From a virus, in the IMG/VR virus record IMGVR_UViG_3300044712_000368, positions 1 to 39,569 of that record: DNA of 39,569 nucleotides; one strand, given 5' to 3'. This document shows, one piece after another, positions 1 through 39,569 of this stretch. A program made the translations under genes and the position numbers. The notes beneath the pieces were generated by a model, which saw nothing but the letters and a program-made list of their open reading frames with translations, was not told where the DNA came from and did not search any database. The stretch's first letter is position 1. Each line of letters begins with the position of its first letter.

Positions 1-127
1 AACAATCTGCGCCACGGGTGAAACTTTGGAGCAGGCTATTGAAAATGTGAAAGTGAAGCATGAAGCTGTCATGCCATCACTTGAAAAAGAAGCCGCTGCC
101 GCCGGTTACAAGCTGGTGAAGATTGAG
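1..127. repeat. Terminal direct repeat, left copy (circular overlap)
   Basis: These 127 bases are identical to the last 127 bases of the window. A single gene reads continuously through the join, so the repeat is best explained as the overlap left when a circular (or circularly permuted) genome is written as a linear contig. An overlap of 127 is also a common largest k-mer size in short-read assemblers, so it should not be taken as a physical terminal repeat of the virion DNA. Confidence 0.93.
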
Positions 128-139
128 GAGGCCAAATGA
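1..139 (+). CDS. Hypothetical protein, C-terminal part (continues from 39312)
   Basis: This is the 3' end of an 89-residue protein that begins at 39312 and crosses the circular join. The stop TGA (137-139) overlaps the ATG of the ERF gene in an ATGA junction, and a GGAGG for the next gene lies inside the last codons. The full product has Ala/Gly- and Lys/Glu-rich helices and no domain I recognise. Its position directly before the recombination pair suggests an early accessory role, which is inference only. Confidence 0.75.
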   Translation, partial: TICATGETLEQAIENVKVKHEAVMPSLEKEAAAAGYKLVKIEEAK

Positions 140-891
140 GCGAGCAACTTGAAATTGAACCGGCGCACGAATTGGCAACGCGACAACCGCAGGAAGTCGC
201 GCCGGTCAACATCGGAGAAATGATGCGCGATGCGGTGCGTGGCGGGCAGCCAATCAAAGAGCTGGCCGAAGTGTTCATCAAGATGCAAGACCGGGACGCG
301 GAACGGCAATTCAACACCGCGTTTGTGGAACTGCAGCGCGAGATTCCAAAGGTGAAAGCGGTTAAGAGTGTGCCGAACAATGACGGGACGCCGCGCTATT
401 CATTCGCACCGTTTGAAGAAATTGACGACCAAGCCCGCCCGGTTTGTTTGCGCCACGGCTTTACCTACACGTTCGGAGAGGGCCAGGACACGCCGGGGAA
501 GGTGGTAAAGCTCTGCACGTTGGCCCACGTCGGCGGACACAGCCGAACCAACTCCTACTCTGTCCGCATCGGCAAAGGGCCACCGGGATGCACAGAATCA
601 CAACAAGACGGCGCTGCGCATAGCTACGCTAAACGCGGGGCATTGTGCGACTGCCTGAATATTCGGGTGGACAAAGCCCTTGACCACAACCCGCGTGATG
701 AGGGAAAGCCGGTGACCGCGGATCAGGCTGCGGAACTTGAGCGGCGCGTCCACGAAATCAACGGCGACATTGAACGCTTCCTGAAATTCGCAGGCGCGGA
801 CATGTCTGCCCGCAACCGCTTTGCCACAATCCCCGCGAACCGATACGCGGAGTGCGATGCGATGTTGCGTCGAAAGGAGGGAGGTAAGTGA
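136..891 (+). CDS. erf: ERF-family single-strand annealing protein
   Basis: Predicted phage recombinase that anneals complementary single strands, used in recombination-dependent replication and genome circularisation. The 251-residue protein has the ERF signature: FNTAFVELQ near residues 59-67, RYSFAPFEEID near 87-97, a GGHS segment near 133-136, and QQDGAAHSYAKRGAL near 156-170 followed by a CDCLNI strand. After residue 200 comes a charged helical C-terminus. The ATG overlaps the previous stop (ATGA) and has GGAGG upstream. It is followed at a GTGA overlap by a YqaJ-type exonuclease, the usual partner in two-component phage recombination systems. The family call is firm; the in vivo role is from family knowledge. 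Confidence 0.92.
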   Translation: MSEQLEIEPAHELATRQPQEVAPVNIGEMMRDAVRGGQPIKELAEVFIKMQDRDAERQFNTAFVELQREIPKVKAVKSVPNNDGTPRYSFAPFEEIDDQARPVCLRHGFTYTFGEGQDTPGKVVKLCTLAHVGGHSRTNSYSVRIGKGPPGCTESQQDGAAHSYAKRGALCDCLNIRVDKALDHNPRDEGKPVTADQAAELERRVHEINGDIERFLKFAGADMSARNRFATIPANRYAECDAMLRRKEGGK

Positions 892-1586
892 AAATCCATC
901 CAGCAAAGCAGGGGACTTACGAATGGTTGCAAGCCCGCTCCGGTATTCCAACCGCCAGCGAGTTTGACCAACTCGTTACTCCGAAGTACAAAATCAAGAC
1001 CGGCCAGGGGCCAAAGTCGTTTCTGGAAAAGAAAGTCGCGGAATACTGGCAAGGCGGGCCGCTACCAAGCTGGCAGGGGATGGACATAGAAATTGGACAG
1101 ATACTTGAGGAAAGGGCAAAGCCGTGGTATGAGCTGACCACCGGCCAGCCTATAACCAACGTCGGGCTTGTTACAACTGATGACAGGCGAGTTGGTTGCT
1201 CCCCTGACGGCCTGATTGGCGAGGATGGTGGGATTGAAATAAAATGCCCTGCCCGACATACGCACGTTGGCTACCTGCTTGACGGGGTACTTCCGGAAGA
1301 TTACGAGTTGCAGGTTCACGGATCGCTTTACGTTACTGGGCGGGAGTGGTGGATGTTTCTTAGCTACGATTCAAAGTTCCCGAAATTTCTTCACCGCGTC
1401 GAGCGAGACGAAACAAAATGCGCCGTGATTCACGAAGCTTTGCAACTTTTCCTTGAAAGATTTGACGTCGCCGTGAAGCGCATGGAGGAAATTAACGGCG
1501 GACCGCGTCCGCCAGTTGAAATGTTTGACCCGCTGAAATACGAGCGTCCATCGCAACCGGATTTGGACAAGGAAGTATGCCCGTGA
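888..1586 (+). CDS. YqaJ/lambda-type recombination exonuclease
   Basis: Predicted 5'-3' double-strand DNA exonuclease that makes single strands for the ERF protein. Visible motifs in 232 residues: N-terminal WLQARSGIPTASEF (13-26), an E-rich helix near 66-76, the catalytic pair SPDG (105-108) and IEIKCP (116-121) giving the D...ExK metal site of the PD-(D/E)XK fold, and QVHGSLYVTGREWW (142-155). The start is GTG at 888, overlapping the erf stop as GTGA, with a strong AGGAGGGAGG upstream. Lambda exonuclease and YqaJ are of similar length. The C-terminal ~30 residues are Pro/charged and probably flexible. Confidence 0.93.
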   Translation: MKIHPAKQGTYEWLQARSGIPTASEFDQLVTPKYKIKTGQGPKSFLEKKVAEYWQGGPLPSWQGMDIEIGQILEERAKPWYELTTGQPITNVGLVTTDDRRVGCSPDGLIGEDGGIEIKCPARHTHVGYLLDGVLPEDYELQVHGSLYVTGREWWMFLSYDSKFPKFLHRVERDETKCAVIHEALQLFLERFDVAVKRMEEINGGPRPPVEMFDPLKYERPSQPDLDKEVCP

Positions 1587-1822
1587 TTAAAACGCCACAA
1601 TTAAGTCCAGATTGTTGGTACTGGTTTCTTAAGAAGCTTGTAATTGAATGCAGAACTACAATGCAGATTTGTTCCGAAATGAAACTTGAAGCTAAGTGGG
1701 AAAACGAGGATGGAAAGTGGGATATTCCACTTATTTCTGAGATTCCGAAATCATCAAGTTTTTCAGGTTGGATGCGAAACCAACGAGAAGCAAGCGAGCT
1801 TTCTAAAATAGGATTTATTTAA
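1583..1822 (+). CDS. Hypothetical protein
   Basis: About 79-81 residues with no recognised domain; Trp-rich (WYWF, KWEN, KWD, GWM). Two starts are possible: ATG at 1577 overlapping the exonuclease by ten bases, or GTG at 1583 forming a GTGA junction. I prefer 1583 because AAGGA lies at a normal distance from it and GTGA overlaps recur in this genome. The stop overlaps the next ATG (TAATG). The base composition is more AT-rich than its neighbours. Confidence 0.65.
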   Translation: MIKTPQLSPDCWYWFLKKLVIECRTTMQICSEMKLEAKWENEDGKWDIPLISEIPKSSSFSGWMRNQREASELSKIGFI

Positions 1823-1959
1823 TGAAAACTGAAACCAAATGCGAAATGTGCCAAGCGGAGCAAGCAGACACAAACTGGCTCATGTTTTTCATGGGGCTGT
1901 TCATTGGCGTGATTGTCGGCGGGCTGATTGTTGCAGTGGTTAATTGGATGATGTTTTGA
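1822..1959 (+). CDS. Small CxxC single-span membrane protein
   Basis: Forty-five residues. The N-terminus carries a CEMC pair (a possible metal or redox motif), followed by one long hydrophobic helix from about residue 20 to 45 (LMFFMGLFIGVIVGGLIVAV). The ATG overlaps the previous stop. Phage early regions often carry such membrane peptides, some of which act in superinfection exclusion. No function can be assigned from sequence. Confidence 0.7.
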   Translation: MKTETKCEMCQAEQADTNWLMFFMGLFIGVIVGGLIVAVVNWMMF

Positions 1960-1962
1960 ATT

Positions 1963-2331
1963 ATGCCCCGAATGTTACCAGCCGAATATAAGTTGTACCT
2001 TTCGCGCCACGCCACGCCGGAAGTTAAAGCAATCGTGGGCTGCGATGATGAATCCGAATTGCACCGGCAGATTAAACAGTTCTGCTCCCAACACAACTGG
2101 CCGTTCGGTAATTGTAGAATGGATCGCGCCACCGGGATGGTGGAGGGCTGGCCGGATTTCGTTATCATCGCGGAATGCAAGGTTTGGTTTATTGAGTGCA
2201 AAACTAAAACCGGAAAATTGAGCCGTGAGCAGCTTGGAATGGCCATGCTGTTTGAAAACCAAGGCCACAAAATTCACGTTGTCAGATCGTTTCAAGAATT
2301 CATTGAACTGTTAAACAAACAAAACCCATGA
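1963..2331 (+). CDS. VRR-NUC domain endonuclease
   Basis: A 122-residue PD-(D/E)XK nuclease of the VRR-NUC type, predicted to cut branched or structured DNA. Motifs: an N-terminal helix with E-x-E-LHRQI (29-37), GWPDF (62-66, catalytic Asp), IECKTKTGKLSREQ (77-90, the ExK motif and following Gln), and a C-terminal strand HVVRS. Stand-alone VRR-NUC proteins of this length are common in phages and are linked to junction resolution. It sits a few hundred bases after the annealing protein and exonuclease, consistent with a recombination job. The spacer to the previous gene is three bases and no strong ribosome site is visible. Confidence 0.9.
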   Translation: MPRMLPAEYKLYLSRHATPEVKAIVGCDDESELHRQIKQFCSQHNWPFGNCRMDRATGMVEGWPDFVIIAECKVWFIECKTKTGKLSREQLGMAMLFENQGHKIHVVRSFQEFIELLNKQNP

Positions 2332-2924
2332 AAACCAAACAACCCCTCACCCCGTCAGACGTGCCGCCGGGGAGTGTTATACTGTTCAACGATTGCGGAT
2401 GCCCAAATGCATGGGTTACTCCGCTAATTGTTGATTGGTCAGGCATAACAATTCGGCGCGGATACGGGGACATTTGCGCTATTTCGTTCAATGAATTGAT
2501 GGGAGGATGGAAGATCAAACGCCCCGGCCAAGACTGGCAACCGTGCTACAAGGAGGTTGAGACAGCCAACCCCGGCGAGCTAACCGCAGAGGAGGCGGAA
2601 TTAGAGTACAAGCGCGGGAATAAAATCCAACATTCATGGGACGATGGAAAAACTTGGATTGATACCCTTTCCTGTGAATCCGGTGAGCCGTTTACACGGC
2701 GAGCAAAGTACCGCCTCAAACCCGCCCCCATCATCCGCGACATAAGGCCGGATGAGTTGCCGGAACGATTTATCCACTCCAACGAAGTCAAAGGATTTAC
2801 CGTGCTTAACTCAAAAGACTTTTCAGCACAGGACATTGATAAGTGGGAAAAACGAGGTTGCAAATGGTCTTACGACGTTCGCGGCCCCTGGCGCGAATTC
2901 ACCGTGACGGAGGAACCGAAATGA
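2328..2924 (+). CDS. Hypothetical phage protein with KYRLKP motif
   Basis: 198 residues, starting in an ATGA overlap. The N-terminus contains PPGSVILFNDCG and WKIKRPG, resembling a small beta-barrel. The centre (about 95-132) has DDGKTW followed by RAKYRLKP, a pattern seen in many small phage proteins that end a beta domain with YRxKP. The C-terminus (about 140-198) is a further charged segment. No catalytic motif is seen and I cannot name a function. Confidence 0.8.
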   Translation: MKTKQPLTPSDVPPGSVILFNDCGCPNAWVTPLIVDWSGITIRRGYGDICAISFNELMGGWKIKRPGQDWQPCYKEVETANPGELTAEEAELEYKRGNKIQHSWDDGKTWIDTLSCESGEPFTRRAKYRLKPAPIIRDIRPDELPERFIHSNEVKGFTVLNSKDFSAQDIDKWEKRGCKWSYDVRGPWREFTVTEEPK

Positions 2925-3109
2925 AATTCATAGCGATATTTTGTTTCGTTTTGGCGTTTGAGTCGGCCATGGCCGCGCATGACATTATGGCGGTGTTTTG
3001 GTTGCACGCGCTACTAATATTTATGGCAACATTTTTTGCGTGGCTTGGGTATATCACTTGGAACGTCAATAGGTGGGTCAACGAATGGGCAAAGGAGAAC
3101 AAGCCATGA
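2921..3109 (+). CDS. Small two-span membrane protein
   Basis: Sixty-two residues beginning at ATG 2921 in an ATGA overlap; a longer reading from 2843 lies inside the previous gene and is unlikely. Two hydrophobic segments (about 3-19 and 26-45) are followed by a polar tail. The first segment could also be a cleavable signal ending near AMAAH. Function unknown. Confidence 0.7.
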   Translation: MKFIAIFCFVLAFESAMAAHDIMAVFWLHALLIFMATFFAWLGYITWNVNRWVNEWAKENKP

Positions 3110-3336
3110 CCCAGCAAAATGCAACGGCCTGCGATGAGATGGTCAACGAGGTTAAGATTCTTGTTGGCGACCAGACGCACAATGAAAGAATGGACATGCT
3201 TACCAGAATATCGAGCGGACTTCTGGCTATTGCGTGTGATTCTATAAATTCCCAAGACCCCGCCGAATCCGAACACGAACGGAAACTGGCGGCGGCTGAC
3301 AACCGCGCCGACTTTAAGAAAGGAAACCAACCATGA
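3106..3336 (+). CDS. Hypothetical acidic helical protein
   Basis: Seventy-six residues from ATG 3106 (ATGA overlap, AAAGGAG upstream). Mostly helical and charged, ending in a Lys/Asp-rich tail. No motif recognised. The longer reading starting at 3073 lies in the coding part of the previous gene. AAGGAAA at its 3' end serves the pentapeptide-repeat gene. Confidence 0.7.
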   Translation: MTQQNATACDEMVNEVKILVGDQTHNERMDMLTRISSGLLAIACDSINSQDPAESEHERKLAAADNRADFKKGNQP

Positions 3337-4199
3337 AAATACAAATCAAAAGCATCTATGGATCGCTCCTTTTCGAGGGCGATTTTTTGTCACTGGCCGA
3401 AGCCATCAGGGCTGCTACCACGCAGAAAGTTTCCCTGCTCGGCAGCGACCTGCGCGGCAGCAACCTGCGCGGCAGCAACCTGCTCGGCAGCAACCTGCGC
3501 GGCAGCAACCTGCGCGGCAGCGACCTGCGCTTAAGCGACCTGCGCGGCAGCACCCTTAGCGGCAGCAACCTGAGCGACAGCGACCTGAGCTTCAGCGACC
3601 TGAGCTTCAGCAACCTGCGCGGCAGCGACCTGCGCGGCAGCAACCTGCGCGGCAGCAACCTGCGCGGCAGCAACCTGAGCGGCAGCAACCTGCGCGGCAG
3701 CAACCTGCGCGGCAGCAACCTGCGCGGCAGCAACCTGAGCGGCAGCAACCTGAGCGACAGCGACCTGAGCTTCAGTGACCTGCGCGGCAGCGACCTGCGC
3801 TTCAGCGACCTGCGCTTCAGCGACCTGCGCGGCAGCGACCTGCGCGGCAGCGACCTGCGCGATGCCAAAAACGCAGAACTGGCGCAAGCCATGACGGTTA
3901 TCGTCCCGCAAGGCGACCTGATTGGTTGGAAAAAGTGCAAAGGCGAAACCATCGTTAAATTGCGAATCCCGGCGGACGCAAAGCGCATCAATGCGACTGG
4001 ACGCAAGTGCCGAGCTGAGTTTGCGGACGTGATGGAAATCTCCGGCGGGTTGACTTCGTGTATGTCTAATCGCGGCGTCGTGTACGAAGTTGGCAAGCGA
4101 GTTGTGCCGGATAGTTGGGATGAAAACCGCTGGGAAGAATGTTCACACGGCATCCACTTTTTCATCACCCGCGAGGAGGCTGAAGCGTACATACTTTGA
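3333..4199 (+). CDS. Pentapeptide-repeat protein with C-terminal DUF5758-like domain
   Basis: 288 residues in three parts. Residues 1-37 are a non-repeat cap. Residues 38-182 are 29 uninterrupted pentapeptides of the form S(D/N)L(R/S)(G/F), which should fold as a right-handed quadrilateral beta helix. Residues 183-288 form a globular domain with IPADAKR, KCRAEFADV and ECSHGIHFFITREEAE, matching the domain often found after phage pentapeptide repeats (DUF5758, from memory). Qnr/MfpA-type repeat proteins mimic DNA and bind gyrase, but whether this one does is unknown. The repeats are unusually regular: Ser fills the i-2 position throughout, where Ala is more typical, and the DNA repeats with a 15-base period. 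Confidence 0.92.
   Translation: MKIQIKSIYGSLLFEGDFLSLAEAIRAATTQKVSLLGSDLRGSNLRGSNLLGSNLRGSNLRGSDLRLSDLRGSTLSGSNLSDSDLSFSDLSFSNLRGSDLRGSNLRGSNLRGSNLSGSNLRGSNLRGSNLRGSNLSGSNLSDSDLSFSDLRGSDLRFSDLRFSDLRGSDLRGSDLRDAKNAELAQAMTVIVPQGDLIGWKKCKGETIVKLRIPADAKRINATGRKCRAEFADVMEISGGLTSCMSNRGVVYEVGKRVVPDSWDENRWEECSHGIHFFITREEAEAYIL
3444..3878 (+). repeat. 29 tandem 15-bp units encoding pentapeptides
   Basis: Consecutive near-identical 15-base units (core cagcaacctgcgcgg) encode the beta-helix of the pentapeptide protein. Variation is mostly at the D/N, R/S and G/F/D positions. Because 15 is a multiple of three, all frames on both strands stay open here, giving false long reading frames. Such arrays are prone to unit gain or loss. 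Confidence 0.95.
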
Positions 4200-4203
4200 A
4201 ACC

Positions 4204-4593
4204 ATGAACCCGAACGAACCAGCCAGCCAGATGACCACCCGCACGAAGATTGCGGCGATGGCGATGCAGGGGATGCTTGCAAGCGGTCAATGGACTTACA
4301 AAATTGACGATAACGGAGAGGAGCAGCCGTGGTTTTTTGTCACAGATGTTTTTGATGATAAAGGCAAAAAAACCACCAAAAAACGGCTTTGCTTTCCAGA
4401 GTCCGCTCGCGTTGCTGCCGACGAGCTCCTTGCCGAACTCTCCGCCACCGAGTTTTGCGAGTGGAAGGTCACAGAAGATGGCCGATGGGACACTTCATGC
4501 GACAACTCCTTTGAGTTCACTGTTGATGGGCTGAAAGAAAATAAATTCAACCATTGCCCCTACTGCGGCAAGCGGATTAAGGAGGTTAAATGA
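4204..4593 (+). CDS. Phage protein with C-terminal zinc ribbon
   Basis: 129 residues from ATG 4204, the first start after the pentapeptide gene. The N-terminal half is a beta-rich domain (GQWTYK...PWFFVTDVFD). The C-terminus has a C-x-W...W-x-T-x-C-x-N arrangement followed by NHCPYCGKRI, which together look like a four-Cys zinc ribbon. The same C-terminal module recurs in the gene at 5604. No ribosome site is evident, so it may be coupled to the upstream gene. Role unknown; nucleic-acid or protein binding is likely for the ribbon. Confidence 0.8.
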   Translation: MNPNEPASQMTTRTKIAAMAMQGMLASGQWTYKIDDNGEEQPWFFVTDVFDDKGKKTTKKRLCFPESARVAADELLAELSATEFCEWKVTEDGRWDTSCDNSFEFTVDGLKENKFNHCPYCGKRIKEVK

Positions 4594-4832
4594 CAAAAAT
4601 ATTCTGTGACATTTGCGGAGAACCAGCCTGCCATAAAATGAAGTCAGTTGAAAACGAAACTCCATTTGGATTAGCGCACAGACAAGCTATTCCAGAAGGA
4701 TTAGTTCAATGCAAGATTAAAACGAGTGTCGTCTTTTGTTTTGTTAATCATCAATCTGGATTTGGTGGACCTCCTGATTTGTGCCGGGCTTGTGCTGCCA
4801 AATTAATCTCGGAACTTCTAAACAAAATATGA
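4590..4832 (+). CDS. Small four-cysteine zinc-finger-like protein
   Basis: Eighty residues, ATGA overlap, GGAGG upstream. FCDICG at the N-terminus and LCRACA near residues 64-70 form two CxxC knuckles about 60 residues apart, with a beta segment (VQCKIKTSVVFCFV) between and a terminal helix. This resembles small phage treble-clef proteins. No specific function can be given. Confidence 0.78.
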   Translation: MTKIFCDICGEPACHKMKSVENETPFGLAHRQAIPEGLVQCKIKTSVVFCFVNHQSGFGGPPDLCRACAAKLISELLNKI

Positions 4833-5161
4833 CCCCCAACGAAATCAACATCGCCATCGCGGAGTGGTGCGGGTGGAAATACGAACGACTTCCTAAAGCA
4901 TGTGTGTGGATTAGCCCTGCTGACGATGGTTGGCACGAATCACCGCCAAACTACCACGCCGACCTGAACGCGATTGCGGAAGCGGAGAAGAAATTGGACT
5001 ACATGACCGGGCAACTTGGCGACTATCACGCCGCACTTGGCCAGATATGCCGAAAGTTGAATGAGGGCAAGCCTATGAGTCAATGGCAGCATGAATACAG
5101 AGCCACCGCACCCCAACGCTGCGAGGCACTGCTTAAAACCATCGGAAAATGGAAGGAGTGA
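4829..5161 (+). CDS. Hypothetical phage protein (ABA-sandwich-like)
   Basis: 110 residues from ATG 4829 (ATGA overlap); the in-frame upstream start at 4781 lies inside the previous gene. Motifs are an N-terminal IAEWCGW, a Pro/Trp loop, PNYHADLNAI near the middle, and a long helical C-terminus. The order of a W-containing helix then P-x-Y-x-x-D resembles the phage ABA sandwich family, but this is a tentative match from memory. It ends in a GGAAGGAG that serves the next gene. Confidence 0.72.
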   Translation: MTPNEINIAIAEWCGWKYERLPKACVWISPADDGWHESPPNYHADLNAIAEAEKKLDYMTGQLGDYHAALGQICRKLNEGKPMSQWQHEYRATAPQRCEALLKTIGKWKE

Positions 5162-5162
5162 A

Positions 5163-5414
5163 ATGAAGTTAGAACATATCGGTTCTGCGGTGGTTGGTAT
5201 AGTTAGTGTCCTTACCTTGTGCGTATTAATAAACAAGGCGGAAAAGCTGGGTGCCCTTAAGGCTCAACAAATCAAGGTCATTACCTTAACCAATTACATT
5301 ACTGTAACTAATTTGGTAAACAAAAAACTCAAACCGCGCACCGAATCCGACGGAACAAATTACCATACCTACACCAACTTTGAAGGCCGGGTGTGGAGGT
5401 ATAAATCAAACTGA
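5163..5414 (+). CDS. Small membrane-anchored protein
   Basis: Eighty-three residues from ATG 5163, two bases after the previous stop, with GGAAGGAG upstream. Residues 7-25 form one membrane span, followed by a Thr/Asn/Lys-rich segment predicted to lie outside the membrane and a C-terminal strand (GRVWRYKS). The Thr/Asn-rich part resembles the exported proteins later in the genome. Function unknown. Confidence 0.7.
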   Translation: MKLEHIGSAVVGIVSVLTLCVLINKAEKLGALKAQQIKVITLTNYITVTNLVNKKLKPRTESDGTNYHTYTNFEGRVWRYKSN

Positions 5415-5416
5415 AT

Positions 5417-5632
5417 ATGAAAAACAAACTACATTGCTCAACTTGTACAGCGACAATCCCAAACAACCAACGAGTAAAGCGCGGATGGATGCGAGTTGTA
5501 TTCACCGCAAAAAACACGAAGTCAATCCAGTACTATTGCGACAAATGCAAAGGTGGAGTGATTGAATCACTGAACGAGTTCCAACAATTAACAAGCCAAT
5601 CAAATGAATTATCCAGAACACATTTACGTTGA
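5417..5632 (+). CDS. Small zinc-ribbon protein
   Basis: Seventy-one residues. CSTC near residue 7 and YCDKC near 40-44 form a two-knuckle zinc ribbon, separated by a basic beta hairpin (RVKRGWMRVVF). The C-terminal 29 residues overlap the start of the next gene, so the tail may be non-essential. One of many Cys-rich small proteins in this operon. Confidence 0.7.
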   Translation: MKNKLHCSTCTATIPNNQRVKRGWMRVVFTAKNTKSIQYYCDKCKGGVIESLNEFQQLTSQSNELSRTHLR

Positions 5633-5921
5633 CACCGATCTTGTAGGCCAAGAACTACCACGCGAAGGATGGCAGAAATACCAGCGGGTTGATGAAATCC
5701 AGCCGATACCCCTAACCGAAGAACAATCCAGAGTGTGGCCCGCTGTTTATTCTGAGTCAGACATTGAACCTGAGCCGGTCAGGACGCTAAAAAATTGCCG
5801 CTGGCAGTATAACTTTGAAGCAAAGCTCTGGGAAACGGGTTGCGGAAACCATATTAATTTGGAAGAAAGCACAACCATTAGTGGATTCTGTGTGTATTGC
5901 GGAAAGCCTATTGTGATATGA
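5604..5921 (+). CDS. Phage protein with C-terminal zinc ribbon (paralogue of 4204)
   Basis: 105 residues. The C-terminal ~45 residues repeat the module of the 4204 gene: C-x-W, then W-x-T-x-C-x-N, then FCVYCGKPI. The N-terminal half is different, acidic and Pro-rich, so the ribbon seems to have been shared between two otherwise unrelated heads. The gene overlaps its upstream neighbour by 29 bases and ends in an ATGA junction. Confidence 0.75.
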   Translation: MNYPEHIYVDTDLVGQELPREGWQKYQRVDEIQPIPLTEEQSRVWPAVYSESDIEPEPVRTLKNCRWQYNFEAKLWETGCGNHINLEESTTISGFCVYCGKPIVI

Positions 5922-6232
5922 AAACTCAACCCACCCTCGACGGACGCTCGCCGGAACAACTCTCCAAGGAACGCGAACAACGGAAGCGCAATTACTGGCA
6001 CACGCGATATTGTGAGGTTAATGAAATGAATAAGATGGCTATCAGTTTCATTGTTGCTGAAAATAAACGCATGTCTAAAATCGAAACAGCAGCCAGAGAG
6101 TTGGAAGAATTCCTTGGCAAAAACTCTGGGGACACTGCCGACTGGCCGATTGACGTGATTGCGCGAGACAAAGACTCTGCAATCAAACTTCAGCAACTAC
6201 TGCAAAAACTCAGCGACACTTTAAGAAAATGA
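5918..6232 (+). CDS. Hypothetical coiled-coil protein
   Basis: 104 residues from ATG 5918 (ATGA overlap). Charged N-terminus (KEREQRKRNYW), then helices with heptad-like spacing (IETAARELEEFL, AIKLQQLLQKL). No catalytic motif. The N-terminal Lys/Arg stretch could bind nucleic acid. Ends in an ATGA overlap. Confidence 0.72.
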   Translation: MKTQPTLDGRSPEQLSKEREQRKRNYWHTRYCEVNEMNKMAISFIVAENKRMSKIETAARELEEFLGKNSGDTADWPIDVIARDKDSAIKLQQLLQKLSDTLRK

Positions 6233-6465
6233 AACACGACCACGTCTGCTATTGCGGCGGCCTAACAGTTCCGCATAAAGTTGGGGTTCTGCGCTGCCAC
6301 CGATTGATGACGGCATCACCTCGCAAGTTGCGACACGAAGGATTCTGGCTGGTTGACCACCAGAAGATAACCGAATTCACCATGCGACAACAACGTGGAT
6401 ACCACCAGCATCCATGTGGTTGCTGGTCACGTTGGGAAGGATCGACAAACTCAATCGAAGTGTGA
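6229..6465 (+). CDS. Small Cys/His-rich protein
   Basis: Seventy-eight residues, ATGA overlap. Cys and His occur in HVCYCGG, RCHR, HQHPCGCW: enough ligands for one or two zinc sites, though spacing does not match a family I know. Basic overall. Unknown function. Confidence 0.65.
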   Translation: MKHDHVCYCGGLTVPHKVGVLRCHRLMTASPRKLRHEGFWLVDHQKITEFTMRQQRGYHQHPCGCWSRWEGSTNSIEV

Positions 6466-6466
6466 A

Positions 6467-6610
6467 ATGAAAACCTGCAAGACGTGCAAATTTTGGGACA
6501 TATCGTATTACAAGTCGTCCGTGTGCAAAATCCGATTAATTAACACCGGAGAAAATTACGGATGCACAATGTACGAATCAAAACCCAAAAAGAAAGGAGC
6601 GAGGAAATGA
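6467..6610 (+). CDS. Mini zinc-binding protein
   Basis: Forty-seven residues. CKTCKFW at the N-terminus, a further Cys near residue 19 and GC near 33 make a four-Cys site resembling tiny phage CxxCxxW proteins. The basic tail (KPKKKGARK) contains the AAAGGAG that serves the next gene, which starts in an ATGA overlap. Confidence 0.72.
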   Translation: MKTCKTCKFWDISYYKSSVCKIRLINTGENYGCTMYESKPKKKGARK

Positions 6611-6876
6611 AACCGCGCCGCAAACGATGGCAAAAGCACCTTGATGAGCGAACCCGCCAACGACTTGACGAAGGGCATCGCATCTGGCGCAAGGCGTTGA
6701 ACGAGCATTCAATCATGCACGCTTTAGCCGCAGGCAAACACAAACAACCTTGGGTTGCTTACGAAGATGAAGCCGTGATGCGGCTGGATGTTCCAATCGC
6801 AACCATCGCCAGAACAATTAACCGCTCCCGCCGCGCCTGTGAAATGCGGCGGTACAAATTGAGGAAACAACAATGA
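6607..6876 (+). CDS. SANT/Myb-like DNA-binding protein
   Basis: Eighty-nine residues from ATG 6607. A very basic N-terminus is followed by a helix-turn-helix of the SANT/Myb type: W-x-x-x-ED at the first helix (WVAYEDEAV), IATIARTINRS at the second, and ACEMRRYKLR at the third. Phages use such domains in small regulators and in terminase small subunits; here the early-gene context favours a regulator. Target unknown. Confidence 0.7.
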   Translation: MKPRRKRWQKHLDERTRQRLDEGHRIWRKALNEHSIMHALAAGKHKQPWVAYEDEAVMRLDVPIATIARTINRSRRACEMRRYKLRKQQ

Positions 6877-7121
6877 ATCCATACGCACAAATACTCAGGA
6901 ACTTCGCAGCCAACTACCTTGCGCTGCATGAAACGCAACGGCCAATACTGGCGGCGGCTGAAGAAATCGAACGCCTTGAAGCCGCTCTGTCCGCGAAGGA
7001 AAAGGAGTGCCAGAGGTTGCGTTCTATAATCTATGACTGCATTGATTGTTCAAAAGCTTTAAGCCGATCTGACAGGCTGGCCAAAGCCTCCCTCGAAAAC
7101 AAGGAGGCCAATGAACCGTAA
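6873..7121 (+). CDS. Hypothetical coiled-coil protein
   Basis: Eighty-two residues, ATGA overlap. Helical throughout, with a heptad pattern in EEIERLEAALSAKEKECQRL and two Cys near residues 55-58. The 3' end contains AAGGAGG, the ribosome site of the next gene, which starts inside this one. Confidence 0.7.
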   Translation: MNPYAQILRNFAANYLALHETQRPILAAAEEIERLEAALSAKEKECQRLRSIIYDCIDCSKALSRSDRLAKASLENKEANEP

Positions 7122-7290
7122 ACACGCCGCAGATAAAGAGCGCATCCGCGCAATGGCCGCGCATTGTGAAGTTGCGCCTTGGATGGCTGAAGTGCAATGT
7201 CAGCAGCTTAATAAAATCGCGTCCATCGAAGCGCGGTTGGCACAACTGAAATTTGAACTGATCTGGCGCGATGGCAGGAAACCTAAATAA
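7111..7290 (+). CDS. Small helical protein
   Basis: Fifty-nine residues. Start ATG 7111 has a near-perfect AAGGAGG five bases upstream and overlaps the previous gene by 11 bases. Two amphipathic helices (ERIRAMAAHCE, LNKIASIEARLAQLKFEL) and a basic end. No family recognised; the strong ribosome site is the main support. Confidence 0.68.
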   Translation: MNRKHAADKERIRAMAAHCEVAPWMAEVQCQQLNKIASIEARLAQLKFELIWRDGRKPK

Positions 7291-7307
7291 CTTTAACCCC
7301 GCCCGCC

Positions 7308-7535
7308 GTGGCAACAATCCACCATAAAGGCCGATGGTTTTGCAGAGTTTGCCGAACTTGGTTTACCGAGCAAGTCAGACTCAGAAAACCTGAACAGGTA
7401 TGCGACAAATGCCGACACCTTGGATGGACTGGTGGTTGTGGACGCGCAATGGAAGATCCCATGCGTGAAGCGGACTTGAACTATTACGGAATTTCACCAC
7501 TGATTATGGACAACCTTGGAGGCCAGGACGAATGA
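7308..7535 (+). CDS. Zinc-ribbon protein
   Basis: Seventy-five residues with GTG start at 7308. FCRVCRTWF and VCDKCRHLGW form two CxxC knuckles about 20 residues apart, an ordinary zinc ribbon, followed by an acidic tail. No ribosome site precedes the GTG. A GGAGG inside the last codons serves the next peptide. Confidence 0.65.
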   Translation: MATIHHKGRWFCRVCRTWFTEQVRLRKPEQVCDKCRHLGWTGGCGRAMEDPMREADLNYYGISPLIMDNLGGQDE

Positions 7536-7624
7536 ATTATTTCCGCAAACGCCGAAAGCCGGTCAAACCGCGTGATTTTAGCCAGCGCGATTTGAAGAAA
7601 TTCAATGCCAACTTCAAGGCTTGA
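7532..7624 (+). CDS. Basic 30-residue peptide
   Basis: A 30-residue reading frame starting in an ATGA overlap with GGAGG upstream. It is rich in Arg and Lys (YFRKRRKPVKPRDF), so it may bind nucleic acid. Its size makes it uncertain; the overlap and ribosome site are the support. It is the last gene before the non-coding stretch. Confidence 0.45.
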   Translation: MNYFRKRRKPVKPRDFSQRDLKKFNANFKA

Positions 7625-7872
7625 ATGGCACTCCGAGGCATAGAAACTGGGAAACGCGCTTGGCTCCAGGGCGGGACGGTATCTTGAAAATAACCCTTGC
7701 AATTTCACCGTAATTTGGGATGATGGGCGTGCGGGATGAATAGTCGCCGCACATGGAATAACAAACCGTTAGAAAACACAACAAATTTGGGCGGGTGCCC
7801 GTGGCGGCCTTCGGGCTTGTCGAGGCTTCTGCCTTGGATTTGTTACGCCACGGCCCCGCTCTTTTTTGACCT
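7625..7872. other. Non-coding stretch between early genes and replication genes
   Basis: About 250 bases with no convincing gene on either strand. A minus-strand frame (7614-7928) stays open across it but lacks a ribosome site. The right third holds a predicted branched RNA and T6 run, described separately. The left part has AT-rich patches but I see no convincing -35/-10 pair. It could also hold part of an origin, though no iterons are obvious. Confidence 0.6.
7789..7867 (+). ncRNA. Predicted branched RNA with terminal T6 (leader or terminator)
   Basis: Hand folding gives an outer helix GCGGG (7791-7795) with CCCGC (7855-7859), a perfect 8-bp helix CCGTGGCG (7799-7806) with CGCCACGG (7846-7853), and inside it two hairpins: GCC-TTCG-GGC (7807-7816) and AGGC-TTCT-GCCT (7823-7834). 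A T6 run (7862-7867) follows at once. This is the shape of an intrinsic terminator built on a multi-branch junction. The replication gene starts five bases later with no visible ribosome site, so attenuation or riboswitch-like control is possible. No known RNA family is recognised. Confidence 0.55.
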
Positions 7873-8604
7873 ATGTATGCAAAACTTTTCAGCCGGATAA
7901 CCGAGTCCAGTTTAATGGAGGAGGACATTTTAACACGTTATACATTTGTTATACTACTTGCAATTGCTGACCCCAATGGGTATGTGATAGGCACCGACAT
8001 AGCTATTGCGAGGCGGTTAAATATCAGCCTGAAAGAGTTTAACAAAGCCCGTGACATTCTAATGGCTCCAGACCCCAACAGTAATTCAAAATCAGAGGAT
8101 GGAAAGCGGCTGATTCCAAGTGACGGAGAGCGCGGTTATAAAATCGTCAATTATCTGACTTACAAGGATTTGCGCGATGAAAACCACCGCCGGGAATATA
8201 TGCGCGAATACATGAAAAAGTATATGCGCGAAAAGCGGAATGGAAAAACGAAACCGGACGCAAGCGAGCCTGTGTTAGACACCACATTAAACCCGTTAAA
8301 CATTGTTAAACCGTGTTTAGCCAAAGCAGAAGCAGAAGCAGCTATTAAGAGAGAGAGAGATGAAAATTCTGCAATTCCAACCTTTGAAGATGTAAACTCT
8401 GCTGCCGCTTTTGTTGGAGCCACACCGAAGCAATGCCAAGAATTTTTTGACCACTACCAAGGAAACAATCTTTGGTTTAACCAATTCGGAAAGCTGATTG
8501 ATGTGCGGACAAAACTAAGGACTTGGGTAACAAAAGGACAGGAGCGGGATTTCAAATCAAGGAATAGTTCAACCAAACCGCAGCCGTATAAAAGCGATAT
8601 ATGA
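7873..8604 (+). CDS. Phage replication organizer (DnaD-like, winged helix)
   Basis: 243 residues. The N-terminus (KLFSRITESSLMEED, LLAIADPNGYV, AIARRLNISLKEF, PDPNSNS) is the characteristic winged-helix start of phage replication initiators that load the helicase. A basic repeated segment follows (REYMREYMKKYMREKR), then a linker, and a C-terminal helical domain (FFDHYQGNNLWFNQFGKL, LRTWVTKGQ) like the DnaD/replisome-organizer end. The ATG at 7873 is supported by homology of the first residues, yet has no ribosome site and lies just after the T6 run of the predicted RNA. The HNH gene and primase-helicase follow. Confidence 0.85.
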   Translation: MYAKLFSRITESSLMEEDILTRYTFVILLAIADPNGYVIGTDIAIARRLNISLKEFNKARDILMAPDPNSNSKSEDGKRLIPSDGERGYKIVNYLTYKDLRDENHRREYMREYMKKYMREKRNGKTKPDASEPVLDTTLNPLNIVKPCLAKAEAEAAIKRERDENSAIPTFEDVNSAAAFVGATPKQCQEFFDHYQGNNLWFNQFGKLIDVRTKLRTWVTKGQERDFKSRNSSTKPQPYKSDI

Positions 8605-8915
8605 ACTACGCTGAAAAACTCCGCGATCCGCGCTGGCAAAAAATCCGGCTAGAAGTCATGCAGCGGGACAACTTCACTTGCCGGAACTGCGGTTGCAAAA
8701 CCAAGGAATTGCAAATCCATCATTTGAGATACCACATTGACCCATGGCTTACGCCGGTTGAATTTCTGGAAACGCTCTGCTGTGATTGCCATTCCGAGCG
8801 CGAGGCCAAAAACAAAATCCTTTGTTCCAGCATCAAGGCAATCGAAACCCAAAAACTCTACCTTGGGTTTGATTCCATAGCCTACTCAATCTCCGCAATC
8901 CAATCAATCGAATGA
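8601..8915 (+). CDS. HNH endonuclease
   Basis: 104 residues, ATGA overlap. Typical HNH domain: DPRWQKIRLEVMQRDNFTC, first knuckle C27-x-x-C30, IHH (39-41) with the catalytic His, and CDCH (61-64) with the second metal knuckle, then a helix with E/K. It lies between replication initiator and primase-helicase, a frequent place for small phage HNH proteins, where they may be free-standing homing enzymes or replication helpers. Confidence 0.9.
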   Translation: MNYAEKLRDPRWQKIRLEVMQRDNFTCRNCGCKTKELQIHHLRYHIDPWLTPVEFLETLCCDCHSEREAKNKILCSSIKAIETQKLYLGFDSIAYSISAIQSIE

Positions 8916-10564
8916 CTCGCGAAGAAATTATTTCAAAGCACCGCCTGTCCGCTGAATTTGAACGGCGCGGCATTAAGCTCATTCACGCCGGGCCGGAAAA
9001 GTTCAAATGCAAATGCCCATTTCACGAAGACGGAACGCCAAGCTGCGAGATTAACGATGCTAAGGGGCTGTGGAATTGCTTTGGCTGTAAATCCGGCGGC
9101 AGCATCATTGACGCGGTAATGAGGTTTGACAACACAACTGCCGCCGAGGCCATGCGGAAACTGGATGGCGGCATCGTGCTTTCCCATGCCAAGCCAGATC
9201 CAAAGCCAGCGGGCCGGGTTGTGGCAACGTACCAGTACCATTACGAGGATGGCAGCAACGCTTATCAAGTTTGCCGGCTGGAGCCAAAGAGCTTTCGCCA
9301 GCGGCATGACGACGGCAAGGGCGGTTGGATTTGGTCAATGGAGGGAGTGTTGCGCGTGTTGTACCGGGCAACTGAAATCGCAAAATCAAAACAGGTGTGG
9401 ATTGTTGAGGGTGAAAAAGACGCCGACAATTTGGCCGCGCTGGGCTTCTGTGCGACGTGCAATGTAGGAGGTGCGGGCAAGTGGTTGGATGCCTACACGG
9501 GCCAGCTAGACGGCAAGGACGTGGTTTTATGTGGCGACAATGACGCCCCTGGCCATGCTCATATCAAGCTGGTATTTGATTCCATCAGCGGCAAGGTGAA
9601 TTCCACGCGCACAGTTAAAGTTCCGCAGCCGCACAAGGACATTTCGGATTTTCTAGCGACATTCCCCGCCGATGAACACCAAGCCAAGCGGTCGGCGGTT
9701 GACGCACTATGGCAGGCCGCTCCCGAATTGCACCGGGGAATTGATTTGCAGGTGTATTCCATCACCGACATGGAGCGAGATTATATTGAGTACATTCGCA
9801 CCATTGACGGCCAGACGCTTTCCTTGAACCGCTGGCTACCGTCACTTGGTGTGCGCGGTCTTGTGCCGGGTGAGCTTGCGACCTTCATTGCCGATACCGG
9901 CGTCGGAAAAACCGCTGTGCTTCAAAATCTAGCATACCACGCCGCACCCCTGCCGACTTTGATGTTTGAAATGGAGCTTCCCACCAGCCTGCTTTACGAG
10001 CGTTTTGTGGCGATGGGCGGCAGCATGTCACAAAAGGACGTTGAAAAGGCTTATCGCACCACTTTGCAACCAATGGCGGGCAGCGATAACTTCATGCGGC
10101 ATTACTTCGTTTGCCCGCGCTCCGGTATCACGATGGACGAAATTCGCAAGACCATTGCCAACGCAGAACTGAAGATGGGCGAGCGGCCAAGGCTGATTTT
10201 GATTGATTATGTCCAACTTATTCAAGGGCGCGGAAATTCCCGCTATGAGCGAACCAGCAACATTGCTGAGGATTTGAAAACGCTGGCCAAGGAAACCAAA
10301 ACAATCATTGTCATCGCAAGCCAAGTTGGACGCAAAAAAGAGGAGGATAAAAAAGGGGGAGTAGGATTGCACGATGCAAAAGACTCAGGCGCAATCGAAA
10401 ACTCCAGCGGTATGGTTATTGGAATGTGGAAGGAAGATAAAAAGACTTTGAAAATGCGCGTCTTGAAAAACACAAAAGGCACAGGCGGAATTGAAATCAC
10501 ATGCAACTTTGACGGCGAGACAATGACCATCACCGAACGCTCGCCAATTCAACAAGGAGATTAA
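8912..10564 (+). CDS. Bifunctional primase-helicase
   Basis: 550 residues with three domains in order, as in T7 gp4. Zinc-binding domain: C35-x-x-H38 and C56-x-x-C59. TOPRIM primase core: VEGEKDADNLAALG (165-178, catalytic Glu) and GDNDAPG (208-214, metal-binding Asp pair). RecA/DnaB-like helicase: ADTGVGKT (337-344, Walker A), FEMELP (352-357) and ILIDYVQLIQG (439-449, Walker B region), then a segment with SQVGRKKEEDKKG and an arginine-rich end. It should prime and unwind at the fork. No DNA polymerase gene is seen, so the host enzyme is presumably used. ATGA overlap with the HNH gene. Confidence 0.95.
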   Translation: MTREEIISKHRLSAEFERRGIKLIHAGPEKFKCKCPFHEDGTPSCEINDAKGLWNCFGCKSGGSIIDAVMRFDNTTAAEAMRKLDGGIVLSHAKPDPKPAGRVVATYQYHYEDGSNAYQVCRLEPKSFRQRHDDGKGGWIWSMEGVLRVLYRATEIAKSKQVWIVEGEKDADNLAALGFCATCNVGGAGKWLDAYTGQLDGKDVVLCGDNDAPGHAHIKLVFDSISGKVNSTRTVKVPQPHKDISDFLATFPADEHQAKRSAVDALWQAAPELHRGIDLQVYSITDMERDYIEYIRTIDGQTLSLNRWLPSLGVRGLVPGELATFIADTGVGKTAVLQNLAYHAAPLPTLMFEMELPTSLLYERFVAMGGSMSQKDVEKAYRTTLQPMAGSDNFMRHYFVCPRSGITMDEIRKTIANAELKMGERPRLILIDYVQLIQGRGNSRYERTSNIAEDLKTLAKETKTIIVIASQVGRKKEEDKKGGVGLHDAKDSGAIENSSGMVIGMWKEDKKTLKMRVLKNTKGTGGIEITCNFDGETMTITERSPIQQGD

Positions 10565-11221
10565 ATGCGCCCCGACTTCACCAGCGAAGGAATTGAGCTT
10601 TATTGCGGAGACTGCCGCGAGATACTGCCGCACTTGGGGAAGGTGGACGCGGTCGTGACGGATCCGCCTTATGGGATTGATGCGGTTCGAAATGGCAAAT
10701 GTTTTTCAACATCGAACGCCTGCAAAACAAACAACTACGAACCTATCATTGGGGACAGTGAGCCTTTTAATCCGTGCCATTTGATCGGATTTGATCGCGT
10801 CTGCCTATTTGGCGCGAATCACTATTCCGACAAACTACCAGCGCGGGCGCGGTGGCTGATTTGGGACAAGCGAGACGGATTGCAACCAAACCCGCTGGCA
10901 GACGTGGAAATGGATTGGACAAACGACACGCGGCCCGCGAGACTATTTCACCATAGATGGATGGGCATGGTGAGGGACAGCGACAAGGAAACAACCCACC
11001 CAAGCGAAAAGCCGCTTGCGCTTATGCTGTGGTGCATGTCGTGCTTAGAAGTGCCAATTCCAGCAACAGTTATCGACCCCTACATGGGCAGCGGCACCAC
11101 CGGCATCGCCTGCCTGCGGACGGGGAGAAAATTCATCGGCATCGAAATCAGCCCCAAATATTTTGAAATCGCAAAAGAGCGCATCATCCGAGAGCAATCG
11201 CAGCTAAAACTGAATTTATAA
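10565..11221 (+). CDS. DNA methyltransferase (N4-cytosine/N6-adenine)
   Basis: 218 residues, with DPPYGI at 33-38 (catalytic loop) and the SAM-binding part at the C-terminus (HPSEKP near 145-150, DPYMGSGTTGIA at 171-182, FIGIEISPKYFEIAKERI after). This order, catalytic motif first and SAM motif last, is that of beta-type methyltransferases. No partner restriction enzyme is present, so it is an orphan, probably protecting phage DNA from host restriction. The start abuts the primase-helicase stop. The same frame stays open after its TAA for a further 107 codons; see the next entry. Confidence 0.92.
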   Translation: MRPDFTSEGIELYCGDCREILPHLGKVDAVVTDPPYGIDAVRNGKCFSTSNACKTNNYEPIIGDSEPFNPCHLIGFDRVCLFGANHYSDKLPARARWLIWDKRDGLQPNPLADVEMDWTNDTRPARLFHHRWMGMVRDSDKETTHPSEKPLALMLWCMSCLEVPIPATVIDPYMGSGTTGIACLRTGRKFIGIEISPKYFEIAKERIIREQSQLKLNL

Positions 11222-11545
11222 TTTCCGCCTGACGCGGGAAAGCAGAAAACAAAAACCACAACGAAAGAACAAACCATACACATACCGACCACTGAACAAA
11301 TCGAACGCATCCAAGAAATCAAGAAGGCGGTTGGCGATTACGAAGCGGCAATCGTCGCCGCCAAAACCGCCCGCAAGTCCATCAAGGATTTGAACCGGGA
11401 GGCCAAAGCCATCCTGCGCGGTCCAGTCAAAGCTCGCAAGCCGCGCAAGCCCAAGGTTGCGCCAGTTGACGCGCCGACCACCGACGACCAGGACCTGCCG
11501 CGTGTAGTTTCGGCTGACACCAAAGCCAAGAAAGGAGCCAAGTAA
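11222..11545 (+). CDS. Reading frame without a standard start, Lys/Ala-rich protein
   Basis: The frame is open from directly after the methyltransferase TAA (same frame) to TAA 11543-11545. Codon choice and the translated product look coding: about 20 polar residues, then EQIERIQEIKKAVGDYEAA, a helix pair, and a Lys/Pro-rich tail ending KAKKGAK. No ATG, GTG or early TTG exists in frame; the first TTG is about 60 codons in. Possible starts are ATA at 11276 or 11282, placed a normal distance after GAAAGAAC, or stop-codon readthrough from the methyltransferase. The next gene's AAAGGAG lies in its last codons, fitting an operon. A lost start codon is the simplest alternative. Confidence 0.5.
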   Translation, partial: FPPDAGKQKTKTTTKEQTIHIPTTEQIERIQEIKKAVGDYEAAIVAAKTARKSIKDLNREAKAILRGPVKARKPRKPKVAPVDAPTTDDQDLPRVVSADTKAKKGAK

Positions 11546-11546
11546 C

Positions 11547-11732
11547 ATGGAAAAGCTCCTCGCAACCATCCGCGCCCGCAACGCCGGGTTGAAAATCGCA
11601 ACCAAGGCCGCACTGCGTGACCGGGACAAGACCGCGCTGCGCCACTTGGCCAAGCTCCACCGGCTGTTGCTGACCACCGTTGAATCGGCAATCGCGCTTT
11701 GCGACCGTGAAATGGCCAAAGCCAACAGATAA
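11547..11732 (+). CDS. Small basic helical protein
   Basis: Sixty-one residues, rich in Ala, Leu, Arg and Lys, forming one or two amphipathic helices. AAAGGAG lies at a normal distance before ATG 11547. No motif recognised; its charge suggests DNA or RNA association. Follows the startless frame by one base. Confidence 0.68.
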   Translation: MEKLLATIRARNAGLKIATKAALRDRDKTALRHLAKLHRLLLTTVESAIALCDREMAKANR

Positions 11733-11745
11733 CCCAAACCCCGCT

Positions 11746-11767
11746 GGCATACCGGGAAACGTATGCC
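11746..11767. repeat. Perfect 7-bp inverted repeat, 8-base loop
   Basis: GGCATAC (11746-11752) and GTATGCC (11761-11767) are perfect complements around CGGGAAAC. There is no T run, so it is not a terminator. It covers the ATG of a 29-residue frame (11763) and lies in the gap between two replication-region genes, so it may be an operator, a translation-blocking hairpin or an RNA processing site. Confidence 0.5.
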
Positions 11768-11852
11768 GTTTCTTACGCCCTACAGCCCCGCCAAGGCGTT
11801 TAAATCACCAAAACGTGTCAAAGTAGCGGACAACCAACAAAACGGCCTATAA
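11763..11852 (+). CDS. Possible 29-residue peptide
   Basis: A short Pro/Lys-rich frame (begins MPFLTPYSP) whose start is inside the inverted repeat at 11746-11767 and whose ribosome site is weak. It fills most of the gap between 11732 and 11868. Coding is uncertain. Confidence 0.3.
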   Translation: MPFLTPYSPAKAFKSPKRVKVADNQQNGL

Positions 11853-11867
11853 ACGAAACTAGAAGCT

Positions 11868-12191
11868 ATGGCATACGAACAAAAACCGGACAGCGGCAGT
11901 CTTTTCCCCAACACGCGGATGCGTGAAGGAAAGCAAGACGCTCAATATCAAGGCTCTGCGCTGATTGGAGGAGTCAATTACTGGGTGGATTGCTGGGAAA
12001 ACCCGCCCGGTAAAGGCCCAACCTTCGGCCTGCGGTTTCGCCGCAAGGATGCCGCGACGGCCAGCCAACCGCGCCAAGCGTACCAGCCAAACCCGGCTCC
12101 CAGGCAATCCGCCCCGCCGCAACCACGCACCGCGCTGCCAGTAACGGGATACGACTCGCCAAATGTCAAACCGGATGATGTGCCATTTTAA
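11868..12191 (+). CDS. Small phage replication-region protein with SSB-like C-terminal tip
   Basis: 107 residues. Residues 1-62 form a small beta domain (YEQKPDSGSLFPN, ALIGGVNYWVDCWEN, FGLRFRRKD), a pattern seen in many short uncharacterised phage and plasmid proteins. Residues 63-98 are Pro/Gln/Ala-rich and likely disordered. The last residues, PDDVPF, copy the acidic tip of bacterial SSB (DDIPF), which recruits DNA repair and replication proteins. It could be a single-strand-binding protein substitute or a decoy for SSB partners; both are inference. No canonical SSB gene was found in the window. Confidence 0.75.
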   Translation: MAYEQKPDSGSLFPNTRMREGKQDAQYQGSALIGGVNYWVDCWENPPGKGPTFGLRFRRKDAATASQPRQAYQPNPAPRQSAPPQPRTALPVTGYDSPNVKPDDVPF

Positions 12192-12352
12192 CAGCCGCAA
12201 TTCAAAGCGCAAGTTCGGGGGATTGTAAGGGGGTTTTGTTACTCCCTGTCAATCCTTTTCTTTGTCCCCAGAACTGGTTACAAGAGAGTTTTTCCTACTT
12301 TTCCTACAATTTTAAGTTGACTTGCCATGTAAAAAGGCGGACGTTCGCAATC
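12192..12352. promoter_or_regulatory. Gap before the packaging/structural genes, possible late promoter
   Basis: About 160 bases without a gene. It contains a TACAAT hexamer (about 12304) close to a -10 consensus and a TTGACT further right, but no convincing paired -35/-10 at 16-18 spacing. Its place between the replication module and terminase makes it a natural site for a late promoter. The start of TerS at 12353 has no clear ribosome site. Confidence 0.3.
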
Positions 12353-12793
12353 ATGGCTGGCGAAAATGGTAACGGCAATGGCAATGGCAACGGCAATCAT
12401 GCCGCGCTAGTGCTTGAAGTTGTGCAAGGCAGACCAACGCTTTGGCGCGATGAGATGCTTGAAGAAATTGACCAGCTAGCGTCGCTTGGTTTCAAAAAGC
12501 ATGAGATTGCAAAATCCCTTGGAGTAAGCCGCGATTGTTTCATGGAGTGGCAGCGCATTCGTCCTGAAATTGCAGAAACTATTGACCGCGCTAAAATTAG
12601 AGGAGCAAAGGTTTGCGCCATGCGAATCATGAAAGCAGCTGAAGACCCTCGCTTCTGGACGGCGGCAGCGTGGTTCCTTGAGCGCACATTGCCAGAATCG
12701 TTTGGTCTGAAACAACACTTGCAAGTTGAACACACCAACGCAATCACAACCGCTGCGATTGAAGAAGCTGAAGCCAAACTGAAAATAATGTGA
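12353..12793 (+). CDS. terS: Terminase small subunit
   Basis: 146 residues from ATG 12353. An N-terminal low-complexity Gly-Asn repeat is followed by a helix-turn-helix (EEIDQLASLGFKKHEIAKSLGVSRDCFMEW), then central helices ending in DPRFWTAAAWFLERTLPESFG, typical of phage TerS proteins that recognise the packaging site. A longer frame from 12236 is possible but its first 39 residues do not look coding. The stop overlaps the TerL GTG (GTGA). The TerL partner and the conserved W-x-x-ER region make the call good. Confidence 0.85.
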   Translation: MAGENGNGNGNGNGNHAALVLEVVQGRPTLWRDEMLEEIDQLASLGFKKHEIAKSLGVSRDCFMEWQRIRPEIAETIDRAKIRGAKVCAMRIMKAAEDPRFWTAAAWFLERTLPESFGLKQHLQVEHTNAITTAAIEEAEAKLKIM

Positions 12794-14160
12794 GCTTGCT
12801 TTTGCCATACCAATCCGCCTGGGTGCGTGATAAATCACGTTTGAAGATTTGCGAGAAAGCGCGGCAGGTTGGCATGAGTTGGGCAGCAGCTTATTCAGTG
12901 GTGCGCGAAACGTGCAATGCCGAGGCTTTACTTGATACGCTTGTCAGTTCCCGAGATGAATCATTGGCCGCTGATTTCAAATCCAAGTGCAACGCATGGG
13001 CCGGTGTGCTTTCGGTGACAGTCAAAGACCTGGGCCTGCAAGTGATGGATGATAGCAAAGACATTTCAGCCTACGTCCTACACTTCCAAAACAACAAAAA
13101 GATTTTCGCGCTGTCAAGCAATCCAGACGCCCAAGCGGGCCGCGCTGCAAATCGCTTGCTTGACGAATTCGCATTGCACCCAAACCCGAAGCAACTTTAT
13201 GACATCGCATATCCCGGTATCCAATGGGGCGGAAGTCTCTCAATCATTTCAACCCACCGCGGTGCCGATAACTTTTTTAATCAGCTCATCGAGGAAATTA
13301 AGCATAAAGGAAATCCCAAAGGATTCAGCTTGCATCGTGTTACCTTGGGGGACGCACTTGATCAGGGGTTGCTTGCCAAACTTAAAACAAAGCTCGCCGA
13401 TAAACTCGATCACCCAGTCCACAATTGCAAAGACGACGCCGATTATTTCAACCTGATGCGCTCCGGTTGCTCTGATGAATCATCATTCATGCAGGAATAT
13501 ATGTGCGTACCGGAGAATGACGAGGATTCTTTCCTGCCTTATGAGCTTATCGAAACGTGCATCTACGAGCCAAACGTCAAATGGGAAACGGATTTAGCCG
13601 ATGCCAAGGGCCGTCTGTATCTTGGAGTTGACATCGGGCGAGTGAAGGATTTGACCTGCATCATTTGCGTTGAGGAAATTGGCGATGTGTTCTACCTGCG
13701 GAAGCTAATCGAGCTTTACAAGACTCCGTTTGCCGTGCAGGAATCAATCCTTTACCCGCTGCTCGCCCTTCCGCAGATGCGCCGTTGCTGCATTGACCAG
13801 ACCGGAATGGGAATGCAATTCGCGGAGCGGGCCGCGCATCGCTGGGGAGAATATCAAGTTGAAGGCGTGACGCTGACCAACCAGACCAAGCAAGACCTCG
13901 CTTATCCGCTCAAGGAAGCGTTCCAGAAAAAGACCATCCGCATTCCCGACCTGCTGAAGTTCAAAAACGATTTGCATTCGGTGAAGAAGGAAACGACCAG
14001 CGCGGGGAACATCCGCTTTGCTGGCAACTCAGACGATTCGCACGCCGACCGCTTCTGGGCGTTGGCGTTGGCGTTGCACGCTGGAAAGCGCATCAGTTCA
14101 ATCGGTTCAAGCTCATACACGCCAATGAAAGTAGGCTCCTATCAACACGCAAGATTTTAA
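12790..14160 (+). CDS. terL: Terminase large subunit (Mu gp28-like)
   Basis: 456 residues, GTG start. ATPase: LLPYQ at the N-terminus, variant Walker A EKARQVGMSW (22-31), Walker B RLLDEFAL (122-129), motif III region SIISTH (151-156). RNase-H-like nuclease: LGVDIGR (278-284, Asp281), CIDQTGMG (334-341, Asp336) and DSHADRFWALALAL (416-429, last Asp). This is the motor that packages DNA into the head. The sequence pattern, and a DUF935 portal next door, point to the Mu gp28 type. Length is at the short end for TerL but all active-site motifs are present. Confidence 0.94.
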   Translation: MSLLLPYQSAWVRDKSRLKICEKARQVGMSWAAAYSVVRETCNAEALLDTLVSSRDESLAADFKSKCNAWAGVLSVTVKDLGLQVMDDSKDISAYVLHFQNNKKIFALSSNPDAQAGRAANRLLDEFALHPNPKQLYDIAYPGIQWGGSLSIISTHRGADNFFNQLIEEIKHKGNPKGFSLHRVTLGDALDQGLLAKLKTKLADKLDHPVHNCKDDADYFNLMRSGCSDESSFMQEYMCVPENDEDSFLPYELIETCIYEPNVKWETDLADAKGRLYLGVDIGRVKDLTCIICVEEIGDVFYLRKLIELYKTPFAVQESILYPLLALPQMRRCCIDQTGMGMQFAERAAHRWGEYQVEGVTLTNQTKQDLAYPLKEAFQKKTIRIPDLLKFKNDLHSVKKETTSAGNIRFAGNSDDSHADRFWALALALHAGKRISSIGSSSYTPMKVGSYQHARF

Positions 14161-14173
14161 CAGAACAAAACAT

Positions 14174-14362
14174 ATGCCAGTTAAATATTTTGGAAGAAAA
14201 ATCACAACAGACGAGATTGTCATTAAACTGCAAACCACAAGCGAAGTGCTGAAAAACTCTTTTCCATCCGTTGCAAACGATTGTTTTCTTGCAAAAATGG
14301 AAATTGAAAGACTGGTTAAAGAAAACAAGCAACTCAAGGAGAACAATCCATGCCCAACCTAA
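14174..14362 (+). CDS. Small coiled-coil protein
   Basis: Sixty-two residues between TerL and portal, overlapping the portal start by 13 bases. A basic N-terminus is followed by a helix with heptads (KMEIERLVKENKQLKEN). More AT-rich than neighbours. The AAGGAG near its end serves the portal gene. Function unknown. Confidence 0.65.
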   Translation: MPVKYFGRKITTDEIVIKLQTTSEVLKNSFPSVANDCFLAKMEIERLVKENKQLKENNPCPT

Positions 14363-15753
14363 TCCAATCCATCCGCAACCTGTTCGTTCCGTCGCGCAAC
14401 ATCACGCTGCGTCAAGAGCCAACCCCGCTTTCGTCAACGGCAACCGCCACAACGATTCAGAACGCATTGCGAGCCGCCGAACAGGGCGACACGCGGCAGC
14501 TATTCACGCTTTACCGTGACATATTCGGCGGCCAAGGCCATGTCATGTCCGAACTGAACAAGCGAAAGATGGCCGTGCTTTCTGAGCAATGGAACGTGAT
14601 CCCGGTGGACAAGTCGAAACCGGACGATGTGAAAGCCGCTGAGTCATGCAAAGAGATGGTCAAGATAGCTGACGGCTGGATGAATTGCATGAACGTGCTG
14701 ATGGACGCCACGCTCTGGCCGGTTGTGGTTGGAGAAAAGATTTTCCGCCCGGTGAACAAAGGCGAAACTGATTTGCCATTGCGCTTCACATTTTCTTACC
14801 TACACCAAATCAATCCGCAGTTGCTTTGCTTCAATCCCGGTTGGGGCTATGGCGATGACGCGCCGATTGACCAATGGGAATCACAGGTGCGATTGTTCCC
14901 GGTGAATGATCGCGGGTTTACTTTCTTCTCGCTGGCCGATGCCAAGTTCCTGGAGCAAGACAGGCACATGGTTTATCGTGGTCACACTCAATCTGGCCGG
15001 GACTGCTGGGGCGGGCCGATGCGGGCAATCCTTGGCTGGTGGTTTCTTGCGGAGTGCGGGCGAGACTGGTTTGGAAGATTCATGGAACGCTACGGCTCGC
15101 CGTTCGTAGTGGGAAAGATTGACGCGAAGAATCCAACGGCGGTCACGTTCATGCAAACTGCCTTTGCTGAGGCAACCAAGATTGGCGGCATGGTGATTGA
15201 CCACGGGAGCGAGGTTCAACTTGTCAGCGCGGCCAGCGCGGCGAATGAGCAAGCTTACCAATCGTTCCTTGAAGTGTGCCACCGTGAGATTAGCAAAATC
15301 ATATTAGGTCAAACCCTTAGCGCGGACAGCCAGCCAACTGGCCTAGGTTCAAGCGTTGGGAAACTTCATTCCGATGTGCGCGAGGACATCAAAAAGTATG
15401 ACCGCCTGTGCTTGGGAAACGCGATTGAGCGGCAAATCTTCGCGCAGTTCCTTAAGCTAAACGCCATTCGCGGTCGCGTGCCGAAGATTGTTTGGGGCGG
15501 ATTGGAGGCGGAAGATTCGCAGGCCATGGGCAACCTGCTTGTGAGTTTGAACACGGCTGGATTGCAGCCAACTGATGACGCCCTTGAAGGCATCGGTGAA
15601 AAGATTGGCTTCCCGATTGAGCGCAAAGAAGCACCGGAGAAAGAAGTTCCGGATAAAATCATTGGAAAGGATGGCGTTATTATTCCGAATCCGGCGAAGG
15701 AAAAAGAAATGCCTGATACGGAAGATGACGCGGAAGAAGTTAAAACCGAATGA
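14350..15753 (+). CDS. Portal protein (Mu gp29-like, DUF935)
   Basis: 467 residues. DUF935 features: an N-terminal LYRDIFGGQGHVMSELNKRK, a helix with DGWMNCMNVLMDA, the stem region GGPMRAILGWWFLAECGRDWFGRFMERYGSPFVVGK, SKIILGQTLSADSQPTGLGSS and LHSDVREDIKKYD, as in Mu gp29 and relatives. It forms the dodecameric DNA gate at the head vertex. The last 60 residues are acidic/Lys-rich and probably disordered. AAGGAG precedes ATG 14350. Confidence 0.93.
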   Translation: MPNLIQSIRNLFVPSRNITLRQEPTPLSSTATATTIQNALRAAEQGDTRQLFTLYRDIFGGQGHVMSELNKRKMAVLSEQWNVIPVDKSKPDDVKAAESCKEMVKIADGWMNCMNVLMDATLWPVVVGEKIFRPVNKGETDLPLRFTFSYLHQINPQLLCFNPGWGYGDDAPIDQWESQVRLFPVNDRGFTFFSLADAKFLEQDRHMVYRGHTQSGRDCWGGPMRAILGWWFLAECGRDWFGRFMERYGSPFVVGKIDAKNPTAVTFMQTAFAEATKIGGMVIDHGSEVQLVSAASAANEQAYQSFLEVCHREISKIILGQTLSADSQPTGLGSSVGKLHSDVREDIKKYDRLCLGNAIERQIFAQFLKLNAIRGRVPKIVWGGLEAEDSQAMGNLLVSLNTAGLQPTDDALEGIGEKIGFPIERKEAPEKEVPDKIIGKDGVIIPNPAKEKEMPDTEDDAEEVKTE

Positions 15754-15938
15754 AAAACAACCGAAACGGATTTCCAGTTAAGCCTTGCCCGATGTGTAGA
15801 AGCACAAATATAACCATCGGAAACCTGTGGGGTGAAGCGGCTGTTGTAATGTGCCTTGGGCTAAAAGGAAAATGCGAACACGTTGGAGAGGTCTGCAAAA
15901 CAAAGTCACTGGCAATCAGAAAATGGAACGTGCGATAA
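15750..15938 (+). CDS. Lar-like restriction-alleviation zinc ribbon
   Basis: Sixty-two residues, ATGA overlap. KPCPMCRSTNITI at the N-terminus, two further Cys (MCLGLKGKC) and an ending AIRKWNVR match the Lar restriction-alleviation family, whose members have CPxC, a second Cys pair and a terminal AxxxWN-x-R helix. Lar of Rac prophage modifies type I restriction; many family members are untested. Position between portal and glycosyltransferase is unusual for it. Confidence 0.75.
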   Translation: MKNNRNGFPVKPCPMCRSTNITIGNLWGEAAVVMCLGLKGKCEHVGEVCKTKSLAIRKWNVR

Positions 15939-15939
15939 A

Positions 15940-16608
15940 ATGAACATTGCCTACACAATCGGCGTTGGTGCGTTCCGGCCAATGGCAGAACTGGCCGCAG
16001 AACAAATGCGCCGTCACACCGGATGGCGCGTTGAAATCCTTGGCGATGAACATTACCAAGGGATTGCGGAGCGCGATGTTTGCATGACGCTGGACATTGA
16101 AAGTGGCGTTTTTGGATTCACTGGCGACCGTGGATGCTACTGGCTGAAATATCACGGCTTTGATTTCTTTCCTGATGCCGAACGGTTGCTGTACTTTGAC
16201 GCCGATTTGCTATGCGTTAAAGATTGGATTGTGCCGGACGTTGGATTTGGCGTGGTGCAAGATTGGATGACTGAGCAAGTTAAAGCCGAGTGCCGAAACT
16301 TGAAGATTCATCCACTTCATTATTTCAATGCTGGGTTGATGATTATCCATCGTGACTTGGCCGCGATATTCAAAGACACGCTCGCTCTGGGCCCAACCGG
16401 GTTTTGGGTTGACCAAGGCGCGGTGAATTGCGCGGTTGCCAATTCTGGAATAACGGAAACTTTACTAGACCGTAAGTTCAACCGCCTGATAAACGAAGCG
16501 CATTACGGAGAGATTGAAAATTATCCCGATACGGTTAACTGGCATTTTTTCAACTGCTATGACCAAGTTGACGCGCGAATGAAAGTGATGGAGTCGCTGA
16601 TAAAATGA
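15940..16608 (+). CDS. Glycosyltransferase, GT-A fold (GT8-like)
   Basis: 222 residues from ATG 15940, two bases after the previous stop. Features: N-terminal strand MNIAYTIGVG, LLYFDADLLCVKDW (83-96) with the metal-binding DxD at 87/89, YFNAGLMIIH (128-137) and a DQGAVNCAV segment, the order found in GT8 and related galactosyl/glucosyltransferases. It should move a sugar from a nucleotide donor to an unknown acceptor. The location inside the head operon suggests a virion protein or host surface glycan as acceptor. The family call is good; substrate cannot be read from sequence. Confidence 0.82.
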   Translation: MNIAYTIGVGAFRPMAELAAEQMRRHTGWRVEILGDEHYQGIAERDVCMTLDIESGVFGFTGDRGCYWLKYHGFDFFPDAERLLYFDADLLCVKDWIVPDVGFGVVQDWMTEQVKAECRNLKIHPLHYFNAGLMIIHRDLAAIFKDTLALGPTGFWVDQGAVNCAVANSGITETLLDRKFNRLINEAHYGEIENYPDTVNWHFFNCYDQVDARMKVMESLIK

Positions 16609-17507
16609 TTAACCTGCGAATCAGCAAAGACACGGCTAGCAACACGCTGCGAAGCTTTCTAGTGAAGGCCAAGCATCTGGCTCCGGTCTATGCCGCCGGG
16701 GCATCGGCCTGCGCGGTCGCGCTCGACGACCATCTGCGTAAGTTGCAAGCTCGCGGAAACAAGATGGGCTGGCCTCCGCGCAATTTCTTTCACGGAGGGC
16801 CGGATTCGGTGAATAAAAATATCCGCATTACGCAACTGACAGACAGTGGTGCGGTGGTTGCCATTGACGATTACCGATTCCACCATCGGATTACAGGCGG
16901 AACGGTGCGCCCAAAAAACGCTGGTGCGCTGGCAATCCCAATGACTGGAATTGCGTATCATGTGACTTCGCCATTGCGCCAGAACTGGCCGGGATTGAAG
17001 ATTGCTGGCGGTAAACTGTTGGCTGGCGGCGTTCCTCAATACGGATTGGCGCAATCGGTGACGCACAAACCCAAGCCGGAAGAAAAGCCTGATGGCCGTG
17101 TTATCGGGCCAAAGGTCTTGCGAGCCGTGCGGGACGCCGTTGCCGCACAGTTCGGCCTTGCGCCTGGAGCCACGCCCAAGAGCATTGCCGCGCTGACAGG
17201 CTCAAAGGCTAAGGCAAGCTCGCGCAAAGGCTCTACGGCCAAGCCAGAGGCCGCCGTGAAGCCTTCCCGCGACAAGTATTTTGCGCCGTCCAAGGCCGGG
17301 ACAGGTGCAAAAGACAAATACACCATCAAACCAACCGCCAAGCGCACGGTTGCCCAAGTGAAATCACGCGGGATTATTCGCGGCACTCGCTTTGTGAAGT
17401 CACAAAGCTGGACGGTTAAGACAGCAAGCGGAACCGGGACGGGTGGTGGAGGTGGTGGTGGAGGTGGTGGAAAAAAGAAGCGGAAGAAAAAGAAATCAAG
17501 ATTATAA
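16605..17507 (+). CDS. Virion morphogenesis-like protein with Gly/Lys tail
   Basis: 300 residues, ATGA overlap. The first ~140 residues include HHRITGGTVRPKNAGALAIP, which resembles the core of phage virion-morphogenesis (Mu gpG-like) proteins where H-x-x-x-GG-x-I/V-x-PK-x-A-x-x-L-x-IP is typical. The rest is Ala/Lys/Ser-rich and low complexity, ending in ten Gly and a run of Lys/Arg. Its place between portal and protease fits a head-completion role. The tail is highly basic and may contact DNA. The family link is tentative. Confidence 0.65.
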   Translation: MINLRISKDTASNTLRSFLVKAKHLAPVYAAGASACAVALDDHLRKLQARGNKMGWPPRNFFHGGPDSVNKNIRITQLTDSGAVVAIDDYRFHHRITGGTVRPKNAGALAIPMTGIAYHVTSPLRQNWPGLKIAGGKLLAGGVPQYGLAQSVTHKPKPEEKPDGRVIGPKVLRAVRDAVAAQFGLAPGATPKSIAALTGSKAKASSRKGSTAKPEAAVKPSRDKYFAPSKAGTGAKDKYTIKPTAKRTVAQVKSRGIIRGTRFVKSQSWTVKTASGTGTGGGGGGGGGGKKKRKKKKSRL

Positions 17508-17511
17508 AGAT

Positions 17512-17706
17512 ATGATAGAAAAACCATTGATTACCCGCAAGGAACTGAGCGAGCGCATAAATCTTTCAACCGCTGTTATAGCTAGAAACGAAAAAACTTT
17601 AGGGCTTTCCAACTGCAAAGTTGTGGTAAATAAGCGCGTGATTCTTTACCGGGCAAACGAAGCGTTACGAATTGCCGGAATAACAACCAGCAATAATTCA
17701 AGGTAA
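17512..17706 (+). CDS. Excisionase/MerR-like helix-turn-helix protein
   Basis: Sixty-four residues from ATG 17512. LITRKELSERINLSTAVIARNEKTLGL is a winged-helix start of the excisionase/AlpA type (recognition of a helix-turn-helix then a KRVILYRANEAL wing and helix). It lies in the head module, where a regulator is unexpected. It could control late genes or be an inserted regulatory gene. No integrase gene accompanies it. Confidence 0.68.
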   Translation: MIEKPLITRKELSERINLSTAVIARNEKTLGLSNCKVVVNKRVILYRANEALRIAGITTSNNSR

Positions 17707-17755
17707 CTTGCCACAAGTAAATCAAAGTAGTTTCTTCTTTCGCTAGGTTTTCAGA

Positions 17756-19186
17756 TTGTTTTCGCTTTACGTTTCACTCGTGGCAAAGAGTGCAAGTGCA
17801 GTTGAGTTTGAAAAGATAGTCGCTTTCAAAGCGATTAAAAACTCTGCGCTTGATTCAAAGACACTTCCGACGCGGCTCAAGATTCTCAACTGGGGAGTCA
17901 ATCAAACGGTAATCGGGCCGGTCACGGTTGACGCTACATCCGCTTCGATGATTCCGCTTTCGCAGGACTCCAAAGGCTTCAAAGAAATCGCGATTGATTT
18001 TGAGCATAACACTGTTCCAGGCTCTCTGGAATACAACCGCACGAATGAACCTCGCCCGGTTGCCGGTTACGGCACGCCTGAAATCGTAACCGATGACGGA
18101 ATTTACCTTGAAAACATCCGCTGGACGCCCGAAGGCGAGCGGATGGCATTGAATTTTTCTGATCTATCGCCAGCCCTGATAACCGAACCCAACACGGGAG
18201 CGGTCACATTTATTCATAGCGTTGCGCTCTGCCGGAACGGGGCAGTTGACGGGCTGACGTTTCATTCTGCGACGCTGAAAGACGCGGAGCTTATCGCGCT
18301 CGCGGCCAAAAAGGTTGTAATGACCAAAGGCAGCGGCCAGCGAGTCGAAAAAGGCGATGAAGTTGTGCCACTCGAAAAGAGCGAGCAAGCCAAAGAGGAC
18401 GGGATGGCCAATTACAAGGCTTTCCCGGCTTGGGAATTGGTGCGAGTAGAGCCAAGCGAAGTCCCTCGCGGTTCAAGCGGGAAACCCAATGACCTTTCAT
18501 GGCCTGACCGCTGGCGCATGGCCGGAGGAAGGCTATTTAGCGGACGGATGATTGCCAACAAGCTGGACGAAATCTGGTCAAAGCTTGGCGATTCAGACGA
18601 ATTTGATGACGCGGTTGACAGCGACGTTCCGCCGTTTGCGTACAATTCCGGATATGGCTGGATGGAAGTGGACGCCGAAACCTGCAAGGAGCTTGGAGTT
18701 CGGCGCACCATTCGCGGAAAACAATCTGACAAGAAAATGCCGCCGGTAAGCCTGCGGAATTTTTCTGCGGAAGAAACAAACAACACAGGAGAACAAAATA
18801 TGGCTGAAAATAACACGCAGGCGATTCCCGACGTGAAGGCGGAAATTGCTAACGCGGTTGCTCCGTTGGTGGAGCAGTTGAAAACCTTCTCGGCTGAAAT
18901 CGCCAGTCTTAAATCCGCGCAGGCCGCTTCGGTTGCCGCCGGGGAAAAGATTGAGCGCGAAAACATCATCGCCCAGGCCACGAAGGACGGGAAAATCATC
19001 CCGCTTTCCGCCGAGTCGCTGAACGCCCTGAGCGTTCCCGCGCTCAAGGAAATGGTTGGCAACCTGAAAGCCGGTGCCGTGACACTCACCGCGTCTAGTG
19101 GCGCGACGGCTGGCAATGCCAATATGTCCGCGATTGACCGCGTGAAAGCGGCCAATGCCCAGGCGTACGCTCAAATCCGCAAGTAA
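17756..19186 (+). CDS. Mu I-like head maturation protease with internal scaffold
   Basis: 476 residues. The N-terminal ~200 match Mu I-type protease/scaffold proteins (IDFEHNTVPGS, PRPVAGYGTPEIV, YLENIRWTPEGERM, FSDLSPALI, HSVALCRNGAVDGL). Residues about 222-330 are an inserted domain (FPAWELVRVEP, WPDRWRMAGGRLFS). Residues 349-476 form a separate helical scaffold region that has its own start at 18800. The annotated start is TTG 17756; GTG 17780 is an alternative and neither has a strong ribosome site. The protein should process head proteins and guide capsid assembly; the capsid gene follows. Confidence 0.88.
   Translation: MFSLYVSLVAKSASAVEFEKIVAFKAIKNSALDSKTLPTRLKILNWGVNQTVIGPVTVDATSASMIPLSQDSKGFKEIAIDFEHNTVPGSLEYNRTNEPRPVAGYGTPEIVTDDGIYLENIRWTPEGERMALNFSDLSPALITEPNTGAVTFIHSVALCRNGAVDGLTFHSATLKDAELIALAAKKVVMTKGSGQRVEKGDEVVPLEKSEQAKEDGMANYKAFPAWELVRVEPSEVPRGSSGKPNDLSWPDRWRMAGGRLFSGRMIANKLDEIWSKLGDSDEFDDAVDSDVPPFAYNSGYGWMEVDAETCKELGVRRTIRGKQSDKKMPPVSLRNFSAEETNNTGEQNMAENNTQAIPDVKAEIANAVAPLVEQLKTFSAEIASLKSAQAASVAAGEKIERENIIAQATKDGKIIPLSAESLNALSVPALKEMVGNLKAGAVTLTASSGATAGNANMSAIDRVKAANAQAYAQIRK
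18800..19186 (+). CDS. Internal in-frame scaffold protein (Mu gpZ-like)
   Basis: Within the protease gene, ATG 18800 in the same frame is preceded by GGAG at a normal distance, in the same context used by real genes here. It would yield a 128-residue protein starting MAENNTQAI, rich in Ala/Glu helices (AEIANAVAPLVEQLKTF) and ending at the shared stop. Mu makes its scaffold gpZ from an internal start in gene I, so a nested scaffold is expected. This is inference from ribosome site and family precedent. Confidence 0.7.
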   Translation: MAENNTQAIPDVKAEIANAVAPLVEQLKTFSAEIASLKSAQAASVAAGEKIERENIIAQATKDGKIIPLSAESLNALSVPALKEMVGNLKAGAVTLTASSGATAGNANMSAIDRVKAANAQAYAQIRK

Positions 19187-19201
19187 ACAGAAAGGAACAA
19201 T

Positions 19202-20140
19202 ATGGCTGTCTTGAACTTAGTTGACATTTTGGCCCGCACGAACGCTGACCCGATCAAAGGTTTGGTTGAGGACGTTCTGACTATGGCTCCGGAATTCATG
19301 GTTGTCCCGGCAACCCCTCGCGCAGGCACTTCCTACCGTGTCACTCGCCGCACGGGTTATCCGTCCGGTGGTTTTCGCGCCGTGAACGATGCGAACGCTC
19401 CGGGGAAATCCACCTACGTCCAGAGCATCAAGGAAATGTTTTTCCTCGATTACCCGCTGCAAATTGATGAGGCGATTGTCCAGGCCGACGACGGTTCGGC
19501 GGGCGACCTGCTGACCCAGGAACAGCGTGGGGCTTTCGAGTCCATGATGATGGACGTTGGCTCGCAGTTCTACTACGGGACTGACTCTGACGCGGCTGGT
19601 TTCGCTGGCCTGAAATCGCAATGCGTTTACTCGCTGGCGGCTGGCAGCACTACCAACACGACTAGCGCGTATCTGGTATGGCTTGACGAGCGCGGAGTTC
19701 GCTTCGACGTTGGCCGCAGCGGCAACCTGTCCTTGGCCCCGTGGTCCACTCAGGTGGTTTCCGTTAACAGCGGAAATCAGCGGGCGTATGTGTCGAACCT
19801 TTCCGGTTACATCGGGCTTTCCGTTTCATCGGAATACTCGGTTTACCGCGTCAAGGGCATTGACATGACCAGCAAGCTGACCGACGCGCTCGGTCTGACC
19901 CTGCTGGCGCAAGTTCCGATGGCTCGCCGCAATAACCTGCGCTGGTTCATGAACAGGACGGCTCACACTTCGCTGCAACTTTCCCGCAGCGTTACCACTT
20001 ATGTTGGCGCAGGCGCGGATGGTTCACCGGCGTCAGCTCCGGCCCCGACTACGCTCGGCGGTGTGCCTATCACTGTGACGGATTCGCTGGTGGACACTGA
20101 AACCGCCGTGAATACATCTGGCCCTGGCCTTGGTGAATAA
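19202..20140 (+). CDS. Major capsid protein
   Basis: 312 residues directly after protease/scaffold, with AAAGGAA before ATG 19202. GLVEDVL, RRTGYPSGGFRAVNDANAPGKS (an E-loop-like stretch), LDYPLQIDEAIVQAD, ESMMMDVGSQFYYGT and AGFAGLKSQ are a pattern of HK97-fold coat proteins annotated in many tailed phages. The C-terminus has strands and the P-domain-like end. Position, size and motifs agree. It forms the icosahedral shell. Confidence 0.9.
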   Translation: MAVLNLVDILARTNADPIKGLVEDVLTMAPEFMVVPATPRAGTSYRVTRRTGYPSGGFRAVNDANAPGKSTYVQSIKEMFFLDYPLQIDEAIVQADDGSAGDLLTQEQRGAFESMMMDVGSQFYYGTDSDAAGFAGLKSQCVYSLAAGSTTNTTSAYLVWLDERGVRFDVGRSGNLSLAPWSTQVVSVNSGNQRAYVSNLSGYIGLSVSSEYSVYRVKGIDMTSKLTDALGLTLLAQVPMARRNNLRWFMNRTAHTSLQLSRSVTTYVGAGADGSPASAPAPTTLGGVPITVTDSLVDTETAVNTSGPGLGE

Positions 20141-20167
20141 CAATCAATCTGAAAGGAAAACAAACTT

Positions 20168-20623
20168 ATGGCTGGTACTGCACAACTTCCCTATAACGCC
20201 CGCACTTTGCGGGACAACACGTTCTACTCGACCTGGGCCTTGCCGGTTGCGGCTAACACCGCAAATTCGGCTGTGTTCGATCTGGCTACGGCGGCTCCCT
20301 ACGCTATCACGGAGGGCATCGTTTTGCACATTTCGACGGCAACGGCTACGAGTACGGCGAATAGCAAAAACATCAACATTCGGCTGATGGACAGCGCGGA
20401 CAACGTGACCTTTGCGAACGTCTGCCTTAGTTCCGTTGGCGGTTTGAACACTGGTGCGCCGGTCTTGCGCGTCGTGGACAACGGCGGCGCGAATACACTG
20501 GCCGGGACTGCGACCGTGGCTTTGCCTCGGCACATCCGCCGGTACATCAAGCTCGCGGCTCTGGGCGAAGCCAATGGCGGTGACGCCAGCGGAAGCAACG
20601 CCACGGCGCGGCTGCTTTTCTAA
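20168..20623 (+). CDS. Putative capsid-associated (decoration-like) protein
   Basis: 151 residues, beta-rich, with SADNVTFANV and RHIRRYIKLAAL in the pattern of small phage virion proteins that follow the coat gene. AAAGGAAA precedes ATG 20168. A strong intrinsic terminator follows its stop, so the transcript with the capsid gene may be produced in excess. Head decoration is likely from position, not proven. Confidence 0.65.
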   Translation: MAGTAQLPYNARTLRDNTFYSTWALPVAANTANSAVFDLATAAPYAITEGIVLHISTATATSTANSKNINIRLMDSADNVTFANVCLSSVGGLNTGAPVLRVVDNGGANTLAGTATVALPRHIRRYIKLAALGEANGGDASGSNATARLLF

Positions 20624-20645
20624 GCGCGACACACACGATGCAACT

Positions 20646-20681
20646 GGGCGGCGGGGTTTTTGGTTTCCTCGCCGCCCTTTC
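20646..20681 (+). terminator. Intrinsic terminator after capsid genes
   Basis: GGGCGGCGGGG (20646-20656) pairs with CCTCGCCGCCC (20667-20677) in an 11-bp stem with one G-T pair, loop TTTTTGGTTT, followed by TTTC. It lies just after the decoration-like gene and would cut down transcription into the downstream genes, giving more coat protein than connector and fibre proteins. Confidence 0.8.
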
Positions 20682-20695
20682 AAAACCAATAAAAT

Positions 20696-21163
20696 ATGAA
20701 AAACTTTTTTGCTTTCCTGCTTTGTTCTTTCACTTTGATTGCGGCGGATTCAACCGTCAGCACCACGGCCCCGCAGACCACTGACGGCGGTTATGAGTTG
20801 GCTATCCGCCAAGCCTACACCATCCACAACATCAAGCAGAAGATTTCCGATTACACTTTGGGGACTACGGTTTCCAACGTGCTATCCAAGCCAACCGGAC
20901 TCGGCACGAATTACTGGTCAACTCAGGACGCGCTTTATCACACGGTCAACATCATCACAACGAATACCACTACGAATGTAACGGTTACGCTTTCTCGTTC
21001 GCTTGATGCTGTGAACTGGACTCCTTGGAGTACCAATACAATCACGGCTGACACGGTGACAGAAGCAACATGCACAGGGGCTTTTATGTATTTGCACGCG
21101 CGCATATCGCACGCAGGAGCAACCAACGGTTCGGTAAATGTTCTGTATTACGGTAAACGGTAA
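20696..21163 (+). CDS. Exported beta-rich protein
   Basis: 155 residues. The first ~17 (MKNFFAFLLCSFTLIAA) are a Sec signal peptide with cleavage near IAA/D. The mature part is Thr/Asn-rich and beta (TTNTTTNVTVTLSRSLD), like a small adhesin-type domain. Signal peptides are rare for virion proteins. It lies between the capsid terminator and a methyltransferase-glycosyltransferase gene. It might be a virion or host-surface protein; unknown. Confidence 0.7.
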   Translation: MKNFFAFLLCSFTLIAADSTVSTTAPQTTDGGYELAIRQAYTIHNIKQKISDYTLGTTVSNVLSKPTGLGTNYWSTQDALYHTVNIITTNTTTNVTVTLSRSLDAVNWTPWSTNTITADTVTEATCTGAFMYLHARISHAGATNGSVNVLYYGKR

Positions 21164-21187
21164 AAAACAAACAATGGAAAATGACAC

Positions 21188-22504
21188 ATGAGCGCACAAA
21201 ACCTGTACCAAGATTGGACGTTGCCGCCAGCTAGTGAGCGCGACGTGAAAGAAATCACAGACGGCGATTACAATTTGCCGCTGACGTTTGAACCTCAAAA
21301 CGTGCTGGACATCGGGGCGCACGTCGGCCTGTTCGCAGGCTGGGCAAGGCACACATGGCCGGGATGCAAAGTCACCAGCTATGAGCCGTGGCAAGAGAAC
21401 TGCGACTACTTCAAAAAGAATCTTTCGAATGATACGAATGTCACTTTGATTGAGGAAGCGTGTTTCCCGTCTGAATCCGTCGAGATTCACGAGGGGCTTA
21501 ACAGCTTCACGAATACTATTTTTCCGAAGGAACTTGGATACACCAAGCCTAACAGCGAACGCACTATCAAAGCCAGCATCCCGCAAGGCAAATTCGATTT
21601 CATCAAGCTTGATTGCGAGGGAGCGGAGGCCGACATACTGCCAAATCTTGACCTGAGCGAAACCAGAGCAATCGTGGTCGAGTGCCACAATGAGAAGCTG
21701 GCTTTCCGCGTTGACAAATACCTGAAATCATTGGGATTTGAACGCCTGATGAAAAAATATCATGGATACATGGACGTTCAGTTGTTGAAATTCGCACGCC
21801 CAGGCTCAAGCAATCCAATCCCGCAAAAACTCATGGTGTGCATCCCGGTTTATGGAGATGTATGCGGACACACTAGCCAATGCCTGATGCGGCTGATTCA
21901 AAATCCGCCAGTTGCGTTCATGTTGAACTATTGTTTGGGCGATTCCCTTGTTTCACGCGCCAGGAACACGCTTACAAACCAGTTTATGCGGTCTGACGCT
22001 ACGGATTTGCTGTTTATTGACTCCGATTTGATCTTTTCACCGGAGCAAATCCTGCGAATTGTCAACCATCCGGACGATGTTGTGGGCGGTTTATACCCGA
22101 AAAAGCAGGACAAAGAGAGCGTGGAATGGGTTTTGAACACGCACAAGGAGCTTCCCGAAAAGCGTGCGGACGGTTGCCAGCAAGTTGCGTACATCGGAAC
22201 CGGGTTTATCCGCGTGAAAAGGCACGTTTTCGAGGCCATGATTGAGCATTACGGAGATGAAATCACCTACAAAGATGACTGTTCCGAGTCAATCATGCAC
22301 GATTTATGGCCGGTTGGGACGTATCGCTATGAAGATGGCAGTCGCCGCTACCTTTCTGAGGATTGGTTCTTCTGCCAACGGTGGATGGACATGGGTGGAA
22401 AGATTTGGGCCGATACTAAAGTCGTACTGAAGCACGTTGGAACGGCAATCTTCCCGCTGAAATGCCAGGAGAAAAAGCTAATGGAAGATATGCCAAAGGA
22501 ATAA
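21188..22504 (+). CDS. FkbM-type methyltransferase fused to glycosyltransferase
   Basis: 438 residues, two enzymes in one chain. Residues ~30-205 are an FkbM methyltransferase: VLDIGAHVGLFAGW (39-52, SAM site), YEPWQENC (65-72), IKLDCEGAEADIL (139-151). Residues ~212-438 are a GT-A glycosyltransferase: LMVCIPVYGDVC (215-226), SRARNTL (256-262), FIDSDLIFSP (276-285, DxD-like metal site), then LSEDWFFCQRW and KVVLKHVGTAIFP. FkbM enzymes O-methylate sugars. So the pair could add a sugar and cap it by methylation. The place among head and fibre genes suggests a virion or surface glycan target, which is inference. Confidence 0.88.
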   Translation: MSAQNLYQDWTLPPASERDVKEITDGDYNLPLTFEPQNVLDIGAHVGLFAGWARHTWPGCKVTSYEPWQENCDYFKKNLSNDTNVTLIEEACFPSESVEIHEGLNSFTNTIFPKELGYTKPNSERTIKASIPQGKFDFIKLDCEGAEADILPNLDLSETRAIVVECHNEKLAFRVDKYLKSLGFERLMKKYHGYMDVQLLKFARPGSSNPIPQKLMVCIPVYGDVCGHTSQCLMRLIQNPPVAFMLNYCLGDSLVSRARNTLTNQFMRSDATDLLFIDSDLIFSPEQILRIVNHPDDVVGGLYPKKQDKESVEWVLNTHKELPEKRADGCQQVAYIGTGFIRVKRHVFEAMIEHYGDEITYKDDCSESIMHDLWPVGTYRYEDGSRRYLSEDWFFCQRWMDMGGKIWADTKVVLKHVGTAIFPLKCQEKKLMEDMPKE

Positions 22505-22505
22505 T

Positions 22506-22919
22506 ATGCCGTACATCACGCAATCAGATATTGAAGTCCTAGTTCCGGCCCCGATGCTCATTGACGCGCTGGACGATAGCAAGTCAGGTGCGCTTGATGA
22601 AACTTTGCTGGCTTCACTGATTGCGGCGGCTGACTCGCAGGTGGATTCCTACTTGTGCGGACTGTTCACCGTGCCTTTTACAACTGTTCCGGCGGTTGCA
22701 AAGGAAGCATCTTTGGTGTTCGCCTGCGAGTCGCTTTATAAACGCCGACTTGCTCCGGATGAAAAGAATCCGTTTGCCGACCGGGCGCGGATTTGGCGCG
22801 AGCGTTTGCAGATGATTGGCAATGGCGAGTTGCCGTTGTCCACCGCGCAAGGGAGCTATGCGAATATTGGCGCGTCCATCCTTATCACGGCTAGCATTGA
22901 CGACACGTTAAGAGCATGA
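22506..22919 (+). CDS. Head-tail connector (Mu gp36-like, DUF1320)
   Basis: 137 residues beginning MPYITQSDIEVLV, with LIAAADSQVDSYLCGLFTVPF in the centre and ACESLYKRRL before a helical end, as in DUF1320/Mu gp36 adaptor proteins that attach to the portal. It starts one base after the previous stop and ends in an ATGA overlap with the tail-terminator-like gene. Confidence 0.85.
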   Translation: MPYITQSDIEVLVPAPMLIDALDDSKSGALDETLLASLIAAADSQVDSYLCGLFTVPFTTVPAVAKEASLVFACESLYKRRLAPDEKNPFADRARIWRERLQMIGNGELPLSTAQGSYANIGASILITASIDDTLRA

Positions 22920-23386
22920 CCATAGCCCAACAACTTAAAGCGGTACGGGACGCGGCCAGTATGACTGACTGGCAGGCTTCCGTTAGTGCTGACGTATCCA
23001 TTGCCAATGACATAGCGCAGGCGTTGACGTATTTGCAGAACAAGCCAGGAGTTCCAAAGGCGGTTATCGTTTACGACGGCGAAGAAAAGCGTGGTGAGCA
23101 TGAGGAGGGCGCAAGGGTTGACCGCAATTTCTCAGTGATTGTCACGCGCAGCGCGGGTTTGGACATTGAAGGAAATTACGTCGAGGACGATAACAGCGGA
23201 GGGTTGCCGCTTTATGATTTGGTTGAGGGATGCCGGGATGCTGTGAGAGGCGTTCGGTTTGAAGCTGACGTGACGGAAGTGTATCCGAATTTCAAAGGCA
23301 TATCGCGCTTCGATGTTGGCGAAGCTTTATTTGATGCGTACAAGATTGAGTTTTCAATCGGTACGCAACTAGACTCAATACTATGA
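22916..23386 (+). CDS. Tail terminator/completion-like protein
   Basis: 156 residues, ATGA overlap. Alpha-beta pattern with an N-terminal helix, strands (AVIVYDG, NFSVIVTRS) and late FSIGTQLDS, typical of small neck or tail-terminator proteins (Mu gp37/DUF1834-like). Position after the gp36-like connector is the main support. Ends in an ATGA overlap with the giant fibre-like gene. Confidence 0.65.
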   Translation: MTIAQQLKAVRDAASMTDWQASVSADVSIANDIAQALTYLQNKPGVPKAVIVYDGEEKRGEHEEGARVDRNFSVIVTRSAGLDIEGNYVEDDNSGGLPLYDLVEGCRDAVRGVRFEADVTEVYPNFKGISRFDVGEALFDAYKIEFSIGTQLDSIL

Positions 23387-26300
23387 GATACTTTTTTCTT
23401 TTACTGGTTTTGGTTTTGGCAAGCTGCGTTTCCAAAGCGGCTAATGTCACTTTCACTTTGCAGGACTTTACAACCACGGCGGCGGCATCGCGCAAGGTTT
23501 TGGTTACTCCGCTTTCGTTTCCTGAAGGTGGAGTTGCTGTAATTGTTAGTGCTGACAAGAAGCTTTACACTGCTTCTACTAACGGGGCTTTCACGGTCAC
23601 AAACATGGTTGGTGGTATTTACCAATGCGAATTGCAAGCACCGCCAAGCGTGACAAAGTTTTGGATTGATGTACCGACCAATGCAAGCTCGTACAATGCC
23701 AGCGCATTAATGGTTGCTGCCACCAACACAGTTCCAAGTGGAACTATGGCAGTAACTCTAACAACCGCTGATGGCAGATATATCAAGATGCTAGACGGTT
23801 ACGCTACAAACCTTGTTGTGTCTAACCTTACCGCAATCGGTACTGTTAATATTCCAAGCGGTTCGGGAGGAACAGTGACTAGCGTTGGGCTTACAAGCAG
23901 CAGCGCGGGCGTTACGATTACAGGATCGCCTATTATTGGTGCTGGAAATATTGGAATTGAAATTGCAGGAACAGGTGGAGGAAACACTTTCAACACCACA
24001 CAATTTGGAACCAACGGAAGTGGAGCTGTTACGATTAAAGATGGAGCGTTTACCACAAATCAGACTGCGTACACTCCTTACTTGCTTTACACCAACGGAA
24101 CTACGATTGAGCCTCGCAACACTGGCGTATGGGCATACAACGATGTCGTGGATTATTGGAAATTTGATTCGACAAACTGGACGTTTTTTCAGTCGGTTTC
24201 TGGGCCGACACCAACCCAGCCAACCAACCTTGTGACGAAGGCCTATGCGGATGCGCTGCCTTTTCAGCCAACCAATGCGAACTTGACCTCGTGGGCATCC
24301 ACAACCCCGACCAACGGTTCAACCAGCCAATACCTGCGCGGAGACGGGACATGGCAAGTCCCGCCGGGTGGAGGCAGTTCACCAACCAACACCTTCGACT
24401 CAAATTTCACTTTGGTTGACGGCACCAACGTGCATCTGGCGGTTGGTCTGGTGACGACGAATCAAGTGTTGAATACGCCAACTAGCACAAATGCGATACT
24501 TCGCGGGACTGGTGATGGATCGCGCACCGAGGGGCCATTCCGATTCTACGGCCCGGTTTATTGGCATCCTACGATGATTTATCCTGACGATCCATTTTCA
24601 TGGGAAGGTGCTTATGGGATGATTACCAATGATGCCAACGGGTATCATTTGAACATGCAGATGATTACTGTCACTGGAAATGAGCTTGATGGGCCGGGAC
24701 TGAGAGTTTTGCAGGGGGCGGTGTTTGGAAGCACGATTAATGTTTCTGGAACAACCAACCTGAATGATTGGGCTAGGCTTGGGACGAATGTTCCGATTCC
24801 TTGGACTGGCGTAGGTTACGGTCTTTCCAGCAACACTGGCTCAGTTCTGGTGGATAGCAACACCATCGCAGATAAAAACTGGGTTATGTCTATCGTTGCA
24901 GTTGGTGGAATTTATTACGCTTCCACCAATGCTTGCACAAATGGATTTGATGCTAATTCATTCTGGTTTGTGACTAACACCATTCCGGCCTATGGCTCTC
25001 GCGTTTATACTGGAGTAACAAATAATCAGTACATTGGCTCTCAGGTTACATCTCAACAATTCGCAAATGTGCAATCACCGATTACGGTTAATGCATATAT
25101 CAGTTATCCTTCCGGTGCTGGACGCGCTCTTTCGGTAAAGCCTGAAATATACTTCTCTGCTGACCTAACAAACATATTCGGAGATTACGATGCTGCGGCT
25201 CAGACAATTACCGCAGGAACAACCAATCTTTACCAGTGGACGGTTTCATTTCCTGACTGGGTTAGCACAAATGTTTATGTCATTCGCAGGTTCAAAGTAA
25301 CCAGTCAAAATGCTAACCCCGATGTGACGTTTCACCTAGGCACAAATTTCGCAAGCCATATTGACCTGCGGACAACCACCGCAACAGTTGGCGGTGGAAC
25401 CTTCGCCACCATCCAATCCAACGGCGTGGACATTGTTACCTCAGCGGTGAAGCTGAACGTGGTAAATCCCTCAACCCTGGTTTCCAATGCCGGCGGTGTC
25501 GCAACTTTAACATTGCCGTCTGGCGGCGGCCTAACTGCTTCCGACACCAACTTCGCGCACATCACCGCAACCAACGGAGTCCACATCCTCACCAACGGCG
25601 CGATTGTGCTGGATCAAGTCGGGTATGGCAGTGCAACGGATTACGCTCGCGGGATTATCAGTAACACGCCGAGCGGACTCAATCTGGGAAGTTGGAGAGC
25701 TGGTTCTGCGACGACGAATTCTATGCCGGTTTCAATCTGGACTGATAAAACTCAGCGGGTTGTAATATCACCGCTTGGAACAACGGTGTTCAAGTCAAGC
25801 TCGGGAACCGATACAATCACAATCAATCCAGACAATGCTACTCCTCTTATCGTATCTGGCACAGCGCAAGCCAGCACGATCAGTTCAGTCGGGAATTTGT
25901 CACTTGGCAACGGGTGGCAGGGAGTGAAGTCGAGTGCTGGGACTTCTGCTGGCTATTTGTATCTTACAGCAAATTCAATCGAGGGACTTAGGGTTAATCC
26001 TTCTGGACAAGTTTTATTTGGCACAAACAAAGTAATAATTGACCCGGCGCAAGGCACGAATATGTTTACCGGGATAACAACTATAACTGGTACAAATATT
26101 ATAGAAGGAGAATTGCAACTGCGCTCGAATCCTCAGATTGGCTATCTATCAACAAACGCGCCAATAAGCAATGGAACAAATCTAATTTACTATCTCAACT
26201 GGGCATCTCAGAGACATGTAATTAGCAATCACGTTTATTACGTTCACTCAACGAACGGGCCGACCGATACCAATTATGCTTCATTCACCACTGCCACGTT

Positions 26301-26460
26301 CATCAACAACAGCGGCTCGGATTATGTGCTGACTCTCCCGGCTGGTTGGACGAATACTGCCAGCAGTCCGGCGTCACCGCTGACGATTACGAACGGCACA
26401 ATCCGCAAGATGCAGACTGAGGCAATCAGCAACACGAACGTTATTTATGACATTCGCTAA
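23383..26460 (+). CDS. Giant fibre-like protein with export signal
   Basis: 1025 residues. The first ~20 (MRYFFLLLVLVLASCVSKAA) are an export signal, with a lipobox LAS-C (Cys15) or alternatively signal peptidase I cleavage after SKAA. Residues ~21-110 resemble a fibre N-terminal domain (VLVTPL..., YQCELQAPP). Then come tail-fibre-style segments: TVTSVGLTSSSAGVTITGSP (167-186), LRGDGTWQVPPGG (about 323-335), GTNLYQWTV, and Asn/Thr-rich strands, ending with LPAGWTN. Fibre proteins bind host receptors, but a lipoprotein/secretion signal is unexpected on one. It could be displayed on the host cell. Starts in an ATGA overlap. Confidence 0.82.
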   Translation: MRYFFLLLVLVLASCVSKAANVTFTLQDFTTTAAASRKVLVTPLSFPEGGVAVIVSADKKLYTASTNGAFTVTNMVGGIYQCELQAPPSVTKFWIDVPTNASSYNASALMVAATNTVPSGTMAVTLTTADGRYIKMLDGYATNLVVSNLTAIGTVNIPSGSGGTVTSVGLTSSSAGVTITGSPIIGAGNIGIEIAGTGGGNTFNTTQFGTNGSGAVTIKDGAFTTNQTAYTPYLLYTNGTTIEPRNTGVWAYNDVVDYWKFDSTNWTFFQSVSGPTPTQPTNLVTKAYADALPFQPTNANLTSWASTTPTNGSTSQYLRGDGTWQVPPGGGSSPTNTFDSNFTLVDGTNVHLAVGLVTTNQVLNTPTSTNAILRGTGDGSRTEGPFRFYGPVYWHPTMIYPDDPFSWEGAYGMITNDANGYHLNMQMITVTGNELDGPGLRVLQGAVFGSTINVSGTTNLNDWARLGTNVPIPWTGVGYGLSSNTGSVLVDSNTIADKNWVMSIVAVGGIYYASTNACTNGFDANSFWFVTNTIPAYGSRVYTGVTNNQYIGSQVTSQQFANVQSPITVNAYISYPSGAGRALSVKPEIYFSADLTNIFGDYDAAAQTITAGTTNLYQWTVSFPDWVSTNVYVIRRFKVTSQNANPDVTFHLGTNFASHIDLRTTTATVGGGTFATIQSNGVDIVTSAVKLNVVNPSTLVSNAGGVATLTLPSGGGLTASDTNFAHITATNGVHILTNGAIVLDQVGYGSATDYARGIISNTPSGLNLGSWRAGSATTNSMPVSIWTDKTQRVVISPLGTTVFKSSSGTDTITINPDNATPLIVSGTAQASTISSVGNLSLGNGWQGVKSSAGTSAGYLYLTANSIEGLRVNPSGQVLFGTNKVIIDPAQGTNMFTGITTITGTNIIEGELQLRSNPQIGYLSTNAPISNGTNLIYYLNWASQRHVISNHVYYVHSTNGPTDTNYASFTTATFINNSGSDYVLTLPAGWTNTASSPASPLTITNGTIRKMQTEAISNTNVIYDIR

Positions 26461-27226
26461 GTACATTCTTCTTTTCTTTGCGTTTACCTGCAACGCGCAG
26501 TTCCTGCCGATGATTGGCCACACGGCTGGCGCAACGAATGTCACGAAGATTGGCGTGCTGCCGGAAGTGTATTTGACGAATGGGCTTTTTGCTGTGTGGC
26601 ATTTGGACAATACAAACGACAGTCGTTGCGTTGATAGTTGGGGAACGAATCACCTTTACTTCCGATCCGCAGCAAATGTTTCACTGACAAATGGAGTGAT
26701 AAGCAATGCTGGCTACGTTAGTGCGGCTGACAATGCTGGTGAACTGACAAACAATGCTGGGGGGATGACCTTTACGACATTCAGCATTTCAATGTGGTAT
26801 TCGCCAAAGATCAAAGGTGTCCGCGGTTCTGTATATTGCGGGACAAACAGTACCACGCGATCACGAACTTCACAATGCTCTTGGGGGATTGCTTCAAGCG
26901 GAACCGCTATTAGGTTTGCAATAACTAACTCTCTTATTGACCTAAGCTCTACGACATTTAATGTTGATGAATTCACGCACTGGGTGTTTGTGTATTCTAA
27001 TGACGTTGGCAGGGTGTGGTGCTATAAAAACGGTGCCTTGGCGCAGACCGCAACCGCTGGCCCAATAGCAACAAGTATAGAACCGACATCTTTTTCGATT
27101 TATGGCCAGGATGATAGCGGGGCAAAAGATGAAGTCGCAATCTGGTCTCGTGGGCTTACCGAGCAGGAGGCGGCTTACCTCTACCAATACCGAAACTGGC
27201 GTGATTACCCAAAACAATACCGTTAA
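26447..27226 (+). CDS. Exported LamG/concanavalin-like lectin protein
   Basis: 259 residues overlapping the fibre gene by 14 bases. The first ~17 residues (MTFAKYILLFFAFTCNA) form a signal peptide. A short linker with IGVLPEVY leads to a LamG-like jelly roll: LFAVWHLDNTNDS, FTTFSISMWYSPK, THWVFVYSNDVGRVWCYKNG, and the closing DDSGAKDEVAIWSRGLTEQEAAYLYQYRNW. Such domains bind glycans. With the fibre protein it may make an exported adhesin pair. Cys residues are several and may form disulfides in the periplasm. Confidence 0.82.
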   Translation: MTFAKYILLFFAFTCNAQFLPMIGHTAGATNVTKIGVLPEVYLTNGLFAVWHLDNTNDSRCVDSWGTNHLYFRSAANVSLTNGVISNAGYVSAADNAGELTNNAGGMTFTTFSISMWYSPKIKGVRGSVYCGTNSTTRSRTSQCSWGIASSGTAIRFAITNSLIDLSSTTFNVDEFTHWVFVYSNDVGRVWCYKNGALAQTATAGPIATSIEPTSFSIYGQDDSGAKDEVAIWSRGLTEQEAAYLYQYRNWRDYPKQYR

Positions 27227-27230
27227 AAAC

Positions 27231-27614
27231 ATGAACATCAAAATTGCAATCATTGCGGACGGGACGGAGATCGGCACGCTGGATTTCAGCGAGGAAACTC
27301 TGGTTGACCTGATCTGGGTTGCCCGCACCAATCGCGGCGAGAATCTGGCCAGCGAAGCCACGGCAACTTTGGGCGTGGAAGATGTTTTGGCGCATCCCAA
27401 ACAGCAATGGCTTAACTCCGGTCTGAACTACCGCGAGCAGCGTAAAGCTGCGTGCGATGCGTTCCTGCGCTCCAAGGTTTATGCTGGAATGACCGAGGCT
27501 GAAATCATCGCGGCCAGGGAACAGGCAAACGCCGCGATTGCCCGTTTCCTGCGGCTTGAAGGGGACGCACCAGTTCCGGTTGATCCGCCCGCTGAACCTC
27601 CCTCCGAACCATAA
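27231..27614 (+). CDS. Hypothetical protein
   Basis: 127 residues from ATG 27231, four bases after the LamG stop. Begins MNIKIAIIADGTEIG (beta) and has helices with EEIIAAREQ-like spacing and a Pro-rich acidic tail (PVPVDPPAEPPSEP). No family recognised. It may help attachment or folding of the fibre-like proteins; that is speculative. Confidence 0.65.
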   Translation: MNIKIAIIADGTEIGTLDFSEETLVDLIWVARTNRGENLASEATATLGVEDVLAHPKQQWLNSGLNYREQRKAACDAFLRSKVYAGMTEAEIIAAREQANAAIARFLRLEGDAPVPVDPPAEPPSEP

Positions 27615-27708
27615 ATCATGAACCAACTAAAAGACTGGACGCATGGGTAAATATAGATGAACAACAGATTGTGGAAACGTGAAACTTGGTAAAACAGAAT
27701 GGGAAAAT

Positions 27709-28008
27709 ATGGCTGAACAACAAACGAAACTTAACGCAAACAGTTACATCTCGCTTGGGGTAATGTTGGTTATCATCGGGGCGGCATTTCAACTTAGCAC
27801 AAAACTTGCCCGCATTGAAACCGACCTTTCAACCATTCGCTTTGAGATGTCAACAAAACTTGACGCATTTAATGGCCGCATGGGCGACCGCTGGACGGCA
27901 ACCATGCAAGGTGTATGGGCGCGTGAAGTTCAGGCATTGAATCAAAATTTCAAGACGCCGGTTGTTGAGGACATTCAGCGCAGGTTCCCGCCGTCTGGAA
28001 TAAAATAA
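27709..28008 (+). CDS. Membrane protein, possible holin/lysis protein
   Basis: 99 residues from ATG 27709; GTG 27679 would add ten. One membrane span (about residues 11-32, SYISLGVMLVIIGAAFQL) is followed by a coiled coil (KLARIETDLSTIRFEM) and a C-terminal DRWTATMQGVW segment. This layout is found in small phage membrane proteins next to lysis genes. It precedes a holin-like gene. Confidence 0.6.
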   Translation: MAEQQTKLNANSYISLGVMLVIIGAAFQLSTKLARIETDLSTIRFEMSTKLDAFNGRMGDRWTATMQGVWAREVQALNQNFKTPVVEDIQRRFPPSGIK

Positions 28009-28018
28009 ATAAACTAAT

Positions 28019-28219
28019 ATGGAAAAACTCATCGAATACGCAACCAATCGGCTCTCGGAACAATCCACTTGGCGCGGGATTATCCTTCTTCTGACTGCGC
28101 TGGGCGTTGTAATATCACCGGAACAAGCCGAGAAGATTATCGCCGCCGGCATTGCCATCGTTGGCGCGATTAACGTGTTCCGCAAACAACCAAACTCACC
28201 TGACGCGAATCCAAAATGA
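28019..28219 (+). CDS. Holin
   Basis: Sixty-six residues. Hydrophobic segments at about 18-33 and 40-54 with charged ends and STWRGIILLLTALGVVISPEQAEKI..AGIAIVGAINVF, the pattern of a small phage holin family. It would form membrane lesions that release lysis enzymes. A lipoprotein follows at an ATGA overlap. No endolysin was identified beside it. Confidence 0.78.
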   Translation: MEKLIEYATNRLSEQSTWRGIILLLTALGVVISPEQAEKIIAAGIAIVGAINVFRKQPNSPDANPK

Positions 28220-28566
28220 AAACCCTGGTAACACTAACACTGGCCCTATGCGCGTTGTGCTTGGGCTGCAGAACCACAAACCCATCTGGCAAAATCATCG
28301 CCAGCTCAGCCGTGACGGTTGACGCCGCAATGAAAGGTTGGTCGGTGTGGGTGCATGACGGCAAGGCTACCGAAGCCCAAGAGGTCATGGTGCGCGATGC
28401 GTTTATCAAGTACAAGTCTATCGAAACGGCAGCGCGGAAAGCCTATGCAGCGGCCTACGCTGCCAAGGACGATTCAAGCATGGCGCAGGTAGTCGCCGCG
28501 TTGCAAGCCGCTGTCGCTGATTTGAACCTAATAGTAATCACGTTCAAAACAGGAGGAACTTTATGA
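28216..28566 (+). CDS. Small lipoprotein, spanin-like candidate
   Basis: 116 residues, ATGA overlap with the holin. The N-terminal signal ends with a lipobox-like LGC (Cys18). The rest is helical, Ala-rich (YAAAYAAKDDSSMAQVVAALQAAV). An outer-membrane lipoprotein beside a holin is typical of outer-membrane spanins in Gram-negative phages, but no partner inner-membrane spanin is certain. The stop overlaps the next ATG. Confidence 0.65.
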   Translation: MKTLVTLTLALCALCLGCRTTNPSGKIIASSAVTVDAAMKGWSVWVHDGKATEAQEVMVRDAFIKYKSIETAARKAYAAAYAAKDDSSMAQVVAALQAAVADLNLIVITFKTGGTL

Positions 28567-28745
28567 CCGGAGAAATGATTGCTGGATTGCTGGTGAAATA
28601 TGGCCCGATTGCGTTTGAATGGGTTAAGGAGCTGGTCAAAGTCTGGAAAAAGGAAATGACGCCAGCCGAACTTGACGCGCTCATTGCAGCAATGCCAACC
28701 GATTATGAATCGTATATCACCGCAGCGGGAGGGCGTCCAAAGTGA
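28563..28745 (+). CDS. Small helical protein
   Basis: Sixty residues, ATGA overlap, AGGAGG upstream. One partly hydrophobic helix (AGLLVKYGPIAFEWVKEL) and a second amphipathic helix (LDALIAAMPTDY). Sits in the lysis cluster, so membrane association is possible. Ends in a GTGA overlap. Confidence 0.65.
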   Translation: MTGEMIAGLLVKYGPIAFEWVKELVKVWKKEMTPAELDALIAAMPTDYESYITAAGGRPK

Positions 28746-28828
28746 TTCCATCCGCGCTAACATTCGCAACAGCCTGTTTGCTTTTGTGGATGGCGAGCGC
28801 GTGGATGTCAGAAAATGAAACAGTTTAA
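28742..28828 (+). CDS. 28-residue membrane peptide
   Basis: GTG start at 28742 in a GTGA overlap with GGAGGG eight bases upstream. The peptide is one hydrophobic helix with Trp (TACLLLWMASAWM) and an acidic end. Size is small but the ribosome site and overlap support translation. Possible lysis-timing peptide. Confidence 0.5.
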   Translation: MIPSALTFATACLLLWMASAWMSENETV

Positions 28829-28853
28829 CAACAAAAAAGAAAGGTAACGGAAT

Positions 28854-29237
28854 ATGGCAAACAACATCGCAGGCGGAACCAACGCGGTCTGGGGGACTAC
28901 CAACCTTGGCCTAATTGGAACCAACACCAACGGCAATTTCGCCGTGCTGGAAAGCATCAGCATCACTGACCCGAACGGAAAGCCGATTTTCATTGAGGGG
29001 CGCAACGGCACGGACGCCATCGCGGTCATGCTGGACAACGGTTTTGATGCCACGCTGAAAAGCGTGTTTCAAACCAACGTCACGCTTCCAAGCAAAGGTA
29101 GCGTTATCCTGATGAAATTGCCGAACAACTCCACCGGGATTAACGTCACCGTGAGCGGGATTGAATTCGACTCGCAGAAAAAGGACATGACCCGCTGCAC
29201 AATCTCGGCTTTCTATCGGCCTGACCTGGGAGCCTAA
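28854..29237 (+). CDS. Major tail (tube) protein candidate
   Basis: 127 residues, AAAGAAAGG upstream. All-beta, with DPNGKPIFIEGRNG, ATLKSVFQTNV and a C-terminal FYRPDLGA. It directly precedes the frameshifted tail assembly chaperone and tape measure genes, the standard position of the tail tube gene. The sequence itself is not diagnostic, so the call rests mainly on order. Confidence 0.68.
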   Translation: MANNIAGGTNAVWGTTNLGLIGTNTNGNFAVLESISITDPNGKPIFIEGRNGTDAIAVMLDNGFDATLKSVFQTNVTLPSKGSVILMKLPNNSTGINVTVSGIEFDSQKKDMTRCTISAFYRPDLGA

Positions 29238-29247
29238 CAACTGACTT

Positions 29248-29811
29248 ATGGAAAACGCACAAGCTAACTTTGTTGAATCGGTGCGCGGTGAATATCGCGC
29301 ACGCGCAGAGGCAAACATGGAGCCGCTGCCGGGGCCGTTGGCAGATGCCTTTGGCCCGCCGATTGTCATTCATGGTATCACGGTAAGGCCGGTTGTGCAT
29401 TATGACTTAGTGATTTTGAGGCAACTCAATTCTCCACTTTATTTGCATATGCTGGAAATGGGGAAACCGGATAACGAGCGGAAGGAAATAAAGTATTCAG
29501 ATGATGACGGATACTTGCTTGTACACCAGTTCACCAATCCCATCGCCGTGATTCGGGAACAACTTGAGCGCGGTCATGATTATCTAAAAGCTTGTGCGCT
29601 CGCGGGGACAGCATATCGGCTGCCCCCGGTGGTCATGGCCGCGCTTATTCCCGCCGTGCTTGAATCGTTTAAGCGGTCTTTTGAACCTGCGATTAAATAC
29701 GGCGAGGAAAAGAAAGATGGCGAGTCTTTTTCACAATCGCCCAAGGTGCCGAAGATGGCCTCGGCTGGTGGCTCGACTACCTTTGCCGACTTGTCCGCAC
29801 CTATGGATTGA
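29248..29811 (+). CDS. Tail assembly chaperone, short product
   Basis: 187 residues, between the tail tube and tape measure genes. The pattern (IVIHGITVRPVVHYDLVIL, a central helical region, ALIPAVLESFKRSF, then a Ser/Lys tail) fits a gpG-type chaperone that binds the tape measure protein during tail assembly. The frame ends at TGA 29811, but a -1 frame continues as a well-formed protein to 29975, so the gene most likely also makes a longer frameshift product. Confidence 0.8.
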   Translation: MENAQANFVESVRGEYRARAEANMEPLPGPLADAFGPPIVIHGITVRPVVHYDLVILRQLNSPLYLHMLEMGKPDNERKEIKYSDDDGYLLVHQFTNPIAVIREQLERGHDYLKACALAGTAYRLPPVVMAALIPAVLESFKRSFEPAIKYGEEKKDGESFSQSPKVPKMASAGGSTTFADLSAPMD

Positions 29812-29975
29812 CGCGCCAGGAAGTGCTTTACAGCCTTCCTATAGCGCAGGGGTGGGCTTTATATGCTTGGGCGGTGGAAAACGAGCCTTGGGGCAACGTG
29901 GAGCGAAAGACGCCGGGTTATATCGCGCAAGAGATAGACAGACGAAAGGAAATTTATGTTGGCCGGTGCGATTGA
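29697..29975 (+). CDS. Tail assembly chaperone, -1 frameshift extension
   Basis: In the frame one base back from the chaperone, the sequence is open from 29697 (after a TAA at 29694) to TGA 29973-29975. From about 29730 the product looks like a real domain (AEDGLGWWLDYLCRLVRTYG, RQEVLYSLPIAQGW, YIAQEIDRRKE), with no ATG start. Switching would occur near the T5 run 29727-29731 (TCT TTT TCA read as TTT TTC) or at GGAAAAG 29706-29712. The fused protein would be about 242 residues. This is the gpG/gpGT arrangement conserved in long-tailed phages. Confidence 0.7.
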   Translation: MRRGKERWRVFFTIAQGAEDGLGWWLDYLCRLVRTYGLTRQEVLYSLPIAQGWALYAWAVENEPWGNVERKTPGYIAQEIDRRKEIYVGRCD

Positions 29976-31443
29976 AATGACGTTGGGTTTGCAGGCGAAC
30001 CAATTCCTTCAGGCATTGGGCATGGCAAACTCATCGGTGCTGTCCCTGTTTGGGACTACGCAGCTTTTGCAATCCGGCTTTCAAAAGGTTTGGGGCGCGA
30101 TTGAAAAGGGAGGGGCGTTGCTTGACTTGTCGAATCGCACCGGGGATGCGGTTGGTTCGCTGTACCAGTTGCAGCAGGCTTTTACGGTTGCCGGCGTCGG
30201 GGCTGAATCGGTTGGAAGCGTCATTCGCAAATTCAACATGGCTCTGGCCGGTTCAAGCGAGGAGGGAGAAAACGTCTCAGCCGCTTTCAAAAAGCTTGGC
30301 CTAGACCCGCAGGCGTTGTCAAAGATGGGAAGTTCTGAGGCATTGGTAAAAACCATTGATGCGCTTTCAAAGTTTGACAAAATTTCACAGACATCGCTTT
30401 CAAACACGATTTTCTCCCGTCAAGGCGGAGCGATAATGAACCAGATTGCGCGGGATGCTGAAGGATTCAAAAAGACAATCCAAGAGACTGCTGAAAGCGC
30501 GAAGGTTTGGGAAAGAGTTGCGCTTGCTTTCGATGAAATTGGTGACACGGTGGAACTTATAAAGGGTAAGATTTCTACCATGTGGGCTGGAATAGCAGAG
30601 GGAGCAATCCCAATGTTCAACCGTGTTTTATCTTACATCAATTCAATTGACTGGGTTGGTATTGGCCGAAATATTGGAAAGTATTTAATGGCATTTGAAG
30701 GTGCTGCAAAATCAGGTCAACTTGGAGAACTGATTGAGCTTTCGCTAATTGTTGCTTTCGAGAACGCTTTCATGTTTGCCGCAAGGCAGGCTTTCGTGCT
30801 TGGTGAAATTCTTAAAGCGGTTGCAAGCGACATGTTCAAGCCATTGGTTGCAAACACGGGAGCACTTGCTATAAACGAAATCGGGATGCTTGAAGCCAAG
30901 GCTAAGCGTTCATCATTTTTGCAGCAGGCAGAATATGACATCAGCCGTGATCCAAATTTATCTGACCGTGCAAAGGCTTTTCAAATGGCCAAGATGCGCG
31001 AGCAGGCTGATATTGACTTCAGGAACGCCACAAGTGGAAACAACGCAACCGCTAGACAGCTTTTAAAAGAGCGTGAAGATGCGATAAAAAACGGGATTAA
31101 ATCCGTAATTGATACAGCTAAAAGCGCAATTGGCGTTTCTGGTGAAATGTTTCCCATGGGCGGGGAAAACACAAACAAGCTAAAGTCACTTGTCAATATG
31201 CTTTCGGTTTTCGACTCATCAATTAGCAGCGGAAAACAAACGCCAATAGCTGACATGTTTGGCGCAGGTGGTTCAATTGGTACACCTCAAGTTTCTGCGC
31301 TAGAAAAAATTGGTCTTATATTCGGAGGTGGTGGAACAGTGGATTATACCAAAGACACAGCAAAAAATACAAAGGAAACTGCAATGTGGATTCGCAAGAC
31401 TCATGACCTAATGCAAGTCCGTGATTACAGCGGACACGTTTAA
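29956..31443 (+). CDS. Tape measure protein
   Basis: 495 residues from ATG 29956 (AAAGGAAA upstream), overlapping the frameshift extension. Helical and Gly/Ala-rich, with LGLQANQFLQALGMAN near the N-terminus, GDAVGSLYQLQQAFTVAGV and IRKFNMAL, the classic tape-measure N-terminal core, and a long hydrophobic centre with membrane-like stretches (IELSLIVAFENAFMFAARQAF). At about 0.15 nm per residue it predicts a tail near 75 nm, short for a siphovirus. Confidence 0.87.
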   Translation: MLAGAIEMTLGLQANQFLQALGMANSSVLSLFGTTQLLQSGFQKVWGAIEKGGALLDLSNRTGDAVGSLYQLQQAFTVAGVGAESVGSVIRKFNMALAGSSEEGENVSAAFKKLGLDPQALSKMGSSEALVKTIDALSKFDKISQTSLSNTIFSRQGGAIMNQIARDAEGFKKTIQETAESAKVWERVALAFDEIGDTVELIKGKISTMWAGIAEGAIPMFNRVLSYINSIDWVGIGRNIGKYLMAFEGAAKSGQLGELIELSLIVAFENAFMFAARQAFVLGEILKAVASDMFKPLVANTGALAINEIGMLEAKAKRSSFLQQAEYDISRDPNLSDRAKAFQMAKMREQADIDFRNATSGNNATARQLLKEREDAIKNGIKSVIDTAKSAIGVSGEMFPMGGENTNKLKSLVNMLSVFDSSISSGKQTPIADMFGAGGSIGTPQVSALEKIGLIFGGGGTVDYTKDTAKNTKETAMWIRKTHDLMQVRDYSGHV

Positions 31444-31446
31444 TTT

Positions 31447-31566
31447 ATGATGCAATATTTTATTCCATTTTTTCTGTGCTTTTTACTGACATTTGTTTCA
31501 GCTTGCTGGATTGGTTTCAAGATTGGTTACGCCGTCAACCGATTTGAGCGGAAGGAAAAAGAATAA
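31447..31566 (+). CDS. Small membrane peptide
   Basis: Thirty-nine residues right after the tape measure gene. Hydrophobic from residue 4 to 28 (YFIPFFLCFLLTFVSACWIGF) with a charged tail. VSAC resembles a lipobox, so it could be a tiny lipoprotein. No ribosome site; ends in a TAATATG junction with the next gene. Confidence 0.55.
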   Translation: MMQYFIPFFLCFLLTFVSACWIGFKIGYAVNRFERKEKE

Positions 31567-31567
31567 T

Positions 31568-32311
31568 ATGCCAGTAGCATCAAGAGTTGGTTCAATCGCT
31601 GAGACTTCACAAAGTCCGGCTTACGATTACGGAAAGCAAATAACTTGCACGCGCACTTACGTTGGAACGCTAGCGGAGTGTCTTGCAAATGTTGTGCGCC
31701 AAGGAGTGCTTGGAACTGGTGATATGTCCGGTTTCATTGTTGACGGTTCAACTGTCAATGGAATCGGCGGAGGGAATTATCAGCTTGCAATCAAATATCT
31801 TGCTTACGGTTCAACGGTGGATTTGCCTAATGATGAATATTCAGTTGACCCTTTCGAGATTAACCCGAAGTTGGAAAAGCATCCTCGCTACGCTGATTTG
31901 GAAACTAGCCTCATTGAGCAAGTTAGGTCAATCGTTGACGCGGCATCGCCTGACACAAGGGCGCAGGCTTATTCGCTGCTTGAAACGCAGGCATTGGCTA
32001 ACGTGGACGGAAATGCGGCGAGAGCATTGGAATTGGCTGATGCGCTTATTCGCGGACAAGACGCTTTCTATCTGCCGGGGCTGAAATACATTTGGGCAAC
32101 GCACCATCCGGTTGACGGTGTGCCTAACCTTTCGCTTGGTGGAACAATCGAAACGCCAACCGGCCCTTGCGCTCCTTACTTGCCCCCCGGCTCACAATGG
32201 TTGCGCGAGGCGGACAAGCTGGCTTGGACTGGTACGGTTTGGAAAGTGACCCGCACTTGGGTAGGTGCGCCAACTGGTCATTGGAACACTAACATTTACC
32301 CAGCAGGATAA
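31568..32311 (+). CDS. Distal tail structural protein
   Basis: 247 residues from ATG 31568. Beta-rich N-terminus (DYGKQITCTRTYVGTL), a helical centre (ARALELADALIRGQD), and a Pro/Trp-rich C-terminus (GSQWLREADKLAWTG, VTRTWVGAPTGHWN). It follows the tape measure gene, where distal tail and tip proteins usually lie. No further family identified. Confidence 0.65.
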   Translation: MPVASRVGSIAETSQSPAYDYGKQITCTRTYVGTLAECLANVVRQGVLGTGDMSGFIVDGSTVNGIGGGNYQLAIKYLAYGSTVDLPNDEYSVDPFEINPKLEKHPRYADLETSLIEQVRSIVDAASPDTRAQAYSLLETQALANVDGNAARALELADALIRGQDAFYLPGLKYIWATHHPVDGVPNLSLGGTIETPTGPCAPYLPPGSQWLREADKLAWTGTVWKVTRTWVGAPTGHWNTNIYPAG

Positions 32312-32317
32312 AAAATT

Positions 32318-32698
32318 ATGGCAAATGAAGTAACTGTGGTTATCGGGTTGAGCGGTGCGAAAAGCGGAATGAACATCGCCAGCGGCACTCGCTCGCAACA
32401 GCGCACAATGAATGGCGCAAACATGGTTGCCACGTCGCAACTGATTAACGGCACGAGCAACGCCGCAACACAGGTTGACGTTCTCTCTCTGTCGAATGTC
32501 AGCGAGGTGATGATTTACAACCGCGACAATACGGCGGCAATCAATGTTGGTACGCCGGTGAATATGGCATCGGTATGGTGTCAAGTTGCACCGTTAAGCT
32601 CAGTGCTATTCCAGCCTCCGGCCAACACTAACGCCATCTTTGCGCTGTCCCAAAATGCGTCGAGCATCAATATCGCAACCTACGCGACGGAGCTTTAA
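32318..32698 (+). CDS. Tail structural protein
   Basis: 126 residues, beta-rich and Asn/Ser/Thr-rich, with LSLSNVSEVMIYNRDN in the middle. Similar in size and composition to small tail-tip or decoration proteins. Assignment by position only. Confidence 0.6.
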   Translation: MANEVTVVIGLSGAKSGMNIASGTRSQQRTMNGANMVATSQLINGTSNAATQVDVLSLSNVSEVMIYNRDNTAAINVGTPVNMASVWCQVAPLSSVLFQPPANTNAIFALSQNASSINIATYATEL

Positions 32699-32701
32699 TC
32701 T

Positions 32702-33349
32702 ATGGCTGTTGACCGGCAGGCAAACTTGATCCAGCCGATTGCCAAGGGCGCGGATTCGCGGCTTGATTGGCGCACCGTCAATGCGGTGGTTGATGCCATA
32801 AACAAGTCTCGGCTTGCCGAAATGCCAAAGGAAAGGCGGCAGGATACTTCGCTTTTCATGCATCCATTTCGGATTTACCAGTTGCCGTCTTGGATGCGTA
32901 GCGAAACAGCTGAAACTGATTGGTGCAAGTTTGTTGTGCGCGGTGGACTGGTGAATTCTGTTACGGTTGGAAAAACAGACTTGGAAACTTGGCCGGATGA
33001 TGAGACTTATGGCGGGGCGTCACTGGCAACAACGCTTACAAATGAAATCGCGGTTGACCCTGGAATCAGCAAGCACTCAATATGGATAAAATGCAACCGT
33101 GCTTTGACTTCTGCAGAGATTGCCCACGCCGATGGTGATGCACCAGCTTTCGACACCAGTGACGGTTATTTGCAAATCCCGGTTGGATGGGTGGATACTG
33201 CGAGTGAGGAATCAAACCACGTTGCAAAGATTCGCCAGCTTTTGCGCTCCGATGTTTTCCTGCCGATGGCCGAATTCTCAGTTAAGGACGCGGATTGCAA
33301 CGACAAGCTGATGATGATGCTTGCGTCCACAATGTATGCGCCGCCATGA
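32702..33349 (+). CDS. Tail tip-associated protein
   Basis: 215 residues. N-terminal VNAVVDAINKS helix followed by a beta domain (YQLPSWM, WCKFVVRGGLVNSVTV) and C-terminal ADCNDKLMMMLA. The pattern is common in phage tail modules but has no known catalytic residue. Ends in an ATGA overlap with the 575-residue tip protein. Confidence 0.6.
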   Translation: MAVDRQANLIQPIAKGADSRLDWRTVNAVVDAINKSRLAEMPKERRQDTSLFMHPFRIYQLPSWMRSETAETDWCKFVVRGGLVNSVTVGKTDLETWPDDETYGGASLATTLTNEIAVDPGISKHSIWIKCNRALTSAEIAHADGDAPAFDTSDGYLQIPVGWVDTASEESNHVAKIRQLLRSDVFLPMAEFSVKDADCNDKLMMMLASTMYAPP

Positions 33350-35073
33350 GCCAGATTTACAATCTGTTCGGATGTTGCTGCGATAATGCAAACGTGATGG
33401 CGATTGTGCGCGTGAACTCCGCGCCGATGTGGGGCTTTCCTCCGTTTCACAACGGGATTGATAAGACCTACACTGTAGGAACAGGATGGAGCAATACCAC
33501 AATAACCACCGGAATGATTGCCACGCGGATTGATGCTGGGGTGATTACAGGAGTTTATGAGGCAAAGGTTTCATTCACAGCATCGGCAGACCCGTCAACC
33601 GATACGCTGCGCTGGCGTCACGCCGGATTGACGGCGGATATTGGATTCAATCTTGAGGACAATTTCTGGTGGAACTGCGAGCCTATGTTTAAGCTTTCCG
33701 CGGTTGGAAAGTTCACGGTTGGCAGCGGTTGGGAAACGCTGGTTACTTCATTCACGGCTGGCGACTTGGTTATTGAATATCACAAAGACGGGTTTTCAGC
33801 CAACCATGACCGCTGGACTTTCTGGCGCGTAAAAGCTGATTGCGCGATTGGAAACAATCGTCCATCGCAGACGCCTGATTACTTTGAATCTTACGCTGGA
33901 AACCGTTCGCTTTGGCTGGACTATACTCCGCCAGCGACAACAGCTTATTCTGGTAGTCCATATTTTCACTTTACGCCGGTTGCAAGGTACGGCGGATTCA
34001 AGGTTACAACTGATATTTTAATTGACAATGTAAGCCAAGCAACGTGCGTTCAAGAATATACTCGCAACAAAATAACCGGAGCCATTACGGTTGTGACTGA
34101 CGAATGGGTTGTGAATAAATCAGTCGCAATGCCAGACCCGCCTCCCGGTGAAGATATTAGTGGAGTTTTTCCGCCATCGCCATTGCCTGGGCCTGGGAAC
34201 TGGGCGCAGGTTGACTTTCATTATCACGCTCCAAAGGTGGCTGGAAACTTCAATCTGATTCGCGGAGTTTATCCAGATTCAACTTGCACACTTTCTTACA
34301 CGCGCAATGATTATGCTGATTACAGCTTGGGACAAAACCCGTGGCTTGGCCCTCCTCACTACCGAAAGACAACTGCAAGCGCATCGGTAAATCTTTCGCT
34401 TACATCGCTAACGCTTGCAACTGAGTCAACCGTGTTTGAATGGACTGGCACTATTCCTTATTACCATGAGTTTGATTTGTGCTGCTATTATCAAGACACA
34501 GCTGACCCTGTTGTAGATTTCATTGCTTCTTATATCGGGAAAGTTGCCAACGGAACATCAGGGTCATTCCCTCCTTTTGGTCCATTCCTAAACGATGGCA
34601 CAAATACGGTTCACAATTCCGATGTCAAAGTAACGCAAACAATAGAACTTTTAAGCGAAGTTGACCATCCCACATTTGTCACTGATTTAATCGCGTTGCT
34701 GCCAGACTTTCCGCAATACAACTACCTGCGCGAATGTTCGGTGAATGAATCGGCTACGCTTTCATATTCTGACCTTGGCAATATTTCATTTGTTGAATAT
34801 TACGAATTGCTTTACGCGAATCAAAAAAGCCAGCAGCAATATGTAACCACATTCGGGCCGTGGGATGATGATTGGAGATTTGTCGAAAACTCTGTTTTCC
34901 TTGCGAAGTACAAGTACAAGGTGAATGACAATCCGCATTGGACGGTGACGCAGATTGCCGGAGCGTCAGAGGTTGAAACGCAATATAACAGCGCACCACT
35001 TGAACACACCTTTGCGCCAACGGATGACACGGTTCAAGTTGTCAAAGTCGTAACCACCGACCCGTCACCATGA
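33346..35073 (+). CDS. Large tail tip/receptor-binding candidate
   Basis: 575 residues from ATG 33346 (ATGA overlap). The N-terminus has a cluster of Cys (FGCCCDN). The rest is beta-rich, Tyr/Trp/Thr-heavy (RWRHAGLTADIGFNLEDNFWWN, DYFESYAGNRSLWLDYTPP) with repeated strands, as in tail-tip or fibre proteins. No enzymatic motif. Being the largest protein after the tape measure, it is the best candidate for host contact at the tail tip. Confidence 0.6.
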   Translation: MSQIYNLFGCCCDNANVMAIVRVNSAPMWGFPPFHNGIDKTYTVGTGWSNTTITTGMIATRIDAGVITGVYEAKVSFTASADPSTDTLRWRHAGLTADIGFNLEDNFWWNCEPMFKLSAVGKFTVGSGWETLVTSFTAGDLVIEYHKDGFSANHDRWTFWRVKADCAIGNNRPSQTPDYFESYAGNRSLWLDYTPPATTAYSGSPYFHFTPVARYGGFKVTTDILIDNVSQATCVQEYTRNKITGAITVVTDEWVVNKSVAMPDPPPGEDISGVFPPSPLPGPGNWAQVDFHYHAPKVAGNFNLIRGVYPDSTCTLSYTRNDYADYSLGQNPWLGPPHYRKTTASASVNLSLTSLTLATESTVFEWTGTIPYYHEFDLCCYYQDTADPVVDFIASYIGKVANGTSGSFPPFGPFLNDGTNTVHNSDVKVTQTIELLSEVDHPTFVTDLIALLPDFPQYNYLRECSVNESATLSYSDLGNISFVEYYELLYANQKSQQQYVTTFGPWDDDWRFVENSVFLAKYKYKVNDNPHWTVTQIAGASEVETQYNSAPLEHTFAPTDDTVQVVKVVTTDPSP

Positions 35074-35246
35074 TTCACCAAGTCCATCGCGTAAAACGCA
35101 AGGCAACCGGCCTGGGCGACACGCTGGCGGGTTTGTTTGACGCAATCGGGATTGGCTGGCTGGTGAAACGGGTTGCGCCTCGGTGCCGGTGTAAAGCGCG
35201 GCGGGATTGGCTTAACAGGATTTTTCCTTATGACACTCAAAATTGA
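35070..35246 (+). CDS. Small phage protein with CxC and NRIFPY motif
   Basis: Fifty-eight residues in an ATGA overlap. GLGDTLAGLFDAIGIGWLV is an amphipathic helix; CRCKARRDWLNRIFPY follows the pattern of small phage proteins with a short Cys motif and a (K/R)xxLN-x-(I/L)FPY end, often found at the end of tail modules. Role unknown. Confidence 0.68.
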   Translation: MIHQVHRVKRKATGLGDTLAGLFDAIGIGWLVKRVAPRCRCKARRDWLNRIFPYDTQN

Positions 35247-35433
35247 AATCACCTTGGAGGCCGGGGACAGCAAGACGATTTTAGCCCACGAGACGGCGCA
35301 CATTACCGGCATTACCCACGCGCAAACGGCTCTGGCCGGTCGCGTGGCGCATAACGCGATTGACCTCCTGGCCGCGCAAACCGTCTTGACCACGCCACTA
35401 GCCGAACACCTCGCCCATAAAACCCGCGATTAA
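35230..35433 (+). CDS. Small hypothetical protein
   Basis: Sixty-seven residues from ATG 35230 overlapping the previous gene by 17 bases, with AGGA upstream. Ala/Thr/His-rich helix. It is the last + strand gene before the convergent region. Confidence 0.55.
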   Translation: MTLKIEITLEAGDSKTILAHETAHITGITHAQTALAGRVAHNAIDLLAAQTVLTTPLAEHLAHKTRD

Positions 35434-35490
35434 CGCGCTACGTTGGCTTAGGACGGGTTTTTATTCGCGGGGATGGTGAAGACAGCGGAC

Positions 35491-35516
35491 AAAAAGAAAG
35501 CCCGCCGAAGCGGGCT
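35491..35516 (-). terminator. Intrinsic terminator of the minus operon
   Basis: Perfect 7-bp stem AGCCCGC (35499-35505) and GCGGGCT (35510-35516) with loop CGAA; on the minus strand the loop reads TTCG and the stem is followed by TTTCTTTTTG (down to 35490), a strong terminator. It lies five bases after the stop of the last minus gene. From the + side it is only a weak hairpin with no T run. Confidence 0.85.
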
Positions 35517-35520
35517 GTAG

Positions 35521-35700
35521 TTAGGGTTTTTCAGCGGATTTAGACTCTCGCCAGAGTTTCCACCGTTTTTGAGCCGCCGCCCGCATTGCTGCGCGAGGGC
35601 GGGCTTTTGATTTCCCGGTTCCCGCCCGCCCGCCAGCCGCCCCGAACTCGCGGGCGATGCTGGCAGGTCGGATTTCAGTTCCGCAATGAGGGCAGATCAT
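35521..35700 (-). CDS. Small zinc-ribbon basic protein
   Basis: Fifty-nine residues on the minus strand, starting at 35700 in an ATGA overlap with GGAGG upstream. Begins MICPHCGTEI (one CxxC, so half of a zinc ribbon), then a Gly/Ala/Arg-rich basic region (RPRAAMRAAAQKRWKLW). It may bind nucleic acid. Last gene of the minus operon, just before its terminator. Confidence 0.7.
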   Translation of the reverse strand: MICPHCGTEIRPASIAREFGAAGGRAGTGKSKARPRAAMRAAAQKRWKLWRESKSAEKP

Positions 35701-35969
35701 GCGACCTCCTTTGCTTTGATTTCAGATTGCACGGCGCGGCGGATTTGCTCGACTTCAAACAAAGCCGCCTTAAAAGTCGTGCCGTTGTCCATCCCGTAAC
35801 GCACGTTCAGGTCGTGCCTGACTTCGCTTGGCAACCGGCAAATCAAGCTTACCACCAGATTCAGCGCGGACTCGACATCAGCAAGTTGCGAGAATGAAGG
35901 ATCAGCCGGAACCTGCGCCGGTATTTCAACCGGAGTCAAGTGCGGCATTTCGGGCCATTGGTTATTCAC
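35697..35969 (-). CDS. Hypothetical protein of the minus operon
   Basis: Ninety residues with a GTG start (35967-35969) after a clear GGAGG, overlapping the previous stop as GTGAATAA. A longer frame reaching 36236 runs through the upstream gene and is unlikely. Pro-rich N-terminus, then a helical domain (LADVESALNLVVSLICRL, FEVEQIRRAVQSEIKAKE). No family recognised. Confidence 0.68.
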   Translation of the reverse strand: MNNQWPEMPHLTPVEIPAQVPADPSFSQLADVESALNLVVSLICRLPSEVRHDLNVRYGMDNGTTFKAALFEVEQIRRAVQSEIKAKEVA

Positions 35970-36282
35970 AGTCCACCTCCTGCGCGGCGGCGAGGGCGGC
36001 GCGGGCTTTAACAAAATCGAACCGGGCGAGCGTGTTGCAGCTATTCGCACCGATGCTGATTTCGGAAACGTGCTTGTTGTCCAGAATTGCGGCTTCGACT
36101 TGCGCTGCTGTAATGGCCCCGCGATATGCGGCTTGAACTTCGATATACCGGAGAGCCTCCGAGACGACTTCCACCAGCGCGGGGAAGTGTTTAGCGGCAT
36201 GGGCGGCATATTGGATTCGGGCGTTGTATTGTTCACCCAGCGTTCCGTTATCTGCGATTGCTTTGAGTTCTGTGAGTTTCAT
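35962..36282 (-). CDS. Hypothetical helical protein of the minus operon
   Basis: 106 residues with GGAG at a normal distance before the ATG. Helical and Ala-rich (AHAAKHFPALVEVVSEALRYIE) with the run KVSEISIGAN-like in the middle. Similar in style to small phage regulatory proteins, but no motif is decisive. Confidence 0.68.
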   Translation of the reverse strand: MKLTELKAIADNGTLGEQYNARIQYAAHAAKHFPALVEVVSEALRYIEVQAAYRGAITAAQVEAAILDNKHVSEISIGANSCNTLARFDFVKARAALAAAQEVDCE

Positions 36283-36328
36283 ATTTTTGTTCTCCGCGTT
36301 GGTGGATGCGCGGCCCCCGGTTTGGCTG

Positions 36329-36526
36329 TCAGGTTGGTTTTTTGAAGTTATTCAAAGCGTAAAAATACTCAACAGTTGTTATGGGTTTTGGGCAAGGTTC
36401 AATCGGAGAGGCTGACAGTGGAATCCCATAGACGTATTTCTTTTTTGATTTGAACCCCAGATCGCAATCGCAGCCATGCGTTAAAGCCCTGCAACTTCCG
36501 CATGTTTTTTTAAGGCTGATTTTCAT
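36329..36526 (-). CDS. Cys-rich small protein of the minus operon
   Basis: Sixty-five residues from ATG 36526. CGSCRALTHGCDCD near residues 9-22 gives four or five Cys and a His, a possible metal site; the rest is Lys/Tyr/Pro-rich. The ribosome site is weak. A longer frame from 36646 has no support. Confidence 0.6.
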   Translation of the reverse strand: MKISLKKTCGSCRALTHGCDCDLGFKSKKKYVYGIPLSASPIEPCPKPITTVEYFYALNNFKKPT

Positions 36527-36539
36527 GGCCGAGTTTCGG

Positions 36540-36764
36540 TTAGGCGTGAAACTTGCGAATTGCGTCTGCCGTCCACGGGCCAGAAGCGCACGGGCTGGAA
36601 TCAAGCTTAATCCACCAGCTTTTTGCTGTCCGGTAGCTGCGACCAAGGGGAGTTGTGCCGCGTTGAACTTCGCAGCGCAGGGTTGCCATTCCGAATTTAA
36701 GGGCGGCGCGGATGGTTTTGCAGTTCACTTTGAACACGCCGTAATTTCTCGTTTCAGTCTTCAT
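36540..36764 (-). CDS. Hypothetical basic protein, first gene of minus operon
   Basis: Seventy-four residues from ATG 36764 (GAAAG upstream). Beta-helix pattern with KVNCKTIRAALKFGM and SWWIKLDSSP. The promoter hexamers lie 40-68 bases upstream. The frame starting at 36863 would run back over the promoter and is rejected. Function unknown. Confidence 0.65.
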   Translation of the reverse strand: MKTETRNYGVFKVNCKTIRAALKFGMATLRCEVQRGTTPLGRSYRTAKSWWIKLDSSPCASGPWTADAIRKFHA

Positions 36765-36803
36765 ATTTTTCTTTCGTTTTGCTGTTTCACTTTCAACACC
36801 CAC

Positions 36804-36832
36804 ACAATAGCCCAAGCCGTTGGGCATTGCAA
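36804..36832 (-). promoter_or_regulatory. Predicted promoter of the minus operon
   Basis: Read on the minus strand: -35 TTGCAA (36832-36827), 17-base spacer, -10 TATTGT (36809-36804). Both hexamers match the sigma-70 consensus at 4 of 6. The spacer contains a perfect inverted repeat (36810-36825), so a repressor bound there would block the polymerase. Transcription would begin about 30 bases before the first minus gene. Confidence 0.55.
36810..36825. repeat. Perfect 6-bp inverted repeat inside promoter spacer
   Basis: GCCCAA and TTGGGC around GCCG, exactly filling the space between the predicted -10 and -35 of the leftward promoter. A good operator candidate for a dimeric repressor. Confidence 0.6.
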
Positions 36833-36952
36833 TGGAAAAGTGAACCTTTTGCAAATAATACAACTGCGCGGAAAACCTTTGAATTTGCTAAGGAAAACTG
36901 CGAATTGTGAAGCTGGAAGTTGTATTACGCGAAAAATAACCGTTGCGCTAAA

Positions 36953-36968
36953 TTGTTAATTTGTTAAT
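36953..36968 (+). repeat. Tandem 8-bp repeat TTGTTAAT x2
   Basis: Two identical direct repeats end nine bases before the GTG of the ribbon-helix-helix gene and overlap a weak -10-like TAATTT (36965). Ribbon-helix-helix proteins often bind short tandem repeats in their own promoters, so this may be an autoregulatory operator. Confidence 0.55.
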
Positions 36969-36976
36969 TTGCGCCC

Positions 36977-37147
36977 GTGCAAACGAAGCAAAAAAGCAGA
37001 ACCAAAAGCGGCGCGGCAAAAGCCACCACGAAAAGCTTGTCAATCCCCGCGTGGCTGCTGGCCGAAAGCTTGGCCAAAGCCCACCGGCTGCAAATCACCT
37101 GGAGTGGTTTTGTGTGCGAGCTGCTGCGGAAAAACCTGAGAGGGTAA
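36977..37147 (+). CDS. Ribbon-helix-helix (CopG/Arc-like) regulator
   Basis: Fifty-six residues from GTG 36977, the only start after an in-frame TAA at 36965-36967. After a basic N-terminus, TTKSLSIPAWLLAESLAKAH gives the beta strand and first helix and WSGFVCELLRKNL the second helix of a ribbon-helix-helix DNA-binding domain, at typical size. There is no ribosome site, and a -10-like element lies just upstream, so translation may be leaderless. It heads the early operon. Likely repressor or regulator of the divergent control region, by inference. Confidence 0.65.
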   Translation: MQTKQKSRTKSGAAKATTKSLSIPAWLLAESLAKAHRLQITWSGFVCELLRKNLRG

Positions 37148-37148
37148 T

Positions 37149-37475
37149 ATGAAAATCACCCGCAAAATGCTTAAGCCGTTTCCCGCTGAAATACCGGGGA
37201 CGCCGAAGCAATGGGAAAGAATCGCGGCGGCATTCGAGTTGCCAAAAGAAAAGCGATCAGCAACCCAACACGGCATTGCAATGCTTGGGCTGTGCAACGC
37301 GGCCGCAATCGTAATTGACAGCAGGTCGTATAAGCTTTTCTCAAGCATGGCGCACGCAAAATGCAGAACGTCGCAGGATGAAGATTATTGGTTTGATTTT
37401 GACCGGGACGGCGATTTGAACCGCGCCGCCGTCGCCCGCTTAATCGCCGCAGAACTTCGCCGGAGGGCCAAATAA
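37149..37475 (+). CDS. Hypothetical early protein
   Basis: 108 residues from ATG 37149, one base after the previous stop, with GAGAGGG upstream. Pro-rich start, two helices and a YWFDFDRDGD acidic loop before a final helix rich in Arg/Ala. No family recognised. Confidence 0.7.
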   Translation: MKITRKMLKPFPAEIPGTPKQWERIAAAFELPKEKRSATQHGIAMLGLCNAAAIVIDSRSYKLFSSMAHAKCRTSQDEDYWFDFDRDGDLNRAAVARLIAAELRRRAK

Positions 37476-37476
37476 T

Positions 37477-37818
37477 ATGTGCCAATCCGAATTGCCATTA
37501 ACCCGCCCGAAAGTGACACCTGAAATGGTCGCGCAAATGGAGCAGGTGCTTGCGGATTCAGCCGAGCCTTGGGTTTTCGCCGCGATGATTAGCTATCGGT
37601 TGCAACTTGGAATTGGGGAAGCTGGAAAGCGGATTGTGCGCGAACTCGCCAGCCGGAGCCAAGGCAAGATCATCAGCGGTCAGCTTGGTTATTGCCACAT
37701 CAGCCGCGCAACCGAAAGCGAAGTCCGCCATTCCGCCGCCGCCTTGTTTTCCCAAGCTTGTAAAATTCGGATTCGTGCAGAACAACAGCTAAACGCGAAA
37801 GGATTACAATGCTCCTAA
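37477..37818 (+). CDS. Hypothetical early protein, possibly winged-helix
   Basis: 113 residues. The central part (FAAMISYRLQLGIGEAGKRIVRELASRSQGKIISG) has helix spacing compatible with a winged-helix DNA-binding fold, but no signature is conclusive. It overlaps the next gene by ten bases. Confidence 0.65.
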   Translation: MCQSELPLTRPKVTPEMVAQMEQVLADSAEPWVFAAMISYRLQLGIGEAGKRIVRELASRSQGKIISGQLGYCHISRATESEVRHSAAALFSQACKIRIRAEQQLNAKGLQCS

Positions 37819-38165
37819 TTATTATCACAGCCATCATCTACGCAATGTTTACCGCGTTGCTTATGGCCGCAATCTCAATTTCAGCACACTTTGAACATGA
37901 CGAATCAAACGTGGTTCTATGTTCGCAAGTGGGGACAAACGGAATCCCCAGCCAAGTTGCGCTTGGTGTACCTTGCCCGTCGCAGGCGGATGCCTCCGGT
38001 GCATCGAGGCCCCAACGGTATATAACCCATCATGCGTCGGCGCAACCGGCGCATGAGGAAATTTCCGCCAGTACGCGCCCACCAGTCCCGAAGGTGCCAA
38101 GAGATTTCCAGCCGTTGGCGAATAGGGACGGTTCTATTATCCTGACTGTGATTGGCGAGTCCTAA
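37809..38165 (+). CDS. Membrane-anchored hypothetical protein
   Basis: 118 residues. One membrane span at residues 2-27 (IITAIIYAMFTALLMAAISI), then a Ser/Pro/Ala-rich tail of about 85 residues. A second frame inside the tail region (37897-38025, 42 residues, MTNQTWFYVRKWGQ) also looks coding, so it is unclear which frame is translated after the span. AAAGGA lies upstream of the start. Confidence 0.5.
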   Translation: MLLIIITAIIYAMFTALLMAAISISAHFEHDESNVVLCSQVGTNGIPSQVALGVPCPSQADASGASRPQRYITHHASAQPAHEEISASTRPPVPKVPRDFQPLANRDGSIILTVIGES

Positions 38166-38176
38166 AGGTACACACA

Positions 38177-38196
38177 AGGCCGCGAATCTCCGGCCT
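38177..38196 (+). repeat. 6-bp inverted repeat upstream of small membrane gene
   Basis: AGGCCG and CGGCCT around an 8-base loop, followed by AGAATTTT and the ATG of the next gene. It could be a weak terminator for the previous gene or control translation of the next one. Confidence 0.4.
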
Positions 38197-38204
38197 AGAA
38201 TTTT

Positions 38205-38303
38205 ATGGTAAACGAACAAAAACAATTCAACTGGATGGTTGCCGTGGTGGTGATTGGATTCACGGTTGGATATTTCGCGGCAAAATATTTGAGTTACCGA
38301 TGA
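38205..38303 (+). CDS. 32-residue single-span membrane peptide
   Basis: ATG 38205 gives a polar head (MVNEQKQFNW), one membrane helix (MVAVVVIGFTVGYFAAKYL) and a short basic end. The stop overlaps the next ATG (ATGA at 38300). No strong ribosome site. Too short for usual gene calling but the overlap supports it. Confidence 0.55.
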   Translation: MVNEQKQFNWMVAVVVIGFTVGYFAAKYLSYR

Positions 38304-38989
38304 GACTTTCCCAAACAATTTGCCCCGTTGCCGGTGACTGCCCGGACAGGCTGCGAAACGATCAAGCAGCGGCGGGGCGATTCCCCACGATTGCGCGTAA
38401 CACTACTCTACGAGAAGTTCAGTCGCTAAATGTGTGGCCGGTTCAACCGGCGGGGAAATTCAATTTCGCAGTACTTGCCAGATGCGCTGGTAGCGGGGAA
38501 TTCAAATCACGGAATACAGATGCCGCATCCGTGACGGCTTGCGAAAATCAAGCTGCTGCGACCAATTTCATAACCGGCGGCGTTTACGCTGGCAGTGGTA
38601 GCGCGATGATAAAGCGCAAGTGTCACACCTATAGCCATCAAGTCGGTTATGAATCTAATTTCACAATCGGGAACGTAGGGAGCATTGCAAAACCCGGACA
38701 CCGCGAGATTGCTGCGCGGCCCGGTTGTGAATTCAATTTGAGCGCGTGGCGGAACATACATACGCTAGGAGATGGGGAAGTCTGCAAGCCTGCGGCTCCA
38801 TCGGTTGCGTCAAGCATCCAGCCAACTCCAAGCTTTTCCGGCAACTTGACGCTGGAAATGATTGCAGGCGGAAACCCTGCCGCGCTCGCCACTTTCCACG
38901 CGGGAAAACGACACCGCTTAATTGCGGCTGAACAGGTATTACTAACCATGAATGCCCGCCCGCTATTGCGGAACGGGAGAACATTCTAA
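38300..38989 (+). CDS. Hypothetical protein, low-complexity
   Basis: 229 residues, ATGA overlap. Ala/Gly/Asn/Thr-rich with scattered Cys and no recognisable domain. Short segments recur (the DNA core AATTCAA(A/T)T at about 38459, 38499 and 38730). It is open for its full length, which is unlikely by chance, but codon choice is not as clear as in neighbours. Coding is likely, function unknown. Confidence 0.5.
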   Translation: MRLSQTICPVAGDCPDRLRNDQAAAGRFPTIARNTTLREVQSLNVWPVQPAGKFNFAVLARCAGSGEFKSRNTDAASVTACENQAAATNFITGGVYAGSGSAMIKRKCHTYSHQVGYESNFTIGNVGSIAKPGHREIAARPGCEFNLSAWRNIHTLGDGEVCKPAAPSVASSIQPTPSFSGNLTLEMIAGGNPAALATFHAGKRHRLIAAEQVLLTMNARPLLRNGRTF

Positions 38990-39030
38990 GTCTATCCCGC
39001 GTGGGGAATTTCGGTGAACCAACCAAAACC

Positions 39031-39309
39031 ATGAGCGAAAAACTAACCATCGAACAATCAGCCGCGCAGCAAATAGGCGAGTCAATCACTTGCTGGCTGG
39101 CCAATCGGCTGGACAATAACGAGGAGGATTTCAAAGCCTCGATCTCCATCGGTTGCGTTCCGGATGATACTGGCCGGATTCAGGTTTCCATGAAAGCGAC
39201 GGAGCGGATCAAGTCTGACCCGACGGAATTTGAATTCATCGTTGAAGACCCCGCGCAACTGGAATTGCCTGCCATCGGGAAAACCAAAACCATCAAAACC
39301 AAGGAGTGA
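39031..39309 (+). CDS. Hypothetical early protein
   Basis: Ninety-two residues from ATG 39031; GTG 39001 would add ten. N-terminal helix, a central beta sheet (SISIGCVPDDTGRIQVSMKAT) and an acidic segment, ending with a Lys/Thr tail. It precedes the join-spanning gene by two bases; AAGGAG in its last codons serves that gene. No family recognised. Confidence 0.65.
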   Translation: MSEKLTIEQSAAQQIGESITCWLANRLDNNEEDFKASISIGCVPDDTGRIQVSMKATERIKSDPTEFEFIVEDPAQLELPAIGKTKTIKTKE

Positions 39310-39311
39310 GT

Positions 39312-39569
39312 ATGGATAAACTGAAAACCGAATTGAAATCCGCCGCCGATTCATTGTCAGCATTGTTTGGTGGCGCACGGTGCAGCGCAGGATTTGACGC
39401 CAGAAGCGGGAATGAAACAGCTTACTACAACGCAATGATAGGAACAATCTGCGCCACGGGTGAAACTTTGGAGCAGGCTATTGAAAATGTGAAAGTGAAG
39501 CATGAAGCTGTCATGCCATCACTTGAAAAAGAAGCCGCTGCCGCCGGTTACAAGCTGGTGAAGATTGAG
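39312..39569 (+). CDS. Hypothetical protein, N-terminal part (continues at 1-139)
   Basis: AAGGAG precedes ATG 39312. The reading frame runs off the window end and continues at 128-139, giving 89 residues (MDKLKTELKSAAD...KIEEAK). Mostly helical, with one Cys pair and Gly-rich loop early on. It is followed on the circle by the ERF gene in an ATGA overlap. Confidence 0.75.
   Translation, partial: MDKLKTELKSAADSLSALFGGARCSAGFDARSGNETAYYNAMIGTICATGETLEQAIENVKVKHEAVMPSLEKEAAAAGYKLVKIE
39443..39569. repeat. Terminal direct repeat, right copy (circular overlap)
   Basis: Exact copy of bases 1-127. Removing one copy gives a closed genome of 39,442 bp. The right copy lies inside the gene starting at 39312, whose last codons and stop are found at 128-139 on the left side. 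Confidence 0.93.

Follow-up and report, generated by a model that had tools for sequence, protein, structure and literature searches.

The window analysed here, a stretch of 39,569 nucleotides (positions 1 to 39,569 of IMG/VR virus record IMGVR_UViG_3300044712_000368), is the record of a Mu/B3-like siphovirus, with TerL, portal, major capsid and gp36 genes that are homologous to and collinear with those of this group. TerL (12790–14160) is about 50% identical to the TerL of Pseudomonas phage B3 and its relatives. Behind it lie the portal (14350–15753), a second glycosyltransferase-like gene between portal and protease (15883–16608; GT8, E 6.8e-5, just under the cut-off), the protease (17756–19186) and, on the forward strand, the major capsid protein (19202–20140; phrog_212, E 4.5e-21), a Mu gp36-like head-tail adaptor (22506–22919; PF07030, E 1.3e-13; phrog_195) and the tape measure protein (29956–31443; phrog_9483, E 4.3e-9). 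The capsid and tape measure genes served as anchors in the comparisons. The order portal, protease, capsid, gp36 adaptor, tape measure is Mu-like; no transposase A or B was recognised among the window genes scanned, and ERF and YqaJ recombination genes are present. Phage B3 shares TerL, gp36, portal and gene order with the window but has no fibre insert between the connector and the tail tube, its fibre genes lying after the tape measure.

The closest named capsid to that of the window is from Akkermansia phage Chantilly. Of the genomic relatives found, the nearest is L010, a prophage in a Verrucomicrobiota metagenome-assembled genome, whose glycosyltransferase is 57% and whose capsid is 53% identical. 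For these two reasons a Verrucomicrobiota host is likely, though not proven, for the window phage. The related locus L002 has portal, capsid, methyltransferase-glycosyltransferase and fibre slot in common with the window, but the B3-type TerL profile does not match the large gene 5' of its portal (8123–9736), a hint that the packaging module was swapped.

Signal-bearing genes between capsid and tape measure

Four forward-strand genes had been singled out by the first-pass annotation as starting with export signals, and their positions and lengths are exactly as it gave them: 155 residues (20696–21163), 1025 residues (23383–26460), 259 residues (26447–27226) and 116 residues (28216–28566). All signal calls are rule-based, requiring a basic n-region, a hydrophobic h-region and small residues at −3 and −1; the rule set accepts six known exported proteins of E. 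coli and refuses LacI. The proteins of 155, 1025 and 259 residues meet this Sec signal rule. The 116-residue protein does not, its lipobox (CLGC, with Cys at −3, against the rule [LVI][ASTVI][GAS]C) being the sole failure. None of the other forward-strand genes of the window is rule-positive at its first start codon, and 3.3% of all window ATGs followed by 50 open codons pass the rule. Between the major capsid gene and the tape measure, 3 of 14 coding sequences are rule-positive, compared with 0 of 91 in the same interval of 11 named phages (Fisher p 0.002). Named phages were taken as controls because a control search of another class, over 274 genomes, yielded no more than two TerL matches. 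The results support the proposal that fibre- and lectin-like proteins within a structural module carry export signals and that this is unusual, and the trait recurs in relatives (see below).

The 155-residue protein (N-terminus MKNFFAFLLCSFTLIAADS) matches no sequence family, and its AF2 model (pLDDT 40) was discarded. Its position is like that of small signal-bearing proteins behind the capsid gene in the related loci L081, L112, L094, L090 and L005. The 259-residue protein begins MTFAKYILLFFAFTCNA/QFLPM (a slash marks predicted cleavage, here CNA/QF) and is a LamG/concanavalin-like lectin, as had been supposed: it matches PF13385 (Laminin_G_3) with an E value of 2.4e-10 and 41.2 bits against a cut-off of 27.6. 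The whole protein has no match among named phages. Its gene overlaps that of the 1025-residue protein by 14 bp.

Two small proteins with one transmembrane segment each (27709–28219, forward strand, starts at 27709 and 28019) occupy what is inferred to be a holin/spanin-like position. The 66-residue one matches phrog_8494 (E 8.9e-6), and the other resembles an Rz-like spanin at E 0.18 only. The 116-residue probable lipoprotein (MKTLVTLTLALCALCLGC) is encoded directly behind them. Spanin and lysis lipoproteins of the Rz1 type fit this gene and its small membrane neighbours, and do not fit the genes of 155, 1025 and 259 residues; the 116-residue gene is probably a separate, ordinary lysis-cassette lipoprotein.

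Between the 155-residue gene and the adaptor lies an FkbM-type methyltransferase fused to a GT2-like glycosyltransferase (21188–22504, forward strand). This gene, which the first-pass annotation had combined with the signal-bearing proteins into a module for possibly glycosylated adhesins, is real (PF05050, E 1.1e-11; phrog_1574, E 4.9e-27) and is conserved in L002 and, as two genes, in L010. The module was not borne out: the rule scan shows the gene without an export signal, genomes from many phyla contain relatives of its glycosyltransferase half, and it has no match in the signal-bearing loci L081, L090, L094, L112 and L205. It is probably a neighbour that lies outside the export trait.

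The 1025-residue protein and its homologues

The fibre-type protein of 1025 residues consists of a predicted signal peptide, a putative β-sandwich N-domain and a long Thr/Asn-rich fibre-like part. Its start overlaps by 4 bp a 156-residue gene in gp37-like position (22916–23386, forward strand). The N-terminus reads MRYFFLLLVLVLASCVSKA/ANVTF, with the signal peptide encoded at 23383–23439 (forward strand) and cleavage by signal peptidase I predicted at SKA/ANVTF. The description 'fibre-type repeats' is only loosely right: there is one YLRGDGTW motif and no long tandem array of DNA repeats. No match was found for this protein among fibre and spike families, nor for the whole protein among named phages, and exact-peptide scans of viral contigs found none for it or for the glycosyltransferase protein; its N-domain also stands at the head of a PHROG tail spike in L010. 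An AF2 model of the N-domain is weak (pLDDT 51) and places a β-sandwich behind the signal helix. Foldseek gave weak CnaB-like and phage fibre matches to this model, none with E below 0.001.

In L010, soon after the glycosyltransferase, a 1015-residue protein carries a signal peptide and an N-domain that align together with those of the window protein at 35% identity. The body behind this domain is a pectate-lyase β-helix of tail-spike type (PF12708, 1.7e-12; PHROG tail spike, 1e-7); the whole protein has no match among named phages. The C-termini behind the N-domain, a fibre in the window and a β-helix in L010, thus appear to be exchanged in the manner of receptor-binding proteins. When 388 Verrucomicrobiota genomes were searched with a two-sequence N-domain profile, the only strong match was L010, within the prophage. 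Viral contigs anchored on the glycosyltransferase or the major capsid protein then gave more. The further homologues are L154 (1095 residues), L167 (565 residues), L138 (ended by the contig end) and L002, which is short and the weakest of the six aligned proteins (23% identity). L140 is a weaker homologue. Segments in the N-terminal regions encoded at 10097–12204 of L140 (SAPGGERAGVR, SMLNVECS, FDVRCS) resemble translated dispersed repeats, and such repeats may be a source of signal-peptide coding sequence.

The first-pass annotation had proposed a search for conserved signals in homologues, and all five (L010, L154, L167, L138 and L002) are signal-bearing. The signal peptides are unrelated to one another, and predicted cleavage falls at one shared residue at the start of the mature domain: SKA/ANVTF in the window, AWG/VTVRF in L010, AFS/ADVFF in L154, ATA/ADVFF in L167, ADA/TNIQI in L138 and LGA/TPVLF in L002. 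Behind this column the six mature domains align with V or I at +3, F or I at +5 and L or M at +7. The lipobox-like LASC that had been noted is present in the window protein, five residues before the predicted cleavage, but is not conserved, the five homologues having no lipobox. Because the cleavage column is shared and the homologues have no lipobox, processing by signal peptidase I is preferred, with LASC probably either an incidental motif or one peculiar to the window phage.

Signal-bearing fibres, spikes and lectins in other loci

Fibre-type proteins with signals are also found in further loci. In L090, from a Verrucomicrobiota genome, a signal-bearing protein of 657 residues matches Tail Collar (PF07484, 2.3e-19) and the PHROG tail collar fibre (1.6e-28), and the ATG of its gene overlaps the upstream stop codon. 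L081 encodes a collagen-type fibre of 655 residues with a signal (PHROG tail fibre, 1.4e-22), and signals are likewise carried by a 492-residue fibre-like protein, a 129-residue protein directly after the capsid gene and a 164-residue protein. Behind the capsid, a small protein with a signal is common to L094 and L112 (E 2.8e-25), and L090 has a more distant homologue of it (E 2.5e-4). On the reverse strand of L094 (12047–12904, script coordinates) a 285-residue lipoprotein with caspase-like SHGG and DTCNSG motifs adjoins the signal-bearing fibres of this Verrucomicrobiota prophage. Outside the Verrucomicrobiota set, Sinorhizobium phage StopSmel (L122, 5792–6283) encodes, between its protease and capsid genes, a hypothetical protein of 163 residues whose N-terminus makes a good signal peptide, cleaved as predicted at MFKKFAFGVAVAVALSASAYA/QES. 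The gene starts given for the related loci come from a simple script.

L205 (11357–15095) repeats the order of the window, with a small protein, a spike and a lectin that all have signal-like starts. The 187-residue protein contains a fibre-connector motif; its match to a PHROG tail-fibre connector begins at profile position 4. The 807-residue β-helix spike starts MKRLFLFLILPFLMSAQ, its signal being judged by eye where the rule script was negative. The 252-residue lectin, an analogue of the 259-residue window protein, matches the virion structural protein phrog_10356 (E 6.4e-16). A homologue of the 187-residue protein from a Bradyrhizobium phage begins MAQQVVNVGAVANDGTGDALRTAF, near the mature start of the L205 protein, and the extra 26–28 residues in L205 are therefore read as a signal. 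Judged by alignment, no other pair shows as clearly one phage domain in both a signal-bearing and a signal-free form, and the compact three-gene set of connector-like protein, spike and lectin is a good candidate locus for experiments.

The signal trait thus appears to recur in Mu/B3-like siphoviruses of Verrucomicrobiota, represented by prophages and by viral contigs without host assignment. Within 11 kb downstream of the capsid gene, a rule-positive ATG start is present in 22 of 79 capsid-anchored viral contigs, an upper bound that includes several evident false positives. The Verrucomicrobiota Mu-like prophages L082, L087, L088 and L111 have a large signal-free fibre in the same slot. Signal-positive phages are scattered over the TerL tree and do not form one clade; a single origin of the trait was rejected, as the tree requires five changes, at least three of them forced. 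Homology between the BppU-like N-domains of signal-bearing (L081, L090, L094) and signal-free (L082, L087, L088) proteins found no support, profile comparison giving a probability of 9%, and L205 is the sole case in which such a comparison supports homology. The cultured lytic verrucophage P8625 was reported without signal peptides (PMC4642752).

Probable export and the possible role of the signal-bearing proteins

In domain type (PHROG tail spike, tail collar fibre, T4 gp9-like connector), in the modular N-domain with swapped C-termini and in their place in a late structural operon, these proteins are like the fibres and spikes of tailed phages. They are unlike them in the signal peptide that precedes the domain, which none of the 91 control coding sequences has. 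To our knowledge, the textbook picture is of tailed phages put together in the cytoplasm, from fibres that carry no export signal. The open literature library searched yielded no paper about signal peptides on such fibres, which does not in itself prove absence.

The 1025- and 259-residue genes are taken to belong to the late operon because of their overlaps of 4 and 14 bp and of similar overlaps in relatives; a promoter scan found sites no more numerous than in shuffled sequence. The preferred reading, to which we assign a probability of about 0.6, is that the genes of 155, 1025 and 259 residues are late fibre and lectin genes of the phage itself, with cleavable Sec signals and a receptor-binding role after export. 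Export as such is judged very probable. The fibre and lectin proteins would be translated late in infection, cross the inner membrane via Sec and be cut by signal peptidase I at the predicted sites. The mature proteins would then remain periplasmic or sit on the outer membrane until lysis, when they would bind emerging virions and serve as their receptor-binding proteins. We know of no established route by which a periplasmic fibre joins a tailed virion.

That the exported fibres join the virion rather than stay on the envelope is judged slightly the better of the two outcomes. From the 3' side of the tape measure to host DNA, the prophages L010, L081, L090 and L112 have at most one larger, hub-like gene and small genes, and no other fibre was recognised there. 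As the remainder is hub-like or small, the signal-bearing proteins are the only recognised spike or fibre candidates in these four. This and the swapped C-termini of spike and fibre are the reasons for which a virion role is favoured over one on the envelope alone.

The strongest competitor, though a distinctly less probable one, is that the fibres and lectin, once exported, are retained in the periplasm or at the outer membrane for the benefit of the infected cell or lysogen, either masking the receptor against re-adsorption or superinfection or acting as adhesins. Phage-encoded envelope lipoproteins for superinfection exclusion, such as Llp of T5, are known, and they too are exported to the envelope; they are small, however, compared with the fibres and spikes of 500–1100 residues described here. 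The export signals themselves suit this alternative, LASC with Val at +2 could lipidate the 1025-residue protein, and the receptor of the host itself could be a ligand of the lectin and spike domains. Against it, the lipobox is not conserved, the fibre proteins lack both a C-terminal anchor and a further membrane segment, the overlaps with structural genes argue for late and not lysogenic expression, and the four prophages would be left with no receptor-binding protein.

It is improbable that the hydrophobic N-termini are uncleaved segments of virion proteins, acting for example in oligomerisation or in membrane insertion at infection. Certain tail and ejection proteins of phages are known to have hydrophobic segments, and the 657-residue protein of L090 has a long hydrophobic stretch, but the basic n-region, short h-region, −3/−1 site and fixed distance to the mature domain in six proteins argue for signal peptides, and the Bradyrhizobium phage homologue of the L205 protein is without the segment. 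Thr/Asn-rich LamG proteins are common in Verrucomicrobiota hosts, and secreted host proteins could have been captured as morons, signals included; this is very unlikely given the slot between connector and tail genes conserved in several phages, the overlapping gene starts, the spike, collar and fibre domains, and the single strong N-domain match in 388 genomes, which lies inside a prophage. Chance or start-site artefacts, for which the rule background and a downstream Met22 in the 259-residue gene might speak, are scarcely credible beside the recurrence of the trait, the fixed cleavage column, the signal-free controls and the next Met of the 1025-residue gene only at residue 75.

On the preferred reading of exported receptor-binding proteins, virion parts that are normally joined inside the cell seem to be first sent out of the cytoplasm in the window phage and a set of its relatives. 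More tentatively, a group of tailed phages may export receptor-binding fibres and spikes via host Sec and finish virion assembly beyond the cytoplasm, when the cell lyses or later. Recurrent fibres with cleavable signals would mean either a periplasmic or post-lysis step of assembly or a new use of fibres on the surface of the infected cell, and both could be tested with one induced prophage. Signal-bearing fibres would also provide a concrete marker for the phages of Verrucomicrobiota, few of which have been cultured.
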